From Leisingera caerulea DSM 24564 (lineage in GTDB: Bacteria > Pseudomonadota > Alphaproteobacteria > Rhodobacterales > Rhodobacteraceae), in contig NZ_KI421513.1 of the NCBI RefSeq assembly GCF_000473325.1, forward strand, positions 2,985,217-3,049,216: a DNA stretch of 64,000 nt. Direction: 5' to 3'. Positions 1 to 64,000 of the stretch are shown piece after piece; position 1 is the first letter of the stretch, and the number at the start of each line of letters is the position of its first letter. Both the position numbers and the translations under genes were made by a program. The notes beneath the pieces are model-generated. The model searched no databases, was not told the origin of the DNA, and saw only the letters and a list, made by a program, of their open reading frames with translations.

Positions 1-46
1 TTTCACGGCGGGCGCGGACAGGGGGCGGCGCGCGCTGCGGCGCCGT

Positions 47-394
47 TTACAGGGGCTTCAGGTCAGCAGGCACGGCGCGGACGCCGATGGCGTCCAGCTC
101 CGCCAGCAGTTTCGAGCTGTGCTGTGGCCGGGTTTCAGCCTTGATCGCGTCAAAGCGTTTACGCAGCTCTTCCTTTTCCTTGCCCTTGCAATCATTCCAG
201 GGGCGGCCCTGCAGTGCCATCACCAGAACGTAATAGCCGATGAAATGCGGCCGGGTGCCTGTTTCCAGCAGCCGGGCATAGGCCGCATCGGCACCTATGG
301 CGCGCAGGTCTTCAGCCGAGGTGATACCGGCCCGGTGGCAGGCTTCCTCGTAAGCGGGGCCAAGATTGCGGATGGAGGAAATGGCTGTGTTCAT
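47..394 (-). CDS. TfoX C-terminal domain protein
   Basis: 115 residues consisting almost entirely of a TfoX C-terminal domain, a helix-hairpin-helix-like fold seen in competence regulator TfoX/Sxy. The start IRNLGPAYEEACHRAGI and the following TSAEDLRAIGADAAYARL are the typical pattern (leader, 'LR-LGA--AY-RL'). The N-terminal TfoX domain is absent, which is common for stand-alone alphaproteobacterial copies. Its role outside gammaproteobacterial competence is not established. It is transcribed divergently from the P450 gene to the right; the ATG lies at 392-394. Confidence 0.8.
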   Translation of the reverse strand: MNTAISSIRNLGPAYEEACHRAGITSAEDLRAIGADAAYARLLETGTRPHFIGYYVLVMALQGRPWNDCKGKEKEELRKRFDAIKAETRPQHSSKLLAELDAIGVRAVPADLKPL

Positions 395-565
395 GGTTTG
401 TTTCTATCCGCTGAGGGCGCAGTTGTCACGCCGGAAACTGCCATATTCGTTAACCGCGCAGATGCGCCCTGACGCTGGGTCCTTTGCCGCGCTGCCCGAT
501 TGACAGTCGCAAATCCGCCAGAAAGCCTTGCGGTCAAGGCAAGCGGAACCGGTGGGAGAGCGGCG

Positions 566-1795
566 ATGAAGGAAAGCCAGCAAGCAACTGTGAATGTGGA
601 GGGTTTTGATCTGGCGAACCCGCCGGAGGGGTTTGCGGAGGATCCCTTTCCCTATTACGACGCTCTGCTGCGCGATGCGCCGGTGCTGCCGCAGCCGGAC
701 GGGTCGCTGCTGGTAAGCCGCCATGCTGATCTGGACCGGATTTACCGCGACACCACGTTGTTTTCTTCGGACAAGAAGAAGGTGTTTGCCCCCAAATACG
801 GCGCAGGCTCGCCGCTGTTCGAGCACCACACCACCTCGCTGGTGTTCTCCGACCCGCCGCTGCACACGCGGGTGCGCAAGATCATGACCTCAGCCCTGAC
901 CCCGCGGGCGATTGCCAAGATGGAGCCGGGGCTGATAGAAACGGTGGATCATCTGCTGGAGGCGATGGCGGGCAAAGAGCAAGCGGATCTGATCGGCGAT
1001 TTTGCCGCCTCCATCCCGATCCAGATCATCGGCAACCTGCTGGATGTGCCAATGGCGGAGCGTCGGCCGCTGCGCGACTGGTCGCTGGCCATCCTGGGTG
1101 CGCTGGAGCCTGTATTGAGCGCTGAGCAACTGGCCGCCGGGCACCGGGCGGTGGAGGAGTTCAAGGACTACCTTAGCGGTTTGATTGCCCGACGCCGGGC
1201 CTGCCCCGGCGATATCGAAACAGATGTGCTGACGCGGCTGATCCGCGGCGAGGGGGCCGAGGGCACGCTGAGCGAGATCGAACTGATCCAGAACTGCATT
1301 TTCATCCTGAATGCGGGTCACGAGACCACCACCAACCTGATCGGCAACGGGCTGGCACTGCTGCATGACTTCCCAGAGCAGAAGCAGCGGCTGCTGGAGG
1401 CGCCGGAGCTGATCAAACCCGCGATTGAAGAGATGCTTCGGTTCCGCTCACCCAATCAGCTGGGCAACCGGGAAACCACCGCAGAGGTGGAAATTGGCGG
1501 CCACCGGGTGGCGGCGGGAACCAATCTGCATCTGGTGATCGGCGCTGCCAACCGTGATCCGGAGGTGTTTGAAAAGCCGGCGGTTTTCGATATTTCCCGG
1601 AGCCCCAACCGCCATCTTGCCTTTGCCGGCGGCCCGCATGTTTGCGTCGGGCTGACGCTGGCGCGGCTGGAGGGGAAGATCGCAATTGAACGGTTTCTGC
1701 GCCGCTTCCTGCACTATCAGTTGCTGCCCGGGCGGGTGCCGGGCGGACGGATCCGGTTCAGGGGCTATGCGGCCCTGCCTGCCAGGGTGCGCTGA
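566..1795 (+). CDS. cytochrome P450 (bacterial class I type)
   Basis: Soluble P450 of 409 residues; substrate unknown. Visible motifs are the I-helix oxygen-activation sequence LNAGHETTTN, the K-helix ExxR in EEMLRFRSP, and the haem loop FAGGPHVCVG with the axial cysteine at about residue 360. The reading frame is open from 500, but the ATG at 566 is preferred because GGGAGAG sits about 7 bases upstream and the P450 fold begins just after it. No ferredoxin or ferredoxin reductase gene is adjacent, so electron partners must come from elsewhere. A second, unrelated P450 lies at 51842. Confidence 0.93.
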   Translation: MKESQQATVNVEGFDLANPPEGFAEDPFPYYDALLRDAPVLPQPDGSLLVSRHADLDRIYRDTTLFSSDKKKVFAPKYGAGSPLFEHHTTSLVFSDPPLHTRVRKIMTSALTPRAIAKMEPGLIETVDHLLEAMAGKEQADLIGDFAASIPIQIIGNLLDVPMAERRPLRDWSLAILGALEPVLSAEQLAAGHRAVEEFKDYLSGLIARRRACPGDIETDVLTRLIRGEGAEGTLSEIELIQNCIFILNAGHETTTNLIGNGLALLHDFPEQKQRLLEAPELIKPAIEEMLRFRSPNQLGNRETTAEVEIGGHRVAAGTNLHLVIGAANRDPEVFEKPAVFDISRSPNRHLAFAGGPHVCVGLTLARLEGKIAIERFLRRFLHYQLLPGRVPGGRIRFRGYAALPARVR

Positions 1796-1822
1796 TTCAT
1801 TTCCCTTGGGCAGGTGCCTCAA

Positions 1823-2437
1823 TCAGAATAGTCCGGCTTCCTTGGCGGTGAGCGCTGCCTGGGTGCGGTTCTTGGCATCCAGCTTGCGGCACAGGGTGCG
1901 CACATGCAGCTTGATGGTCACCTCCTGGAGGTCGAGATCGCGGGCGATTTCCTTGTTCGACTGCCCCCGGCACAGGCCGTTCAGCACTTCCAGTTCCCGC
2001 GGGCTGAGCTTCTTGGCCAGCGGGTGGGTGCTGGCCGCCGCTTCCTCGCGCATCAGATCGACCGGCACATAGATTTCGCCGGCGCTCATGAAGCGGACCG
2101 CGTTCAGAAGCGATTGCGCCCCCATGGTCTTGGGGATGAAGCCGATGGCGCCCGCATCCAGCGCCTCCTGCGCGGTGCGGGCCGGGGCGCTGCCCGAGAG
2201 GATGGCCACACCCTTGCCGCCATTGGCCGCCAGCGCCCTGGCCAGCCCGTCGAGCCCCATCATCCCCGGCATGTTGTAGTCGAGCAATACCAGGTCAAAC
2301 GGGCCCTGGCCGGAAATCTGTTCGATCGCGCCGGACAGATCGGTGGCCAGCGCCACCTCGGCGCCGCCCTCGGACCGGAGGTAGGCGGAGATGGTTTCCC
2401 GTACCATGTCGTGATCGTCTGCCAGCAAAATTCGCAT
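1823..2437 (-). CDS. LuxR/NarL-type response regulator
   Basis: 204 residues: an N-terminal receiver domain (MRILLADDHD, phospho-acceptor Asp53 in LLDYNMPG, conserved Lys in FIPKT) and a C-terminal LuxR-type helix-turn-helix (LSPRELEVLNGLCRGQSNKEIA). The frame is open to 2647, but ATG 2437 begins exactly at the receiver fold and is preceded by an AGGGGC ribosome site. It lies divergent from the molybdopterin-fold protein and hybrid kinase at 2750-5756, which makes it the likely output of that phosphorelay. This pairing is inferred from position. Confidence 0.9.
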   Translation of the reverse strand: MRILLADDHDMVRETISAYLRSEGGAEVALATDLSGAIEQISGQGPFDLVLLDYNMPGMMGLDGLARALAANGGKGVAILSGSAPARTAQEALDAGAIGFIPKTMGAQSLLNAVRFMSAGEIYVPVDLMREEAAASTHPLAKKLSPRELEVLNGLCRGQSNKEIARDLDLQEVTIKLHVRTLCRKLDAKNRTQAALTAKEAGLF

Positions 2438-2749
2438 GATGCCCCTGGACCTGTTTTTCAACTCACGGTCCCAGTCTACAGCCACAAGTGTTTCAAAACT
2501 GTCAACTGGGGATTGCGCGCCCGCCTGGTAATAGGACATCTGTTGCTGCTCCTGTGCGTTTGCCGGAATATTATTGATATTAGGCCGGCCGGGCGGCGGC
2601 CGGTAAGCCAACATTAGGGTGCTGGCGCTACGCTTGCGGCTGGGCACCCTATACGGAAGGTCAGGATCCTATCCTCTGGTGCCGGTTTCCGGGCTGCGCC
2701 GATGTGGCATGGTTCCGGGGAAGTCGATGAAGGCATGAGGAGAGCTGGA
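2438..2749. promoter_or_regulatory. divergent intergenic region of the phosphorelay module
   Basis: 312 bases between the divergently read response regulator and the molybdopterin-fold gene. The left part codes an open but unlikely N-terminal extension of the regulator. There is a GC-rich imperfect hairpin around 2585-2602 and no other gene. It must carry both promoters; I could not assign -35/-10 boxes with confidence. Confidence 0.4.
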
Positions 2750-3247
2750 ATGAGAGGAATTATGTCGAGGGCCGCGGTGCTGGCTGCCCTGGTGGTCATG
2801 ACCTGTGCCGCAGCTGTTTTCGCAGGCGAAGAGCCGCGGGTGCTGCTGTCCGTGCGTATGGACGGCGCGGCAGAGCCGTCGGCGCAGTACACGATCGAGG
2901 ATCTGCGCGCGCTGGATCCCGTGACCTTTGAGACGGAAACCATCTGGACCACCGGCCCGCAGCAGTTCACCGGCGTGCCGCTGGCGGTTCTGATGGCGCG
3001 GATGGGCGTGAGCGGCGGCCTGATGGTGGCGCATGCTGTGAACGACTATTCGGTGGACATCCCGGTGTCGGACGCGGTTGAGGGCGGACCGATTGTTGCC
3101 TTTGAACGCAATGGCGCGGAAATGTCACTGCGCAACAAGGGGCCGCTGTGGGTGGTGTACCCCTACGACAGCAACCCGGCCTACAGGACTGAGGAGGTCT
3201 ATTCGCGCAGCATCTGGCAACTCGACCGCATCGTGATCCAGCCGTGA
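2750..3247 (+). CDS. periplasmic molybdopterin-dependent oxidoreductase-fold protein
   Basis: 165 residues with a signal peptide (MSRAAVLAALVVMTCAAAVFA) followed by a small oxidoreductase molybdopterin-binding-type fold: YTIEDLRALDPVTFET, TGVPLAVLMARMGV, and the C-terminal GPLWVVYPYDSNP. AGGAGAG at 2738-2744 selects ATG 2750. The domain is far shorter than catalytic sulfite-oxidase-type enzymes and lacks an obvious cofactor cysteine, so it may act as a periplasmic ligand or signal sensor. It ends 25 bases before the hybrid kinase, which suggests an operon and a sensor-input role. Confidence 0.75.
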   Translation: MRGIMSRAAVLAALVVMTCAAAVFAGEEPRVLLSVRMDGAAEPSAQYTIEDLRALDPVTFETETIWTTGPQQFTGVPLAVLMARMGVSGGLMVAHAVNDYSVDIPVSDAVEGGPIVAFERNGAEMSLRNKGPLWVVYPYDSNPAYRTEEVYSRSIWQLDRIVIQP

Positions 3248-3272
3248 CCGGAGGGCAGGGGGCCGGCTGCTG

Positions 3273-5756
3273 ATGCTTCACGGGTTTCCATCTGTACCGC
3301 GCTGGGTTCTGGCGCTGGTGCTGGCCATCGCTGCGGCGCTGGCGGCGCAGTCGGTGCGGCTGGGCCATCAGGTCCTGCAGGAGCTAGACGGGCTGTCGAC
3401 CGCGGCCACTGACAACATGCAGTGGAACCTGTCCCAGGCCGAGGTGGAGCATCTGAAGCTGCAGACCGCGGTGCTGACGGCGCGCACGCCTGCCGATCTG
3501 GCCCGGCTGCGGCGCCAGTTCGACATTTATTACAGCCGGATCGCGACCTTCCGCGAAAGCCCTCTGTTTGCGGACTTGCGCCGCAGCCAGGGCGGGGCGG
3601 GGCTGCTGCAGCAGATGCAGGACCGCCTGGACCGGATGGCGGCAGTGGTGGACAGTGGCGATCAGGCGCTCTTGAACGGATTGCCAAAGCTTGAGGCGGA
3701 GCTGGAGGCAAACAGCGCCGACGTGCGTGAGCTGGCCTTGTTCGGAGTTGTCCTGCAGGTTGACGATACCAAGGACAAGCGGCTGCAGCTTTTCACTATC
3801 CTGTCCCGGCTGGGCTGGGTGGTGCTGGCGTTGGTGCTGGCGCTGGCGCTGGCGGCGCTGATGCTCGGGCGGCTGTACCGCAAGGGGCGTCAGATGGCGA
3901 TCGAGCGCAGCCGGGCCGCGGCGCGGATGGAGGCAATGATCGCCTCGTCTTTGGACGCGATTCTGGTGGTTGGCGCCGACGGGCGGATCCAAGCCTTCAA
4001 CGGCGCGGCGGAATCGGTTTTCGGCTACAGCCGCGAAGAGGCGGTCGGCCAGCCGATGGTCAACCTGATCGTGCCGGACCATTTGCAGGAGGCGCACAAG
4101 GCCGGGATGAAACGCTTCCTGCAAACCGGCGAAGCGCGGGTTGCGGGCAAGGGGCGGTTGCAGCTTGAGGCGCGGCGCAAATCCGGCGAGCTGTTTCCGG
4201 TCGAGCTGTCGGTCTCGGTCAGCCAATCGGGCACCGACATGGTGTTTGTCAGCTTCCTGCGGGACATATCCGAGCGGATCGCAGCGGAAGAGGAGCTTCG
4301 GCGCGCCCGCGATGATGCGCTGGCAGGCGAGCGGGCCAAGCACAATCTCCTGACGGTGATGAGCCACGAGATGCGCACGCCGCTGACCGGGGTGCTGGGT
4401 GCCATCGACCTGATCGAGGGCACCGGGCCGACACAGGAGCAGCGCCGCTATTTGCAGGCGATGCGGGTTTCGGGCGAGCTGCTGCTTCATCATGTCAATG
4501 ACGTGCTGGAGCTGTCACGGCTGGAAGCCGGTGCTGACTCGGAAAAACTGCGGATTTTCGATCTGGAAGAGCTGGTCAGCGGCCTGGTTGAGAGCCAGCA
4601 GGCCAGTGCCAAGGGCCGGGGGATCGACCTGTCGCTGCACTGCAGCCTGAGTGGGAAACCCGTGGTCGCCGGCCGCCCCCGCGCGGTGCAGCAGGTGCTG
4701 TTGAACCTGATCGGCAACGCCTTGAAATTCACCAGAGAAGGCGCGGTGAGCATTGACGTGATGCGTTTGCCGGATGGCGAAACGGTGGAGTTCAGCGTGG
4801 CTGATACCGGCCAGGGCATCGCGCCGGAGAACCTTGACCGGATCTTCGAGGATTTCATTACCCTGGATGCCAGCTATGGCCGCAGCAGGGAGGGCACCGG
4901 GCTGGGGTTGTCGATCACCAAACGCCTGGTGGAGGCGATGGGCGGCTCCATCACCTGCGAAAGCGAGCCGGGCGAGGGCAGCCTGTTCACCATTGCACTG
5001 GCTCTGCCCGCGGCCAAAGCGCCGCCGCGGCAGGCCGAACAGGACCAGCCCCGGAACAAGGGGGCCTGCCGGCTGCTGATCGCGGAGGACAATGACATCA
5101 ACCGCGAGCTGCTGGCCACCTTGCTAGGCCAGGAGGGGCACCAGGTCACCGCGGTGCCGGGCGGTGCCGAGGCGGTGCAGGCGGCCGGGGAGGGCCGGTT
5201 CGACCTTATTCTAATGGACATCAGCATGCCGGAGGTTGATGGGATTGAGGCGCTGCGCCGGATCCGCGCCAGGCAGCTGGCCGAGGGCACCGACATCGTT
5301 GCGCTGACCGCCCATGCCGCAGCGGAGGACCATGCCCGCATTCTGGAGGCAGGGTTTGCCGAGGTGCTGACCAAGCCGGTCAACAAGGCGGAACTTGCAG
5401 ATGTGATTGCCCGCCGGGCCGGCGGCGGGGTCAAGGCGCTGCCCAGAACCGAATCCGATATCCACCAGTTCTTCGAGGCCTTGGGAAAGGATCGGGCGCG
5501 CAGCTTCCTGGTTTCCTTCTGTGATGAGGTGAGCCAGTTGCAGGACACGCTTCTGAGCGCTGCGGTGCTGGAGGACCCCCAGCGCAAAGAAGCGCACCGG
5601 CTGGCCGGATCGGCAGCAGTGCTGGGGTTGTCGGATCTTCGCAGGGCGATGCTGGCAATTGAAAAGGCGGAGCTGGGAGAGAACCCGCCCTTGGCACCGT
5701 TCCAGCAGGCTTGGGCCAGTGCGTCAATGATCCTGGCGCCGCATCTGCATTCCTGA
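3273..5756 (+). CDS. hybrid sensor histidine kinase (TM-sensor-TM-PAS-HisKA-HATPase-REC-Hpt)
   Basis: 827 residues. Order: TM helix at about 10-26, periplasmic helical sensor at about 27-175, TM helix at about 180-200, PAS (SSLDAILVVGADGRIQAFN), HisKA with phospho-acceptor His365 (MSHEMRTPLTG), HATPase_c (N box LNLIGNALKFT, DTGQGIAP, GTGLGLSITK), receiver with Asp649 (LILMDISMPE), and a C-terminal Hpt with His775 (AHRLAGSA). This is a complete internal phosphorelay that needs a separate response regulator; the divergent LuxR-type gene at 1823 is the obvious partner. It probably shares a transcript with the molybdopterin-fold gene upstream. Confidence 0.93.
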   Translation: MLHGFPSVPRWVLALVLAIAAALAAQSVRLGHQVLQELDGLSTAATDNMQWNLSQAEVEHLKLQTAVLTARTPADLARLRRQFDIYYSRIATFRESPLFADLRRSQGGAGLLQQMQDRLDRMAAVVDSGDQALLNGLPKLEAELEANSADVRELALFGVVLQVDDTKDKRLQLFTILSRLGWVVLALVLALALAALMLGRLYRKGRQMAIERSRAAARMEAMIASSLDAILVVGADGRIQAFNGAAESVFGYSREEAVGQPMVNLIVPDHLQEAHKAGMKRFLQTGEARVAGKGRLQLEARRKSGELFPVELSVSVSQSGTDMVFVSFLRDISERIAAEEELRRARDDALAGERAKHNLLTVMSHEMRTPLTGVLGAIDLIEGTGPTQEQRRYLQAMRVSGELLLHHVNDVLELSRLEAGADSEKLRIFDLEELVSGLVESQQASAKGRGIDLSLHCSLSGKPVVAGRPRAVQQVLLNLIGNALKFTREGAVSIDVMRLPDGETVEFSVADTGQGIAPENLDRIFEDFITLDASYGRSREGTGLGLSITKRLVEAMGGSITCESEPGEGSLFTIALALPAAKAPPRQAEQDQPRNKGACRLLIAEDNDINRELLATLLGQEGHQVTAVPGGAEAVQAAGEGRFDLILMDISMPEVDGIEALRRIRARQLAEGTDIVALTAHAAAEDHARILEAGFAEVLTKPVNKAELADVIARRAGGGVKALPRTESDIHQFFEALGKDRARSFLVSFCDEVSQLQDTLLSAAVLEDPQRKEAHRLAGSAAVLGLSDLRRAMLAIEKAELGENPPLAPFQQAWASASMILAPHLHS

Positions 5757-5833
5757 CGGTGCGGCAGCCGTTCTTGGCGGAGCATCTGGGAGGAGTGGGG
5801 GAGGCTGCCGAATCGGAACGGCTGGGGCAAGCC

Positions 5834-5865
5834 AAAAGGGGGCAAAGCATCTCTACTTTGACCCC
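5834..5865 (-). terminator. orphaned tRNA-Asn terminator
   Basis: On the minus strand the arms 5856-5865 and 5838-5847 form a 10-bp stem with one mismatch, followed by TTTT. It lies 8 bases beyond the truncated tRNA-Asn 3' end, so it is most simply the original terminator of the host tRNA, separated from it by the 15-kb insertion. Confidence 0.6.
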
Positions 5866-5873
5866 TGTAAATC

Positions 5874-5920
5874 TGGCTCCGGCGGTAGGGATCGAACCTA
5901 CGACCAATTGATTAACAGTC
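5874..5920 (-). repeat. left attachment site: 47-bp 3' fragment of tRNA-Asn
   Basis: 47 bases identical to 21308-21354 and to 21661-21707. The sequence covers CCA, acceptor strand, T arm, variable loop and anticodon region (minus strand), then stops matching tRNA. This is the usual duplicated core left by tyrosine-recombinase integration into a tRNA gene. An integrase gene starts 140 bases to the right. Confidence 0.93.
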
Positions 5921-6060
5921 TGAGATTGCGAGTAAATCATGGTCCATTTTGGCTCATTCGGGGCGTACGACCCCTTGAAAACATAGCAATATCATCCCGG
6001 TAGCACCATCCAGGCCCACCTGGATTAATCGCAAACACTGTACTCGGGACTGTACTTTCC

Positions 6061-7185
6061 ATGACCATATTCAAATTCACCGAGGCCCGTATCAGGGACC
6101 TTCCACTTGGCTCGGGCATCCATCGGGATACCGATGTGAAAGGGCTGATGTGCATCTGCCATAAGACCTGCAAGACCTTTTCTGTGCAAAGCGACGTCCG
6201 CCGGGAAAAACGGCACGTTCGAACCGTGAGGGTCAAGATCGGACGTGCTGACCATATCCGACTGGCCGAGGCCAGAAATGAGGCCCGAAAACTCATGGCC
6301 ACGATCCAGTCTGGCGTTGATCCCACGGCGGGGCCGGAGTCCACCGGCATCACGTTGGAACAAGCCCTGAAGGAGCATCTAAAAGAGCGGGAACTTTCCG
6401 ATGCTACGGTCAGGAATTACCAATACCATATGGACAACTACCTTGGGCGTCTTCGGCGTCGTGCAGTGGCTGACATTACGCGTCAGGACTGCCGAGAGCT
6501 TATGGACCAACTCACAAAGCGTCACGGCAAGACTACGGGTGGTTCGGTCATGCGCACCGTTCGAGCTCTTGTGAATACGGCCCGTCGCAATGACGAGACG
6601 ATTGGGGCAAACCCGGTTGATGCCCTCCGTGTCCCTGCAACCCCGAAGCGGAAAGTCGGGGAACTGGACATGGCCGATTTCTGGTCCACCACCGAAGCTA
6701 TGTCTCCCTTGATGCGTGACCTGCAACGGACGTTCCTTTTGACGGGTGCACGGAGAACATCTCTGCTTGGTGTGAAATGTGCCGACTTCGACACCGAGGC
6801 TGGCGTTCTGACCTTTACCCATATGAAAACAGGTGGAGCTTGGTCCTTCCCAACCGGCCGCTGGTTGACCGAAACCTTGAGGGCCAGAATGAAGGAGGAC
6901 GAGCCTCTAAACTCGCCCTGGCTTTGGCCGTCACCCGGATCAGCCACAGGCCATGTTGCAGAACCAAAGCGGGCTGGTGTTCCGTCTCCGCACGCACTTC
7001 GCCACCATGCTCGGACGATGATGATTGCCGCTGGTGTGCCTTATGCAGAAGGGGCGCTTCTGTTGGGTCAAAGGCTTCCAGGGGCTTCTGGCGGGTATGT
7101 GCATCAGACGCATTTGGTTGAAGCCCTTCGTCCCCATTCACAAGCCTTAGAGGATTTGGTTTTGGCCAAGGCAGGCATTGCGTGA
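6061..7185 (+). CDS. tyrosine recombinase (integrase)
   Basis: 374 residues. An N-terminal arm-binding part is followed by a SAM-like core-binding domain at about 97-190 (LEQALKEHLKERELSDATVRNY) and the catalytic domain. Visible catalytic residues are Arg231 (LTGARRTSLL), Lys256 (THMKTGG), His311-x-x-Arg314 (HALRHHART) and the nucleophile Tyr346 (GGYVH). The usual box-III LGH reads LGQ (Gln336), a tolerated but less common variant. The gene lies right beside the tRNA-Asn fragment, as expected for the enzyme that inserted the island. Confidence 0.93.
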   Translation: MTIFKFTEARIRDLPLGSGIHRDTDVKGLMCICHKTCKTFSVQSDVRREKRHVRTVRVKIGRADHIRLAEARNEARKLMATIQSGVDPTAGPESTGITLEQALKEHLKERELSDATVRNYQYHMDNYLGRLRRRAVADITRQDCRELMDQLTKRHGKTTGGSVMRTVRALVNTARRNDETIGANPVDALRVPATPKRKVGELDMADFWSTTEAMSPLMRDLQRTFLLTGARRTSLLGVKCADFDTEAGVLTFTHMKTGGAWSFPTGRWLTETLRARMKEDEPLNSPWLWPSPGSATGHVAEPKRAGVPSPHALRHHARTMMIAAGVPYAEGALLLGQRLPGASGGYVHQTHLVEALRPHSQALEDLVLAKAGIA

Positions 7186-7291
7186 ATGATGGTACGCCAG
7201 CTTAACTCGCTGGCATATCAAGACCTTGCAAGCTGATAACCTGATTTCATCGCTGTCCATTTGGACGCACTTGGATATTGGAGTTATCAGC

Positions 7292-7480
7292 ATGAGCACC
7301 CCACACACTGACACCCCTTGGATGACAACCGAGGCCGCTGCCAAATACCTTTCGGTCTCACCTGGCACCATGCACAATTGGCGTAGCAAGGGCACTGGCC
7401 CGTCTTACCGGACCGTTGGCCGAATTGTCCGTTATCACCGTGACGACCTGGACGCCTTTATGATGTCGGGGGCAGCGTGA
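7292..7480 (+). CDS. excisionase/AlpA-like HTH protein
   Basis: 62 residues with a winged-helix excisionase-family HTH: TTEAAAKYLSVSPGTMHNWR, then GPSYRTVGRIVRYHRDDLDAFM. The frame is open from 7226, but ATG 7292 follows GGAG with 8-base spacing. Directly after the integrase, it is the likely directionality factor or the satellite's transcriptional regulator. It couples to the next gene through a TGATG overlap. Confidence 0.85.
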   Translation: MSTPHTDTPWMTTEAAAKYLSVSPGTMHNWRSKGTGPSYRTVGRIVRYHRDDLDAFMMSGAA

Positions 7481-7893
7481 TGCGAACGATTACAGTCACA
7501 CAGCACCGAGACCCGATGCCGGACTATTCCGACGAAGAAGACCGGTACGAGATGGCCAAGATGCTCCTGCAAGAGGCTGAATTGGACAGCACCGATCCGG
7601 TTGAGCAGGTGATCGAGGCCAGTTGGGCTGCGGGCTTCAACGGCTTTGACGATGCCTGTCTTCGATTGCTTGCCGAGTTTCTGGGTCTTCTCCCGATTGA
7701 TTGGATGCAAGACGAGCAGGGGAAAATAACCGTTCAATTCGGCACCGCTTTGGATGCGATCAACTCGAATGCAGACAACGTGAATTTCTGGGAAAACGGA
7801 TACTTGCGGGACGAAGCCGCAAGACGTGAGCCGAACAGGTGGCGTGTCCATGAGGCGGAACTGGCAAGACAATTCCACCAGCATGTGACCTAA
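7480..7893 (+). CDS. unknown small acidic protein
   Basis: 137 residues, acidic, helical; no family recognised. ATG 7480 shares its A with the TGA of the preceding HTH gene (TGATG), which indicates translational coupling; an in-frame GTG at 7477 is the alternative. Residues such as SWAAGFNGFDDACLRLLAEF suggest a helical, possibly structural or regulatory protein. Its place between two HTH genes suggests an early element function. Confidence 0.65.
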   Translation: MRTITVTQHRDPMPDYSDEEDRYEMAKMLLQEAELDSTDPVEQVIEASWAAGFNGFDDACLRLLAEFLGLLPIDWMQDEQGKITVQFGTALDAINSNADNVNFWENGYLRDEAARREPNRWRVHEAELARQFHQHVT

Positions 7894-8009
7894 GACCAAC
7901 GATCCGCTTTGAGGGTGAGGCTAAAGATTTCCCTACGCCAGCGTTCGTTGCGTGCGGGTCAAGTGTTGGTATGCGGGGGAATTTGGGCACGGTATTGTTC
8001 TGATCGATA

Positions 8010-8048
8010 GACCGGATTGCCACAGCCGCCTAGCAGGACAATCCGGTC
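8010..8048. promoter_or_regulatory. 10-bp inverted repeat upstream of HTH gene
   Basis: Perfect arms GACCGGATTG (8010-8019) and CAATCCGGTC (8039-8048) with a 19-base spacer, 28 bases before the HTH gene. The arms have no following T-run, so a protein-binding site or an mRNA hairpin upstream of the AGGAGG-like ribosome site is more likely than a terminator. Confidence 0.45.
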
Positions 8049-8075
8049 GATACTTTAGCATATAGGAGGCCTGCC

Positions 8076-8315
8076 ATGCCTGAGAATGAAGATAACGCCC
8101 CCAAGCCTTCTGGCACACCATTGAAAGACCTTCTGACGACGAAGGAAGCCGCAGCCTTGACCGGGCATCCGGCAACCACGCTGATGGCCTTCCGCAATCG
8201 CCGCAACAACACCAAATACAAGAATGCTGGCCCTGATTACGTAAAGATCGGGACGGCCGTTTTCTATGAGCGTTCTGTGATTGAGGCCTACAACGCCAAT
8301 CGTGCGGGGGCTTGA
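8076..8315 (+). CDS. second HTH DNA-binding protein
   Basis: 79 residues: LLTTKEAAALTGHPATTLMAFRNRR is an excisionase/MerR-type helix-turn-helix, and GPDYVKIGTAVFYERSVIEAY is the wing and final helix. TAGGAGG lies 5-8 bases upstream of ATG 8076. It ends one base before the replication gene, so the two are cotranscribed. Together with the 7292 protein it gives the island two AlpA-like regulators. Confidence 0.82.
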   Translation: MPENEDNAPKPSGTPLKDLLTTKEAAALTGHPATTLMAFRNRRNNTKYKNAGPDYVKIGTAVFYERSVIEAYNANRAGA

Positions 8316-8316
8316 A

Positions 8317-10602
8317 ATGGGTGTTCATACCGATGCTTCGCAACTGACGCCCTTGCTGGCCAGTGGATACCAGCTTCTCCCTTTGCATAAGTTCTCGGCC
8401 GAAGATGAGATTAAGGGCAAGAAACGCAAACGGGGCAAGTCTCCGATTGATCGCAACTGGATAAAGCGAGCCTATAAATCCCAAGACCAAATCAAGCATA
8501 TGGAGGCAGGGAATAATGTGGGCGTTCGTCTGCGACCCTTTGAAATGGTCTTGGATGTGGACCCACGGGCATTTCCTGAGGGACAGACCTTGGCGTCCCC
8601 AATCAACCCATTTGTCGAACTGGTTCTTTGGACTGGCATGGACCCGGACCTCTATTCGACCGTGGAAACCGGCTCGGGTGGCCTCCACATCTACATGACC
8701 AAGCCAGAGGATGTTTCCACCAGAGACAGCCTAAACGATCAGTTCCCCGGCATTGAGTTCAAAACGGTTGGCCGTCAGGTTGTTGCTCCTGGCTCGATCC
8801 ATCCCGACACCCTGAAAACCTACACATGGAAGGCTGGCACTCCTGAGCTTGATGCTTTCGGTGCTGAGGCTGCACCTAAGGCCCTTGTCGATCTGATCCG
8901 AAGACCGTCAGGCAGCGTGGCAACTGGCGGGGGCGAGCACGATCAGGAAGAATTGGCTCAGATGCTTGAACATCTGGACCCAGCCGACTTTTCAGATCAC
9001 GACGATTGGCTCACTTTGATGCAGGCCTGCCACCATGCAACGGCAGGGGAGGGCCGTCAGGAGTTTGTGGATTGGTGCACACAGGACCCCGCATATGCCG
9101 ATCACGGGACCCTGATCGGCATCCGATGGGACAGCCTTCACGCCGACAATGACGGAAATCGTATAACTTTCCGCACCCTGCATAAACTTCTGAGAGACGC
9201 AGGGGCCGAAGACGCCATTCCGAGAACGCCGGCAGCAGATGATTTCGACGACGACCTGGACCAAACCGGAGTGCCAGCAGGGGCAATAACCACGCCCAAG
9301 AGGAAGCCGGTGCATGAAGGTGGTTTGATCGTCAACAAGAAGATCGGCATAGCCCCCGACACAGCGAAGAATGCCCTGAAGGCAATTACCGGCTCCAAGC
9401 TCGATCCAAGGTTTGACGAGCTCAAGCAGCGGGTTGTTCTGATGGGTGAATTGCCCTGGGGTGAAGGCTATGGCCGTGTGCTGACTGACAAGTTGCTCTT
9501 GTTGGCCCGCACGTTCTTGATGGAACAGCACCAGCGTAAGGACTACCAGCCGTCCAAGGAAAACGTGCAGGACGCAATCACAACGGTTGCCTATTTCTAC
9601 AAGTTCAATCCGATCTTGGACTATCTGGATAGCCTGACTTGGGATGGGACAAGCCGGGTGAAAGACCTCTTCACTGTTGCCTTTCAATGTGGCCGGGACG
9701 AATATACCGAGGCCGTCTCACAATGCTTTATGGTCGGGGCCGTATCTCGTCAAAGGCAACCCGGCTGCAAGCTGGACACGATGCCAGTCATCAAGGGGCC
9801 GCAAGGCTCTTTGAAATCTACGGGCATTCGGGACCTGTTTTCCCTGGATTGGTTCAGTGACGCAGAGCTTGGTGATCTGAGGAACAAGGATGCAGCCATG
9901 AACCTGGAAGGTGTCTGGGTGCATGAGTTTGCCGAATTGGCCGGTCTTCGGGCAAGTGACATGGACGTTCTCAAGGCGTTCATGTCCCGAGCCACAGACA
10001 GGTATCGGACACCCTATGGTCGCAACACCGAAGATCATCAACGCCGTGTTGTTTTTGCGGGCACGGTGAACGAAGGCGGATACCTGAGCGACCCAACGGG
10101 TGCTCGGCGTTTCTGGCCGTTGGAAATGGCCTCCGGGTCCAGGGTTGATCTGGGCTGGATTGCCGAGCACCGGGACCAACTCTGGGCCGAAGCTGATGCA
10201 TTGTTCAAATCGGGCATCGGTCACGTATTGCCCGAGCCTTTGTGGTCGATGGCAGCAGAACGCCAGGCAGATGAAACGGTTGATGATCCTTGGGTTGATA
10301 AGCTGGCTGTCATGCTCAGCTATCGGCAAACGGAACGGCAGGCCTTTGAGACTGGCACGGGTGATTATGCCGAAGAAATGATCGATGGGAAGCGGGTTGC
10401 CTCACCGTTGCGTGAGCCTCCCCCCGCCGACAAGGTGCATACCCAGGACCTGCTCAGCTATCTCGGCTTGGAAAGCGACCGGCAGAATAAGGGCCATGCG
10501 CAGCGTTTGCGGCGTTCTATGGAAACCCTGGGCTGGAAGCACAGACGGGGCGTCAGGTTGGGTGGCCGTGTTTCGGCAGGGTATGTCCGAGCCGATGAGT
10601 GA
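8317..10602 (+). CDS. Prim-Pol / VapE-type helicase replication protein
   Basis: 761 residues. The N-terminal third resembles a bifunctional primase-polymerase domain (NVGVRLRPFEMVLDVDPRAF with an acidic DVD pair; TGSGGLHIYM; VVAPGSIHP). The C-terminal half is a VapE/VirE-like P-loop NTPase: KGPQGSLKST as Walker A, LEGVWVHEFAEL as Walker B, then RYRTPYGRNTEDHQRRVVFAGT and TGARRFWPLE, the VapE signature. ATG 8317 follows GGGGG with 6-base spacing. It probably initiates and unwinds island replication at the iteron cluster just downstream. Confidence 0.87.
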   Translation: MGVHTDASQLTPLLASGYQLLPLHKFSAEDEIKGKKRKRGKSPIDRNWIKRAYKSQDQIKHMEAGNNVGVRLRPFEMVLDVDPRAFPEGQTLASPINPFVELVLWTGMDPDLYSTVETGSGGLHIYMTKPEDVSTRDSLNDQFPGIEFKTVGRQVVAPGSIHPDTLKTYTWKAGTPELDAFGAEAAPKALVDLIRRPSGSVATGGGEHDQEELAQMLEHLDPADFSDHDDWLTLMQACHHATAGEGRQEFVDWCTQDPAYADHGTLIGIRWDSLHADNDGNRITFRTLHKLLRDAGAEDAIPRTPAADDFDDDLDQTGVPAGAITTPKRKPVHEGGLIVNKKIGIAPDTAKNALKAITGSKLDPRFDELKQRVVLMGELPWGEGYGRVLTDKLLLLARTFLMEQHQRKDYQPSKENVQDAITTVAYFYKFNPILDYLDSLTWDGTSRVKDLFTVAFQCGRDEYTEAVSQCFMVGAVSRQRQPGCKLDTMPVIKGPQGSLKSTGIRDLFSLDWFSDAELGDLRNKDAAMNLEGVWVHEFAELAGLRASDMDVLKAFMSRATDRYRTPYGRNTEDHQRRVVFAGTVNEGGYLSDPTGARRFWPLEMASGSRVDLGWIAEHRDQLWAEADALFKSGIGHVLPEPLWSMAAERQADETVDDPWVDKLAVMLSYRQTERQAFETGTGDYAEEMIDGKRVASPLREPPPADKVHTQDLLSYLGLESDRQNKGHAQRLRRSMETLGWKHRRGVRLGGRVSAGYVRADE

Positions 10603-11184
10603 CGTTCTGGCAATCGGAGCGTATCAATTCGGTCACGGCGTTGACGGTCGTTGATCTTTGTTGACCTGAGGCGTCGCTTCTAAGGCCTTGTTTCGGAACA
10701 CTTGTTGACGATGTTGATCATGTTGATCTTAAAGCAATATATCTTGGTAGAATAAGCCGATTAGGCATAGGTCACGGACCAGGACATAGGGGCAGTGTGC
10801 AATCCGGATATATATAGCGAAAACGGTCAACGAAGATCAACGTCGTCAACAAAGCAATAAAAACAATGCGTTACGGAAAGCTCCAAAAACGCCTTGTTGA
10901 CGTAGAAATCTTCCAGCCTGGAAGACCGGGACTGCACAACGTTGTGAGCCGGCACACTCCCTTGTAAATCGCTGGCATACGGCTCCAACGGAACACGACA
11001 TTCTGACCTCGAACGGCGTTGAGGATGCTGTCCGTGAAAAACCTGAGGCTATCAGCCCGCACAGATAGGCCGTCCCATTGATACTGAATTGGGCGTTCTG
11101 GCGTCTGGGGCGTGAATGACTTCAAGGGCTTAATCGGCACCTTCCTCAGCCAAGCACAGTGATGAAGACAGAATAGGCACCCAA
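10603..11184. repeat. iteron cluster, candidate replication origin
   Basis: 582 bases without a gene. GTTGAY hexamers occur at 10640, 10650 and 10660 (10-bp period), at 10704, 10713 and 10722 (9-bp period), inverted (GTCAAC/ATCAAC) at 10826, 10836 and 10845, and again forward at 10896. An AT-rich stretch lies between the opposed groups. A short CTTCCAG/CTGGAAG palindrome follows near 10909. The position directly after the replication gene suits an origin or autoregulatory site. The rest (10930-11184) shows nothing I recognise. Confidence 0.6.
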
Positions 11185-11826
11185 ATGAGCTTGATGAGGA
11201 TGAACCGGATCAAACCGGCCAGTGACCCGCGGATGCCTTCCAAGATTGCAGCGATCACCCGCCCCATCTATGGCGAGAAGGGTGACGAGTTTCTGCTTTA
11301 TCTCCGTCAGTTCGGCCACATCACCTATGCGGCCAATATGACTGGCCTGACCCGGCGGACCTTCTATGACCGGCGTGCAAAGCATCCTGATTTTGCGGAG
11401 GCTTGGGACGAGGCCTTGGCAGCTTTCGAGGAAGAATTGACCATGCGGGTGGTCCAGACGGCCTTGGAGATGGGGACTGGCAAATGGGTTCAGTGCTTCG
11501 ATCCTGAGACGGGCGACCCCGAATTGGATGACGACTTCGAGCCGGTTTACCGCTTCGAGACGGCCAGCGTCGATCCCCGCGTCTTGAACAAACTCCTATC
11601 CCTGCGGATGAGTTCCGTCGATGGACCTGCCCAAACCAATGTCCAGATCAACAATTCCACGAGCGTTCAAACCTCCCTGCCGGCCAAACCCAGGCTGGTT
11701 CAGCCTGAAGGGGCTGTACGGAGGCCCGTGGTGACCGATACGGTTTTGGGTAAGCGACACGATACGATCGACGCCGAAGTCGTCCAGGGGACGCCACAGG
11801 AGACCGGGGGAACATCTGATGACTGA
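11185..11826 (+). CDS. terminase small-subunit-like HTH protein
   Basis: 213 residues. Residues about 35-95 have the TerS-type pattern: a helix-turn-helix (ITYAANMTGLTRRTFYDRR), then HPDFAEAWDEALAAFEEELTMRVVQTA. The C-terminal part DPRVLNKLLSLRM matches the usual position of the TerS leucine helix before a disordered tail. No large terminase or capsid gene is present, as in satellites that redirect helper-phage packaging. Family assignment is by pattern only, and a general HTH regulator is the alternative. Other ATGs lie at 11197 and 11203. Confidence 0.6.
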   Translation: MSLMRMNRIKPASDPRMPSKIAAITRPIYGEKGDEFLLYLRQFGHITYAANMTGLTRRTFYDRRAKHPDFAEAWDEALAAFEEELTMRVVQTALEMGTGKWVQCFDPETGDPELDDDFEPVYRFETASVDPRVLNKLLSLRMSSVDGPAQTNVQINNSTSVQTSLPAKPRLVQPEGAVRRPVVTDTVLGKRHDTIDAEVVQGTPQETGGTSDD

Positions 11827-12106
11827 TCCGATCAACCAGATAAACCTGGTGCGACCTGGCGGCGTTGCCACCGTAGCATTTGCCGATGGCGGCGAGACCA
11901 TGCGCATATGTTTGGGTTATTTGCATGACCCAGACGATGGGCTTCTAGCGGAGATGACCGCCAACCGCGATCCTGTTCCCTGGCAATCCGCCAAGGTGAG
12001 AGACGAAGCAATCGGGGCAGTCGAGAGACGCAAGGACCTTGACGATGAAACCCGCACTCAATTGGTCGAATGGATCGTAGCCACGCCCTATTTTGAGGAT
12101 ATTTGA
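11819..12106 (+). CDS. unknown small protein
   Basis: 95 residues, no recognised family. ATG 11819 overlaps the end of the TerS-like gene by 8 bases, which suggests one transcript. The protein looks globular (GGVATVAFADGGETMRI, then LVEWIVATPYFEDI at the C-terminus) and lacks signal or membrane segments. Confidence 0.55.
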   Translation: MTDPINQINLVRPGGVATVAFADGGETMRICLGYLHDPDDGLLAEMTANRDPVPWQSAKVRDEAIGAVERRKDLDDETRTQLVEWIVATPYFEDI

Positions 12107-12275
12107 ACCATTCGGCTGTGCTCAGTGCGGTGTTCGCCAGTGAATCTGGCTGTTAAGTCGTTGTTGTGTATATGATTTTCCCAAGCTGTCCCGCTGATCC
12201 TCGATCAAATGCTGTTGACATCACAGCGCAACTGGCGCGTGCTGCCTGAGAGGCAAGTTTTTAGCGGGATGTTTC

Positions 12276-13622
12276 ATGGAATTGATTTTGGGAGCTATCA
12301 ACGGCAACTACCTTCGGAATATCACCGAAAATGCGGCCAAAGATACAGAGGAAGTCTTGGCCGCTGTAGCTTATGCCACCGACAATTCCCTTTTGTTCGA
12401 TTGGTGCATCAAACACGACATTCCTTTGAAATTCTATGGGCGGCTGGATTCACAGGTTGCGGTCAACACAAACGTTCTTTCCAAGTTCTTGACTAGGAAG
12501 TCGGCAAAATTCACCTGCAAGCTTGTTGAGAAACACCATGCAAAAGTCATTTGGTGGCGGGGGTATGGTATTTACGTTGGCTCCGCAAATCTGACGGATA
12601 GCGCGTGGAACAGAAATGTGGAGGCCGGTTTCTTTATCCAAGAGCCAGACATTGATGACAATTTGGCCAGCGATATATTGCAGATGTTCTCGGTTCTCGA
12701 CAAGCACGCCACGCCATTAACGCAGGAGTTGTTCGACCTGATGGTCAAACGCCAAAAAGATCTGGCTAGCAATAAGCCTGACGACAAGGCGTTTTGGACC
12801 AACTCCAGCGTAAACAACTGGCACGGTTTAGTCACCACAACGCCTAAAAAGGCCATTGATGCAAAGAGGGATAGCTTTCTTGCCGAGTGGTACTCGACCC
12901 TTCAAATACTCAGAGACATTAGCAGCCAGGTAATTCTACCTGAAAACCGTCCAGCTTGGATCGCTGACGACGCTCCATCCGGTGCACAGGCCGACCAATT
13001 CCTACATGCCTTCTATTACCAAAAGACCTTCGAAGGGCAGAAGGCACGCTATCTGGACTTCTTTGATCGAAACAAATCCAATCCGGACATAGCCAGAGCG
13101 GAAGCGCTCAGGTGGTGGGCTGGCCTTAAGGCTGCACCTCAAGGCGAAGACGTCATGCTAAACACCACTGCGCCGTTCCTCAGAAACGCATTGTCTCAAG
13201 AGAACCTGCCAACCTTGAAATACGATGACTTCAAGGAGGTTTGCTATTCAGTTCATTCGATCAAAGACTATGCACGCCGAGTAAGAAATACCTCGGTCGG
13301 ATTGCCGTCAACTGGTCAGGCGTACGACATTCCCCAAAAGGTCGCCGCGCTCTCAAAGACGATCTGGGAACAAAGAACGGACGCCGGGCTGGATGTTAAA
13401 GAGGTGCTTTCGTATATCTTCTACGGCGGCAAATTGGATGAGCTGCCAGATCGTCTGTGGCAGGCGATAGATGATCCGAAGTTCAAGAGTGACGGCCTCG
13501 GCATCAGCGCCTTGGGGGAGTTGGTCGGTTGGGCATTGCCTGACCATTACCCGCCCAGAAATGGCAGAACGTCAAAGGCACTTAAGGCCCTTGGATATGA
13601 TGTGACTGTTCACGTTCAATAG
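12276..13622 (+). CDS. phospholipase D-fold nuclease-like protein
   Basis: 448 residues. The N-terminal about 140 residues form a single PLD-type domain: EKHHAKVIWWRGYGIYVGSAN contains the HxK and the G-S-x-N of the catalytic HKD-type motif. The middle is helical and unassigned. The C-terminus (LGELVGWALPDHYPPRNGRTS) resembles a module seen in restriction-like proteins where a helical segment precedes 'P--N-R--KAL--LGY'. One HKD copy implies a dimeric enzyme, as in BfiI-like nucleases. It is a solitary gene with its own upstream gap, more AT-rich than the integration genes, and fits defence cargo. Confidence 0.72.
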   Translation: MELILGAINGNYLRNITENAAKDTEEVLAAVAYATDNSLLFDWCIKHDIPLKFYGRLDSQVAVNTNVLSKFLTRKSAKFTCKLVEKHHAKVIWWRGYGIYVGSANLTDSAWNRNVEAGFFIQEPDIDDNLASDILQMFSVLDKHATPLTQELFDLMVKRQKDLASNKPDDKAFWTNSSVNNWHGLVTTTPKKAIDAKRDSFLAEWYSTLQILRDISSQVILPENRPAWIADDAPSGAQADQFLHAFYYQKTFEGQKARYLDFFDRNKSNPDIARAEALRWWAGLKAAPQGEDVMLNTTAPFLRNALSQENLPTLKYDDFKEVCYSVHSIKDYARRVRNTSVGLPSTGQAYDIPQKVAALSKTIWEQRTDAGLDVKEVLSYIFYGGKLDELPDRLWQAIDDPKFKSDGLGISALGELVGWALPDHYPPRNGRTSKALKALGYDVTVHVQ

Positions 13623-13821
13623 CTTGAATCGGTCAGCCACCGACGCAGATGCTGTGCTCAATTCTGTGCTTCTGCAGTTGGATGGTCTCTATGCTTCAGA
13701 AAACAATATGTTTTAGGGACGTTTCTCATTGATCGAATGTCAGAGGGGCGGCTTGTTGGCTTACTTGCCCACGATGTAGCGGCACGGTGTTCCGGACGCC
13801 AATGACGCCCGAGAACCCCGA

Positions 13822-14196
13822 ATGAGTGAACCTCCGCCCCGGCCAATCCCGCCTTTGCCTTCAATCTCCTATGCCAAGACCAAGCAAGCGGCTGAGGCGT
13901 TGGTTTTGGAGGCGTTTGAGGATTTTCCGCCGTCCTCGGATTTCTCGATGCGGGCCAATGCCGTCAGATTGCTGGTGGGCATGTGGTTCATCCACGGCAG
14001 CATGTCCTTTCCCAGAGGGTGGGTCACACCGGCGATGCAGGCATTCATTAAAAGCGGGATTGATTGCCCAAATCCTCGGTGCTGGCGCTCTTATCGGTCG
14101 GACGTGAAAGACAACCCTGGCCAATTCCTTTCAACCCCAGGGGCACCGGTTGATCTTATCCGTCAGATGGAACTCGACCTGATGGGCGAAGCCTAA
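13822..14196 (+). CDS. unknown protein
   Basis: 124 residues with a proline-rich start and a helical remainder (MRANAVRLLVGMWFIHGSMSF; WVTPAMQAFIKSGIDCPNPRCW). No family recognised. It is not close to an obvious partner; a 200-base gap without features separates it from the PLD gene. The ATG at 13822 is the only good start before the conserved-looking part. Confidence 0.5.
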   Translation: MSEPPPRPIPPLPSISYAKTKQAAEALVLEAFEDFPPSSDFSMRANAVRLLVGMWFIHGSMSFPRGWVTPAMQAFIKSGIDCPNPRCWRSYRSDVKDNPGQFLSTPGAPVDLIRQMELDLMGEA

Positions 14197-14297
14197 GCCA
14201 GCATTTCACGCTGCACAGTCACACGCTGGTCCCCCGCAGCAGGCAAACGCGGCATCGTATTGTTGTTGGGTCATTTCAACTCCTTTCCCGACACCGG

Positions 14298-14331
14298 CCG
14301 GCTAGCATGTTTCTCCTTTTCAGCTAGCCGG
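14298..14331. repeat. inverted repeat upstream of coiled-coil genes
   Basis: Perfect arms CCGGCTAGC (14298-14306) and GCTAGCCGG (14323-14331) with a 16-base loop, 34 bases before ATG 14366. There is no T-run, so an operator or leader hairpin for the coiled-coil operon is more likely than a terminator. Confidence 0.45.
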
Positions 14332-14365
14332 TCGGCTCCCCGACGCAAATGAACCGAGGACTGAT

Positions 14366-15025
14366 ATGGACAAGAAGGAACTGGACCAACGCATTGATGA
14401 ACTGAAAGCCGAGCTTGAACGCCTGATCGGGGAACTCGACAAAGCCCGCATTGAGGCCCGAGAGGCCATGATTGCCGGGAAGAAGCCCGGTGGAACCGCA
14501 GCCGCATTGGCTGAACGGATCGCAATCGTGGACGATGCCCTGGCCGAGCTTCAAGATCGCAGCCGAGGGGCTGCCGAAAGTGCCGAACGGAACAATCGCC
14601 GGCGTCGTGCCGAGGCCGCACTTGATGCCTCATCGAAGCGGGCCAAGCTCGCTGCTGCGGTGGACGATGCGCTCAATGCTTTGGCGTCTTCGTGGGATGC
14701 TTACGCCGATGCCCTGCGAAAGGACGTTGGGCAGGTTTCGGGTGCCGGTGGCGACCTGACCGCCGTGGAGCGGGCGCTGACGAACAACCGGGCCGCCGAA
14801 CCCCTGGTGAAAGCTCTGATCCAGTCGGGCGGCGTCAAGCTCGCCCGCACGTTTGGCATCGATACCCCGATCCGAGAACGCCACGCCATTTCCCTCGCTG
14901 ATGCCGAGGCACGGGTGGCTGAAAGCCTCCGTGTCGAATTGCTCCGCATCAAGGCATCGTCCCCGCAACCATATGTGTCCCGCGAGGCACAAGCTGAACT
15001 GGAAAAGATGGAGGCCACCCGATGA
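14366..15025 (+). CDS. coiled-coil protein of unknown function
   Basis: 219 residues. The first about 45 form a charged coiled coil (LDQRIDELKAELERLIGEL), followed by a second helical segment at 65-110 and a C-terminal helical region. No enzyme motif or membrane segment is visible. It overlaps the next gene by ATGA (15022-15025), so the two coiled-coil proteins are translationally coupled and may act as a pair. Possible roles are structural, capsid-redirection or DNA-binding; none is supported by a motif. Confidence 0.62.
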   Translation: MDKKELDQRIDELKAELERLIGELDKARIEAREAMIAGKKPGGTAAALAERIAIVDDALAELQDRSRGAAESAERNNRRRRAEAALDASSKRAKLAAAVDDALNALASSWDAYADALRKDVGQVSGAGGDLTAVERALTNNRAAEPLVKALIQSGGVKLARTFGIDTPIRERHAISLADAEARVAESLRVELLRIKASSPQPYVSREAQAELEKMEATR

Positions 15026-15456
15026 GCCAAGAAGGACAACGCCATGCCGAGGAGTTGGCACGGCTGGAAGCACGCAAGAAAGACCTGGAAGACGCTTTGA
15101 TGCGGTTGGCCCGTGATGAAGCCGAAGCCCAGGAAGTCGCTGAACTGGCCCTGGAGGTCGAACAGCTTGAAAACCAAGTGGAGACCGCCCGAGCGGCGGC
15201 GAATATGGAGAAGACCATGACCAAAGATGTGCGTAAGGCCGCACGGCTGAACCGTGAAGCCGCCGAAACCCAGCTTGATACGCTGGCCAAATCGATGCAG
15301 CAGGACGGCGAAACCTTCGAGAAAGCCTACCTGCGGGCGCTTGATACTGACATGGGCAAGGCGCTGATGCAGACCCGTGACGATGCGCAGGAACTGGAGC
15401 GGGGCGGTATCACCAGCATGGACGTGGCCGAAGCCCACAAGAGCTTGCAGCCTTAA
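15022..15456 (+). CDS. second coiled-coil protein of unknown function
   Basis: 144 residues, almost wholly alpha-helical and highly charged (ARLEARKKDLEDALMRLARD, ELALEVEQLENQVETARAA). Coupled to the preceding gene by an ATGA overlap. It ends 27 bases before a strong terminator, so the two genes form a short operon. No family recognised. Confidence 0.6.
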   Translation: MSQEGQRHAEELARLEARKKDLEDALMRLARDEAEAQEVAELALEVEQLENQVETARAAANMEKTMTKDVRKAARLNREAAETQLDTLAKSMQQDGETFEKAYLRALDTDMGKALMQTRDDAQELERGGITSMDVAEAHKSLQP

Positions 15457-15483
15457 GTTCTGCCCATTTCAGAAGATTGCCAA

Positions 15484-15515
15484 GCTCGCATCATCATTTG
15501 GTGCGGGCCTTTTCC
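15484..15515 (+). terminator. rho-independent terminator
   Basis: Ten-bp stem (15484-15493 with 15499-15508, including two G-U pairs), a 5-base loop and then CTTTTCC. It ends the two-gene coiled-coil operon. Confidence 0.7.
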
Positions 15516-15641
15516 GTTTCCAACATTTTAACGCACCGAACGCCTCTGCCAAATGAGGATATGCCGGGGCTTGACGTTTTCCTATTAAATGGACCGTTCA
15601 CGCGAATCGCTTGGACGGAAACCTTAGATTGGAGAACTCGA

Positions 15642-15989
15642 ATGAAAGCCCAAAACGTGACCAACCTATCCGAAAACACCATTCGCACCGCTAAGTTGAA
15701 GGACGCCATTTTTGAGACGCGTTCAGAACTTGGGTATCGGCGTCCACATGTTCGTGCTGCCATGGACCTGGCGGCGGTTATAGCCGATGATCCAAACTTG
15801 TCTGATGATCCGGCCAACGCATACAAAGTCGTCTGGCTGGCTTCTCATATCTTAGCGAAAGCCGAAAGAAAGTTGCCCAGCGGTTTGGCCCAATTTGCCA
15901 AGTTGGCAACCAACGCGTCTGCCTTCAACAATATGGCTTTCTCGGAGAACGGTGGGAAATATGCTGTCTGTGGCAGGTATCCCAGTTAA
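15642..15989 (+). CDS. unknown small protein
   Basis: 115 residues, no recognised family. ATG 15642 is chosen because GGAG at 15631-15634 precedes it with 7-base spacing; the frame upstream to 15477 overlaps a terminator. Helical, with AAMDLAAVIADDPNLSDDPA in the middle. It has its own promoter region between the terminator and the start. Confidence 0.5.
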   Translation: MKAQNVTNLSENTIRTAKLKDAIFETRSELGYRRPHVRAAMDLAAVIADDPNLSDDPANAYKVVWLASHILAKAERKLPSGLAQFAKLATNASAFNNMAFSENGGKYAVCGRYPS

Positions 15990-16201
15990 CTCATTGCCCA
16001 TGTTTTCGCAGAAGCTGCCTTAAATACGATCCCGCCCGGCACATACGCAGGGCGGGGCTAATTCGATCAATAAAGCAGTGCTAGACGCAGTGCTTTTTAA
16101 ACCGAATTCGCAAAATATCATATCGGATCAAGGTGTTATGAGTCTCGACCCATCTGACTAAATATCAATCAGAGGCGTTCTGTATGGCTGATTTCTAACG
16201 A

Positions 16202-17662
16202 TTACGCGGGATCGTTGTCTTTGTCGGTGTACTTCATCAACATCGTAAATGAGCTCAGAACTGCATCGTCAGGTGAATAGCTATGCATTTGTCCGTCCTC
16301 ATACACGTGGTGCGTCGCGCCAACCAATGCTTCAAAGGGCAAGGGATGCTTGGCATTTGGGTTGTGAAACACCTGTATTTCTTGGGTCCAGTATTCCTCG
16401 TAGTTTGGGTCTGCGACGTCCACATGGAACGCCTTTCCAACGACTGCGTTGGGATCAGGATTGTATTTCAATCCAACGCGGAAGTACCCATGGCCATCTG
16501 CACCGAAGCCGGCGGCAACCCCCATCCTATCAAATTTTGCGATCGTGCCTGCATTGGAGAAAATTATTGCTGAGACGTTCTCTGCTTCTGGAAGATCAAA
16601 GAACCCGGAAGGTACCTTTTTCCCTTTGTATTCGTGCTCACCAATTTCATGAGGTTCGATGATCAACTCATCATCTTCGAAACGCCAAGTCACTCTTGAT
16701 CCGTAAAGATACTGCCACAAAGCGGACTGCGTGTAGGTCATTGGACCGAGTTCATCTTCCTCGGCCGGTTTGTGAAAATCGGCGATTGCAATTGTGAACG
16801 GCTTGCCTTCACTCTCTGGTCGTTCCCAGTAGTGTTGTCCCTCAGCATTCGTCTTGTTCAATTTTGAAGTCAAAGGGCCACCAAATTTCATCGGCATGTA
16901 GTCGCGAAGAAATGACTCACGTTCATCTGGTGTTTTGGGGTTCGGATGTTCTTTCAGCGGTCCTCCCTCTGAGGGGGCTACAGTCGTGGCTTCAACAGTG
17001 AAATCCAATCCGGGGCCCCGGCAGCGAAAGTCAGGCGCTTCAAGTTGTTCAACATCAAGAGAAAATTCACGAAAAGCGGCCCAAAGAAACAGCTCCCATA
17101 GACGTTGATCAAAGCCGTTCGTTTGAAATTCTCGCACGAAATGGGGATCCTTCGGAGCAAGCCAGAGCGCCAACTCTGATACTACTTTTCGGGCCGGCGC
17201 GCGCCCTGGCTCATTTGCAAGCAGCAAAAAATATGGATGCAGCTTGTCTTCTCCCAATCCTGCAGGGAGTTCGAATGGATCAAGTGGGCTGTTCGTTTCA
17301 TCCCCTTGCTCTCCAAATTCAGCGATTTCCCCTTTTTCAATAATATCTGCCATAGCAACTCGGAGTCGCTTTTCAGCGTGAGCTTGATCCCGGATGCTGA
17401 CATCAAGGGCTGCGCACCGAAATCGACCGATTTTGTCTCTGGCAAGGATCATCCATAAATAATCGTCATCGGTGGCGTCGCGAGCGACCATTCCGAGCAG
17501 CGCTTCATCTGCTGAGGCCCACCAGGATAGTTCCTCCGACATGTAGGCAGCTTTGGAATGCCTTGTGCCAGTAGTGTAGAGGTTAAAGCGAGCCCGCTTC
17601 ATTGGCTTCGAAAATGTTTCAGCCCAGTTTTCGCGTTGCCGGCGGCGTTTTGCTTCACCCAT
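16202..17662 (-). CDS. unknown 486-residue protein, possible divergent PD-(D/E)xK-type nuclease
   Basis: Begins MGEAKRRRQRENWAETF, a basic start seen in many unrelated bacterial cargo proteins. Around residues 210-230, APDFRCRGPGLDFTVEATTV has the spacing of a P-D...E-x-x nuclease core, with Thr where Lys is usual, preceded by a helix (FLWAAFREFSLDVEQL). No helicase, membrane or signal features. It is a solitary gene on the minus strand, more AT-rich than the host, and sits between an unknown gene and the CBASS cluster. A defence role is only inferred from position. Confidence 0.6.
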   Translation of the reverse strand: MGEAKRRRQRENWAETFSKPMKRARFNLYTTGTRHSKAAYMSEELSWWASADEALLGMVARDATDDDYLWMILARDKIGRFRCAALDVSIRDQAHAEKRLRVAMADIIEKGEIAEFGEQGDETNSPLDPFELPAGLGEDKLHPYFLLLANEPGRAPARKVVSELALWLAPKDPHFVREFQTNGFDQRLWELFLWAAFREFSLDVEQLEAPDFRCRGPGLDFTVEATTVAPSEGGPLKEHPNPKTPDERESFLRDYMPMKFGGPLTSKLNKTNAEGQHYWERPESEGKPFTIAIADFHKPAEEDELGPMTYTQSALWQYLYGSRVTWRFEDDELIIEPHEIGEHEYKGKKVPSGFFDLPEAENVSAIIFSNAGTIAKFDRMGVAAGFGADGHGYFRVGLKYNPDPNAVVGKAFHVDVADPNYEEYWTQEIQVFHNPNAKHPLPFEALVGATHHVYEDGQMHSYSPDDAVLSSFTMLMKYTDKDNDPA

Positions 17663-18024
17663 TTTCTAATCTTACTCCTATCTGGACAATAACTTTACAT
17701 GGACTTCTTTTTCACAAGTCTAAGTTCGAATCCTGGTTGATCACAACGTTCCCGGAGTTCGGGGAACTGACTTTTTTGGGGTGCTGCCATCAGTGTTGCG
17801 GGAAAATTCGCCTTTTCGCAAATACCTTTTGGGTTGCAACCAGAAACTGTTTCTTGGCCGTTCAAATTCCGCTTTGCGGATTGGTTCTATGAGACAGGTC
17901 AGTGTGTCGACGCGCTAGTACATCGGATGCAGGGCGTTGAAGCAATTTGTGAGTGATCGCGCGGCTCGCAGGCACCATCTTCCCCGACAAGTTGGTTCCA
18001 TCAGAGATGAAAAGGAAACCTGCT
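17663..18024. promoter_or_regulatory. divergent intergenic region
   Basis: 362 bases between the minus-strand 486-residue gene and the plus-strand gene at 18025. It should hold both promoters. A short T-arm-like string near 17722-17738 is not part of a tRNA. No repeats or coding signal seen. Confidence 0.35.
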
Positions 18025-18501
18025 ATGACCACATATGTTGCAACTGCCCCTGACGGATCGGAACACACCCGCAAGACTGATCGAACCTACACACATGCTG
18101 TCCTTTTGGAAGGCAAAGAAGGTTGGACAGTGGTCGGCTTCTGCGGTCGTCTTGACCTCGCCCAAAAGAAGCAAGGCGAGCATCCCGGCAGTATCTTTGT
18201 CGAGGTCAGCGAACTCGGTGCGACCGAGGCCGACGAGACCAAGGCCGAGGCTGCCGAAGACGCCGAGCAAGGGAACCAAGAAGCTGAGGGTACAGCCGAG
18301 ACCGACACGCCAAAGCGGACGATCAGTCGCCTCACTGAGAAGCTGCTGATGGACGAGAATTTGGGTTATGCGGCGATTGTGGATCAGGTCGTGGCCGAGT
18401 TCCCAGACGCTAAGACCACTACGCGTTCAGTCGCATCTGTTGCGGCCGTTATGCGAAAGAAGGGTGTGGATGTCCCGGTGCGCAAGAAGTCAAAGGGCTA
18501 G
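18025..18501 (+). CDS. unknown acidic protein with C-terminal helical domain
   Basis: 158 residues: an N-terminal segment with short beta-like strands (MTTYVATAPDGSEHTRKTD; YTHAVLLEGKEGWTVVGFCG), an acidic linker rich in Glu/Ala (about 70-105), and a C-terminal domain (RLTEKLLMDENLGYAAIVDQ; TTTRSVASVAAVMRKKG) resembling a small HTH module. ATG 18025 has AAGGA about 9 bases upstream; ATG 18007 is the alternative. No family recognised. It is convergent with the CBASS E2-like gene. Confidence 0.5.
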   Translation: MTTYVATAPDGSEHTRKTDRTYTHAVLLEGKEGWTVVGFCGRLDLAQKKQGEHPGSIFVEVSELGATEADETKAEAAEDAEQGNQEAEGTAETDTPKRTISRLTEKLLMDENLGYAAIVDQVVAEFPDAKTTTRSVASVAAVMRKKGVDVPVRKKSKG

Positions 18502-18549
18502 GCGTTTGTGTAGTTGGCGGCCTTCGTGGTCGCCGACCCCAGCGGTTTC

Positions 18550-19224
18550 TTAGGCAGCTTTTCGTGGCGTGATCGTAGCGTGCATCCGTTTTGCCATAAA
18601 CGACGGAATTCTTTGGCTCAACCTTCGGAGATCATCGCTGTGACAGTCCCTCAGGCGTTTTCCGCTACCGCAAGGACACAATGCGTGTCCTTTAATTTTC
18701 TGGCGAGCAAGCAGGTGAAGATAGTCTGCTATGACTTTTGCGTCGGGGGACACGCCGAGAAGATCAGCATAGCTTTCTAAAACGCCGAGAACGCCATGTG
18801 ATCTTTCACCATAGGGCCAACTGCCATTGACCTCAAAGTGGGTTTGGCTGACGAAATAGTCATGCATCGGTCCAGTGAGAAAGGTCTCAAACCGATGATC
18901 TGGTGCCGTCAATAACCACTCCTCCCATACGCCCAGGCAGCAGTTCCCATCCTCTGGAAAAACATGACGATCAGCTATCCGCGGAATACGCCCTCCGGTC
19001 TCGAAAACGACTGGTTCCTCAGCGGGAAATCCCGCAGTCACTCCCGCCTGGATTTTGTAGGAATCGAAGACCCCATCTGGCGTATCGATTGGCCCATCGG
19101 GTCCACAAGCAAGGAACTGGCCCTCAAGAATAATTAACCTTTCTGTTCGTGAAACGCTCAGCTCTGGCTGATGATGAGCTACTGCCTTTTGCACCTCAGA
19201 ATAGAGGGCGTCCGGTATCGTCAC
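18550..19224 (-). CDS. CBASS E2-like protein with C-terminal SEC-C motif
   Basis: About 224 residues. The N-terminal 130 have a ubiquitin E2-type fold: AGFPAEEPVVFETGG corresponds to the E2 'P-x-x-P-x-V-x-F' strand region, and RHVFPEDGNCCLGVWEEW to the HPN/active-site stretch, with the second Cys of CC the likely catalytic residue. The C-terminus holds a SEC-C zinc motif (CPCGSGKRLRDCH). GTG 19224 overlaps the CD-NTase stop (GTGA); TTG 19233 is the alternative start. E2-only (type II-short) CBASS loci use such a protein to modify the CD-NTase C-terminus. No E1 or JAB gene is nearby. Confidence 0.8.
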   Translation of the reverse strand: MTIPDALYSEVQKAVAHHQPELSVSRTERLIILEGQFLACGPDGPIDTPDGVFDSYKIQAGVTAGFPAEEPVVFETGGRIPRIADRHVFPEDGNCCLGVWEEWLLTAPDHRFETFLTGPMHDYFVSQTHFEVNGSWPYGERSHGVLGVLESYADLLGVSPDAKVIADYLHLLARQKIKGHALCPCGSGKRLRDCHSDDLRRLSQRIPSFMAKRMHATITPRKAA

Positions 19225-20330
19225 TCCGCCCAAGGTTTGCCACCACTCCCGCTCTCTTTCCGGGCGTTGACCGCCGACTCCATCCGCGATTGCTTTTCGC
19301 TATCTGAGAGTGCGGCTGCTGCTTTCGAGGCAAGGAATGGTGCGGCCAGACCGGCGCCACCAAGAGCGCTCTTGGTTTCAAAGGGAGCACTGGAGCTGTT
19401 TGCCGCATTCTTAGAAGCACCGTCAAAAAAGCTATGCCGAAAGACGGTCTTCCAAACCTTGTTGGCGTCTGAATCTGTGATGTCGTCCGCGTCGAGTTTG
19501 TCGAGTTCCTTTACGGAGTCCTTAGCCTGGTCGATCAACCGACCAATGCGGTCGGTATCCTTGTCGTCTGATACTTGAACTCCGTTGGCAAACACGGGCG
19601 TGTATTTCGAACGCTGTGACAGGCTGCTAAGCGTCTCTCGGAAGGACCTGTCGTCACGGCCGTCATCCGCCGTGTAGCACTCAATGAATAGCGCGGTAGC
19701 GACCAAACCGCCGGGAAAAGACCTTTTGAGCCTTGCGGCATGCGTCTTCGAGAAGAACTTACCAAATCTGATGATGCGTCGTAGCTGGTAGCTGCCCGAA
19801 GTCTCCGGGCTTTTCCAGGAAACTTCTCGCTCAATCCACTGGTTCATGGCGGCAGGGTCGGAGGCAACCCACTCGTCGCCCGAAGACAGTTCGTAGCGCC
19901 AGCCTGCATCGGTCCAGCGCCTACGGAACACAGGGAAATCACACTGATACCCGTCCGCATACACAACCCGGACACACTTTTTCTTAGTCACCGGATCGTT
20001 CTTCATATTGGTCGCCTTGCGGGCGATTGCCTGGCGAACCCAATCACGGGTGGTTCTCGGTCCCTTGGCATCGTCCTGATCGAAAACGATGCCAAGGTCG
20101 ATGTCGTACCGGCTTTCCTGATCGGATTCCGGCGGCTGGGTCATGGTCTTTTGAGCGTAACCACCTTGATTGATGGTTTCTTTGAAGGCTGGCTTTTCCA
20201 ATTCTTCGAGGCCCTTCTCGATACGTTCGAGATTGGTTTCGCGTCTGCGCTTCATGTCCGCGCGCTGGTCGTTGCTCAGCCGAACTTGTTGGTTGTGAAA
20301 GCTGGAAATTCGCTTTGAAAAATCATACAT
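19221..20330 (-). CDS. CBASS CD-NTase (cGAS/DncV-like nucleotidyltransferase)
   Basis: 369 residues. Nucleotidyltransferase core: GGYAQKT, then the metal-binding pair in YDIDLGIVF and the third acidic residue in YQCDFPVF. The helical C-terminal half (KWTVFR-like helix, then a low-complexity Ala/Ser tail) ends in SGSGGKPWAE, a flexible tail of the kind that E2-like partners act on. It should make a cyclic oligonucleotide second messenger upon phage infection. ATG 20330 follows AGGTG and starts at the family's usual MYDFSKRI; the frame is open to 20375. Coupled to the E2-like gene downstream. Confidence 0.88.
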   Translation of the reverse strand: MYDFSKRISSFHNQQVRLSNDQRADMKRRRETNLERIEKGLEELEKPAFKETINQGGYAQKTMTQPPESDQESRYDIDLGIVFDQDDAKGPRTTRDWVRQAIARKATNMKNDPVTKKKCVRVVYADGYQCDFPVFRRRWTDAGWRYELSSGDEWVASDPAAMNQWIEREVSWKSPETSGSYQLRRIIRFGKFFSKTHAARLKRSFPGGLVATALFIECYTADDGRDDRSFRETLSSLSQRSKYTPVFANGVQVSDDKDTDRIGRLIDQAKDSVKELDKLDADDITDSDANKVWKTVFRHSFFDGASKNAANSSSAPFETKSALGGAGLAAPFLASKAAAALSDSEKQSRMESAVNARKESGSGGKPWAE

Positions 20331-20423
20331 CTTGAGCACCTGCCTCTGTCGTTCCGCTCTATCTGGTGGGCGCACCGACGAAATTCAAGGGGGCTGGGCC
20401 AGAAAAGAATCGGAGAACGAATC

Positions 20424-21182
20424 GTGTATTCACTGTTGCCTTGGAGATGGATTGGTTCCGCTGTCGCGTTGATTGTGGCGGTCTCGCTTTACGCTGACGA
20501 CATTGGTCTGCTGTTGGACTTCACGGTGACCGATCAGCACCTCATCCGATATCTTCCTCCCGTGCTCTTGGGTTTCCTCGCCGGGTTTTTCGGGCCCACC
20601 GGCTACTGGGCACCTTGGCGGATTGTGTGGCGCTGGATACCCGCTCTCAACAGATGGCTACCTGACCTGAATGGAGTATGGCTGGGGACAACTGGCTCTA
20701 ACTGGCCAACGATCAAGAAGATGCTGGATGGGGCACAGGCCTACTCGGTCATAGACAAAGAAGAGCTGCAGTCAACGCAAGAACAGGTGGATGCTATGGC
20801 CGTTCAGGTCACGGCCTCCTTGTTCCGTTTGAAGGTCGAAGCTGGCCTCAGTTCGACCGACGGGCGTTCGCATTCGATTACCGCGAAACCCCATCGGGAT
20901 CAGCACTCAGGGCGGTTACATCTCACCTACGTATATGAACAGACTTCGCCAAATCCGGCCATCACAGACGAGGAACGGCATATGGGTGCTGCCGATCTGA
21001 CCATCGACCCCGACAACCTCGACGTAGCTGAAGGAGTGTATTGGACCCGAAGGAATTGGCAGATCGGGCTCAATACAGCAGGACGCCTTGAGCTGCACCG
21101 ATCCACTCAGCGTAAGGAAAAGGGCAAATCTCTACGTCAATATGCGGCTGAGGAGAAAAAGCGTTTAGAGGTCGAGAGTTAG
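20424..21182 (+). CDS. Cap15-like CBASS effector (2TM plus beta-barrel)
   Basis: 252 residues. Two N-terminal membrane helices (WIGSAVALIVAVSLYADDIG; YLPPVLLGFLAGFFG) are followed by a beta-strand-rich domain whose first strand is LPDLNGVWLGTTGSNWP, the 'LNG-W-G' hallmark of Cap15 (SMODS-associated 2TM beta-rich effector). Such effectors bind a cyclic dinucleotide and damage the inner membrane. GTG 20424 has GGAG 8 bases upstream. It is divergent from the CD-NTase with 93 bases between starts, whereas CBASS effectors usually sit in the same operon. A Lys/Glu-rich tail follows the barrel. Confidence 0.82.
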   Translation: MYSLLPWRWIGSAVALIVAVSLYADDIGLLLDFTVTDQHLIRYLPPVLLGFLAGFFGPTGYWAPWRIVWRWIPALNRWLPDLNGVWLGTTGSNWPTIKKMLDGAQAYSVIDKEELQSTQEQVDAMAVQVTASLFRLKVEAGLSSTDGRSHSITAKPHRDQHSGRLHLTYVYEQTSPNPAITDEERHMGAADLTIDPDNLDVAEGVYWTRRNWQIGLNTAGRLELHRSTQRKEKGKSLRQYAAEEKKRLEVES

Positions 21183-21269
21183 CGCAAATACATGGCGCCG
21201 GGTCACAAATGATCCACCAACACTGATTGAGACAGTGTTTTCTGTACTTATTCTGTACTCGAAAAGAAA

Positions 21270-21299
21270 AAGGACTTAGCGGGTAAGCGCTAAGTCCTT
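21270..21299 (-). terminator. terminator of the rebuilt tRNA-Asn, supplied by the island
   Basis: On the minus strand a perfect 12-bp stem (21288-21299 with 21270-21281) with a 6-base loop is followed by TTTTTCTTTTC. It lies inside the island, 8 bases beyond the tRNA 3' end, so the element brings its own terminator and the host one is left at 5834-5865. Confidence 0.88.
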
Positions 21300-21307
21300 G
21301 AAATCTT

Positions 21308-21382
21308 TGGCTCCGGCGGTAGGGATCGAACCTACGACCAATTGATTAACAGTCAACTGCTCTACCGCTGAGCTACGCCGGA
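21308..21382 (-). tRNA. tRNA-Asn (GTT), rebuilt by the island end
   Basis: 75 bases including encoded CCA. Acceptor 5' strand TCCGGCG pairs with CGCCGGA; D arm, anticodon loop with GTT (TGACTGTTAATCA) and T arm (GGTTCGATCC) are all intact. The 3' 47 bases are the right attachment repeat. Confidence 0.97.
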
Positions 21383-21660
21383 ATGTGAGGCGTCGTATAA
21401 GAGTTCTAACTTAGGGCGTCCAGAGGAAAATTCGCCATTCGAACGATTTTTTTACGCTCGAATTCCGTCGGGCCGCGCAGGCAGGATAACAGCGGAAACC
21501 CGGAAGCGGGGGAGCATCAGGCGGGGGCAGGGGAGATGCCGGAACTGGCATCAGATTGTGCGGACAGACGGCCGATATTGGGCAGATGCCACAGGCAAGG
21601 ACAGAGCCGCGTGCTGTGCACATTGAGGCCTAAGAGCCTGTTTTATTGTTTTTTTGAGAA

Positions 21661-21735
21661 TGGCTCCGGCGGTAGGGATCGAACCTACGACCAATTGATT
21701 AACAGTCAACTGCTCTACCGCTGAGCTACGCCGGA
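21661..21735 (-). tRNA. tRNA-Asn (GTT), second copy
   Basis: 75 bases, apparently identical to the tRNA at 21308-21382, including CCA, anticodon GTT and the 47-bp attachment core. This unoccupied copy is a second potential integration target, and 278 bases separate the two genes. Confidence 0.97.
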
Positions 21736-21804
21736 ACGGTCTGTGCCGTATAGCGCCCCCCGGATTGGGCGTCCAGAGGGCGGGGGGCATTTTTTGAAAA
21801 AAAT

Positions 21805-22722
21805 TCAGCCGCCGCGCCGCTCGAATACGGCTGCCGCGGAGAGTGTGCCCTGCGGTGCCGCCAGGCCGCGGCCGCTGAGGTCCACCAGATGTGCAAAAAC
21901 GTTGCGTTCCGCGGCGTTCAGCAGGGATGGCGGTGTTTCGGTGTAAATCTGCTCCGCAAGGGCGCGGGCGGTGGCGGGGGCCTGCGCCAGAGCTTGCAGA
22001 ATCGCAGCCTCGCGCGATTCCCGGTGCGCGATCAGCCAATCGAGCCGGCCGGCGGGATCGGTGACCGGCGCGCCGTGGCCGGGGTGGAACACCCGCCAGC
22101 GGCGCTGCCGCAGGCGGCGGCAGGAGGCCATGAAATCGGTAAGGTCGCCATCCGGCGGCGACACCAGCGAGCTGGCCCAGCCCATCACATGATCCGCGGT
22201 GAAGCAGGCATCCCCCCAGGCCAGAGCGATATGGTTGCCAAGGTGGCCGGGTGTGTGAATCACCTCCAGCTCCCAGCCGTCGGCGCTGATCACTTCGCCG
22301 TCGCGAACGGTGATGTCCGGGGCAAACTGAGTGTCGATGCCTTCGCCGCCGCCGACCAGCCCGCTGGCGGCAAGACGGGCCATAACGTTACTGCGGCCCG
22401 CGCCCGCGCCGCCATAGCCATGAACCGGCGCGCCGGTGGCCTGACTCAGGCCGCGTGCAAGGGGAGAGTGATCCAGGTGGCTGTGGGTCACGATGATATG
22501 GGTGATCTGCTGGCCGGGCTGGACGGCGGCGAGAATCGCCTCCAGATGCGGCGCGGACTCCGGTCCCGGGTCGATAACGGCCAGGCTGCCGGTGCCAATC
22601 AGATAGGTGTTGGTGCCGCGGTAGGTCATCGGCGAGGGATTCGGCGCCAGGATGCGGCGCAGGCCGGGCTCCAGCTCTGTTGCCGCCCCCGGCTGCGGGT
22701 TGAAGTCATCTGGTGCCTGCAT
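21805..22722 (-). CDS. MBL-fold metallo-hydrolase (LACTB2-like)
   Basis: 305 residues. Metallo-beta-lactamase core with TNTYLIGTGSLAVIDPGPES and the metal motif VTHSHLDHSPLA, further metal ligands in HTPGHLGNH and FTADHVMGW, and a C-terminal helical winged domain (LLNAAERNVFAHLVDLSGRG). This layout matches the LACTB2/hydroxyacylglutathione-hydrolase-like group; the bacterial substrate is uncertain. ATG 22722 is preceded by GGGGC. Divergent from the sensor kinase at 22807. Confidence 0.92.
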   Translation of the reverse strand: MQAPDDFNPQPGAATELEPGLRRILAPNPSPMTYRGTNTYLIGTGSLAVIDPGPESAPHLEAILAAVQPGQQITHIIVTHSHLDHSPLARGLSQATGAPVHGYGGAGAGRSNVMARLAASGLVGGGEGIDTQFAPDITVRDGEVISADGWELEVIHTPGHLGNHIALAWGDACFTADHVMGWASSLVSPPDGDLTDFMASCRRLRQRRWRVFHPGHGAPVTDPAGRLDWLIAHRESREAAILQALAQAPATARALAEQIYTETPPSLLNAAERNVFAHLVDLSGRGLAAPQGTLSAAAVFERRGG

Positions 22723-22806
22723 GGTCTTGCCCCGCTGCTGTTTTCCTGCACTTATGCGCCGCCGGACTGTCTTTCCTCTTTTCCTGACGCCCTATAGGCT
22801 TAGCCC

Positions 22807-24126
22807 ATGTCCTTCGATTGGCTCAAACGATATATGCCGCGCAGCCTCTATGCCCGGGCGGCCTTGATCCTGGTGGTGCCGATCGTTGCGCTGCAGATCG
22901 TGGTCTCGGTGGTGTTCATCAAGCGGGATCTGGAAGATGTAACGGTGCAGATGACCGCCACCATCCAGCGCGAGCTTGAGCTGCTGCAGCAGGTGGCGGA
23001 CGCGGCGCCGGACCAGGAGACGGCGCTGGCGCAGATGGCACCGCTGCTGCAGCCGCTGAAAATGCAGGTGCAGTACCTGGCGCCCGGCGCGCCGCTGCCG
23101 GAGGATCAGTTCAGCCTGATCGAGTTTTCCGGCCGGGTGGTGCGCGATGAGCTGGAGAAGACTTTCCCGGGTTTTCTGGCGGCGCGGTTCCCGTCAGACC
23201 GCAGGGCGCTGGTCTATTTCGGCACTGCTCACGGGCTGGTGGAGCTGAGCTTTGACCGCCGCCGCCTGACCGCTGCGGCACCGCATCAGCTGATCGTCAC
23301 CATGCTGCTGTTCGGCTTTCTGATGATGCTGATCTCCTTTCTGTATATGCGCAACCAGCTGCGCCCGATCAAACGGCTGGCCAATGCGGCCGAAGCCTTT
23401 GGCCGCGGCCGGGTGGTGCCTTATTCGCCCGGCGGCGCCACAGAGGTCCGTGCAGCCGGCAGTGCGTTTCTGGACATGCGGAGCCGGATCGAGCGTCAGA
23501 TCGAACAGCGCACATTGATACTGTCGGGGGTAAGCCACGACCTGCGCACGCCGCTGACCCGGATGAAGCTGGAACTGGCGATGCTGGACGAGGAAGACGC
23601 CGCGCCGATGCTGCGCGACGTTGATGAAATGCAGGCGCTGCTGGATGCGTTCCTGGATTTCTCCCGCGGTTCCGCGGTGAGCGAGCCGGAACCGGTCGAT
23701 CCGCACGAACTGGTCCGCACCATCATTGCCGACTGGCAGCGCCAGGAAACCCAAGTGTCACTGGGCGAGATGAGCGGAGCTGGCGAAGTGATGCTGCGCC
23801 GCCAGCCGGTCCGGCGGGCCGTGGAGAATCTGATTTCCAACGCGATGCGCTATGGCACCCAGGCCCGGGTGTCGGTGGCGCTGACGGAGAGGTCCCTGCG
23901 TATCCGGGTCGAGGATGACGGGCCGGGCATCCCGCCGGAGCAGCGCGGCGATGCGGTACGGCCCTTTACCCGCCTGGATCCGGCCCGCAATCAGAACCGG
24001 GGTTCCGGTGTCGGCCTCGGGCTGGCGATCGTGGCAGATACCGCGCGCGCCCATGGCGGGACGCTCCGGCTGGGGGAAAGCGCCGACTTGGGCGGGTTGC
24101 AGGCCGATATCGTCATCGCCCGCTGA
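22807..24126 (+). CDS. EnvZ-like sensor histidine kinase
   Basis: 439 residues. TM helix at about 15-35, periplasmic domain, second TM at about 157-177 (LIVTMLLFGFLMMLISFLYM), HAMP (RPIKRLANAAEAFGRG), HisKA with His244 (SGVSHDLRTPLTRMK), HATPase_c (N box LISNAMRYGT, DDGPGIP, GVGLGLAIV). The HisKA sequence is of the EnvZ type. No response-regulator gene is adjacent in the window, so the OmpR-like partner lies elsewhere. Confidence 0.92.
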   Translation: MSFDWLKRYMPRSLYARAALILVVPIVALQIVVSVVFIKRDLEDVTVQMTATIQRELELLQQVADAAPDQETALAQMAPLLQPLKMQVQYLAPGAPLPEDQFSLIEFSGRVVRDELEKTFPGFLAARFPSDRRALVYFGTAHGLVELSFDRRRLTAAAPHQLIVTMLLFGFLMMLISFLYMRNQLRPIKRLANAAEAFGRGRVVPYSPGGATEVRAAGSAFLDMRSRIERQIEQRTLILSGVSHDLRTPLTRMKLELAMLDEEDAAPMLRDVDEMQALLDAFLDFSRGSAVSEPEPVDPHELVRTIIADWQRQETQVSLGEMSGAGEVMLRRQPVRRAVENLISNAMRYGTQARVSVALTERSLRIRVEDDGPGIPPEQRGDAVRPFTRLDPARNQNRGSGVGLGLAIVADTARAHGGTLRLGESADLGGLQADIVIAR

Positions 24127-24280
24127 TCCGGCGGCAGCTGCGGGGTTTTCCGGCTATCTTGGTGTTGCGCAGCACACCGGCTCACCGCACGCCGGCTTTG
24201 CCCGGTGTTTTCTCTTTTCCGGTATCACTCTGGCATTGGGGCAGGCTGCCCTGGAGCGAAACTGTGTTTGGAGTCCTCTC

Positions 24281-24542
24281 ATGCCTCAGATTGATCCGTT
24301 CGCCAGCCATCGCCGGGGAATGCAAAGCCCGGCCACGCATCACCTGAGCGTCACGCCGCAGAACGCGGTGGATCTGCCGGTCCGCCCGCGGGTGCTGCGT
24401 GTGCTCACGTCCGGCGGTCTCAGCCTGCGTGACGAGGCCGGAACGGTCATCACCTGTGCTGTGACGGCCGGGGAGCCATCGGAGTCTCCTCTGTCGGCGT
24501 CGAGCGGACGGCACCACCGCAACCGCTGCGGGGTGGTACTGA
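24281..24542 (+). pseudogene. frameshifted GTA head-spike-base-like protein
   Basis: From ATG 24281 the frame reads MPQIDPFASHRRGMQSPATH then LSVTPQNAVDLP and ends near GTVITCAVTAGE, the pattern of the spike-base family of Rhodobacter gene transfer agent (RCAP_rcc01079-like). The expected C-terminus RADGTTATAAGWY followed by TGA (24540-24542) is present but in the +1 frame, so one base is gained (or two lost) between about 24471 and 24495. The original frame runs on to 24669 with non-family sequence. No GTA or phage genes are nearby. Decay or a sequencing error are both possible. Confidence 0.55.
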
Positions 24543-25126
24543 GGCCGGGGCAGGACCGGCAGAGCAGCGGCGCTGGCATCCCTTGCCAGAACGCCATGCC
24601 GCTTGGCCGGGCAGGCAGGCGCAGCGCAGACATGCTTCAGAAGGCGGTATTGCGGAAGTTGATATGGTAGGCCTTAAGGGAGAAAGTTCGAACCAAGTTT
24701 TTACTGAACTTTCTAGGTGGGAAGCCGATCTAAAGTCAGTGACTGCTAGGGGTGCTCCGGAGCTAGGATCCGAGCCAAGCGATCAAGTTTGACCGATCAA
24801 AGTTTCGTTCCTTTAGCTTCTCCTTTTGATCATTCTTTGGTGACATCCCGCTGTCTCTTCTTCGGTTCTTAGGGCGTTTCGCTCTGCGGGGCCTTGGGGT
24901 TCCAACAGCGGAGGTGAGTGTCATGCTTTCCACTTGAGGTTGGGGGCGTCGTGGTTGTACCGAAGGCAATCGCGATGATCGGTTGCGATCAATGTCATGC
25001 TGTTGCGCACTTGTTGAAGTGTGAAACATTGACGCGTGTATTACTTGGTCCCCTGATTTTTTTGACAGTATCTTTACGTTGTTGATTTGAAAGGCTATTC
25101 ACCGCCAGATTGTTGATGGAAGGAGC
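24543..25126. other. non-coding stretch containing the left end of the second island
   Basis: 584 bases. A 9-base core TGGTAGGCC at 24665-24673 repeats at 30514-30522 and marks the left junction. To the right of it, 24674-24792 holds an open frame that would extend the recombinase gene in the excised form. 24793-25126 has an AT-rich promoter-like zone before the TIR gene; I see no convincing gene in it. Confidence 0.55.
24665..24673. repeat. left attachment core of the serine-recombinase island
   Basis: TGGTAGGCC, matching 30514-30522, which is the CCA end and first acceptor bases of tRNA(CAT) on the minus strand. Short identity is typical for serine-recombinase sites. Sequence to the left is GC-rich host, to the right AT-rich. 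Confidence 0.6.
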
Positions 25127-25858
25127 ATGGTTTTGAAACCTAGAATTTTTATTGGTTCGTCACGGGAAGGGGCAAAGTTGGCCGATGCAATCCACTTTAA
25201 TCTTACCTACGACGCTGAGTGCACCGTGTGGAAGGATGGAGTATTTCAATTGTCGTCGCACACGCTTACGGCTTTAATAACAGCGCTTCGCTCCGCTGAC
25301 TTTGGCATTTTTGTTTTTTCACCGGACGATGTTACCGTCATGCGAGGCGAAACGCACAACACTGTCCGCGACAATGTTCTTTTCGAACTTGGGATGTTCA
25401 TAGGCCGTTTAGGTCCAGAACGATGCTTCTTCTTAGTTCCAGATGACTGCTCAGGTCTGAGGTTGCCTAGTGATCTGGCTGGCGTTACACCGGGACGCTA
25501 CGAAAGTAGGCGCTCTGACAACAACTGGCAGGCTGCACTAAATCCTGCCTGCATGCAAATTCGCAGCCAAGTAGCGTCCTTGAAGTCCTTTCAAGACGCC
25601 GTTTCAACAGACGCCTCACCCACTAATCAAAATGGGTGTTCCACTGCGGCACACGAGAGTGAAATAGAGCAGGTTTCAGCTCAGTATTATAAAAGAAGCA
25701 TCCTAGTTAAAGGTTTGCCAAGGGTTGAAAATGTGAAGATAAAGCCTATCGGAAGTTGGAACAACTCATTGGCGGGATGGGTAGTTCCACGAAGCCGGGA
25801 GAAGAAGCTCCTCGAAATATTCCCAAGTCTTGAAATTCTCCCAGCTGACGTTGACTAA
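25127..25858 (+). CDS. TIR-like nucleotide-binding protein with C-terminal extension
   Basis: 243 residues. Residues 1-130 match the CAP12/PF10137 TIR-like family: KPRIFIGSSREGAKLADAI, ADFGIFVFSPDD and VRDNVLFELGMFIGRLG with the probable catalytic Glu in FELG, then RCFFLVPDD. Related domains cleave NAD+ in anti-phage signalling. After a linker, residues about 180-243 form a small unassigned domain (YYKRSILVKGLPRV; WNNSLAGWVVPRSREKKLLE) that could sense a trigger. GGAAGGAG lies directly before ATG 25127. It is the first cargo gene of the island. Confidence 0.85.
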   Translation: MVLKPRIFIGSSREGAKLADAIHFNLTYDAECTVWKDGVFQLSSHTLTALITALRSADFGIFVFSPDDVTVMRGETHNTVRDNVLFELGMFIGRLGPERCFFLVPDDCSGLRLPSDLAGVTPGRYESRRSDNNWQAALNPACMQIRSQVASLKSFQDAVSTDASPTNQNGCSTAAHESEIEQVSAQYYKRSILVKGLPRVENVKIKPIGSWNNSLAGWVVPRSREKKLLEIFPSLEILPADVD

Positions 25859-25889
25859 AGATAACGGTGTGTTGGCTGCTAGATTTTCT

Positions 25890-26138
25890 ACAGCAGTCTT
25901 GGCTCGGTGCGGTATCGCAACGCCATGTCGAAAAGCACCTTTATTCAAAAGCAGGTCTGGATGGCGGCATGGCTGAGGTTCTGCTGGCGTCTAGCCTGCC
26001 GGTTGGTGCAGCATGCCATCGCAACTGCGGGGCGAACCAGATCGTCAGCGAGCCACAGCGCTTGAGCGCTTTGTTGCGGGCGGTCAAGCTCCTGGTCTTG
26101 TAAGTCTGTGGTGTCGGTCTGCTCATGTAACCCAGCAA
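25890..26138 (-). pseudogene. IS5-family transposase N-terminal remnant
   Basis: On the minus strand YKTRSLTARNKALKRCGSL then TIWFAPQLRWHAAPTG is the standard N-terminus of IS5-type transposases. A frame change follows with LSHAAIQTC, and another with FDMALRYRTEPRLL, matching the family's 'AAIQTCL...FGMALRQT' region in broken form. About 250 bases survive with at least two frameshifts; no intact ends or full ORF. The rest of the 533-base gap 25859-26391 has no gene. Confidence 0.7.
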
Positions 26139-26201
26139 TCATGCTGGATGCATGACATGAATCCCCCTTAGGGATTTGTGCAATACAGCTCACAAGCTAA
26201 C

Positions 26202-26221
26202 AAAAACCTCCGCACGGAGGC
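26202..26221 (-). terminator. hairpin with T-run, minus strand
   Basis: CCTCCG/CGGAGG stem (26207-26220) followed on the minus strand by TTTTTG. It faces the transposase remnant rather than any intact gene; it may shield the island operon from antisense reading. Confidence 0.4.
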
Positions 26222-26391
26222 TCGCTTCGTTGACGTGTGCGTTGCCAATCGCAAGCAATAGTGGACCACTTCTCAAAGAAAAGTCTGGGGTCATGGACTT
26301 TCGGAGCAGTTTAGTGCGTCAGTGTTTCCTCTTGTGGTTGCGTGCAGATGAGCGGAGTGTTTCTACATAGAAGAGAATCGGAATGGGTTGA

Positions 26392-27480
26392 ATGGACAAG
26401 AGAATTTTCGACACGCTTCAAGCTCGCACCCCTTGGACGCTTGCTAACCGGGCAATGAAACGGTCGGGGTTGAACGGGGCACAGGGATGGGATGGAGCGA
26501 TTGAAAAGCACAAAGATGCAGATAATCCAGCCGCCGAAACAACATTGAAGGAACTTCTGAGGCAGCACGCGCTCTGCGGCGAGAAGATGACAAAGTTCTA
26601 TCCTGCCTCCACCGAAGTTCTAGCTGCTCTGAGAGAGGCAATCGGCAATCTGGAAGTAGCTGACCACCCGTTCACGGCCAGCTTTCCCATGGTTCTTTCT
26701 GAAGAGGAGCTACTGCAAACAGACGCCGAGCCGGTACTCGTAAGCGTAGAGAAATCGGATGATGGGATTGGCGCCGTTTTTTCGGCGATGATAAAGCTGA
26801 CTTCTCGTGAGGAAATTCCTATCGGGGAACTTTTCGAAGACCCGGAGGAAGTCAAGGAGCGCTACGATGAGGTCATCGGTCTCAAGTTCCAAGCAGTTCA
26901 ACTATTCAACGTCATCTGGGTTCCTCATCACGACGACTTTGTAGAAATTCGAACCGATTTTCCAAAGGGAATGAAGCAAGAGCTAGCACATGAACTGCAG
27001 TCTCAGTACAAAAGCATTGCTAACAGCATGCTGCAAGAGCCTGAGCTATCCGATCCACTGGACTTGTTCCCTCTAATTGAGGCTATGTACGAAGATGCGA
27101 AGGAAGGTACCGTAGTCGAGCTTAGCTTCAAGACTTCTACAGCCTCTATCAAGAATGAGAAGATGAGACGGACTCGTCTATGTCTAAGGGAAGAACTGTA
27201 CCATAAGGGTGGTAAGGAAGCCCTTGATACAAAAATCGAGCCTTTTAAAGTCAGTATTAGGTGGGAGTTCCAATCAGAAGGGCAGGACTACCAGCCAGAG
27301 CTTACTCTCGCGGGAACATCTAGAGGTAGGCAAACAGTGGCCGGAGCATCCAAGGGGCAACTTGTGTCGGGTGCAGTTATCAAGAACTGCATCGGTAGTG
27401 TGGACTATGAACACGTTAAGGAGCGTTTGGTACATCACCTCAGCAAAATTGAGGAAGAACAACCGGACTTAGTTGAGTAA
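26392..27480 (+). CDS. unknown protein, first gene of a three-gene operon
   Basis: 362 residues, acidic, soluble, no recognised family. Apparent alpha/beta segments occur at about 90-165 (EPVLVSVEKSDDGIGAVFSA) and at about 265-320 (KVSIRWEF; ELTLAGTSRG). No P-loop, nuclease or membrane motif. It ends two bases before the GTG of the next gene, so it belongs to one transcript with 27483 and 27893. In defence operons a large unknown protein next to a nuclease is often a sensor or regulator; that is inference only. Confidence 0.68.
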   Translation: MDKRIFDTLQARTPWTLANRAMKRSGLNGAQGWDGAIEKHKDADNPAAETTLKELLRQHALCGEKMTKFYPASTEVLAALREAIGNLEVADHPFTASFPMVLSEEELLQTDAEPVLVSVEKSDDGIGAVFSAMIKLTSREEIPIGELFEDPEEVKERYDEVIGLKFQAVQLFNVIWVPHHDDFVEIRTDFPKGMKQELAHELQSQYKSIANSMLQEPELSDPLDLFPLIEAMYEDAKEGTVVELSFKTSTASIKNEKMRRTRLCLREELYHKGGKEALDTKIEPFKVSIRWEFQSEGQDYQPELTLAGTSRGRQTVAGASKGQLVSGAVIKNCIGSVDYEHVKERLVHHLSKIEEEQPDLVE

Positions 27481-27482
27481 CC

Positions 27483-27896
27483 GTGGACCGTAGTGAGATC
27501 ACCGCAGGTATTAAACAATACTGGGGGCAGACGCCCGCCGGTGATCTCAGCTTATTGCTGGTTGATCGCATTCTTTCGATACGCCCAGAGGCCGCTGCTG
27601 CGCTGTCCTATCGAAATCTGATCGACTTAGCCGAATTAGACGCACTTTCAACAGAACTTCTCGCTGCTGTGAATATTTTGACTACCTCAGAATTCGCGAT
27701 TCTGGATGCAGGGGGATTTTTTGTCGACTCTGATGACGAAAGCTATGAATTGACCTCTGAAGATTTCGATCGAGTTGTTAGAGAGAATGTTTTGGTGCAT
27801 CCAGTTCGAGGGGAGTTGGTGGAAGACCCAGCCTCTAAAGTTTCTCCCTTTTTTTCCCTTAAAGAGGAAGTGCACGACGGGAGTAAAACGTCGTGA
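27483..27896 (+). CDS. unknown small acidic protein, second gene of operon
   Basis: 137 residues, strongly acidic, helical. GTG 27483 lies two bases after the previous stop, and its own stop overlaps the next GTG (GTGA). LTTSEFAILDAGGFFVDSDD and SYELTSEDFDRVVRE suggest a compact globular domain. No family recognised. Acidic surface and position suggest a protein partner or inhibitor of the adjacent nuclease. Confidence 0.65.
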   Translation: MDRSEITAGIKQYWGQTPAGDLSLLLVDRILSIRPEAAAALSYRNLIDLAELDALSTELLAAVNILTTSEFAILDAGGFFVDSDDESYELTSEDFDRVVRENVLVHPVRGELVEDPASKVSPFFSLKEEVHDGSKTS

Positions 27897-28522
27897 CTAG
27901 TGATATTACAGTGAGCACACTTCTTTTGCACCAGCAAGGGACAGCAATTGAAGCTGCCAACTTATACACATTAGCGCAATCCCATGATGCCAGATTGCAA
28001 GCGGTAAGGAAGGTTCTAGATTTCGCGTGCAATGAGCTTGAAATCAATAAGCACCTGAAGCAAGATCTTAGTGAAGATCAGTTGACAATTGAAATTTGCC
28101 AGTTTTTAAGTGCGCTGGGTTTTCAGCCCAGACATGATGAGCAGGTTGGCGGGCACTGTGATATAGTCGTCCGTGGGAAAGATATGTTCCTATGGTTGGC
28201 TGAGGCAAAATGGCACAACAGTTACGGCTGGCTGGATAAGGGTTTTAAGCAGCTTTCAACTCGATACTCTACGGGTGTTTCGGGGCAAGATCAGGCTGAA
28301 GTCGTGATCTACTGTAAAAACAAAGACGCCGTTGCAATGATGCAAAAATGGCGTAAAGAACTGTCCTCTAGAAATGGCGACATTAAAACATTCGATAGCG
28401 AAGGTGAAAACCCCTTAGAGTTTTGGTCAGAACACTCTCACGTGGCTTCTGGTATGACTTTTAAAGTTCGTCATAAAGCCGTGGTATTGTATCATCAGCC
28501 AGTCGATAATGTATCCGCGTAA
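27893..28522 (+). CDS. PD-(D/E)xK nuclease-like protein, third gene of operon
   Basis: 209 residues. The core reads LTIEICQFLSALGFQPRHDE, VGGHCDIVV, then FLWLAEAKWH: helix with Glu, the catalytic Asp in G-H-C-D, and E-A-K, followed by KQLSTRYSTG as the second helix with Gln. This is a restriction-endonuclease-like fold. GTG 27893 overlaps the preceding stop by GTGA. It is followed by about 250 bases without a gene. Together with the two upstream genes it forms a candidate defence system whose trigger and target are unknown. Confidence 0.78.
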   Translation: MTSDITVSTLLLHQQGTAIEAANLYTLAQSHDARLQAVRKVLDFACNELEINKHLKQDLSEDQLTIEICQFLSALGFQPRHDEQVGGHCDIVVRGKDMFLWLAEAKWHNSYGWLDKGFKQLSTRYSTGVSGQDQAEVVIYCKNKDAVAMMQKWRKELSSRNGDIKTFDSEGENPLEFWSEHSHVASGMTFKVRHKAVVLYHQPVDNVSA

Positions 28523-28776
28523 ATCGTTGCAGGCTGATCGTGGGCTTCCTTCAATGAGGTGGCGACACGATTTATGAGGTCAGTGTGCCTCCTATGGTGT
28601 TCCGACTCTGATTGGCGGAAATTCTCTAAATACCATTTAGGATCACAATTTCATGAGTGATTTGACCTTAAAGAAAAAGTTGTGATTTTTCATATCCTTG
28701 ACTCAAGTATGACGGCGGCAGACACTGTTGCTGCTATCTGGTTTTGAAGTCTACGTGGAAGTTGGCGGTTCGAACT

Positions 28777-29025
28777 ATGAGTAAGGCGCCGAAGACAGAT
28801 TCGAACTACGAGTTCGAACCTACTGCAATAAGTCGTGAGTGCATGAACTCACTTCGCTCAATAGCTGATGCTTTTGTCGACCTAAGCTTTGGAAATCTGC
28901 AAACAGGCTTTTCCGATAAAAAGGTCAGGGATGACATTAGGCAGTTCTTCGAATCTTCTTCGCAGGCGCAGAGGAGGAGAAGATGGAGAACTTTTCAAAG
29001 AAAAGCAGGGTGCAGAAATGTTTGA
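28777..29025 (+). CDS. possible small protein upstream of the recombinase
   Basis: 82 residues from ATG 28777; no clear ribosome site. The first 60 look like a helical protein (ECMNSLRSIADAFVDLSFGN), while the basic end (QRRRRWRTFQRK) overlaps the recombinase start by 43 bases. It could be a recombination directionality factor, which are often encoded next to large serine recombinases, or not a gene at all. Confidence 0.4.
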   Translation: MSKAPKTDSNYEFEPTAISRECMNSLRSIADAFVDLSFGNLQTGFSDKKVRDDIRQFFESSSQAQRRRRWRTFQRKAGCRNV

Positions 29026-30557
29026 TTTACTGCCGTGTCTCTTCAAGGAAGCAAGAGCGAGAGGGGTCAGGTCTTTCAGGGCAAGAACGAAGTTGTCGAG
29101 ACTATGCCAAGTTAAAAGGGTATAGGGTTGTCGAATTCATAGATGATGTGTTTTCTGGAGCCTATTCTGATCGCCCGGGTGTTAAGAGGTTAGAGCAATT
29201 TCTTACAAGGGTGAACCCTAAGGAATATGTGGTGATTGTATACGACATTTCGAGGTTTGCCCGGGACATTGTTGCTCATAGAGCGGTTCGAAACTTAATT
29301 GGGTCCACGGGCGCAGGCATAGAAAGTCCAAATGTTGTGTTTGGCCATGATGCGAGTTCTCGGTTTGCTGAAGAGGTTCAAGCTCTTTTTGCGCAGTACG
29401 AAAGAGAGAGGATAGTCGAAACAGCGAAAAGTCGGTCGCTTGCTAGACTTAGAAACGGTTATTGGGTTTTTCCAAAACCTCCCGGATACAAGTACGAAAA
29501 GGATATTGGGGGCGGGAAGATTCTAGTAAGGGATGAACCTGTGGCCACAATTGTTGAAAATGTCCTGAATGGTTTCGCATCGGGTCGTTTCCAGTCTCAG
29601 GCCGAAATACAACGTTACCTAGACGCGAATCCAGGCTTTCCCAAGGCGCGTGCGAGTAAATCGATAAAGATTGATCTTGTAGCAAGAATGCTGAAAAATC
29701 TCCTTTACGCAGGCTACCTCCAGCAGAAGAAGTGGGGCGTACCTCTCACCAAGGCAAAGCACGAAGCGCTGATCACTTACGAGACCTTTCAGGTTATTCA
29801 ATCGCGTCTTAATGAACGAGCAGTCGCTCCGGCTCGACCGAACATCAAACGTGATTTTGTCCTAAGTGGTGTCATGAAATGCGGAAATTGTGGGAGAAGT
29901 ATTACCTACTGTTGGTCAAGAAGCCACTCGGGTAAAAAATACCCATACTACCTATGCCCCAATCGTACTTGTCCTGATGGGGGGAAGTCGATCCGACGTG
30001 GCAAACTTGAACGGGAGTTCGAAGAAATCCTGCGTGGCCTGTCGCCGTCCGAGGAAGTGTTCGAAGTTGCGGAAAGGGTTTTTCGATCCGCATGGAAGAC
30101 ACGAGTTGAAAAGTTCGCGGTGGAAACTAGGAAACTGCGAAAGCGCTCCAACCAGATCGATCAAGAGATTGAAGAGCTAGTAAAGTTGGTAACAGGCAAC
30201 CCCACCAGCCCAGTCGTGGGAGCCTACGAAAGGAAGATAGTCGATCTGCACTCCGAAAAGGCTTTAATCGACGAAAGGGCCGAGAGTGTGTGTCAGCCTT
30301 CCACTGACTTTGACGAAATGTTCGAACTCTCAATGGCGTTTCTGTCAAGCCCTTATGATGTGTGGAAAAATTGCGGTTACACTGTAAGAAGAATGATCCT
30401 TCGGTTGGTTTTTCCACACCGAATTGTCTTCAGTCTAAATGAAGGGCTTCGAACCCCAGAAACCACCTTTCCGTTCAAGGTTTTAACGTTTCTGAGGCAG
30501 GCAAATTTCAGGTTGGTAGGCCCGGCAGGATTCGAACCTGCAACCAAAGCGTTATGA
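28983..30557 (+). CDS. large serine recombinase
   Basis: 524 residues. Resolvase domain with catalytic Ser20 (IYCRVSSRKQ) and SGQERSCRDYA, DISRFARD; recombinase domain (GYKYEKDIGGGK; AKHEALITYETF); zinc ribbon (MKCGNCGRSITYC ... YYLCPNRTCPDGG); C-terminal coiled coil at about 385-440. GGAGGAG precedes ATG 28983. The last 14 codons (from GPAGFEPATKAL back to the core) lie inside the tRNA(CAT) gene. In an excised circle the frame would instead continue from 24674 for about 39 codons to TGA 24790-24792. Confidence 0.93.
   Translation: MENFSKKSRVQKCLIYCRVSSRKQEREGSGLSGQERSCRDYAKLKGYRVVEFIDDVFSGAYSDRPGVKRLEQFLTRVNPKEYVVIVYDISRFARDIVAHRAVRNLIGSTGAGIESPNVVFGHDASSRFAEEVQALFAQYERERIVETAKSRSLARLRNGYWVFPKPPGYKYEKDIGGGKILVRDEPVATIVENVLNGFASGRFQSQAEIQRYLDANPGFPKARASKSIKIDLVARMLKNLLYAGYLQQKKWGVPLTKAKHEALITYETFQVIQSRLNERAVAPARPNIKRDFVLSGVMKCGNCGRSITYCWSRSHSGKKYPYYLCPNRTCPDGGKSIRRGKLEREFEEILRGLSPSEEVFEVAERVFRSAWKTRVEKFAVETRKLRKRSNQIDQEIEELVKLVTGNPTSPVVGAYERKIVDLHSEKALIDERAESVCQPSTDFDEMFELSMAFLSSPYDVWKNCGYTVRRMILRLVFPHRIVFSLNEGLRTPETTFPFKVLTFLRQANFRLVGPAGFEPATKAL
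30514..30522. repeat. right attachment core inside tRNA(CAT)
   Basis: TGGTAGGCC, shared with 24665-24673. It is the CCA and acceptor end of the tRNA and also in-frame coding sequence of the serine recombinase. Confidence 0.6.
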
Positions 30558-30589
30558 GCGCTCTGCTCTAACCGTTGAGCTACAGGCCC
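30514..30589 (-). tRNA. tRNA with CAT anticodon, probably tRNA-Ile2
   Basis: 76 bases including CCA. Acceptor GGGCCTG, D arm with GGTTAGAGCAG, anticodon loop CTCATAA, T arm GGTTCGAATCC. The CAT anticodon together with the GGTTAGAGC...CGCTCATAACGC context resembles the lysidine-modified tRNA-Ile2 rather than initiator or elongator Met; the choice needs TilS identity elements. Site of the serine-recombinase insertion. Confidence 0.93.
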
Positions 30590-30745
30590 GCCACAGACCC
30601 GTGGTTAGAAAATGGCGGGCAGGAGGTCAAGCGGCGATTGCACCGCAGCGCCGCGGCCGCGGCCTTCTGTGCCGGGATGCAATCGCTTGTTTCCTTCTGT
30701 TCCGCCTTGCGCTAAAGGCTGCCGCAACGTGTTGGAAGGAGCCAG

Positions 30746-31791
<1,046 letters not shown>

Positions 31792-31795
<4 letters not shown>

Positions 31796-32388
31796 GCCAC
31801 AAAAAGGTCGCGATCCTGATTTCCGGCGGCGGCTCCAACATGGTGTCGCTGCTGGATAGCATGACCGAGGACCATCCGGCACGGCCCTGTCTGGTCCTGT
31901 CTAACAACGCCGATGCCGGGGGGCTGGCCAAGGCCGCCGCCGCAGGCGTGGCCACCGCCGTGGTGGATCACCGCCCCTTCAACGGCGACCGCGAGGCCTT
32001 TGAGGCCGAACTGGTGAAGCCAATCTTCGAGGTGGGCGCTGACATCGTCTGTCTGGCCGGGTTCATGCGGGTTCTGACCGCGGGCTTTGTGTCGCAGTTC
32101 GAAGGCCGGATGCTGAACATCCACCCGTCGCTGCTGCCCAAATACAAGGGCCTCCACACACACGCCCGCGCCTTGGAGGCAGGCGACGCTGAGCACGGCT
32201 GCACCGTGCATGAGGTGACACCGCGTCTGGACGACGGCCCGGTTCTGGGTCAGGCCCGGGTGCCGGTTCTGCCCGGCGACACGCCGGACACGCTGGCGGC
32301 GCGGGTGCTGGTGCAAGAGCACAAGCTGTACCCGGCCGTGCTGCGCCGCTTTGCCGCTGGCGACAAGACTCCGGTTCAACTGGCCTAG
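31792..32388 (+). CDS. purN: phosphoribosylglycinamide formyltransferase
   Basis: 198 residues. PurN transfers formyl from 10-formyl-THF to GAR in purine synthesis. Motifs: [44 protein letters not shown] (His-Pro-Ser-Leu-Leu-Pro), and [12 protein letters not shown] 31792 overlaps the purM stop by GTGA. Its TAG stop overlaps tail to tail with the stop of the small ORF on the other strand. Confidence 0.98.
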
Positions 32389-32570
32389 CGTCTGTCTTGA
32401 ACGGCTGCGCTGTTGCCATGCCAGTCCAGCGGATTTTGCGCCGGGGCCGGGGCCATAAGCGCGGGCAGGCCAAACAGAACCAGCAAAGCAGCAGCCGCGA
32501 GCAGCGGAATCAACTTGCGAAACGGTGCAGCTCCTGCGGTTTTTGCGGGGGAAAGGTCGAGTGCAGTCAT
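32385..32570 (-). CDS. small single-pass membrane protein, unknown
   Basis: 61 residues with one hydrophobic helix (LIPLLAAAALLVLFGLPALM) after a short basic N-terminus, and a C-terminal tail of about 20. CAGGAGAA precedes ATG 32570 with 8-9 base spacing, which favours a real gene. It lies tail to tail with purN, their stop codons overlapping. No family recognised. Confidence 0.5.
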   Translation of the reverse strand: MTALDLSPAKTAGAAPFRKLIPLLAAAALLVLFGLPALMAPAPAQNPLDWHGNSAAVQDRR

Positions 32571-32799
32571 CGGTCATTCTCCTGTTTGCGATGCTCAGCT
32601 AATTTAGGAACTGCACACGCATCAGAAAAATGAATGTTTGGCGAAATAATATCACAAACCGTGAAGTCTTGTTGTGCCGGAGCGCCAGTGGCTGTGCTGC
32701 TTGCAGCGCAAATCCACGGCAGCCGCGGCACCTGTTTGCATTGCCCGGAACAAGCGCGTATCACGGCCCGGCCCACGTGAGATTGAAAAGCGGTATTTG

Positions 32800-33957
32800 A
32801 TGAAAACCCTGACCACCACCGAAGAACTGCAGGCATTTTGCGATGCTACCGCACAATATCCCTATGTCACGGTGGATACCGAATTTCTGCGTGAACGGAC
32901 CTATTACTCCAAGCTCTGCCTGATCCAGCTGGCCTTTTCCGGCGACGGGGAAAACGACGCGGTGCTGGTCGACCCGCTGGCCGATGGCATCTCGCTGGAG
33001 CCGCTTTATGCGCTGTTCCGCAATGAGAACGTGGTCAAGGTGTTCCATGCGGCGCGCCAGGATCTGGAGATTTTCTGGGTCGAGGCCAGCGTCTTTCCCA
33101 AGCCGCTGTTTGACACCCAGGTTGCGGCGATGGTCTGCGGCTTTGGCGAGCAGGCGGGCTATGAAACCCTGGTGCGCAAGATCGTCAAACAGGGGCTGGA
33201 CAAAACCTCGCGCTTTACTGACTGGTCGCGCCGCCCGCTGAGCGAGGCGCAGAAGACATATGCGCTGGCGGATGTGACCCATCTGCGCAAGATCTATGAA
33301 TTTCTGGCAGCCGAGCTGGAAAAGAGCGGCCGGTCCCATTGGGTGGCGGAAGAGTTGCAGGTGCTGACCGACCCGGCGACCTATGACATCCAGCCGCAGG
33401 ACGCGTGGAAGCGGGTCAAGACCCGCACCAATTCGGGCAAGTTCCTGGCGGTGGTTCGCGAGCTGGCGGCGTTCCGCGAAACCTACGCGCAGAGCAACAA
33501 CGTGCCGCGCAACCGGGTGTTCAAGGATGACGCGCTGGTAGAGCTGGCCTCTACCAAACCGCGCACCGCGGCAGAGCTTGGCGGCTCCCGTCTGCTGCTG
33601 CGCGAGGCCCGCAAAGGCGCGATTGCCGAAGGCATCCTGGAAGCGGTGGCCAAGGGCGTCAGCTGCCCGCCTGAAAATTTCCCCCGCCTGGACCGCAGCA
33701 AGGAAAAGCTGCAGGTGAACCCGGCGCTGGCGGATCTTCTGCGGGTGCTCCTGAAGGCCAAGACCGAGGCTGAAGGCGTGGCCGCCAAGCTTATTGCGCC
33801 GAGTTCCGACCTGGACGCTATTGCCGCGGGTTTGCGCGATGTGCCGGCCCTCAGCGGCTGGCGCCGCGAAGTGTTCGGCGCGGATGCGCTGCGGCTGTGC
33901 GAAGGCAAAATCGGCCTTGCTGCCAAGGGGCAGGCGGTGCAGGTTGTGGAGCTGTAA
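32800..33957 (+). CDS. rnd: ribonuclease D
   Basis: 385 residues, usual length. 3'-5' exoribonuclease for tRNA and stable-RNA 3' maturation. DEDD motifs: TVDTEFLRE, FHAARQDLEIF, and YALADVTHL, followed by an HRDC domain at about 210-290 (VVRELAAFRE, RNRVFKDDALVEL). ATG 32800 begins at the catalytic domain; the longer frame to 32674 has no matching family sequence. A bidirectional terminator follows. Confidence 0.97.
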   Translation: MKTLTTTEELQAFCDATAQYPYVTVDTEFLRERTYYSKLCLIQLAFSGDGENDAVLVDPLADGISLEPLYALFRNENVVKVFHAARQDLEIFWVEASVFPKPLFDTQVAAMVCGFGEQAGYETLVRKIVKQGLDKTSRFTDWSRRPLSEAQKTYALADVTHLRKIYEFLAAELEKSGRSHWVAEELQVLTDPATYDIQPQDAWKRVKTRTNSGKFLAVVRELAAFRETYAQSNNVPRNRVFKDDALVELASTKPRTAAELGGSRLLLREARKGAIAEGILEAVAKGVSCPPENFPRLDRSKEKLQVNPALADLLRVLLKAKTEAEGVAAKLIAPSSDLDAIAAGLRDVPALSGWRREVFGADALRLCEGKIGLAAKGQAVQVVEL

Positions 33958-33981
33958 TCCAGCCCGCAGCCGCACAAAAGA

Positions 33982-34006
33982 AACGCCCGCAGATGCGGGC
34001 GTTTTT
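33982..34006. terminator. bidirectional rho-independent terminator
   Basis: AACGCCCGC/GCGGGCGTT stem with AGAT loop; T-run TTTTTCG on the plus strand (rnd) and TTTCTTTTG on the minus strand (lipoprotein gene). Confidence 0.92.
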
Positions 34007-34035
34007 CGTTTCCGGTCCGTCTGCAACTCGCTGCG

Positions 34036-34548
34036 TCAACGGCGGCGGCTTTCCCGTGCGTTCTCTGCGCCGTTCACGCGGACCAGACGGATTGCCTCAA
34101 GATCCTGATTCGACAGCGTTCGGGCGGCGTGCAGAGTGCGGCTGAATTCGCTGCCCTTCAGGGTCGCTTCCTCCGGATAGACCACGCGGAAGTCATAGGC
34201 CAGGACGCCGTCCTCTGCTGTCTCCGCCTTGCGCAGCTCGACATCAAATGCGCCCTGGCGCGCGGCAACGCCTGAGGCATGGATGATGGCCCCGGAGGCG
34301 GTGCGCTCAATCTGCAGCCCGGTGACCTGGCTGATCAGGACGCTTTTGTCCTCTGGCGGCTTCTTGGCGAAAATCCCGCGCGCGTTGCTTTCCTGCGGCA
34401 GCAGCGGGTTGGTGCCCTCCGGCACAGTTGCCTCTGCGGGGGCGGATCTGCCGAACCAGTTGGTGGGGTTGACCCGCGAGTCCTTCCAGCCGCCGCAGCC
34501 GGCCAGCACCAGCGTTGCGGCCAATGTGAGAGCCAATGGTTTGTGCAT
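34036..34548 (-). CDS. lipoprotein of unknown function
   Basis: 170 residues with a clear lipoprotein signal (MHKPLALTLAATLVLAGCGG, lipobox LAGC), so it is exported and membrane-anchored. The mature part has a single beta-rich domain (SVLISQVTGLQIERTASGAI; DGVLAYDFRVVYPEEA). Conserved hypothetical in this group as far as I can tell; function unknown. ATG 34548 is chosen over the longer frame because it starts the signal peptide. Confidence 0.8.
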   Translation of the reverse strand: MHKPLALTLAATLVLAGCGGWKDSRVNPTNWFGRSAPAEATVPEGTNPLLPQESNARGIFAKKPPEDKSVLISQVTGLQIERTASGAIIHASGVAARQGAFDVELRKAETAEDGVLAYDFRVVYPEEATLKGSEFSRTLHAARTLSNQDLEAIRLVRVNGAENARESRRR

Positions 34549-34683
34549 CTGTCCCCGCCCATTCAAAATGTCTTTGCAAGGGATTACCCGATTGGCCGAA
34601 GCTTGAAAAGCTGTTGAAATGGGGCGGGCAGGGGCTTAGGTGCTGATCAGCCCCGGAATGCGGATTTTGAGGATAGACGGACG

Positions 34684-35094
34684 ATGGCCACAGCCGCCTT
34701 TGAAGAGATCGTGGAAGACTTCGAGTTCATGGAGGACTGGGAGGACCGCTACCGCCATGTGATCGACCTGGGCAAGGCGATGGAGCCGCTGGACGACGCG
34801 CTGAAGGTGCCCGCCACCAAGGTCGACGGCTGCGCCAGCCAGGTCTGGCTGCATGCCACAGTCGAAGGCGGGGTGTTCCGCTTCGATGGAGACAGCGACG
34901 CGATGATCGTGCGCGGGCTGATTGCGGTGCTGCGCAAGCTGTACAACGGCCTGCCCCTGCAGCAGGTGGCGTCGGTGGATGCCAAGGCGGAACTGGGTCG
35001 GCTGGAGCTGAATGAACATCTGTCCTCGCAGCGCTCCAACGGCCTCAGGGCGATGATCGAGCGGATCCGCGAAACCGCGATGGCGCAAGTCTGA
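34684..35094 (+). CDS. sufE: SufE cysteine-desulfuration protein
   Basis: 136 residues. SufE takes persulfide sulfur from SufS and passes it to the SufBCD scaffold in Fe-S assembly. The acceptor is Cys50 in KVDGCASQVWL; RYRHVIDLGKAM, GDSDAMIVRGLIAVL and LNEHLSSQRSNGLRAMIERI are characteristic. Solitary gene; the rest of suf is not in this window. Confidence 0.96.
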   Translation: MATAAFEEIVEDFEFMEDWEDRYRHVIDLGKAMEPLDDALKVPATKVDGCASQVWLHATVEGGVFRFDGDSDAMIVRGLIAVLRKLYNGLPLQQVASVDAKAELGRLELNEHLSSQRSNGLRAMIERIRETAMAQV

Positions 35095-35103
35095 GGATAG
35101 CGG

Positions 35104-35123
35104 GCGAGGGGCCGGCCCCTCGC
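35104..35123. terminator. perfect 20-bp GC palindrome between convergent genes
   Basis: GCGAGGGGCC/GGCCCCTCGC, 10-bp arms without loop, between the sufE stop and the DUF1638 stop. It is followed by GGGATATTTTCAGCC, an AT-rich string after a GC hairpin, as at 41391-41436. Probable terminator or mRNA-end hairpin. Confidence 0.5.
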
Positions 35124-35139
35124 GCTCCCCGGGATATTT

Positions 35140-35868
35140 TCAGCCAGATGAAGAGGATCCCTTGGCCCAGGCGGCCAGGGATGTTTCCAGATCGCCGTAG
35201 CCGGTGTGACGGTGCTCGAAATCCAGTCCCATTCGGACCGCGCAGTCGCGGGCCTTTTCCACCAGCTTGGGGTCGCGGGTCTGCGACTGGTAGACCAGCT
35301 TGGTGTAATTGCCGAACACCATGTCCCGCAGCTCCGGGTTCTTGTCGAGACCCATGGGGCGCCAGACGAAGGCGTCGAACTGCTTGACCAGGAAGTCGGT
35401 CAGGTAAAAGGCGGTGATTTCGCCTTCATCGGCATGTTTGGCAAAGGTGTCGTTGCCCTCGAAGAACGAATAGCAATGCGGGCCCGCCACCATTTCCACG
35501 CCGAGCTCTGCGCACTTCCGCTCCAGCGCGCCGCCGGTGCCGCAGTCGGCATAAACCACATAAATCTTGTCATAAACCGCTGAATGCTTGGCCACAGCGC
35601 CCTCTACAGCGCCGGTGATCTGCTCAGGATAAAGGTGCAGCTTGGCGGGGAGGCAGGTCAGGTCGATGTGATCCAGCCCGTTCTTCTCCTTGATATCAAG
35701 GATCTCGCGCGCAAGCGCGCCGCAGGCGATCAGCAGGATGCGGCCAGCTTTCTTTTCAGGGGCGGCCAGGCCCTGTTCGGTGAGGCAGCTTTCCTCAAGC
35801 GTCCGCCCGGTGGGCGGGCGGAAGGCAGCCCGCTCTGTCAAGCGGGCTGCGCGTCCTTTGCGTGCCAA
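35140..35868 (-). CDS. DUF1638 protein of the corrinoid/methionine cluster
   Basis: 242 residues. The DUF1638 core starts at about residue 43 (RILLIACGALAREILDIK) with DLTCLPAKLHLYPEQI, VVYADCGTGGALERKC and GPHCYSFFEGND; conserved Cys/His residues suggest metal or cofactor binding. It starts at TTG 35868, one base after the corrinoid-protein stop, and is the second gene of that operon. It accompanies corrinoid methyltransfer genes in Rhodobacteraceae, but its step is not known to me. Confidence 0.85.
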   Translation of the reverse strand: MARKGRAARLTERAAFRPPTGRTLEESCLTEQGLAAPEKKAGRILLIACGALAREILDIKEKNGLDHIDLTCLPAKLHLYPEQITGAVEGAVAKHSAVYDKIYVVYADCGTGGALERKCAELGVEMVAGPHCYSFFEGNDTFAKHADEGEITAFYLTDFLVKQFDAFVWRPMGLDKNPELRDMVFGNYTKLVYQSQTRDPKLVEKARDCAVRMGLDFEHRHTGYGDLETSLAAWAKGSSSSG

Positions 35869-35869
35869 A

Positions 35870-36568
35870 TCAGGCGCTCATCGCGTTGTGCTTGCGCGCG
35901 ACAAAGTCCTTGGCCATTTCCACGGCCACGGCTGCGTCACGGCAATAACCGTCGGCGCCGATTGCCTTGCCGAACTCTTCGTTCAGCGGCGCGCCGCCAA
36001 CCAGCACCACATAGTCGTCGCGCTTGCCTTGCTCGATCATCGTGTCGATCACCACCTTCATGTAGGGCATGGTGGTGGTCAGCAGAGCGGACATGCCGAG
36101 GATGTCCGGCTTGTGCTCTTCGAGCGCTTCCAAGTAGTTCTCGACCGGGTTGTTGATGCCGATGTCAACCACCTCGAAACCTGCGCCTTCCATCATCATG
36201 GAAACCAGGTTCTTGCCGATGTCGTGGATGTCGCCCTTGACGGTGCCGATCACCATGGAGCCCATGCGCGGGGCGCCGGTTTCGGCCAGCAGCGGCTTCA
36301 GGATGGCCATGCCGCCCTTCATCGCGTTGGCCGCCAGCAGCACTTCGGGAACGAACAGGATACCGTCGCGGAAGTCGGCGCCGACGATGGTCATGCCGCC
36401 CACCAGAGCCTTGGTCAGGATGTCGTAAGGCGCCCAGCCGCGCTCGAGAAGGATGTTCACGCCTTCTTCGATTTCCTCTTTGAGACCATCATAGAGGTCG
36501 TCAAACATCTGCTGAACAAGTTCCTCGTCATCGAGTTCCGAGAGGATGATGTCTTCTTCGTCCGACAT
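35870..36568 (-). CDS. corrinoid (B12-binding) methyl-transfer protein
   Basis: 232 residues: a helical cap domain (about 20-100, with LLERGWAPYDILTKALVGGM) and a Rossmann B12-binding domain with the base-off ligand motif GDIHDIGKN and later GMSALLTTTMPYMK, VLVGGAPLNEEFG. Equivalent to the cobalamin module of MetH or to MtbC-like shuttles. With the homocysteine methyltransferase at 38373 it probably forms part of a split methionine synthase, as I recall being shown genetically for Phaeobacter. Confidence 0.93.
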   Translation of the reverse strand: MSDEEDIILSELDDEELVQQMFDDLYDGLKEEIEEGVNILLERGWAPYDILTKALVGGMTIVGADFRDGILFVPEVLLAANAMKGGMAILKPLLAETGAPRMGSMVIGTVKGDIHDIGKNLVSMMMEGAGFEVVDIGINNPVENYLEALEEHKPDILGMSALLTTTMPYMKVVIDTMIEQGKRDDYVVLVGGAPLNEEFGKAIGADGYCRDAAVAVEMAKDFVARKHNAMSA

Positions 36569-36790
36569 GCGCCTAATCCTTGCTGACGGGGGTGTCCCCG
36601 GTGTTGGCCTATTTCAGAAGCTTTTGTGACAGAATGCCGCCCGCGGACTGCATTATTTGCGACATTGCCGCTGTTCTAACCGACGTATAGAGACAATTTC
36701 AGTGCAAGAATAATGAAGATTCCGCATGGAAATCTTCGAAATTACCCATTTGTTCTTTATTTGTTCTTGCGCGCCGGTTATTTTGCGCCC

Positions 36791-37870
36791 ATGCCGCCCG
36801 AAATCACGCCAAATCACATACGCCGCAAAGCGCGCGCCAGTCTCAGCAATGCGGCAGGCCGCTATGATTTTGCGTGCGATGCCGTCGATGACGGCTGGTT
36901 TCAGGACACGCCGGAGGCGGTGATTCCCACCGAGGTGCGGCAGGAAACGGCGCGATCGCTGATTACCTACAACAGGTCGCCGGATCTGCCGTTTGACCGG
37001 TCTATCAATCCGTACCGGGGCTGCGAGCATGGTTGCATCTACTGTTTCGCGCGCCCCACTCATGCATATTTGGGGCTGTCGCCGGGAATGGATTTTGAAA
37101 CCCGGCTGGTAGCACGGCCCAATGCGGCCGGGGTGCTGCAGCGGGAGCTGTCTGCGCCACGCTATAAGGCGGCACCCATTGCGATTGGCACCAATACCGA
37201 TCCCTACCAGCCGTGTGAGCGGGACTATGGCATCACCCGGGCCTGCCTGGAGGTGCTGCGCGATTTCAACCATCCGGTGGCAATTGTGACCAAGGGTGCG
37301 ATGGTGGAGCGTGATCTGGACATTCTGGCGCCGATGGCGGCCAAGGGTCTGGTGCGGGTCGGCATCTCCGTCACCACGCTGGATGCGGATCTGTCGCGCA
37401 GGATGGAGCCGCGGGCGCCATTGCCCGCCAGGCGCCTGGCGGCTATCCGGCGTCTGACGGAGGCTGGGGTGCCGGTGCGGGTGATGACGTCTCCGGTTGT
37501 GCCGGGGCTGACGGATCATGAACTGGAGGCGCTTTTGGCTGCCGGAGCAGAGGCGGGCGCGGATGCTGCCAGCTGGATTATGCTGCGGCTGCCGCGGGAG
37601 GTGTCGGAGCTGTGGCAGGAATGGCTAGCTGAGCATGAGCCGGGCCGCGCTGCCAAGGTGATGGCGCGGCTGAGAGAGATGCATGGCGGTCGGGACTATG
37701 ATCCGCGCTGGGGGCACCGGATGCGGGGCGAGGGGCGCTATGCTGAGATGATCGCGCAGCGGTTCAAGGCTGCTTGCAGGCGGCTGAGCCTTCAGGAGCG
37801 GACCGCCGGACTGCGCTGCGATCTGTTCCGGCGTCCGCCGCAGCCGGGCGATCAGCTGGCCCTGTTCTGA
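36791..37870 (+). CDS. PA0069-family radical SAM protein
   Basis: 359 residues. The cluster motif GCEHGCIYCFAR binds the 4Fe-4S; FDRSINPYRGC, IAIGTNTDPYQPCE and LVRVGISVTTLD are typical of this spore-photoproduct-lyase-like family. Its substrate is unknown. ATG 36791 is chosen from family-like N-terminus (MPPEITPNHIRRKARASLS); the frame is open to 36713. Read divergently from the corrinoid operon. Confidence 0.92.
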   Translation: MPPEITPNHIRRKARASLSNAAGRYDFACDAVDDGWFQDTPEAVIPTEVRQETARSLITYNRSPDLPFDRSINPYRGCEHGCIYCFARPTHAYLGLSPGMDFETRLVARPNAAGVLQRELSAPRYKAAPIAIGTNTDPYQPCERDYGITRACLEVLRDFNHPVAIVTKGAMVERDLDILAPMAAKGLVRVGISVTTLDADLSRRMEPRAPLPARRLAAIRRLTEAGVPVRVMTSPVVPGLTDHELEALLAAGAEAGADAASWIMLRLPREVSELWQEWLAEHEPGRAAKVMARLREMHGGRDYDPRWGHRMRGEGRYAEMIAQRFKAACRRLSLQERTAGLRCDLFRRPPQPGDQLALF

Positions 37871-37942
37871 CTCTTTCTTGATCAGCCGGGCCTGGGTTTC
37901 GTGGTAAGCTGGAGACCTTCATGACGGAAAGGAAGGTGTCCT

Positions 37943-38221
37943 ATGACTTCTGTTGCTGTAAAGGCGCGTGTCACCGGGCATGTGCAGGGTGTGGCCTTCC
38001 GCACCTGGGCGCGGGCGGAAGCGCTGCGTCACGGGCTGACCGGCTGGATCCGCAATGAACCTGACGGGTCCGTGCGGGCCTTGCTGATAGGGCCTGCAGC
38101 CAGCGTCGCGGATATGGTGCGCAGAATGGGCCGCGGCCCTGGGGCCGCGTCAGTCAAAGATGTTTTGACGGAAAAAACCGACCCGGAGACCGGTATCAAA
38201 GGGTTTCAGATCGTAGGCTGA
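37943..38221 (+). CDS. acyP: acylphosphatase
   Basis: 92 residues, complete. Hydrolyses carboxyl-phosphate bonds. The phosphate loop VQGVAFR with Arg20 and the catalytic Asn38 (WIRNEPDGSV) are both present. GGAAAGGAAG lies upstream of ATG 37943. Follows the radical SAM gene by 72 bases. Confidence 0.96.
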   Translation: MTSVAVKARVTGHVQGVAFRTWARAEALRHGLTGWIRNEPDGSVRALLIGPAASVADMVRRMGRGPGAASVKDVLTEKTDPETGIKGFQIVG

Positions 38222-38283
38222 TGCAGCCGGAGCACGGCTGCGGCCGGGCAGCGCGGCGCGCCGGGCAAAATCGCAGAATGAAA

Positions 38284-38312
38284 GCGGCGCCGCATCAAAT
38301 GTGCGGCGCCGC
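38284..38312 (-). terminator. strong GC hairpin after the homocysteine methyltransferase gene
   Basis: 11-bp perfect arms GCGGCGCCGCA (38284-38294) and TGCGGCGCCGC (38302-38312). On the minus strand it is followed by TTTCATTCT. It ends the minus-strand gene and may also stop reading from acyP. Confidence 0.65.
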
Positions 38313-38372
38313 AGCAGTTCTGGCCATGCTGTAACTAACAAGGGGCAGCGCTGCCGCCGCCAATGGTGTGTC

Positions 38373-39392
38373 TCAGGCGCGGCGGCGCCGGCGGGAGCGG
38401 CGCTCGCCGCCCGGGTTTGCATCATCGCCGGTGCCGTCGCCGTCGGAGGTGAAGGGGCCCAGAACCTCAACGATCTGTTCCAGCGCCGGGCGGTCGCCGC
38501 GCGGACGGCTGTCGAGCGCTTCGCGCATGTGGCGCAGGTGGTCGGGCATGGTGCCGCAGCAGCCGCCGATGATCTTGGCGCCTGCGTTCCGGGCCATCAC
38601 TGCATATTCGCCCATCAGTTCCGGGGTGCCGTCATAGTGGATGTGGCCGTCGACGTATTTCGGAATGCCGGCGTTGCCCTTGGAAATGATCGGGCGCTCG
38701 GTGCCTTGGGCGGCAAAACCCAGCACGGTGCGCAGGATGTCGGAGGCGCCGGTGCCGCAATTGGCACCAAAGGCCAGCGGCGCGTTGTCGAACTCCTCCA
38801 CCAGCTGCGCCAGATCTGACGAGGTCACACCCATCATTGTGCGGCCTGCGGTGTCAAAGCTCATGGTGCCGCACCAGGGCATATCCGCCAGTTCGAAGGC
38901 CTCAGCCGCGGCGCGGAATTCCTCCGGCGCGGAAATGGTTTCCAGCCACAGCACGTCGGCGCCGCCTTCCTTCAGGGCGTCGGCCTGCTCGTGGAACATC
39001 TCAACCGCCAGCGCATGGGACATGTCGCCGACGGGTTCGAAGATTTCCCCGGTCGGGCCGACGGAGCCGGCCACGGCAATCTTGCGCTCTGCCTTGTCGG
39101 CCACCTCGCGGCCCAGTTCGGCTGCGGTGCGGTTCAGTTCGCGCACGCGGCCTTGCGCGTCGTGCAGCTTCAGACGTGCGGCGGTGCCGCCGAAGCTGTT
39201 GGTCAGGAACAGATCGCTGCCCGCATCGACGGAGCCCTGGTAGAGCGCCATGATCTTCTTGGGCTCATCCACGTTCCACAATTCCGGCGCGTCGCCGGAC
39301 TGCAGCCCCATTGCAAACAGATTGGTGCCGGTCGCGCCATCCGCCAGCAGCACATCCCTGGTCTCCAGCAGCTGTTTGAAAGTATTTGTCAT
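38373..39392 (-). CDS. bmt: homocysteine S-methyltransferase (betaine-homocysteine type / split MetH)
   Basis: 339 residues. Hcy-binding zinc methyltransferase barrel: VLLADGATGTNLFAMGL, TNSFGGTAARLKLH, SVGPTGEIFEPVG, and zinc ligands in FGANCGTGASDI and KIIGGCCGTMPDHLRHMR. The C-terminus is an unusual Asp/Gly then Arg-rich tail (GGERRSRRRRRA). Nearby corrinoid and DUF1638 genes suggest methyl transfer from methyl-cobalamin to homocysteine rather than only from betaine. Confidence 0.9.
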   Translation of the reverse strand: MTNTFKQLLETRDVLLADGATGTNLFAMGLQSGDAPELWNVDEPKKIMALYQGSVDAGSDLFLTNSFGGTAARLKLHDAQGRVRELNRTAAELGREVADKAERKIAVAGSVGPTGEIFEPVGDMSHALAVEMFHEQADALKEGGADVLWLETISAPEEFRAAAEAFELADMPWCGTMSFDTAGRTMMGVTSSDLAQLVEEFDNAPLAFGANCGTGASDILRTVLGFAAQGTERPIISKGNAGIPKYVDGHIHYDGTPELMGEYAVMARNAGAKIIGGCCGTMPDHLRHMREALDSRPRGDRPALEQIVEVLGPFTSDGDGTGDDANPGGERRSRRRRRA

Positions 39393-40021
39393 CAGTTTTG
39401 TCCCATGTCAGCGGGCCGCCCCGGCGGTGCGGACGGCAAAGTGGTCTGTTTCCCCTGTCTCACGCCCCGAGGGCAAGGGCAATTTCATTTTCTTCATCTT
39501 CATTATGAGTTCGCGCCGCGGAGGCCTGCTGCACCGGTGGCGGGCTGCGGTCCGCGCCCTAGGCTGTTCGGAAATCCGGCTCCGCGGCCAGAGGCAGGCC
39601 CGGGACCCCCCGCATCGCACTTGCCCCTTTCCAGGCCGGAAGGACGCAATTAATGCGCCACCCTAGGCGAGGGAAGACAGCCCCGATTGCGGCGGCAGCA
39701 GCTAGAAGCAGCCCGTGATGACTGCAAGCGCAGAGGCCGGCTGGGGCAGAAGGGCGGCCGTTCCGGGCGGCAGAGGAGATTGAAACCAGCATGACACTCC
39801 TGTGTGGCGCAACAGGCACCTCGCCCGGCAGGCTGGCGCATGCACTCGCCGGTTCGGTTAACCCGAAAATTCCAGAGTTGTCTGTCCGGCGGTGCCAGGC
39901 GGAAAGTGAACCAGGAGATCAGCACAGCACGCTCTTGCCACCGGCTGATGCCGCGCCAGGGTGCCAAACACAGGGCTAGCCGGGTTTCCGGCGGCCGGGC
40001 CTTGCGCCGCTGCAAAGCTGT
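39393..40021. other. 629-base intergenic region upstream of bmt
   Basis: Holds the bmt promoter and leader on the minus strand. I looked for cobalamin, SAM-II and SAM/SAH riboswitch signatures and did not recognise one; several GC-rich stem candidates occur at 39415-39475. Short ORFs here lack codon-like composition. Confidence 0.35.
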
Positions 40022-40339
40022 TCAGTTGGATTCGCTGAGCATTTCTGCCTGCGCCTGCACCAGAAGCTCCTGCAGTTTCAGCCGTATCTGCTCCTCGCTG
40101 GCCCGGCTGCCCAGGTCGCCGGTAAGCTTGCGCACGACATCCTCATGGCTGGCTTCCTCCAGGTCCGCGGCAACAATGGACTGGGCGTAATCATTGGCCG
40201 AGGAGCCGGTTTTGCCCAGAAGCTCCGCCGCCCAAAGGCCCACCAGCTTGTTGCGGCGCGCCCGCGCTTTGAACTGCATTTCCTCATCATGCGCAAACTT
40301 GGCCTCAAAGGCCTGCTCGCGTTCGTCGAATGTTGTCAT
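40022..40339 (-). CDS. F1-ATPase inhibitor zeta subunit (DUF1476)
   Basis: 105 residues. Alphaproteobacterial zeta protein blocks rotation of F1-ATPase in the hydrolysis direction through its N-terminal segment. The diagnostic start MTTFDEREQAFEAKFAHDEE, then FKARARRNKLVGLWAAELLG and the four-helix C-terminal part are all seen. Single gene; divergent from purC. Confidence 0.95.
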   Translation of the reverse strand: MTTFDEREQAFEAKFAHDEEMQFKARARRNKLVGLWAAELLGKTGSSANDYAQSIVAADLEEASHEDVVRKLTGDLGSRASEEQIRLKLQELLVQAQAEMLSESN

Positions 40340-40611
40340 GGCTGATCCTCATTAACCTTGTGCACCTAAGATATGATAGGAGTATGATTGCCCCTCAGGG
40401 CAAGAAAAAACGGTTCCTGGCAAAGCCTTTGGGCGGTTTTGTCCTAGGCGTGGCAGCGGCTGGCCGTATCCGCTGTCCGTTCCGGAGGCTGGTGCCGCCG
40501 CTTCCGCGGCAGGGCAGCCCTGTGCAGCAAGCTTGCGGCTGAGAGCCCCTTGCACTATGAGAGCGGCACATCGCAGGGCCGGATTCCCGGCAATGACCCG
40601 AAAGGTTCCCA

Positions 40612-41373
40612 ATGGCGCGCCGCAAGAAAATCTACGAAGGCAAGGCAAAGACACTGTATGAAGGCCCGGAACCGGGCACCATCGTGCAGTATTTCAAGGA
40701 TGACGCCACCGCCTTCAACGCCGAAAAGCACGACGTGATCGAGGGTAAAGGGGTCCTGAACAACATCCTGAGCGAGTTCTTCATGCTGGGCCTGGCACAG
40801 ATCGGCGTGCCGACCCATTTCCTGAAGCGGCTGAACATGCGAGAACAGCTGGTGCGCAGCTGCGAGATCATTCCGCTGGAAGTGATTGTGCGCAATTATG
40901 CGGCCGGCTCGATTTCCAAGCGCCTCGGGATCGACGAGGGCACCCAGCTGCCGCGACCGATTGTGGAATACTGCTACAAGGATGACTCCCTGGGCGACCC
41001 GCTGGTCACCGAAGAGCATATCGCCGCCTTCGGCTGGGCAAGCCAGCAGGACATGGACGACATCCTGAGCCTGGCGCTGCGCGTCAACGATTTCCTGTCC
41101 GGCGTGTTCCTGGCCGTGGGCATCCGTCTGGTCGACTTCAAGATCGAGATCGGCCGGATTTACGAGGGTGACTTCCAGCGCCTGGTGATCGCCGATGAAA
41201 TCAGCCCGGACAGCTGCCGCCTGTGGGACATCAAGACCGGCCAGAAGCTGGACAAGGACGTGTTCCGGCGCGACCTGGGCAGCCTGACCGACGCCTACAG
41301 CGAAGTGGCGCGCCGTCTGGGTGTGATGCCGAACAACCCGCCTGCGCCGGGCAAGCCGACGCTGGTGAACTGA
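40612..41373 (+). CDS. purC: SAICAR synthetase
   Basis: 253 residues. Joins CAIR and aspartate in purine synthesis. [63 protein letters not shown] and [11 protein letters not shown] are the family motifs. First of purC-purS-purQ, with 103 bases to purS containing a GC hairpin. Confidence 0.98.
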
Positions 41374-41476
41374 CATAAGGACCCGCTGCGCCTGACCGCG
41401 CCGCGGGTCCTTGAGTATTTTTGCAAAGAAGAAGCCTGGATGGGGCTTCGCCATCGAAAACCTGAGGGATGATGCG

Positions 41477-41707
41477 ATGAAGGCACGGGTGCATGTGATG
41501 CTGAAGAACGGGGTTCTGGATCCGCAGGGCGAGGCCGTGCGCCACGCGCTGGGAGCCTTGGGCTTTGAGAAGGTTGAAGGCGTGCGTCAGGGCAAGGTGA
41601 TCGACCTGGATCTGGCCGAAGGCGCCACCGAGGCAGATGTGACCGCGATGTGCGAGAAGCTGCTGGCCAACACCGTGATCGAATCCTACAGCATCGAGAT
41701 GCAGTGA
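41477..41707 (+). CDS. purS: FGAM synthase subunit PurS
   Basis: 76 residues; small subunit bridging PurL and PurQ in the three-part FGAM synthase. [30 protein letters not shown] and [13 protein letters not shown] are the PurS pattern. ATG 41477 is the family start; the longer frame upstream to 41411 covers an intergenic hairpin tail. Its TGA shares a base with the purQ ATG. Confidence 0.97.
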
Positions 41708-42375
41708 TGAAGGCGGCGGTAGTAGTCTTCCCCGGTTCGAACTGCGACCGCGATCTGGCGGTCGCGTTTGAGCAGGCCGGGTTCGATGTGTCGATGGTCT
41801 GGCACAAGGACAGCGCGCTGCCCGGCGGCGTCGATATCGTTGGGGTGCCGGGCGGCTTTTCCTATGGCGACTACCTGCGCTGCGGCGCCATTGCGGCGCA
41901 GTCGCCGATCTGCAAGGCGGTGATCGAACATGCCGACCGCGGCGGCTACGCCATCGGCGTCTGCAACGGCTTTCAGATCCTGACTGAGACCGGCGTGCTG
42001 CCGGGGGCGCTGCTGCGCAATGCAGGCCTGAAATACATCTGCCGCACTGTGAACCTGAAGGTCGCCACCTCCGATAGCGTCTTTACCCAGGGCTACAGCG
42101 CGGGCGATGTGATCGGGGTGCCGATCGCGCATCATGACGGCAACTATTTTGCCGACGCGGACACCGTCAAGGCGCTGCAGGACCAGGACCGTGTGGCCTT
42201 CACCTATGAAGATAACCCCAACGGCTCGGTCGCGGACATTGCTGGCATCCTTTCGGAAAACCGCCGTGTTCTCGGCATGATGCCGCACCCGGAACGGGCC
42301 GCGGATGAGGGCCATGGCGGCACCGATGGTGCGGCAGTGTTCCGCGCATTGGCGGGAATGGTCACCGCGGCGTGA
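41707..42375 (+). CDS. purQ: FGAM synthase glutaminase subunit PurQ
   Basis: 222 residues. Glutamine amidotransferase class [29 protein letters not shown], the nucleophile Cys in IGVCNGFQ, and the His-Glu of [10 protein letters not shown]. It provides ammonia to PurL. Overlaps the purS stop (TGATG); purL is not in the window. Confidence 0.98.
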
Positions 42376-42411
42376 CTTGAGGATGCGGGGCGGCCGCAAT
42401 AGGTATGAGTT

Positions 42412-44184
42412 ATGACCGCCCCGCGCTCTGACACGACCAAAAGCAAAGCCAAGGCAGGTTCGCGCACGATTTCGTGGCGGGCGCGGCTGGCGCTTGTGCT
42501 GTTCATGGTGGTCGCGGCGGTCACCGTCTGGACCACCAACCGGGCGCTGACCCACCGGTTCACCGAAAGCACCCGCAACCGGGCGGAGCTGCGGCTGGCG
42601 CTTTATTCCGGCAACCTGCTCAGCGAGCTGCGCCAGCATGCCATCGTGCCGCAGCTTCTGGCGCGCGACCAGACCTTGATCTCGGCGCTTCAGTCCAGCG
42701 ATTTCTCGCTGTCTACCCAGCGGCTTATCTCCTTTGTCGATGAGATCGGTGCGGCCTCGATCATGCTGCTGGCGCAGGACGGGCGCACGGTGGCGGCCAC
42801 CGACCGCAACCGGCTGGGCTCTAACCACCGCAATGCAGCCTATTTTGTTGATGCGGTGCGGGCCAAGTCGACCGTATTCTCGGTCATCCCGCGCGAGGTG
42901 GGCGGCTACCGCTTTACCTACTCCCGCCGCATTATTGATGCGACCGGCGTTCTGGGCGCGATTGTGGTTGAGGTGGACCTGCAGAAATTCGAACGCGCCT
43001 GGGCGGGGATTTCCGACGCGGTGCTTGTGACCGACAGCACCGGCACCATCATCCTGGCCACCGAAGCGCGCTGGCGCGGCCTGAAGGAAGGCGATGCGCT
43101 GACGCTGCAGACGCCCGAAGGCGCGATCCAGCGGGCGATCCGCGCAACCACCGACTGGACCGCGCTGCCGCCCGATGCCTATCTGCAGGGCGAGGCGGTG
43201 ATGCGGCTGGAAACGAGGGTGCCGTTCCAGGGCTGGCGGATGGCGTCCTTCACCACCTATTCGTCGGTGCGGGAGCGGGTAAATGCCGTGCTGGCGCTGG
43301 AAATCATGGGATTCGCGATCCTTTTGGCGCTCGCCTTCTATGCGCTGAGCCGCAAGACCGCGCTGCGGATGGCGCTGTTCCAGCGGGAGTCGGCAGAGCT
43401 TCGCGTATTGAACGCGCGCCTGCAGCGGGAAATCGCCGAGCGGGAACGGATGCAAAAGACCCTCGCCGTGGCCGAGCAGAGCCTGGCGCAAAGCTCCAAA
43501 CTGGCTGCCCTGGGCGAGATGTCGGCCGCCGTCAGCCATGAGTTGAACCAGCCGCTGGCGGCGATGAAAACTTACCTGGCCGGCGCCCGCCTGCTGCTCA
43601 ACCGCAACCGCCCGGATGAGGCGCTGGCCTCCTTCGGCCGCATCGACGACCTGATCGAGCGGATGGGCGCGATCACCCGCCAGCTCAAATCCTACGCGCG
43701 CAAGGGCGGCGACGCGTTCAGCCCTGTAAACTTGGGCGATGCGCTGGCCTCCAGCCTGTCGATGATGGAGCCGCAGCTGCGCCAGAGGCATGTGAAAATC
43801 ACCCGGATTTTGCCCGAAGAACCTGTTATGGTGATGGGCGACCGGATGCGCCTGGAACAAGTTATGGTCAACCTCTTGCGCAACGCGCTGGACGCCACCA
43901 AATCCGTGGCGGACCCGGAGGTGGAAATCCTGCTGGCCGCCGGTGAGACGGCAACCCTGTCGGTGCGCGACAATGGGGTGGGAATCAAGGACTTCGACAA
44001 CCTATTCGAGCCTTTCTACACCACCAAGCAGCCCGGCGACGGGGTTGGTTTGGGTCTTGCCATCTCCTCGGGGATCGTCAACGACCTTGGGGGACGGCTG
44101 ACCGCCCGCAACGGACAGAGCGGCGGCGCGGTCTTTGAGATGCAATTGCCGGTCCTGGTGGACGGTATCGAAGCTGCTGAATAG
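42412..44184 (+). CDS. dctB: DctB-type sensor histidine kinase
   Basis: 590 residues. TM at about 25-42, periplasmic double-PDC sensor (about 45-290; GSNHRNAAYFVDAV, RFTYSRRIIDA) typical of C4-dicarboxylate sensors, TM at about 297-318, coiled linker, HisKA with His376 (AAVSHELNQPLAAMK), HATPase_c (VNLLRNALDA, DNGVGI, GVGLGLAIS). It pairs with dctD 31 bases downstream. No dctPQM transporter genes are visible here. Confidence 0.92.
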   Translation: MTAPRSDTTKSKAKAGSRTISWRARLALVLFMVVAAVTVWTTNRALTHRFTESTRNRAELRLALYSGNLLSELRQHAIVPQLLARDQTLISALQSSDFSLSTQRLISFVDEIGAASIMLLAQDGRTVAATDRNRLGSNHRNAAYFVDAVRAKSTVFSVIPREVGGYRFTYSRRIIDATGVLGAIVVEVDLQKFERAWAGISDAVLVTDSTGTIILATEARWRGLKEGDALTLQTPEGAIQRAIRATTDWTALPPDAYLQGEAVMRLETRVPFQGWRMASFTTYSSVRERVNAVLALEIMGFAILLALAFYALSRKTALRMALFQRESAELRVLNARLQREIAERERMQKTLAVAEQSLAQSSKLAALGEMSAAVSHELNQPLAAMKTYLAGARLLLNRNRPDEALASFGRIDDLIERMGAITRQLKSYARKGGDAFSPVNLGDALASSLSMMEPQLRQRHVKITRILPEEPVMVMGDRMRLEQVMVNLLRNALDATKSVADPEVEILLAAGETATLSVRDNGVGIKDFDNLFEPFYTTKQPGDGVGLGLAISSGIVNDLGGRLTARNGQSGGAVFEMQLPVLVDGIEAAE

Positions 44185-44215
44185 GGCAGCCCGGAGTGAT
44201 TAGGAGTGAACGCGC

Positions 44216-45553
44216 ATGGCCCAGGCTATGAAAATCGCGATCGTCGATGATGAACAGGATATGCGGCAGTCGATCAGCCAGTGGCTGGCGCTGTCAGGGT
44301 ATGACACAGAGACCTTCTCCAGCGCTGAGGAAGCGCTCAAGGTGCTGGGGCCGGATTACCCGGGGATCGTGATCTCCGACATTAAAATGCCGGGCATGGA
44401 CGGCATGCAGTTTCTGAAAAAGCTGATGGGCACTGACAGCGCGCTGCCGGTGATCATGATCACCGGCCACGGCGATGTGCCGATGGCGGTTGAGGCAATG
44501 CGCGTCGGGGCCTTCGACTTCCTGGAAAAGCCCTTCAACCCGGACCGCATGTCGGAGCTGGCCAAGCGCGCCACCGGCGCCCGCCGCCTGACGCTCGACA
44601 ACCGGGCGCTGCGGCGCGAGCTGTCGGACGGTTCGCAGATCATGAAGAAGCTGATCGGCCAAAGCCCGGTGATGGAGCGCCTGCGCGAGGATATTCTCGA
44701 CCTCGGTCAGGCCGACGGCCATGTGCTGATCGACGGCGAGACCGGCACCGGCAAGACGCTGGTCGCCCATGCGCTGCATGCAGTCGGCAGCCGTGCGGGC
44801 AAGAAATTCGTGCTGGTCTCCTGTGCCGCTTTGGAAGAAGAGGCGCTGGCCAAACGCCTGTTCGGCCCGATGCAGCCAGAAGACAGCATGCTGCCTGCCA
44901 TCGAGGAAGCCCGCGGCGGTACCCTGGTGCTGGAAGACATTGACGCGCTGTCGGAAACCCTGCAGGCCAAGCTCCTGAGCGTGATCAACGAGCAGGGGAC
45001 GCCTGCCGAAACCCGGATCATCGCGATCTCCAACCTGCAGGAAGCCGGCAAGACCTGCGAAGACGCGCTGCGGCCGGACCTGTTCTACCGTCTGGCGGCG
45101 CTGCGCATCACCGTGCCGCCGCTGCGCCAGCGCGGCGAGGATATCCTGACGCTGTTCACCCGCCTCAGCGAGCAGTTTTCCGAGGAGTACGGCTGCGATG
45201 CGCCGCAGGTCAGCGCCCAGGAAGCGGCGCAGCTCTTGCAGGCGCCCTGGCCGGGCAATGTCCGCCAGCTGATCAACATCGCTGAACGCGCGGTGCTGCA
45301 GTCGCGCCGGGGCTCCGGCACCATCGCCTCGCTGCTGATGTCCGATCACGAGGAAATGCAGCCGGTGATGACCACCGAAGGCAAGCCGCTGAAAGAATAT
45401 GTGGAAGCCTTTGAGCGCATGCTGATCGACAACACCATGCGCCGCCACAAGGGCTCCATTGCCAGCGTGATGGATGAACTGTGCCTGCCGCGCCGGACGC
45501 TGAACGAGAAAATGGCAAAATACGGCCTGCAGCGCTCGGATTACCTGGCCTAA
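44216..45553 (+). CDS. dctD: DctD-type response regulator lacking GAFTGA
   Basis: 445 residues. Receiver with Asp55 (VISDIKMPGMDG), AAA+ domain with Walker A GETGTGKT and a Walker B variant GGTLVLEDID, arginine finger region RPDLFYRL, and a C-terminal Fis-type HTH (LPRRTLNEKMAKYG). The sigma54-contacting GAFTGA loop is missing: RLFGPMQPEDSM stands where ELFGHE-GAFTGA is expected. The protein may therefore not activate sigma54 promoters in the usual way. Cotranscribed with dctB. Confidence 0.9.
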   Translation: MAQAMKIAIVDDEQDMRQSISQWLALSGYDTETFSSAEEALKVLGPDYPGIVISDIKMPGMDGMQFLKKLMGTDSALPVIMITGHGDVPMAVEAMRVGAFDFLEKPFNPDRMSELAKRATGARRLTLDNRALRRELSDGSQIMKKLIGQSPVMERLREDILDLGQADGHVLIDGETGTGKTLVAHALHAVGSRAGKKFVLVSCAALEEEALAKRLFGPMQPEDSMLPAIEEARGGTLVLEDIDALSETLQAKLLSVINEQGTPAETRIIAISNLQEAGKTCEDALRPDLFYRLAALRITVPPLRQRGEDILTLFTRLSEQFSEEYGCDAPQVSAQEAAQLLQAPWPGNVRQLINIAERAVLQSRRGSGTIASLLMSDHEEMQPVMTTEGKPLKEYVEAFERMLIDNTMRRHKGSIASVMDELCLPRRTLNEKMAKYGLQRSDYLA

Positions 45554-46141
45554 CCGCTCTCCAGGGCCGTTTTCCAATGCGGGAAGCGGCCCGGAACACC
45601 TCTATTTGTGGCGCCGGACTTCTAGCGGACCTTCGGTAGACCGCTGAATTTCAATGAAAAGTTAACCACTTTCCGGGTAACAGCAGGCGGATTTCATTTT
45701 CAGGTCCTGCGGTGACGAATGCCCATTGTCATTACCTATCCACAGGCCTTATGCTGTCCCAACGGGCTGGAAACCGGCAATTGCCTTCCCCCGTTCTGAT
45801 GAGTTTCGCTGGCTTCGGCTTTTGTCCGGCACGACCCGAGAAAGCTGCAGCCAGACCGATTGGCCCCCTTGACTGAGGGGGCAGTTTAGCGCCCGAGCCG
45901 GAATTCAAGCCGGCGCAGGGATTATAGGGCAGGGAAGGCTATGGCCCGCCTGCCGGAGAAGAACCGCGATGACGCGCGTGAGAGCGAAGAGCACTGAGGC
46001 AGGAAGGCCGGGCACAGTCCCCGGGACCACCTGCTGCACCGCGCCGTCCCAGATCGCCCTGACAAGACACCACCCGAAACGCGCGCGGCCGCCTGGAAGC
46101 AGACAGCTTGCGGGCGCACAGGGCAGGTGCACCAAGGACAC
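45554..46141. promoter_or_regulatory. 588-base leader region upstream of rne
   Basis: No gene on either strand that I can support. Several GC-rich stems (for example around 45566-45592 and 45868-45895) and an AT-richer patch at 45640-45690 that could hold the promoter. A long 5' leader is expected if RNase E autoregulates its mRNA as in E. coli; that is inference here. Confidence 0.4.
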
Positions 46142-49100
46142 ATGGCAAAGAAGATGCTTATTGACGCCACCCACGCGGAAGAAACCCGCGTTGTGGTGGT
46201 CGATGGAAACAAGGTTGAGGAGTTCGACTTTGAATCCGAAAACAAACGCCAGCTTGCTGGCAATATCTATCTCGCAAAGGTAACCCGGGTCGAACCGTCG
46301 CTTCAGGCGGCGTTTGTCGACTATGGCGGCAACCGCCACGGCTTCCTTGCGTTCTCGGAAATCCACCCGGATTATTACCAGATCCCCGTCGCGGACCGTG
46401 AGGCCCTGATGGAGGAAGAACGCGCCTATGCTGAGGCAATGCGCGCCCGCGACGAGGAAGAGGACGAAAAACCGTCCAAGCCGAAGCGCGCCCGCAAGTC
46501 CCGGTCTGCCGCCAAGGCGGCCAAGGCTGCTTCCGGTGACGCGGTGGAGACCAAGGAGGTTGACGCCTCGGAGGAAAAAACCGGTGAAATCGCCGGGATG
46601 GAAACCATCGACCTGAGCGACAGCGCCGAAGCCGCGGACGTGCCTGCGGAACTGGCCGAGGTGCCCGAAGGCTCCTCGCCGGTGGAACGTGTCGCGGAAA
46701 CTCCGGTGGAAGAGCCGGAAGACGAAGGCGAAGCCCCGGCTGAGCCGGCGGCAAAGGAAGCTCCTGCCGAGGCAGGCGAAGAGACTGCGGCCGAGTCGGT
46801 TGAAGTGTCCGCTCCTGCTGAAGAGGCCGCCGCGGAAGAACCTGCAGAAGAGGCCGGTGACGCGCCTGCTGAAGCTGAAGCCGGAACGGGCGCAGAAGAA
46901 GCCAAGGCTGAAACCGCCAGCGACGACGCTGCCGGTGAGGAAGGCGAGGAAAACGGCGAACCCCGCCGGGCTGACGCCACATCCAAGGACGAGAACATCG
47001 AGTCCGTCGCTGACGAGGACGACAGCGAGGATATCCGCCCGCCGCGCAAGCCGCGCCCGCGCCGCTACAAGATCCAGGAAGTGATCAAGGTGCGCCAGGT
47101 GCTGCTGGTGCAGGTCGTCAAGGAAGAGCGCGGCAACAAGGGCGCGGCACTGACCACCTACCTGTCGCTGGCAGGCCGCTACTGTGTGCTGATGCCGAAC
47201 ACCGCCCGAGGCGGCGGCATCTCCCGCAAGATCACCAATGCTGCCGACCGCAAGAAGCTCAAGGACATTGCCTCCGAACTCGACGTGCCGACCGGCGCGG
47301 GCCTGATCGTGCGCACCGCCGGGGCCAAACGCACCAAGGCGGAGATCAAGCGCGATTACGAATACCTGCAGCGCCTGTGGGAACAGATCCGCGAGTTGAC
47401 GCTGAAATCCATCGCGCCGGCCAAGATCTACGAAGAGGGCGACCTGATCAAACGCTCGATCCGCGACCTGTACAACCGCGAGATCGACGAGGTTCTGGTG
47501 GAAGGCGACCGCGGCTACCGCATCGCCAAGGACTTCATGAAGATGATCATGCCGTCCCACGCCAAGAACGTGAAGCATTACCAGGACGCGCTGCCGCTGT
47601 TCGCCCGCTATCAGGTCGAAAGCTACCTGGGCGGCATGTTCAACCCGGTGGTGCAGCTGAAGTCCGGCGGCTATATCGTGATCGGCGTGACCGAAGCGCT
47701 GGTGGCGATCGACGTCAACTCCGGCCGAGCGACCAAGGAAGCCTCGATCGAGGAAACCGCGCTCAAGACCAACCTGGAGGCTGCCGAAGAAGTGGCGCGC
47801 CAGCTGCGTCTGCGCGACCTTGCGGGCCTGATTGTGATTGACTTCATCGACATGGACGAGCGCAAGAACAACGCCGCCGTCGAAAAGCGCATGAAGGACA
47901 AGCTGAAGACGGACCGCGCCCGTATTCAGGTGGGCCGGATCTCGGGCTTCGGCCTGATGGAAATGTCGCGCCAGCGGCTGCGCCCCGGCATGATCGAGGC
48001 GACCACCGCGCCGTGCCCGCATTGCCACGGTACCGGCCTGATCCGTTCCGACGATTCGATGGCGCTGTCGATCCTGCGCCAGATCGAGGAAGAGGGCACC
48101 CGCCGCCGCTCCCGCGAGGTGCTGGTGCGCTGCCCGGTGTCCATTGCCAACTTCCTGATGAACCAGAAACGCGAGCATATCGCCCAGATCGAGGCGCGTT
48201 ACGGCCTGTCCGTGCGCATCGAAGGCGACGCGCATCTGGTCAGCCCGGACTTTGTGCTGGAGAAGTTCAAGACCGCGTCCCGCACTGTGCCTGCGGCCAC
48301 TGCTCCGGTTGTGTCGGTTGATACCTCGATCATGGATCAGGTGGACGCGGAGGAAGCCACGCAAGACGAGGACGAGGCACCTGCCGCCGCTGAGGCGCCT
48401 GAGACCGCCGAAGACACGGCACCGCAGGACGACAAGCCCAAGCGCAAGCGCCGCCGCCGCCGCCGCCGGAAGTCCGGCAACGGCGATCAGTCCCAGGCGG
48501 GCGAGAACGGAGAGGAGACGTCCGAAGATCAGGACCAGCCCAAGGAAGAGGCCGACGAAGCGCAGGAAGCTGCCTCTGAGGCGGAGGAGCCTGCCGCGGA
48601 AGAGGTGAAGGAGAAGAAACCGTCCCGCACCCGTACCCGGTCCCGTTCGCGCAAGCCGAAGGCCAAACAGGCCGAGGCGGACAGTGCCGAGGCGGACAGT
48701 GCCGAAGCGGACAATGCAGAGGCCGGTGCCGCTGTTGAGAGCTCCGATGCCGCTCAAGAGGATGCTCCGGCTGCGGCTGAAGTTGCCGAAGCGCCTGCCG
48801 CAGAAACAGCTGCGGACGTTCCGGCTGAGGAGACGGCAGAACACGCAGCTGCTGCGGTTGCGGACAGCGCGGGGGACACCGCCGCCGGGGACGCAGAACC
48901 TGCTGAGGCATCTGATCAGGCCGCTCCGGCAGAAGAACTGGCCGCTGCTGCAGACGCCGCGCCGTCTGAGGAGGCTGTGGAAGCGGTCGAAGAGCAGCCT
49001 GCTGAAGAAACCGCTGCAGAAGCCGCCGGGGAGCAGCCCGCTGTGAAAGAGGCAGCACAGCTGGAACCCGTTGCCGCGGAAGAGGAAAAGCAGCCGGAGC

Positions 49101-49186
49101 CTGCCATGGCCGGCGCCGGGTCAGAGCCGGAACCCGCAGCCCCGCCTAAACCGAAACGCCGCGGCTGGTGGTCGATGGGCGGTTGA
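46142..49186 (+). CDS. rne: ribonuclease E
   Basis: 1014 residues. Endonuclease of the RNA degradosome. KKMLIDATHAEETRVVVVDG starts the RNase H-like part; the S1 domain (GNIYLAKVTRVEPSLQAAFV) is split by a roughly 200-residue acidic Glu/Ala insert (about 105-305), typical of alphaproteobacteria. Catalytic VAIDVNSG and IVIDFIDMD, Zn-link CPHCHGTG near 624. The C-terminal 290 residues are low-complexity with Arg-rich blocks (KRKRRRRRRR) for RNA or partner binding and end WWSMGG. AAGGA precedes ATG 46142. Confidence 0.97.
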   Translation: MAKKMLIDATHAEETRVVVVDGNKVEEFDFESENKRQLAGNIYLAKVTRVEPSLQAAFVDYGGNRHGFLAFSEIHPDYYQIPVADREALMEEERAYAEAMRARDEEEDEKPSKPKRARKSRSAAKAAKAASGDAVETKEVDASEEKTGEIAGMETIDLSDSAEAADVPAELAEVPEGSSPVERVAETPVEEPEDEGEAPAEPAAKEAPAEAGEETAAESVEVSAPAEEAAAEEPAEEAGDAPAEAEAGTGAEEAKAETASDDAAGEEGEENGEPRRADATSKDENIESVADEDDSEDIRPPRKPRPRRYKIQEVIKVRQVLLVQVVKEERGNKGAALTTYLSLAGRYCVLMPNTARGGGISRKITNAADRKKLKDIASELDVPTGAGLIVRTAGAKRTKAEIKRDYEYLQRLWEQIRELTLKSIAPAKIYEEGDLIKRSIRDLYNREIDEVLVEGDRGYRIAKDFMKMIMPSHAKNVKHYQDALPLFARYQVESYLGGMFNPVVQLKSGGYIVIGVTEALVAIDVNSGRATKEASIEETALKTNLEAAEEVARQLRLRDLAGLIVIDFIDMDERKNNAAVEKRMKDKLKTDRARIQVGRISGFGLMEMSRQRLRPGMIEATTAPCPHCHGTGLIRSDDSMALSILRQIEEEGTRRRSREVLVRCPVSIANFLMNQKREHIAQIEARYGLSVRIEGDAHLVSPDFVLEKFKTASRTVPAATAPVVSVDTSIMDQVDAEEATQDEDEAPAAAEAPETAEDTAPQDDKPKRKRRRRRRRKSGNGDQSQAGENGEETSEDQDQPKEEADEAQEAASEAEEPAAEEVKEKKPSRTRTRSRSRKPKAKQAEADSAEADSAEADNAEAGAAVESSDAAQEDAPAAAEVAEAPAAETAADVPAEETAEHAAAAVADSAGDTAAGDAEPAEASDQAAPAEELAAAADAAPSEEAVEAVEEQPAEETAAEAAGEQPAVKEAAQLEPVAAEEEKQPEPAMAGAGSEPEPAAPPKPKRRGWWSMGG

Positions 49187-49210
49187 GCCAGACACATGAC
49201 TTAAGGAAAA

Positions 49211-49235
49211 GGCAGGCTTCCAAGCCTGCCTTTTT
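49211..49235 (+). terminator. rho-independent terminator of rne
   Basis: GGCAGGCTT/AAGCCTGCC arms (49211-49219 and 49222-49230) followed by TTTTTCATTT, 25 bases after the rne stop. Confidence 0.92.
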
Positions 49236-49388
49236 CATTTAAAGCTGCTGTCAGTTAAGGAACTGCAGGCCGCGCGCGAAACACCGTTTCCCGGCGCAGG
49301 AAACGGCCCGGAAAACGCGTGTTCTCCGAGCCGGAGTTTTCGCAGAATTCCGGCGCCGCCAGTTGCAGGCGCTGCAGAGATTTCCGGA

Positions 49389-49622
49389 TTAGCCGCCTTT
49401 GCGGATCAGGTAGATCTGATGGCCCGCGCCTTCGCTGTGGCCCAGGAACTCATGCCCTGCCTCATTGCAGAAATGCGGCACGTCGATCACCGCCGCCGGG
49501 TCATCCGCCAGCAGCTGCAGCACGTGGCCAGGCTGCAGCGATTTCAGCCGCTTGCGCGCCTTCAGGACGGGCAGGGGGCACAGCAGCCCGATTGCATCAA
49601 GGGTCTCTTTGATCTCGCTCAT
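49389..49622 (-). CDS. tusA: TusA-family sulfurtransferase
   Basis: 77 residues. Persulfide carrier fold: LDAIGLLCPLPVLKARKRLK with the acceptor Cys15, then PGHVLQLLADDPAAVIDVPH and a C-terminal HQIYLIRKGG. Feeds sulfur to tRNA thiolation or molybdenum cofactor. Start ATG 49622; the frame upstream overlaps the ccdA promoter. Divergent from ccdA. Confidence 0.93.
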   Translation of the reverse strand: MSEIKETLDAIGLLCPLPVLKARKRLKSLQPGHVLQLLADDPAAVIDVPHFCNEAGHEFLGHSEGAGHQIYLIRKGG

Positions 49623-49716
49623 GGTGTTCAGATAAGGGGGATGTTTCATGCTGTCCACAAGGATGTGACCAGCCGTCCCCGTGACGTTGGCCGCCCGCTG
49701 GCATAAGTGTTGGACC

Positions 49717-50469
49717 ATGTTTGGAATCGAGATCATCGACGCAGGGCTGCTCCCTGCCATGCTGGTGGCGCTGCTGGGCGGCGTTATCAGTTTCCTGTCG
49801 CCCTGCGTGCTGCCGATTGTGCCGCCGTATCTGGCGTATATGAGCGGGGTCACCATCGGCGAGATGCAGGGCACGGTCGCCGCGCGGCGCAAGGCCATCA
49901 TTGCGGCGCTGTTTTTTGTGCTGGGGTTGTCCACGGTGTTCCTGCTGCTGGGCTTCACGGCCTCGGCGTTTGGCGCCTTTGTGCTGCAAAATCAGGAGCT
50001 TTTCGCTCAGGTTTCAGGTGTTGTGGTGATCATCTTCGGTCTGCACTTCCTGTCGGTTTTCCGCATTCCGCTGCTGGACCGCGAGGCGCGGATGGAGGCC
50101 GGCGAATCCGGCGGTTCCGCGTTGGGGGCCTATGTGCTGGGGCTGGCCTTTGCCTTTGGCTGGACCCCCTGCATCGGGCCGCAGCTGGGCGCCATCCTGT
50201 CGCTGGCGGCATCCGAAGCTTCAGTCAGCCGCGGCACCATCCTGCTGGGCGTTTATGCCGCGGGTCTGGGCGTGCCCTTCCTGCTGGCCGCGATGTTCCT
50301 CAATCGCTCAATGACGCTGATGAACAAGATGAAGCGCCACATGGGCCTTATCGAAAAGGTGATGGGCGGCCTGTTGCTTTTTGTCGGCATCATGCTGGTC
50401 ACCGGCCTGTTCACCACCTTCTCCTGGTGGCTGCTGGAGACCTTCCCGGCGCTGGCAACACTGGGCTGA
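49717..50469 (+). CDS. ccdA: cytochrome c biogenesis protein CcdA
   Basis: 250 residues with six membrane helices. CcdA moves reducing equivalents across the inner membrane. The redox cysteines lie in FLSPCVLPIVPPYLA and GWTPCIGPQLG. ATG 49717 begins the first membrane segment. Ends 134 bases before the hydrolase-like gene. Confidence 0.95.
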   Translation: MFGIEIIDAGLLPAMLVALLGGVISFLSPCVLPIVPPYLAYMSGVTIGEMQGTVAARRKAIIAALFFVLGLSTVFLLLGFTASAFGAFVLQNQELFAQVSGVVVIIFGLHFLSVFRIPLLDREARMEAGESGGSALGAYVLGLAFAFGWTPCIGPQLGAILSLAASEASVSRGTILLGVYAAGLGVPFLLAAMFLNRSMTLMNKMKRHMGLIEKVMGGLLLFVGIMLVTGLFTTFSWWLLETFPALATLG

Positions 50470-50603
50470 TCCGCGCGTTTCCAAGGGGGCCTCAGGGTCC
50501 CCGTTTTTCTTTGTCTCTCCCGGCCTTACTCTTGCCGGAAAGCGCTGTTAGTCTGCGCTTGAAACGTCAGAGCAGGACAGCGCGGATCAACAGCGTGGAT
50601 CAC

Positions 50604-51845
50604 ATGGGTTCCAACCCCCAGCAGGTGCGCAAACGCCGGGTGTTCTATATTCCCGGCTATGATCCGATTCACCCGCGCCGCTACCGCGAGCTCTACCGCA
50701 CGGAAGGCGCCGCGCAGGCCGGGATTTCCGGCTACAGCCTGACGCTCTCACCGAAGCAGACCAAGGGACTATACGGCTGGCATGTTGCAGCGGTGATGGA
50801 CGGGCAGCGGACCGAGGCGGACATCGAAGTGCTGGTCTGGTCCGACATCGTGCGCGGCAGCATGGAGGCCACGATCCCGGGCACCTACTGGCAGCTGCTG
50901 CGGACAGCCTGGATCTACATCTCCACCGGCGCGCTCAGGCGGCTGATGCGGCTTCGCAAAGGGCCAGTAATTGCCGCGCTCTATCCGGTTGGGATGCTGC
51001 TTCTGCAGGCGCTGCTGGCGCTGCTGCTGGCATGGGGCGTGGCGCATGCCATTGGCCTTATTGCCGGTTCTGCCGGGCTGAACGGCCTTTCCGCCGCGCT
51101 GCCAGCCTGGCTGCTGGGTCTTGGCGCCGGCTATGCGCTGCTGCGCTGGTTCAAGAAACGCGATGGCAAGTTCTTCGCCTATTACCTGATGCACGACTAC
51201 GCGCATTCGGCAGCCTCCCGCGGTGCGATCCCGCCGGAGATGGACGTGCGGATGGGCGAATTCCGCGCTCTGATTGCAGACGCCTTGCACGATAAAACCC
51301 TGGACGAGGTGCTGGTCGTCGGCCACTCCTCCGGTGCGCATCTGGGGGTGTCGGTTCTGGCGGACCTGATCCGGGACGGGCTGCCTGAGGACCGCCCCGC
51401 CCTTGGGTTTCTCACGCTGGGGCAGGTGGTGCCGATGGTTTCCTTCCTGCCTCAAGCCAAGCGGCTGCGGGCCGACTTGAAATACCTGTCCCAGCGCACC
51501 GAGCTTGCCTGGGTGGATGTGACCGCGCCGGGCGATGGCTGCGCCTTTGCGCTGTGTGATCCGGTCGCCGTCAGCGGCGTCGCGCCGGAGGGCAAGCGCT
51601 GGCCGCTGGTGTTCTCCGCCGCCTTCACCCAGACCCTCAGCCCGGAGCGCTGGCAGCAGCTGCGCTGGCGCTTCTTCCGGCTGCATTTCCAGTATCTTTG
51701 CGCCTTTGACCGGCCGGGCGACTACGACTATTTCCGGATTACAGCCGGGCCGCTGACGCTGGCAGAGCGCTACAGGAACCGGAAACCCTCGCAGTCGCGG
51801 ATTGACGTGCCGGTGTCGAAGTTCACGTCGGTTGCCGCCGGATGA
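50604..51845 (+). CDS. membrane protein with alpha/beta-hydrolase-like motif
   Basis: 413 residues. N-terminal VFYIPGYDPIHPRRYRELYR resembles an alpha/beta-hydrolase first strand; two membrane helices lie at about 118-165 (VIAALYPVGMLLLQALLALL); then VVGHSSGAHLG contains a G-x-S-x-G nucleophile elbow. Likely a membrane-anchored lipase or esterase of unknown substrate; the Asp/His of a triad are not certain. The stop overlaps the P450 ATG (ATGA), so the two enzymes are translationally coupled. GTG 50595 is an alternative start. Confidence 0.7.
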   Translation: MGSNPQQVRKRRVFYIPGYDPIHPRRYRELYRTEGAAQAGISGYSLTLSPKQTKGLYGWHVAAVMDGQRTEADIEVLVWSDIVRGSMEATIPGTYWQLLRTAWIYISTGALRRLMRLRKGPVIAALYPVGMLLLQALLALLLAWGVAHAIGLIAGSAGLNGLSAALPAWLLGLGAGYALLRWFKKRDGKFFAYYLMHDYAHSAASRGAIPPEMDVRMGEFRALIADALHDKTLDEVLVVGHSSGAHLGVSVLADLIRDGLPEDRPALGFLTLGQVVPMVSFLPQAKRLRADLKYLSQRTELAWVDVTAPGDGCAFALCDPVAVSGVAPEGKRWPLVFSAAFTQTLSPERWQQLRWRFFRLHFQYLCAFDRPGDYDYFRITAGPLTLAERYRNRKPSQSRIDVPVSKFTSVAAG

Positions 51846-53212
51846 CCCAAGTGATGCCGCCGAAACCGCCTGCGCGCCCCGACCGGGTGTCGCTGTGGCG
51901 CTATGCAAAACTGTTCCGCCAGGACATTCTGTCGGCCCAGCCCGCGCGCCTCTACCGCGCCTGGATGGCCGAGTTCCGGACGCCGTTTTTCCGCTCCTTT
52001 CTGGTCAATCAGCCGGATCTGGTGAAGCTGCTGCTGAAAGAGCGGCCTGAGGATTTCCCCAAGTCGGACCGCATTGCCGAAGGGCTGAAGCCCTTGCTGG
52101 GCAATTCCGTGTTTCTGACCAATGGCGAGGCCTGGAAGCGGCAGCGGCGGATCATTGATCCGGCGTTCGAGGGCGGACGGCTGAAGGATACCTACCCGGC
52201 GATGCGCGCCGCGGCAGAGGCGGCGGTCAAGCGGCTGGAAGGGCGGACGGGGCCAGTGGAGATCGAGGAGGAAACCTCGCACGCGGCGGCTGACGTCATC
52301 TTCCGCACGCTGTTTTCCATCCCGATCGATCATGAGGTGGCCGGCGAAGTCTTCACCCGGTTCCGCGACTATCAGCGCAGCCAGCCATTGCTGAACCTGG
52401 CCGCCTTCGTGCGGCTGCCGCGCTGGATGCCGCGGCTTTTCCGCGCCGGGACCCGGCAGAATGCAAAGACGATCCGGGCGCTGATCGCGCAACTGACCAC
52501 CGAACGGATGGCTGCGATTAAGGCGGGCAGGGCGCCCGATGACCTGGCGACCAAGATCATGACCACCCGGGACCCGGAAACCGGCAGCACCTTCGACACC
52601 GCCGAGATGGTGGACCAGGTCGCGATATTCTTCCTGGCAGGACATGAAACCAGCGCCTCCGCTTTGGCCTGGGCGCTCTATTTGATGGCGCTCTACCCGG
52701 ACTGGCAGGAGAAAGTGGCCGCAGAGGCGGCCGCGCTGGAGGATGAGAGCTTCGCTGCGGTCTCACGGCTTAAGATCAGCCGCGATGTGTTCCGCGAGAC
52801 CCTGCGGCTGTATCCGCCGGTGCCCATGATGGTGCGGGAGGCCGTATGCCCCGAACGCTTCCGCAACCGTGCAGTGCCTAAAGGTGCGCAGATGGTGCTC
52901 AGCCCTTGGCACCTGCACCGGCATGAGCGGTTGTGGGAGAACCCGGACGGCTTTGATCCCGCGCGCTGGGGGACAGAGAACGGCAAGCAATGCCAGCGGG
53001 ACGCCTACATCCCGTTCTCAGCCGGTGCCCGCGTGTGCACGGGGGCGGGGTTTGCGATGGTGGAGGGGCCGCTGGTCCTGTCGATGATCCTGCGCCGGTT
53101 CCGTATCGAACCGGCGGCGGGCAAGGCGCCGGTGCCTGTGGCGCATTTGACGGTGCGGTCGAAGAATGGAATATGGCTGCAACTGTCGCCGCGGCAGCCA
53201 AAACTATTTTGA
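51842..53212 (+). CDS. cytochrome P450 (long-chain/CYP4-like type)
   Basis: 456 residues. N-terminal proline-rich segment (PPKPPARPDRVSLWRYAKL), I-helix FLAGHETSASALAW, ExxR ETLRLYPPVP, PERF-like CPERFRNR, and haem loop PFSAGARVCTGAGFA with Cys399. The sequence resembles CYP4/CYP102-like fatty-acid hydroxylases more than the P450 at 566. ATGA overlap with the upstream hydrolase-like gene suggests a joint lipid-related pathway (inference). A hairpin follows at 53223. Confidence 0.94.
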   Translation: MTQVMPPKPPARPDRVSLWRYAKLFRQDILSAQPARLYRAWMAEFRTPFFRSFLVNQPDLVKLLLKERPEDFPKSDRIAEGLKPLLGNSVFLTNGEAWKRQRRIIDPAFEGGRLKDTYPAMRAAAEAAVKRLEGRTGPVEIEEETSHAAADVIFRTLFSIPIDHEVAGEVFTRFRDYQRSQPLLNLAAFVRLPRWMPRLFRAGTRQNAKTIRALIAQLTTERMAAIKAGRAPDDLATKIMTTRDPETGSTFDTAEMVDQVAIFFLAGHETSASALAWALYLMALYPDWQEKVAAEAAALEDESFAAVSRLKISRDVFRETLRLYPPVPMMVREAVCPERFRNRAVPKGAQMVLSPWHLHRHERLWENPDGFDPARWGTENGKQCQRDAYIPFSAGARVCTGAGFAMVEGPLVLSMILRRFRIEPAAGKAPVPVAHLTVRSKNGIWLQLSPRQPKLF

Positions 53213-53222
53213 AAAGTTTTGG

Positions 53223-53245
53223 CCAAAGTTTTCAGAAAACTTTGG
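53223..53245. terminator. hairpin between convergent genes
   Basis: CCAAAGTTTT/AAAACTTTGG, 10-bp arms with a 3-base loop, between the P450 stop and the stop of the small minus-strand gene. The T-rich tract is inside the stem; termination in both directions is plausible. Confidence 0.5.
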
Positions 53246-53247
53246 CG

Positions 53248-53478
53248 TCAGCTCAACAAGTGAACGGGTTCATTGTTGCAGAAGATGACGACCTGATCGC
53301 CGTTCAACACCGCATGATAGCCGCGGCGTTTCACTTCGGCTTGCAGCCGGGGCAGGCCAACATTGCGTTCGGCATCGCGCAGTTTTCGCCGCACGACACC
53401 GCCTTGGCGGGCAGACTTCACAACGAAAATCTGCTGCATCCACAACTCAGGGGAAATTGTACGGAACACATGCGCCAT
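53248..53478 (-). CDS. 76-residue conserved small protein, paralogue of 59571
   Basis: 76 residues, the same length as the gene at 59571 and clearly related: SPELWMQQIFVVKSARQGGV against SPDIWLRDIFACKAVQSGQV, then VVRRKLRDAER/VLRRKIRVIER, and GDQVVIFCNNEP/RGQVVVFCNSAP. A conserved Cys before Asn is shared. Such proteins are often labelled phosphoribosylanthranilate isomerase-like in roseobacters, which is not supported: they are far too short for that barrel. Function unknown. Confidence 0.75.
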   Translation of the reverse strand: MAHVFRTISPELWMQQIFVVKSARQGGVVRRKLRDAERNVGLPRLQAEVKRRGYHAVLNGDQVVIFCNNEPVHLLS

Positions 53479-53501
53479 GCGGTAAGTGTCCGGGAGCGTG
53501 G

Positions 53502-53720
53502 TTAACCCGCCCTTAACCGCCGCAGCACAAACAGCCGGATGGCAGATGCCAGCCCGCAGTCCTCGCCGCGGGTTTCATCGATTTCGGCTGCCAAGTCGTT
53601 AATTGCCCGGTCTTCGGCGGCTGCAATCTCGCGGAAGGCATCCCAGAAGTCATCCTCCAGCGACACCGAGGTCCGGTGCCCGCGCAGGGTCAGGGAATGC
53701 TTCTTGGGGCGGGAGCTCAT
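53502..53720 (-). CDS. ribbon-helix-helix domain protein
   Basis: 72 residues. LTLRGHRTSVSLEDDFWDAF is the DNA-binding strand and first helix of an RHH_4-type Arc-like fold; ASAIRLFVLRRLRAG forms the end helix. Probable regulator. ATG 53720 overlaps the DUF4169 stop (ATGA); third gene of the fumC operon. Confidence 0.88.
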   Translation of the reverse strand: MSSRPKKHSLTLRGHRTSVSLEDDFWDAFREIAAAEDRAINDLAAEIDETRGEDCGLASAIRLFVLRRLRAG

Positions 53721-53893
53721 TCGTCGCGCTTGTGCTCGTCCAGACGCTTGATCTCATGAGCGTTGCGCGCATTGTCCAGATCTTTTTCTGCCTTGGTGCG
53801 CCCAAAGGTCACGGCGTTCCGGTCAGCACGGGCCTTTTTCTCGGCCCGTGCTTTTTCTTTTCTGAACCGGTTCAGATTGACCGGTTTTCCCAT
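53717..53893 (-). CDS. DUF4169 small basic protein
   Basis: 58 residues: [20 protein letters not shown] at the N-terminus and DLDNARNAHEIKRLDEHKRD at the end, the DUF4169 pattern; highly charged and probably helical. ATG shares a base with the fumC TGA, and its own TGA overlaps the RHH ATG. The gene forms an uninterrupted coupled triplet fumC-DUF4169-RHH. Function unknown. Confidence 0.9.
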   Translation of the reverse strand: MGKPVNLNRFRKEKARAEKKARADRNAVTFGRTKAEKDLDNARNAHEIKRLDEHKRDE

Positions 53894-55287
53894 CAGTCCT
53901 TCGGCCCGATCATCTGCTCAGGCCGCACCACGGCGTCAAAGGTGGCTTCATCCACGAAGCCCAGCTTGACAGCTTCTTCCTTCAGCGTGGTGCCGTTCTT
54001 ATGCGCGGTCTTGGCCACGGTGGTCGCGTTGTCGTAGCCGATGGTCGGTGCCAGTGCCGTGACCAGCATCAGCGACTCTTTCATCAGCTTTTCGATGCGC
54101 GGCTCATTGGCCTTGATGCCGTTCAGCATCCGCTCAGTAAAGCTGTCCGCCGCATCGCCCAGCAGCTGGATCGACTGCAGCAGGTTGTAGGACATCATCG
54201 GATTGTAGACGTTCAGCTCAAAATGGCCCTGGGAGCCTGCGAACTTGATCGCCGCGTCATTGCCCATCACATGGGCTGCCACCTGGGTCAGCGCCTCTGC
54301 CTGGGTCGGGTTCACCTTGCCCGGCATGATCGAGGAGCCCGGCTCGTTCTCCGGCAGGATCAGCTCGCCGAGGCCGGAGCGCGGGCCGGAGCCCAGGAAG
54401 CGGATGTCGTTGGCGATCTTGTAGCAGCTGCCCGCAATGGTCGCGAGCGCGCCGGACAGGAATACCATGGCGTCATGCGCCGCCAGCGCCTCGAACTTGT
54501 TCGGGGCGGTGACAAAAGGCAGACCGGTAATCTCTGCCATATTGGCGGCAACCTTCTCGCTCCAGCCCTTCTGGGTGTTCAGGCCGGTGCCCACGGCGGT
54601 GCCGCCCTGCGCCAGCTCATAGATCCCGGGCATGGCCGCCTCGACCCGCGCCAGCCCTTGGCGGATCTGATGCGCGTAACCGCCGAATTCCTGGCCCAGG
54701 GTCAGCGGCGTCGCGTCCTGGGTGTGGGTGCGGCCGATCTTGATGATGTCCTTGAACTCTTCGGACTTCTTTTCCAGCCCTTCGGCCAGCTTGGTCAGGC
54801 CCGGCACCAGCACGTCGCGCACCATCATCGCAGTGGCGATATGCATCGCGGTCGGGAAGGTGTCGTTGGAGGACTGGCCCATGTTGCAGTGATCGTTCGG
54901 GTGAACCGGATCTTTGGTGCCGATGGTGCCGCCCAGAATCTCGATGGCGCGGTTTGCGATCACTTCGTTCGAGTTCATGTTGGACTGGGTGCCCGATCCG
55001 GTCTGCCACACCACCAGCGGGAAGTTGTCGTCGAACTTGCCAGCCACAACTTCGCTGGCGGCCTGGATGACGGCATCGGCGATTTTCGCGTCCAGCTTGC
55101 CCGACTCCTTGTTGGCCATGGCGCAGGCCTGCTTAATCACCCCCAGCGCGCGCACGATGGCGACCGGCTGCTTTTCCCAGCCGATCGGGAAGTTCATGAT
55201 CGACCGCTGGGTCTGGGCGCCCCAGTACTTGTCTGCGGGGACCTCAAGCGGGCCAAAGCTGTCGGTTTCGGTGCGGGTTTCGGACAT
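53893..55287 (-). CDS. fumC: class II fumarate hydratase
   Basis: 464 residues. Converts fumarate to malate in the TCA cycle without an iron-sulfur cluster. [59 protein letters not shown] and the signature [13 protein letters not shown] are seen. ATG 55287 is the family start; the open frame continues upstream without similarity. Its last base is used by the DUF4169 start. Confidence 0.98.
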
Positions 55288-55490
55288 CCGTCTTCTCTCC
55301 GTTGCGTATGCGATTGCATGCCGTTTAGCCTGCGCGTTGCTGCAGTGCAATTGGCCAGTTGCGCGCAGCATAGCCAATCACGCGGACAGGTATAGTGCCG
55401 AATTGGCGCATTCCAGGACATGCCATTGCCTGAAACCATGCTATGGTTACAGTGCAGGGGCAGGCTGGGACATCCGGAAGGAAATGCAAC

Positions 55491-56051
55491 GTGCCGACGC
55501 TTATGCGAAACTTCACGTTCACGTTGAGCTTTGCCGCCGTGCTTGCGGCGGCGGCCCTCTTGCTGCTGCCGCATTGGGCGCGCGCGGATATTTCCCGTTT
55601 TGCGGGCGAATACGCCGGCAGCGTCGAGATCGTGAAGGAGGACGGTGACACCGATCCCCGGGATATGAGCGTGGTGATCCGCGAATTGAAGAAGGGGTTC
55701 ACCATCAAGTGGACGTCAACGACGGAAAAGGACGACGGGCGCCGGAAATCGAAAACCTATGAGATCGAGTTCCTGCCCAGCGCCCGCGACGGCGTGTTTT
55801 CCGCAGCGATGACCCGCAATGTTTTCGGCCATTCGGTGCCGCTCGACCCGATGAAGGGGGAGCCGTTTGTCTGGGGCCGCATCACTGATGACACACTGAC
55901 GGTGTTCTCGCTGTATATCCATCCCAACGGCGATTATGAGATGCAGCAATACGACCGGACACTGGCCGAAGGCGGACTGGATCTGGACTATACCTCACGC
56001 CTGAACGGTGAGCCGCGGCGGCAGCTCAGCACATTCCTGTCGCGGCAGTGA
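55491..56051 (+). CDS. exported protein of unknown function
   Basis: 186 residues with a signal peptide (MRNFTFTLSFAAVLAAAALL ending at ARA). The mature part is a single beta-rich domain (FAGEYAGSVEIVKEDGDTDP; KKGFTIKWTSTTEK; YIHPNGDYEMQQYDRT), lipocalin- or calycin-like by impression only. GTG 55491 has AAGGAA 5-9 bases upstream; ATG 55503 is the alternative. Divergent from fumC; a bidirectional terminator follows. Confidence 0.75.
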   Translation: MPTLMRNFTFTLSFAAVLAAAALLLLPHWARADISRFAGEYAGSVEIVKEDGDTDPRDMSVVIRELKKGFTIKWTSTTEKDDGRRKSKTYEIEFLPSARDGVFSAAMTRNVFGHSVPLDPMKGEPFVWGRITDDTLTVFSLYIHPNGDYEMQQYDRTLAEGGLDLDYTSRLNGEPRRQLSTFLSRQ

Positions 56052-56063
56052 TACAGACAGAAA

Positions 56064-56086
56064 AAGGCGGCCTTCGCAGCCGCCTT
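56064..56086. terminator. bidirectional terminator
   Basis: AAGGCGGC/GCCGCCTT stem with a 7-base loop; TTTTTCTG follows on the minus strand (sspB) and TTTCG on the plus strand. Confidence 0.85.
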
Positions 56087-56111
56087 TCGCGAACCGGGAT
56101 GTCTGCGTGTG

Positions 56112-56585
56112 CTATTTGCGGAAGCTGTCCAGCGAAACGATGTCGGCGTTCTTCTTTTCCTCGGCCGGGGCTTGCACGGTGTCCTGCTCCTCCTCCGCAT
56201 CCGGCGCCGCTGCATAGCCTTCCGGCTCTTCATCGGCGCTTTCGAAGCGCAGTCCGAACTCAACCGACGGGTCGACAAAGGTGCGGATGGCGTCATAGGG
56301 GATATAAAGCGGTTCCGGCGAGTCGCCGAAGTTCAGTGTGACGGCAAAACCTTCATCATCCACTGTCAGATTGTCGAACCAGTGCTGCATGACCACGGTC
56401 ATTTCGCCAGGGTAGCGGTCGGACAGCCAATCGGCCAGTTCCACATCCGGGTGGGCCGTGTCGAATGTGATGAAAAAGTGGTGGTTACCCGGCAAGCCGT
56501 TCTCAGCGATATCCTGCAGCACGGTCCGGATCAGGCCGCGCATGGCTGAGTGCATCAGGTTGCCATAGTCGATTTCACGGGACAT
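56112..56585 (-). CDS. sspB: SspB-type ClpXP adaptor
   Basis: 157 residues. Alphaproteobacterial SspB tethers ssrA-tagged proteins to ClpXP. IDYGNLMHSAMRGLIRTVLQ, GNHHFFITFDTAHPDVELAD, MTVVMQHWFDNL, LNFGDSPEPLYIPYDAI and VDPSVEFGLRF are the family core; a flexible acidic linker ends in ADIVSLDSFRK, the ClpX-binding tail. The substrate tag is encoded by ssrA at 59090 in this same window. Confidence 0.95.
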   Translation of the reverse strand: MSREIDYGNLMHSAMRGLIRTVLQDIAENGLPGNHHFFITFDTAHPDVELADWLSDRYPGEMTVVMQHWFDNLTVDDEGFAVTLNFGDSPEPLYIPYDAIRTFVDPSVEFGLRFESADEEPEGYAAAPDAEEEQDTVQAPAEEKKNADIVSLDSFRK

Positions 56586-56704
56586 GCAGTCACCCTTTGT
56601 TCATTTGCCCTTAAGCATAAGAGATTCTGGCGGAAACAAAAGACCGCCCTTTTGTCCGGCAGAATTATTTTTGGAACGGAACCGCTCTCAGGAAACAGCC
56701 GCAG

Positions 56705-57976
56705 TTAACTGATCGCAAACGGGATTCCTGTCATGGCCAGCGCGGCGCAGGCCATGGCGGCCAGTAACAGCAGCATATTGCCGCGCACCATCCAGGCCGC
56801 CAGCGGCGCCAGCAGAACCAGCAGGACGGCGGTGGCGTTCATGCTGCTCCAGACTGGTACGGGGACATGCAGGATGCCTGCGTCAAAAACCTGGGTATTG
56901 GCAAAGGCCACATGCATCAGGAACCAGACCGACAGGTTCAGGATGACTCCCGCGACCGTGGCGGTTACTGCCTTCAGTGCCATGCCAAGCCGCGGATGCG
57001 CGGCGATGCGTTCGACATAAGGCGCAGCAGCAAAGATCCACAGAAAGCAGGGCATGAAGGTCGCCCACAGCGCCACCGCGCCCGCCGCCAGGAACAGGCC
57101 CAATCCATCCTGCAGCAGCCCCGACAGCATGGCGACAAACTGGGTGACCAGGATCAGGGGGCCGGGGGTGGTCTCGGCCAGTCCCAGCGCGTCGATCATT
57201 TGCCCGGCGGTGATCCAGCCGAACTGGCTCACTACCGTCTGGCTGATGTAGGCCAGCACCGCGTAGGCACCGCCGAAGGTCACCACAGCAAGCTTGGAGA
57301 AGAACCAGCCCACGTCGGCCAGAAAACCCGCGCCGGACAGGCTGAGCGCGATCAGCGGCAGCAGCCACAGGCTGCCCCAGACGGCAATGGTCCGCAAACT
57401 GCTGGCAGCCTGGAAGGGCGCGGCGGCGGCTGGGAGATCCGGGTCTGCTGCCTTGCGCAAGTATCCGGTAAGGGCGGCCGCCAGCACCACCAGCGGAAAC
57501 GGCAGGTTCAGCAGGAACAGCGCGGCAAAGCCAAACCCGGCCAGCATCCAGTCCGCCCTGTTGCGCAGCGCCTTGCCTGCAAGCCGCCGAAGCGCCTGCA
57601 GGATGATGACGACGACGGCGGCCTTGATGCCCAGAAAGGCCGATTGCACCGCGGGCAGGGTGCCGTATTGCACATAGAGCCAGGCCAGAAGGGCAACCAC
57701 CGCAGCACCCGGCAGGACAAACAACAGCCCCGCCAGCAGCCCGCCGGCGGTGCCGCGCATCTTCCAGCCGGTGTAGGTGGCCAGCTGCATCGCTTCCGGC
57801 CCCGGCAGCAGCATGCAAAAGGACAGCCCCCGCAGGAAGCTCTCCTCGCTCAGCCACGGGCGGTCCTCGACCAGTTCCTTGTGCATAACCGCAATCTGCG
57901 CCGCCGGGCCGCCGAAGCTCAGCACCCCGATGCGCCCGAAGACACGGAACATCTCCGTCCAGGCGGGAGGGTTCAT
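56705..57976 (-). CDS. chrA: ChrA-type chromate efflux transporter
   Basis: 423 residues, two tandem CHR domains (long-chain type) with about 10-12 membrane helices. First domain: FRVFGRIGVLSFGGPAAQIA, LPGPEAMQLATYTGW; second: SKLAVVTFGGAYAVLAYISQ, ETTPGPLILVTQFV. Exports chromate. ATG 57976 overlaps the stop of a small ORF upstream (ATGA); the longer frame to 58012 is less likely. Confidence 0.94.
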   Translation of the reverse strand: MNPPAWTEMFRVFGRIGVLSFGGPAAQIAVMHKELVEDRPWLSEESFLRGLSFCMLLPGPEAMQLATYTGWKMRGTAGGLLAGLLFVLPGAAVVALLAWLYVQYGTLPAVQSAFLGIKAAVVVIILQALRRLAGKALRNRADWMLAGFGFAALFLLNLPFPLVVLAAALTGYLRKAADPDLPAAAAPFQAASSLRTIAVWGSLWLLPLIALSLSGAGFLADVGWFFSKLAVVTFGGAYAVLAYISQTVVSQFGWITAGQMIDALGLAETTPGPLILVTQFVAMLSGLLQDGLGLFLAAGAVALWATFMPCFLWIFAAAPYVERIAAHPRLGMALKAVTATVAGVILNLSVWFLMHVAFANTQVFDAGILHVPVPVWSSMNATAVLLVLLAPLAAWMVRGNMLLLLAAMACAALAMTGIPFAIS

Positions 57977-58179
57977 GCCTTGCGGTCCGATGGCCAGTCG
58001 CGGCCAACGCACTGGCTGCCAAGGGCCCAGCGGTACAGCGCGTCACAATGGGTCATGCCTGCCTCAAGCTGCTGATGGTCCTTCATTGACCGGCGCGACA
58101 GCTCCTCCGCCATGCGGAGCGGCAAGCCGTGCCACTTGGTACCGGCGCCTCTCACACACCTGGCCAGCCTGTCAAGCAC
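57973..58179 (-). CDS. possible small protein coupled to chrA
   Basis: 68 residues from GTG 58179 (an internal ATG lies at residue 23), no family recognised. KWHGLPLRMAEELSRRSMKD and ALYRWALGSQCVGRDWP look protein-like, and the ATGA overlap with chrA argues for translation. Could be a regulatory or heavy-metal accessory protein; no motif supports either. Confidence 0.5.
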   Translation of the reverse strand: MLDRLARCVRGAGTKWHGLPLRMAEELSRRSMKDHQQLEAGMTHCDALYRWALGSQCVGRDWPSDRKA

Positions 58180-58254
58180 CGCAAGGCTTGGGCGCGGCCG
58201 CTCCGGCAGGGGGCAATGATCAGAACTCTCTATGATGCCGCCGCAATGCGCCCG

Positions 58255-58794
58255 TTAGCGGAGCCGTTCTCCCGTCAGGCAGATCGCCAAGGCCTCTGGC
58301 GGCAGCTGGCCCAGCATTTCAAACATCCGGAAATAATCCATGTTGGAGTGCAATTCGGCAATTCTGCCGTCTTCCACGCGCGCCATGACCTGGCCGGTGA
58401 TCTCAAAAGGTTCGCCATCGCGGGGATTGCTGGTCGCGACCACCAGCCGCACTGACACCCATTCGTCCGTCTCCATCACATGAGTGAAGGTCACTTTGAT
58501 CGGGCCCACAAGGTTGCGCAGCGCGGCAACCACTTCGCTATAATCGCTTTCCGGTTCCGCCAGCGCGGAAACTGACCCCGAAATCAGCGTATTGCGATGC
58601 ATGATTTCGGAGACGGCACCCAGATTGCCTCTGCTCCAGACCTCTTCGAACCAGTAGTGCAGCAGCTGGGCCAAGGGCATGTCCGCCATGCTCGCCGGAT
58701 CGAATGGCGCCGCCATGGCAGTGCGGACGCCGGATGCGGCAGCCCGGCGCGTGGAGAAGGGTTCAGTTGCGGAATTGGTGAGTGTCTGAGTCAT
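58255..58794 (-). CDS. SnoaL/NTF2-like protein
   Basis: 179 residues. After a disordered 45-residue N-terminus, LAQLLHYWFEEVWSRGNLGA starts an NTF2-like cone fold, with VSVRLVVATSNPRDGEPFEI, VMARVEDGRIAELHSNMDYF in the usual SnoaL positions. Role could be a cyclase-like enzyme or ligand-binding protein; substrate unknown. ATG 58794 lies 21 bases inside the longest frame. Confidence 0.75.
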   Translation of the reverse strand: MTQTLTNSATEPFSTRRAAASGVRTAMAAPFDPASMADMPLAQLLHYWFEEVWSRGNLGAVSEIMHRNTLISGSVSALAEPESDYSEVVAALRNLVGPIKVTFTHVMETDEWVSVRLVVATSNPRDGEPFEITGQVMARVEDGRIAELHSNMDYFRMFEMLGQLPPEALAICLTGERLR

Positions 58795-59089
58795 TATTTC
58801 GTTACCTAAAGCCATGCCGCTCAGGCAGGCATCAGAGGGGGCTGTCAGTCGGCCGCGGTGATCCTGGCGGCAGGCCTCAAAGCAAAGGGCTCTTCCCGCT
58901 CCGGCACTGCCGGGCTGGAAACGCAGGACGTTAGTTTTTCAGCATCGGGCGGGCAAAGGCATACACAGCTTTCTAAGGGCGCAGTTCCGGTACAGACCCG
59001 GCATCCTAGCCGCTGGCGGCTGGCATTGCAGCTTTAACTTAAGGTTTTAAGCATTCCCTGCAGGCAGCGGAGCTGGTTTCCATGGGTGG

Positions 59090-59404
59090 TGAAAGTGCAG
59101 GTTTCTGTTGCCAGGTACCTGCGAACCCCGCCTTACGCGGCTAGGCGCAAGGACTTAGATTTCGATTCCTCGAACTGCTTACGCAGCCAGAGCAACCGGA
59201 GCACGATTGTCGTTTGCAATTGTACTGTTCGGGCCGGTACGGTGGCACCCCGCCGAGACAAAGCATACCCCTTTAGACGTCCGTCGATCCTGTTTCGGCC
59301 CCATGATCCCCAAACGAAGGATTTTGGTGGAGCCGCCGGGTACCGCCCCCGGGTCCGATCCGCTTATTACGAGCGCGTTTATGTCCATAGTTCCACAAGG
59401 GAAC
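59090..59404 (-). ncRNA. ssrA: tmRNA, two-piece permuted type
   Basis: Rescues stalled ribosomes by adding a degradation tag. On the minus strand the acceptor piece comes first and ends CGGCTCCACCA at 59325, with a T arm whose loop reads GGCGGTA, the unusual alphaproteobacterial form. After 22 processed bases (59303-59324) the coding piece begins GGGGCCGAAACAGGATCGAC at 59302; its GGGGCCG pairs with CGGCTCC. The tag ORF encodes ANDNRAPVALAA then TAA. The 3' end near 59090 and the 5' end near 59404 are approximate. Confidence 0.95.
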
Positions 59405-59410
59405 AGCAGC

Positions 59411-59438
59411 TATATAGTGTGCTTCGCTGCGGTTGCAA
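59411..59438 (-). promoter_or_regulatory. candidate ssrA promoter
   Basis: Minus-strand TTGCAA (59438-59433), 16 bases, TATATA (59416-59411), placing the transcript start near 59404 just ahead of the acceptor piece. Confidence 0.55.
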
Positions 59439-59449
59439 AGGGGTCAACC

Positions 59450-59561
59450 GGAATCCTGCGAGGATTCCAGCCAGTTTTCCGGCGCGGAAAACTGGTGCAG
59501 TGCCGCCGTCGGAGCCGCCGGAAATCCTCGCAGGATTTCTGGCGGATTTCCGCGCCGGAAA
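59450..59561. repeat. cluster of four palindromes
   Basis: GGAATCCT-gcg-AGGATTCC (59450-59468), CCAGTTTTCC-ggcgc-GGAAAACTGG (59471-59495), GAAATCCT-cgc-AGGATTTC (59521-59539) and TTTCC-gcgcc-GGAAA (59547-59561). The first and third share the arm ATCCT/AGGAT with complementary loops; the second and fourth share TTTCC/GGAAA with complementary loops. It lies between the stop of the 76-residue gene and the ssrA promoter. Confidence 0.75.
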
Positions 59562-59570
59562 ACGGCGCCG

Positions 59571-59801
59571 TCACACCAGTCTGCGGATCGGGGCGCTGTT
59601 GCAGAACACGACCACCTGCCCGCGGTTTTGCACCGCCTGAAATCCACGGGCGCGGACCTCGGCCAGAAACGCCTCCATCCCGGCGTAACGCTCAATAACG
59701 CGGATCTTGCGGCGCAGCACCTGGCCGCTTTGCACCGCCTTGCAGGCGAAGATATCGCGCAGCCAGATATCGGGGGAGAGGGCGGAGCCGGGCTTGACCA
59801 T
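59571..59801 (-). CDS. 76-residue conserved small protein, paralogue of 53248
   Basis: Related to the gene at 53248 over its whole length and of equal size when started at ATG 59801 (GGGGAT directly upstream): SPDIWLRDIFACKAVQSGQV, LRRKIRVIERYAG, GFQAVQNRGQVVVFCNSAP. A TTG start at 59831 is possible. The basic middle helix and terminal beta strand suggest a small nucleic-acid- or protein-binding fold. Function unknown. Confidence 0.75.
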   Translation of the reverse strand: MVKPGSALSPDIWLRDIFACKAVQSGQVLRRKIRVIERYAGMEAFLAEVRARGFQAVQNRGQVVVFCNSAPIRRLV

Positions 59802-59843
59802 ATCCCCAGTGTCCCGGCTCTTGGTTAGCAAAGTGTTGAGCGG

Positions 59844-60572
59844 CTACTTCTGGGCCCGGGCGGCAAAGACGTCGGAGGCCAGTTTGCGGGTCTCGCTTTC
59901 CAGGTCCTGCAGGCCGGAGACGGCTGCACTGCCGTCGCCAGCCTCGATGGCGTCGGCGATACGTGAGTGCAGGCCGGTGATCACCTCGCGGTCGCGGGCG
60001 GTGAAGGTGATCATGTTCATCAGCGGCTGCATCGCCTCCACCGCGCCGGCCAGCTGGTAGGACAGCACCGGATTGCCCGCGCCATCCACCAGCGCCCGGT
60101 GAAACGCCACGTCGGAGGCGCAGAAGGCCTCATCGGTCAGGCCCGGCTGCCCCTGGCGGAAGATCTCCGCCCGCATGGTGGCCAGGTGATCCGCGCTGCG
60201 GCGCTCGGACGACAGCGGCGCACAGGCGCGTTCCAGCGCATATCGCGCTTCGCAGGCGGTATCGAAACTCACCGCGTTCATGCTCAGCAGCAGCGTAGAA
60301 GTGGTGATCTGCTGCGAATAAGCGTCCTCAAAGCTCAGCCGGTTCACAAAGGCCCCGCCGGAAGCGCCGCGCTGGGTGCGGATCAGCGATTGCGCCGCCA
60401 GTCGCTTCAGCGCTTCGCGCACGGTCGGGCGGGACACCTGGAAATGATCCGACAGCTCCGCCTCGGAGGGCAGCCGCTCATCGACAATCAGCTCGCCGGA
60501 AATGATGGCATCCTTGATCGCCTGGGCTATCTGAACCGAAAGATCGGCGGAGCTGTTGGGGTCAATCTTCAT
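59844..60572 (-). CDS. GntR/FadR-family regulator, candidate DMSP-operon regulator
   Basis: 242 residues. N-terminal winged helix (LPSEAELSDHFQVSRPTVRE; GASGGAFV) and a C-terminal FCD ligand domain (FDTACEARYALERACAPLSS; DVAFHRALVDGAGNPVL; HSRIADAIEAGD) with the His/Asp positions of a metal-carboxylate pocket. Divergent from DUF2182-DUF1326-dmdA-acuI with a tandem repeat between the two genes. As I recall, Ruegeria also carries a GntR gene beside dmdA; the regulatory link here is inference. Confidence 0.92.
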   Translation of the reverse strand: MKIDPNSSADLSVQIAQAIKDAIISGELIVDERLPSEAELSDHFQVSRPTVREALKRLAAQSLIRTQRGASGGAFVNRLSFEDAYSQQITTSTLLLSMNAVSFDTACEARYALERACAPLSSERRSADHLATMRAEIFRQGQPGLTDEAFCASDVAFHRALVDGAGNPVLSYQLAGAVEAMQPLMNMITFTARDREVITGLHSRIADAIEAGDGSAAVSGLQDLESETRKLASDVFAARAQK

Positions 60573-60626
60573 GCTCAGGGTCCTGACGCTGCGTTACGCC
60601 GGAGTTGGCCCGGCAAGAAATCATTT

Positions 60627-60656
60627 GTCTGACATTTAAAAGTCTGACATTTAAAA
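60627..60656. promoter_or_regulatory. perfect 15-bp tandem repeat, candidate GntR operator
   Basis: GTCTGACATTTAAAA occurs at 60627-60641 and again at 60642-60656, back to back, in the 125-base gap between the GntR gene and the DUF2182 gene. The placement fits an operator controlling both directions. Confidence 0.7.
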
Positions 60657-60697
60657 CTCAAGACGTGAGTCGCTAACCCTCATACCCGGAGCGCGCC

Positions 60698-61468
60698 ATG
60701 AAAGCCATTCTGGCACAACGGATCAGAACCATGGGAGGCTGGCATTGGCTGGGCCTGTTCGGGCTGATCCTGGGGGCGTGGGGGCTGCTCTATGCGATGT
60801 CCGCGCCGGCTGAGCTGCGCGCGGCGGGGGCCATATACGGGCCTGATTTCTGGCGCGACTTCTGCACGCTGACGCCGGATGCGGCGGGCTTTGGCAAGAT
60901 GCTGATGATGTGGGCGCTGATGTCGGCGGCGATGATGGCGCCGACCGCGCTGCCTGCCTTTGCCACTTACGAGGATCTGTCCCACACCGCGCCGGACACA
61001 AGCTTCACCTGGCTGGTGGGCGGCTATCTGGCAGTGTGGCTGGGCTTTTCGGCGCTGGCCGCCGTGCTGCAGCTGGGGCTGTTCCAGGCAGAGCTGCTCA
61101 CCGCTTTCGGCGACAGCAACTCGCGCTACCTGTCGGCGGGTCTGCTGCTGGTCGCGGGCGGCTATCAGTTCTCGCCGGTGAAGGAAGCCTGCCTCAGCAA
61201 ATGCCGCCGCCCGCTGGTGTTCTTTATGCAGCACTGGGACGAGGGTCCGCTGCGCAACGGGCTGCGGCTGGGGCTGGTGTGCCTGGGCTGCTGCTGGGCG
61301 CTGATGCTGCTGGCCTTTGCGGGCGGCACCATGAACATCGCTTTCATGGGGCTGGCGACCGTGATCATGATTTTGGAAAAGCTGCCGGAGCTGGGCCGCT
61401 ACATCACCAAACCGCTGGGTGCGGGGCTGGTGGGAGCGGCGCTGGCGCTGGCGGCAGGGATTATCTGA
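60698..61468 (+). CDS. DUF2182 integral membrane protein
   Basis: 256 residues with about six membrane helices. MMWALMSAAMMAPTALPAFA, LSAGLLLVAGGYQFSPVKEA, CLSKCRRPLVFF and NGLRLGLVCLGCCWALMLL are the DUF2182 pattern, with cysteines and Met-rich helices that suggest metal binding. Co-occurs with DUF1326, encoded 15 bases downstream. Possibly supplies or exports a metal; not tested as far as I know. Confidence 0.9.
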   Translation: MKAILAQRIRTMGGWHWLGLFGLILGAWGLLYAMSAPAELRAAGAIYGPDFWRDFCTLTPDAAGFGKMLMMWALMSAAMMAPTALPAFATYEDLSHTAPDTSFTWLVGGYLAVWLGFSALAAVLQLGLFQAELLTAFGDSNSRYLSAGLLLVAGGYQFSPVKEACLSKCRRPLVFFMQHWDEGPLRNGLRLGLVCLGCCWALMLLAFAGGTMNIAFMGLATVIMILEKLPELGRYITKPLGAGLVGAALALAAGII

Positions 61469-61483
61469 GAGGGAGACTAAGAT

Positions 61484-62116
61484 ATGGCCTTGGACGCCGC
61501 AACGGGCACCGTGCCCTGGACAATCAAAGGGGAACTGATCCTCAACTGCAACTGCACCGTGTTCTGCCCCTGCGTGGTGTCGCTGGGCAAGCACCCGCCG
61601 ACCGAGGGCCACTGCCAGGCCTGGGCCGGGGTGCGCATCGACGCGGGCGACTACGGCGGGGTTGACCTGTCGGGCCTGAACGTCGGCCTGTTCCTGGAGA
61701 TCCCCGGCAACATGGGCCGCGGCAACTGGAAAGCGGCGGCCTATATCGACGACCGCGCCTCGGATGACGCCTATGATGCGCTGGTCGCGATCTTCTCCGG
61801 CGCGGCGCGCGGCACCACCGGGCTGTTCTCCATGCTGGTAGGCGAGTTCCTGGGCGCTGAACGCGCACCGGTCACGTTCGAGACCGAAGGCAAGGAGCGC
61901 CGCCTGATGGTCGGCAAGAAGATCCAGGGCGCGGTGGTCCCGGTCGAGGGCAAGGACGGCAAGGAGATCGTCGTCACCAACACCGAATACTGGATGGGTC
62001 CCGACATCACCGTCGCCACCGCAACCAAGGGCCGCGTGCGCGCCTTTGGCAGGGTCTGGGATTTCGACGGCCGCTCTGCCGAGATCTGCCAGATCGACTG
62101 GCACGGCCCGAAGTAA
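61484..62116 (+). CDS. DUF1326 protein
   Basis: 210 residues, soluble. KGELILNCNCTVFCPCVVSL carries three conserved cysteines (C-N-C, C-P-C), followed by GHCQAWAGVRIDAGDYGGVD and a beta-rich remainder. Partner of DUF2182 in many genomes. The cysteine cluster could bind a metal. Placed in the same direction as dmdA, 69 bases upstream. Confidence 0.9.
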   Translation: MALDAATGTVPWTIKGELILNCNCTVFCPCVVSLGKHPPTEGHCQAWAGVRIDAGDYGGVDLSGLNVGLFLEIPGNMGRGNWKAAAYIDDRASDDAYDALVAIFSGAARGTTGLFSMLVGEFLGAERAPVTFETEGKERRLMVGKKIQGAVVPVEGKDGKEIVVTNTEYWMGPDITVATATKGRVRAFGRVWDFDGRSAEICQIDWHGPK

Positions 62117-62185
62117 ACGGCTTTTCCGGCGGCGGCGCCTGCGCGGCCGCCGGGCATCCTGCGCATGGTTCTGGGAGGATACGCC

Positions 62186-63289
62186 ATGGCCCTGATTTCC
62201 CCGTCGCGCCGCCTTCGGCGCACCCCGTTCTCCGATGGCGTCGAAGCCGCCGGCGTCAAGGCCTATACGGTCTACAACCGGATGCTGCTGCCCACTGTTT
62301 TTGACAGCGTGGAAGCCGACTACCGCCACCTGAAACAGCATGTGCAAGTCTGGGACGTGGCCTGCGAGCGCCAGGTGGAGCTGCGCGGCCCAGACGCCGG
62401 ACGGCTGATGCAGATGCTGACGCCCCGCGATCTGCGCGGCATGACGGCAGGGCAGTGTTTCTACGTGCCCATCGTCGACGAGACCGGCGGCATGCTGAAC
62501 GATCCTGTGGCGGTCAAGCTGAGCGACGACCGCTGGTGGATTTCGATTGCCGACAGCGATCTGCTGTTGTGGGTCAAGGGCATCGCCAACGGCTGGCGGC
62601 TGGATGTGCTGGTGGACGAGCCCGACGTCTCGCCGCTCGCCATTCAAGGCCCCCGCGCGGACGACCTGATGGACCGCGTCTTTGGCGAGGACGTGCGCAA
62701 GATCCGCTTCTTCCGCTTCGGCATCTTCCAGTTCGAGGGCCGCGACATGGTGATCGCGCGCTCAGGCTATTCCAAACAGGGCGGCTATGAGATCTACCTT
62801 GAAGGCGGCGACCTTGGGATGCCGCTGTGGAACCGGCTGTTCGAAGCGGGCGAGGATCTGCAGGTCCGGGCCGGCTGCCCCAACCTGATCGAGCGGATCG
62901 AGGGCGGGCTGCTGAGCTACGGCAACGACATGACCGACGACAATACCCCGCATGAATGCGGGCTTGGCAAGTTCTGCAATACTCACACGGCAATTGGCTG
63001 CATTGGCCGCGACGCCCTGCTGCGGGTGGCCAAGGAGGGCCCGGTGCAGCAGATCCGCCCGATTGCGATCGACGGCGATGCGGTGCCGGGCTGCGACCGG
63101 CCCTGGCCGGTCTTTGCAAATGGCAAGCGGGCGGGGCAGGTGACGTCCGCCGCCTGGTCACCGGACTTTGAGACCAACGTTTCGATCGGCATGATCCGCA
63201 TGACCCATTGGGATGCGGGCACGAAACTTGAGGTGGAGACACCTGACGGTATGCGCACAGCCACCGTGCGCGACACATTCTGGATTTAA
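62186..63289 (+). CDS. dmdA: dimethylsulfoniopropionate demethylase
   Basis: 367 residues. DmdA transfers a methyl group from DMSP to tetrahydrofolate. SPSRRLRRTPFSDGVEAAGV, YTVYNRMLLPTVFDSVEADY, VQVWDVACERQVELRGPDA, SPLAIQGPRADDLMDRVFGE, RSGYSKQGGYEIYLEG and GLLSYGNDMT match the Ruegeria-type DmdA closely, which sets it apart from general GcvT proteins. GGGAGGA precedes ATG 62186. acuI follows 11 bases later. Confidence 0.92.
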   Translation: MALISPSRRLRRTPFSDGVEAAGVKAYTVYNRMLLPTVFDSVEADYRHLKQHVQVWDVACERQVELRGPDAGRLMQMLTPRDLRGMTAGQCFYVPIVDETGGMLNDPVAVKLSDDRWWISIADSDLLLWVKGIANGWRLDVLVDEPDVSPLAIQGPRADDLMDRVFGEDVRKIRFFRFGIFQFEGRDMVIARSGYSKQGGYEIYLEGGDLGMPLWNRLFEAGEDLQVRAGCPNLIERIEGGLLSYGNDMTDDNTPHECGLGKFCNTHTAIGCIGRDALLRVAKEGPVQQIRPIAIDGDAVPGCDRPWPVFANGKRAGQVTSAAWSPDFETNVSIGMIRMTHWDAGTKLEVETPDGMRTATVRDTFWI

Positions 63290-63300
63290 GGAGAAGGCAG

Positions 63301-64000
63301 ATGTTCAACGCTTTGGTTGTGAACAAGGACGAAGAGAGCGGCAAGACCTCCGCCGCGGTCGAGCAGATCAGCCTCGATCAGCTGCCCGAGGGCGAGGTGA
63401 CCGTAGCGGTGGAATATTCCACCGTGAACTACAAAGACGGGCTCTGCATCGGGCCGGGCGGCGGTCTGGTGCGCAAGTATCCGCATGTGCCGGGCATTGA
63501 TTTTGCCGGCACGGTCGAGGCGTCCTCAGACGACCGTTACAAGCCCGGCGACAAGGTGGTGCTGACCGGCTGGCGTGTGGGCGAGGCCCATTGGGGCGGC
63601 TACAGCCAAAAGGCCAACGTGCGCGCCGACTGGCTGGTGCCGCTGCCAGAGGGGCTGGACAGCCGCCAGGCAATGGCTGTGGGCACCGCGGGCTTTACTG
63701 CGATGCTGGCGGTGATGGCGCTGGAGGACCACGGGCTGGAGCCGGGCCACGGGCCGGTGCTGGTGACAGGCGCGGCAGGCGGTGTCGGGTCGGTGGCCAC
63801 TGCAATCCTGGCCAATCTCGGCTATGAGGTGGCTGGCGTCACCGGCCGCCCGGAAACCGCGGACTACCTGAAGTCCCTCGGCGCAACCCAGATCGTGGCC
63901 CGCGAGGAGATCAACGAAACCACCAAGCGGCCGCTGGAAAGCGAAACCTGGGCGGGCTGCGTGGACGCCGTTGGCGGCGCCATGCTGGCGCGTGTGCTGG
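63301..64000 (+). CDS. acuI: acrylyl-CoA reductase AcuI, cut by the window end
   Basis: The first 233 residues of an MDR/YhdH-type NADPH-dependent reductase: EVTVAVEYSTVNYKDGLCIG, PGIDFAGTVEASSDDRYKPG, GWRVGEAHWGGYSQKANVRA, the nucleotide-binding VTGAAGGVGSVA, and TGRPETADYLKSLGA. AcuI reduces toxic acryloyl-CoA made in DMSP breakdown, and dmdA-acuI is the common roseobacter pairing. AAGGAGA precedes ATG 63301. The 3' part lies beyond the window. Confidence 0.93.
   Translation, partial: MFNALVVNKDEESGKTSAAVEQISLDQLPEGEVTVAVEYSTVNYKDGLCIGPGGGLVRKYPHVPGIDFAGTVEASSDDRYKPGDKVVLTGWRVGEAHWGGYSQKANVRADWLVPLPEGLDSRQAMAVGTAGFTAMLAVMALEDHGLEPGHGPVLVTGAAGGVGSVATAILANLGYEVAGVTGRPETADYLKSLGATQIVAREEINETTKRPLESETWAGCVDAVGGAMLARVL

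Follow-up and report, generated by a model that had tools for sequence, protein, structure and literature searches.

Why should the recombinase gene of a genomic island run across the island's own boundary and into the tRNA gene that it occupies? One-way control is a central question for serine integrases, and the usual answer is a separate directionality factor. The locus examined here lies in a 64-kb stretch of Leisingera caerulea DSM 24564 (the window; GCF_000473325.1, contig NZ_KI421513.1, 2,985,217-3,049,216, forward strand).

The island at tRNA-Met

The element covers 5,849 bp (24665-30513 in the window) and is bounded by the core TGGTAGGCC, which occurs exactly twice on both strands of the 64-kb window, starting at 24665 and 30514. 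The left copy (24665..24673, + strand) is the element boundary, as the exact repeat and the empty-site alignments indicate. The right copy (30514..30522, +) is the antisense 3' end (CCA) of the target tRNA-Met(CAT), called by ARAGORN at 30514..30589 on the minus strand. The presence of only two window copies ruled out a chance repeat. Joined at the proposed boundary, the window flanks align with two relatives, G004 and G013, unbroken over the joint (72.5%, 640 columns, and 68.5%, 654 columns), and these empty sites ruled out an island boundary at another place. The kinase gene, tRNA-Met and purM are present in the examined stretch of G010, G016, G015, G012, G007 and G008, and tRNA-Met and purM in that of G002; the recombinase, TIR gene and trio gene 1 had no match in the stretches of these seven relatives. 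When eight relatives were searched by local similarity with 120 bp of the left flank, no score exceeded the top of 200 shuffles.

The block has a GC content of 48.1%, against 66.5% (22001-24664) and 63.3% (30590-33000) in the flanks. None of the five element proteins scanned matched a replication or transfer family, nor did they include a relaxase, the mark of an integrative mobilizable element. An earlier note on this DNA had described a minimal, AT-rich serine-recombinase island at the tRNA, set between 9-base cores and lacking replication and transfer genes, and our results support each of these points. It had proposed looking for related genomes without the insertion, which G004 and G013 supply, and for the excised circle, whose predicted junction was absent from the genome's own assembly (0/1). 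Its gene content of recombinase and cargo stands, but it overlooked an 82-aa ORF at 28777-29025 and, while right about the island and its likely defence cargo, missed that the attachment site lies within the recombinase gene, whose encoded C-terminus changes on integration.

A recombinase gene with two ends

The large serine recombinase gene (28983..30557, +; 524 aa as integrated) crosses the right core and enters the antisense strand of tRNA-Met, its last residues, VGPAGFEPATKAL, coming from the core and the antisense tRNA. At the left end of the element, after the same core and in the same frame, lies an alternative C-terminus (24665..24792, +), MVGLKGESSNQVFTELSRWEADLKSVTARGAPELGSEPSDQV*, which is similar to 24 other such tails and would be joined to the recombinase only in the circle. 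The circle-encoded enzyme would end ...MVGLKGESSNQVFTELSRWEADLKS..., not with the tRNA-antisense ...VGPAGFEPATKAL. That integration replaces the C-terminus is strongly supported by these sequences, and on the best reading each DNA state would therefore encode its own form of the enzyme.

Pfam domains above cut-off were Resolvase (PF00239), Recombinase (PF07508) and zinc ribbon (PF13408), and the catalytic, recombinase and zinc domains are all intact in the integrated form. An identity with the SCC recombinase CcrB was rejected (61.3 bits against an NCBIfam cut-off of 900). The structural model was made for a relative, L083, and not for the protein encoded in the window; it predicts long helices (347-395, 399-425) and a coiled-coil beside the zinc domain. 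Foldseek matched it to the serine integrases 9dxh and 9iu2, LI integrase 4kis and Bxb1. Among the listed chains that were whole or large, E values ran from 1e-19 to 1e-9, with TM scores of 0.2-0.46 because the domains are arranged differently. Confidence in the tail helix of the L083 model is low (pLDDT about 44-56, dropping to 30 at the terminus; pTM of the whole model 0.39).

An antisense tRNA lies at the 3' end of the gene in 72 of 91 full-length relatives, in one frame in all 72 and with seven isotypes; in 65 of these 72 its distance from the end of the alignment at FPFK[VA]L is exactly 29 nt. The loci of the first search had it at the gene end in 17 of 19 cases, the window's own locus counted. 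Isotype changed at least 14 times on a quick tree (73 labelled tips). In the control set of 11 loci with distant or partial matches (L020-L030), two, L028 and L029, had an antisense tRNA directly after the match, so the close family is not strictly alone in this placement. L029 looks like a C-terminal remnant of the recombinase family.

A GFEP-like tail was matched by regular expression in 106 of the 120 proteins listed among 1,363 homologues, and the element tail was absent from all 120. The element tail was seen at 23 left ends and in two records where it is naturally joined to the recombinase, with no tRNA there: L083, an IMG/VR record with an uninterrupted gene of 533 aa, and L168, which has an internal stop in the recombinase. 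Scanning 110 loci for the tail gave 22 matches scoring at least 25.1; the next score was 10.2, and the background maximum was 10.9 over 20,034 other TGG sites. No left-end tail was found in 7 of 20 loci (five at a contig edge, two with broken or partial recombinases) or in 70 of 80 species-genome loci, where up to 10 kb upstream was covered and nine left ends plus the joined L168 were found. In two later-found elements, L093 and L036, the left core hexamer is one base off the right core. Judged from these comparisons, a change of recombinase C-terminus on integration is widespread in the family.

Five of the 91 loci lack both the tRNA and a GFEP-like tail: L083 and L168, which carry the element tail, and L074, L080 and L081. 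The viral loci L231, L232 and L234 have other tails. A database search with the L083 tail part gave eight candidates, none at E <= 10. Viral contigs scanned with L083 yielded only its own record; with alignment A2 they yielded 16 loci, the tail being in the L083 record only, and with P0001 as sole query three stretches and no relative. Known phages and plasmids yielded no close relative: 343 phage and 95 plasmid records matched, all below 60% identity.

What the tail exchange may do

TTCGAAC occurs at 24687..24693 (+), 22 bp from the core start, as a candidate zinc-domain motif of attP, and in the tRNA T-loop at 30531..30537 (+), 17 bp from the core start, as that of attB. Similarity peaks at a +5 shift (4.91, next 1.70), and the accessible text of PMC3783163 describes the zinc-domain motif of serine integrases as shifted 5 bp inward in attB. 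This placement suggests that the zinc domain may read TTCGAAC in the T-loop of target tRNAs, which would let the recombinase family move between tRNAs. A zinc-domain site common to many tRNAs, if true, would explain the broad tRNA targeting and serve genome engineering.

The explanation that we favour, and think probable as a whole, is a tRNA-3'-end island with attP inside the recombinase gene and a tail swap that puts the DNA state into the enzyme. The element would be an integrative island of a large serine recombinase family targeting tRNA 3' ends. The sequences show that in the circle the gene reads through the core into a conserved element-encoded tail of 25-48 residues, and that integration cuts within the core and puts antisense-tRNA codons in place of this tail, with no damage to the catalytic, recombinase and zinc domains. 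The zinc domain would read the T-loop TTCGAAC, which in attB lies 5 bp closer to the centre than it does in attP. The circle-made enzyme, carrying the tail, would perform attP x attB, and the tailless enzyme from the integrated copy would be limited to, or better at, attL x attR. The product of the overlooked 82-aa ORF (28777..29025, +), which overlaps the recombinase start, is a candidate directionality factor or accessory protein and perhaps helps the integrated-form enzyme in attL x attR; by regular expression, 54 of 88 loci, at least one of them doubtful (L072), have an ORF with a related motif ahead of the recombinase.

We infer a role for the tail swap in directionality. In the available part of PMC5814800, changes in phiC31 integrase that lose RDF binding map downstream of the coiled-coil, and in that of PMC5737554 fusions of integrase and RDF favour attL x attR. 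Both findings make it plausible that control is exerted at the C-terminal region. More tentatively, it is possible that the circle encodes the integration form and the integrated copy the excision form, that the swap is or aids the directionality switch, and that T-loop recognition gives access to many tRNA genes, in bacteria and phages. The recombination product itself alters the enzyme's C-terminus, and with two natural enzyme forms a built-in switch becomes testable. Searches of open-access literature, judged by titles and the beginnings of abstracts, brought up no bacterial serine recombinase whose C-terminus is altered by integration, and our claim of novelty is limited accordingly.

Alternatively, the tail could be needed for integration and integration could disable the enzyme, with excision requiring another copy or a helper. 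The same logic has been proposed in archaea (PMC8371274, accessible part), and a second family member at a tRNA-Arg in the same genome makes help in trans conceivable. We consider this unlikely, as the integrated form keeps all its domains and 25 of 27 relatives checked have no internal stop up to the conserved FPFK motif; a dead enzyme is unlikely to persist in so many cases, unless the elements arrived recently. It is more doubtful still that the tail acts as a signal for stability or for interaction. The parallel would be the repressor of mycobacteriophage BPs, which is degraded in its phage-encoded form and shares the geometry of a C-terminus altered by integration (accessible text of PMC4557955). 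The L083 tail does end in LAA, but this end occurs in one of 25 tails, the conserved part is internal (LF..L..WE..L), and the tails differ in their ends and in length (25-48 aa).

The tail codons show protein-level constraint. Codon-position entropies over the 25 tails are 15.0/11.8/21.3, position 2 being the most and position 3 the least conserved beyond the TTCGAAC motif; stops occur in 0/25 tails in frame 0 against 13/25 and 12/25 in the other frames; and the residues of the motif have drifted in L037 and L042, with LF, the aromatic-E pair and the final L retained. GESSN overlaps TTCGAAC, which allows for some conservation at the DNA level, but these patterns make it very improbable that attP simply chances to overlap the gene end, with conservation of the DNA site only.

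Cargo and comparison with known systems

The first cargo gene (25127..25858, +) encodes a 243-aa protein with an N-terminal TIR domain of Cap12/PycTIR type and about 90 C-terminal residues without assignment. The TIR domain, suspected in the earlier note, is borne out by Pfam (PF10137, E 3e-32), PADLOC, NCBIfam and PDB sequences; the Cap12 model match covers positions 1-144 of 312. A cyclase gene, STING or a nucleotide-binding domain found no match among the five element proteins scanned. Three further genes form a coupled set: gene 1 (26392..27480, +; 362 aa; phrog_12777), gene 2 (27483..27896, +; 137 aa; phrog_11490) and gene 3 (27893..28522, +; 209 aa; phrog_9664). All three match PHROG families of unknown function; the earlier note had recognised no family for two of the four cargo proteins. 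The PD-(D/E)xK nuclease label of gene 3 comes from a motif seen by eye and no profile backs it; against PDB sequences its protein, P0005, gave designed repeat proteins as best rows, with no stretch passing alone and the rest at chance level. The model of the gene 1 protein, P0003 (pLDDT 91.9), had no PDB match at E <= 0.001 and so yields no function.

Trio gene 1 was found in 0/100 relatives and the TIR protein, weakly, in 4/100. Six of ten proteins picked from six sister elements matched known defence models, and sister cargo includes Gabija, a reverse transcriptase and DNA methyltransferases. Sister element L134 carries a relaxase. The gene order also recurs elsewhere, as the earlier note had suggested checking: Klebsiella phage KP12 has the same three genes in the same order, between an annotated replication protein and a capsid packaging protein. 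The TIR protein and three-gene set are most likely anti-phage, in keeping with the defence role first suggested for them.

The element resembles large serine integrases (LI/A118, Bxb1, phiC31) in domain order, in the fold of its relative L083 and in the 5-bp inward motif shift (PMC3783163, accessible part), but differs in that its family occupies the 3' ends of tRNA genes of many isotypes, that attP lies inside the gene and that the tail is conserved and exchangeable. Its left-end tails, natural joined genes and empty sites place the attachment site inside the integrase gene. Archaeal suicidal integrases use tRNA genes. Those of SSV1, pTN3 and pT26-2 also have the attachment site within the integrase gene (accessible text of PMC8371274), but they are tyrosine enzymes whose gene is split in two fragments, whereas here the enzyme is a serine recombinase with intact catalytic domains and the C-terminal tail alone is exchanged. 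In mycobacteriophage BPs, attP in gp33 likewise alters the product's C-terminus on integration (PMC4557955, available portion), but that product is a repressor with a degradation tag, and here it is the recombinase itself, with no conserved tag.

CBASS Cap12 and Pycsar PycTIR share the TIR domain, but those systems have a cyclase and nucleotide sensing, neither of which was among the five scanned element proteins. The position of the KP12 trio matches the layout of the P2-phage gpA-gpQ defence hotspot (as given in the accessible part of PMC9122126), whereas here the trio, predicted to be antiviral, rides a tRNA island.

Element boundaries and empty sites

The 9-base core TGGTAGGCC occurs just twice in the window, both strands counted, at 24665 and 30514, and the block between the copies (24665-30513) is 48.1% GC against 66.5% and 63.3% in its flanks, which bears out the repeated core and AT-rich block of the earlier note. 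tRNA-Met(CAT) (30514-30589) supplies the right copy, as the antisense of its 3' end. Natural empty sites are present in two relatives: a query made by fusing the window flanks at the proposed boundary, with the joint at query position 564, aligned unbroken over that joint in G004 (query 86-693, 72.5%) and G013 (query 62-692, 68.5%). The boundaries given in the earlier note thus stand.

In six further relatives the histidine kinase gene, tRNA-Met and purM all lie within the retrieved stretch, and in a seventh (G002) tRNA-Met and purM do; the recombinase, the TIR gene and the first of the three coupled cargo genes had no match within these seven stretches. Several of these relatives carry different genes between kinase gene and tRNA, so the site is variable. 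The region near the tRNA differs in G014 (L197), where a clear empty site was not obtained.

About 0.5 kb of GC-rich DNA (24136-24664) separates the kinase gene from the element. It is partially matched in 18 of 100 relatives at about 67-74% identity, with a few short matches higher, and by eye its reading frame appears broken. A second lower-GC stretch (6001-21600), ending next to two tRNA-Asn genes (21308-21382 and 21661-21735), is possibly another island.

Two tails for one recombinase gene

The recombinase is a large serine recombinase by its domains, with a fold to match in a relative. Its gene (28983-30557) runs through the right core into the antisense tRNA, the product ending VGPAGFEPATKAL. 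The left core leads into an open stretch in the same frame, reading MVGLKGESSNQVFTELSRWEADLKSVTARGAPELGSEPSDQV, with a stop at 24792. A circle would fuse the recombinase to this left-end tail; read in frame, the DNA shows the tail exchange, and the catalytic domains are intact.

This second, element-encoded tail is real. Left ends were located by motif and then by a score matrix (16 tails) run on 110 loci, which gave 22 hits of 25.1 or more, the next scoring 10.2 and 20,034 other TGG sites reaching at most 10.9. Nine of the 22 were absent from the matrix's own tails, and L033, found by motif only and lacking a called tRNA, brings the left ends to 23. Across all loci collected, scores above 18 were confined to left ends and two natural joined genes. 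One of these, L083, is uninterrupted (533 aa) on a 27-kb IMG/VR record, beside a gene that by eye is terminase-like; its predicted model has a low-confidence helix at 507-532. The other, L168, lies close to a contig end with an internal stop upstream. Neither gene ends in a tRNA.

The tail was found in 13 of 20 loci from one retrieved set; five of the others run into a contig edge (L032, L034, L038, L041, L046) and two are broken or partial recombinases (L047, L049). Among 80 species-genome loci, with up to 10 kb upstream covered, nine had a left end and L168 the joined gene, the remaining 70 having no tail within that distance. The 25 tails are 25-48 aa long, and their commonest residues are L11 (19/25), F12 (23), L15 (22), W18 (21), E19 (21) and L22 (23). 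Entropy over codons 10-22 is 15.0, 11.8 and 21.3 by codon position, and stops fall in frame 0 in none of the 25, against 13 and 12 in the other two frames.

By regular expression, the GFEP-like, tRNA-antisense tail of the integrated form ends 106 of the 120 listed among 1,363 protein homologues. The element tail ends none of those 120, the outcome to be expected had almost all of them been sequenced from integrated copies. Named homologues include Shimia, Phaeobacter and Ruegeria, from which the host is probably one of the Rhodobacteraceae. Six family recombinases (L074, L080, L081, L231, L232, L234) have tails that are neither clearly tRNA-antisense nor element tail, some starting with the core and then diverging.

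tRNA placement and possible site reading

A recombinase gene running into a tRNA is characteristic of the family. Recombinase matches, distant ones included, were found in 51 of 101 genomes (E <= 0.001), and 17 of 19 best-match loci, the window's own counted, have an opposite-strand tRNA at the gene end (exceptions L003 and L016). Viral and species-genome collections gave 102 loci, of which 91 remained after removal of 11 that were not full length or were below 37% identity. An antisense tRNA was called in 72 of the 91; 14 others have a GFEP-like tail but no called tRNA, and five have neither. All 72 encode CCA and are entered in the same reading frame, and in 65 the tRNA starts exactly 29 nt beyond the aligned FPFK[VA]L motif end; frame and offset are inherited, so these counts are not independent. 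A quick tree (92 rows, 73 labelled) requires at least 14 isotype changes. The 91 loci use tRNAs for Arg, Ser, Ala, Thr, Leu, Val and Glu, with Met in the window and Tyr among the 19. Short recombinase C-terminal remnants at G006:C1:2772639-2772794, G015:C98:164162-164323 and G000:C7:651497-651733 are possibly scars of lost elements.

Core positions 0-5 at least are common to the first 13 elements located at both ends; nine later elements have the exact hexamer in seven, and one mismatch in L093 and L036. The distance from the core start to TTCGAAC is 22 bp in 16/16 first tails (at most one mismatch) and 17 bp in 72/72 tRNA sites (at most two). When all 25 tails are scored, 24 have their best match at 22, one of these with three mismatches, and one has it elsewhere. 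Similarity between attP (the circle's site) and attB (the empty tRNA site) is maximal at a 5-bp shift (4.91, next 1.70). The T-loop is kept for tRNA reasons; the telling point is that attP copies the T-loop motif at the shifted place. TTCGAAC is a candidate zinc-domain motif by which the recombinase may read its site. Passages of Rutherford 2013 (PMC3783163) place zinc-domain motifs 5 bp closer to the centre in attB than in attP.

Cargo, enzyme forms and known systems

The TIR protein (25127-25858) matches Cap12/PycTIR TIR models, in keeping with the TIR-like cargo of the earlier note; no sensor domain was matched in it, and no cyclase among the element proteins scanned. The three tightly coupled genes (26392-28522), whose first member was found in 0 of 100 relatives, recur elsewhere, as the earlier note had proposed to look for: Klebsiella phage KP12 has them in the same order, flanked by genes annotated as a replication protein and a capsid packaging protein, a layout shared with the P2 gpA-gpQ defence hotspot as far as portions of PMC9122126 describe it. 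An Acinetobacter record has sequence matches to genes 1 (in part) and 3, with a middle gene that agrees in size alone. We infer that the cargo is antiviral. The fold predicted for protein 1 (26392-27480) is confident (pLDDT 91.9), and no solved structure matched it at E <= 0.001.

Of ten proteins chosen in six sister elements, six matched defence models (Gabija GajA and GajB, a retron-type reverse transcriptase, a PDC-S64 candidate, a cytosine methyltransferase and a DpdB-like protein) and four did not. Pfam added DndB-like and adenine methyltransferase domains, and a relaxase in L134; the window element therefore looks like a pared-down family member. The smallest complete element found, L134:8021-11501 (3.5 kb), holds a weak MobC/NikA-like gene, a relaxase, the small partner gene and the recombinase. 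A second family member lies in the window's own genome at tRNA-Arg(CCG) (G000:C7:3262758-3264299; L031, L051, L064); the 28.2-kb element around it carries Gabija genes and, by eye, a relaxase-like gene.

By analogy, the two enzyme forms would probably differ in function. In sections of PMC5814800, the phiC31 zinc-domain region with its coiled-coil governs directionality, and changes that abolish binding of the directionality factor (RDF) lie downstream of the coiled-coil; an integrase-RDF fusion moves the reaction toward attL x attR, according to part of PMC5737554. A small ORF (28777-29025, 82 aa) is a candidate partner of the recombinase. A regular-expression search places such an ORF upstream of the recombinase, or overlapping it, at 54 of 88 loci, a count in which at least one (L072) is doubtful and some of the other 34 may be divergent. 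Four of these small proteins tried against Pfam fell in no family, and two tried against PHROG had no convincing match.

We found no description of a bacterial serine recombinase exchanging its tail through an attP within its gene in the open-access literature searched. In the portions of the literature consulted, attP likewise lies inside a gene in the archaeal suicidal integrases and in integration-dependent proteins of the BPs type. The present system differs from the former in using a serine enzyme whose gene is not split, and from the latter in having no conserved degradation tag.
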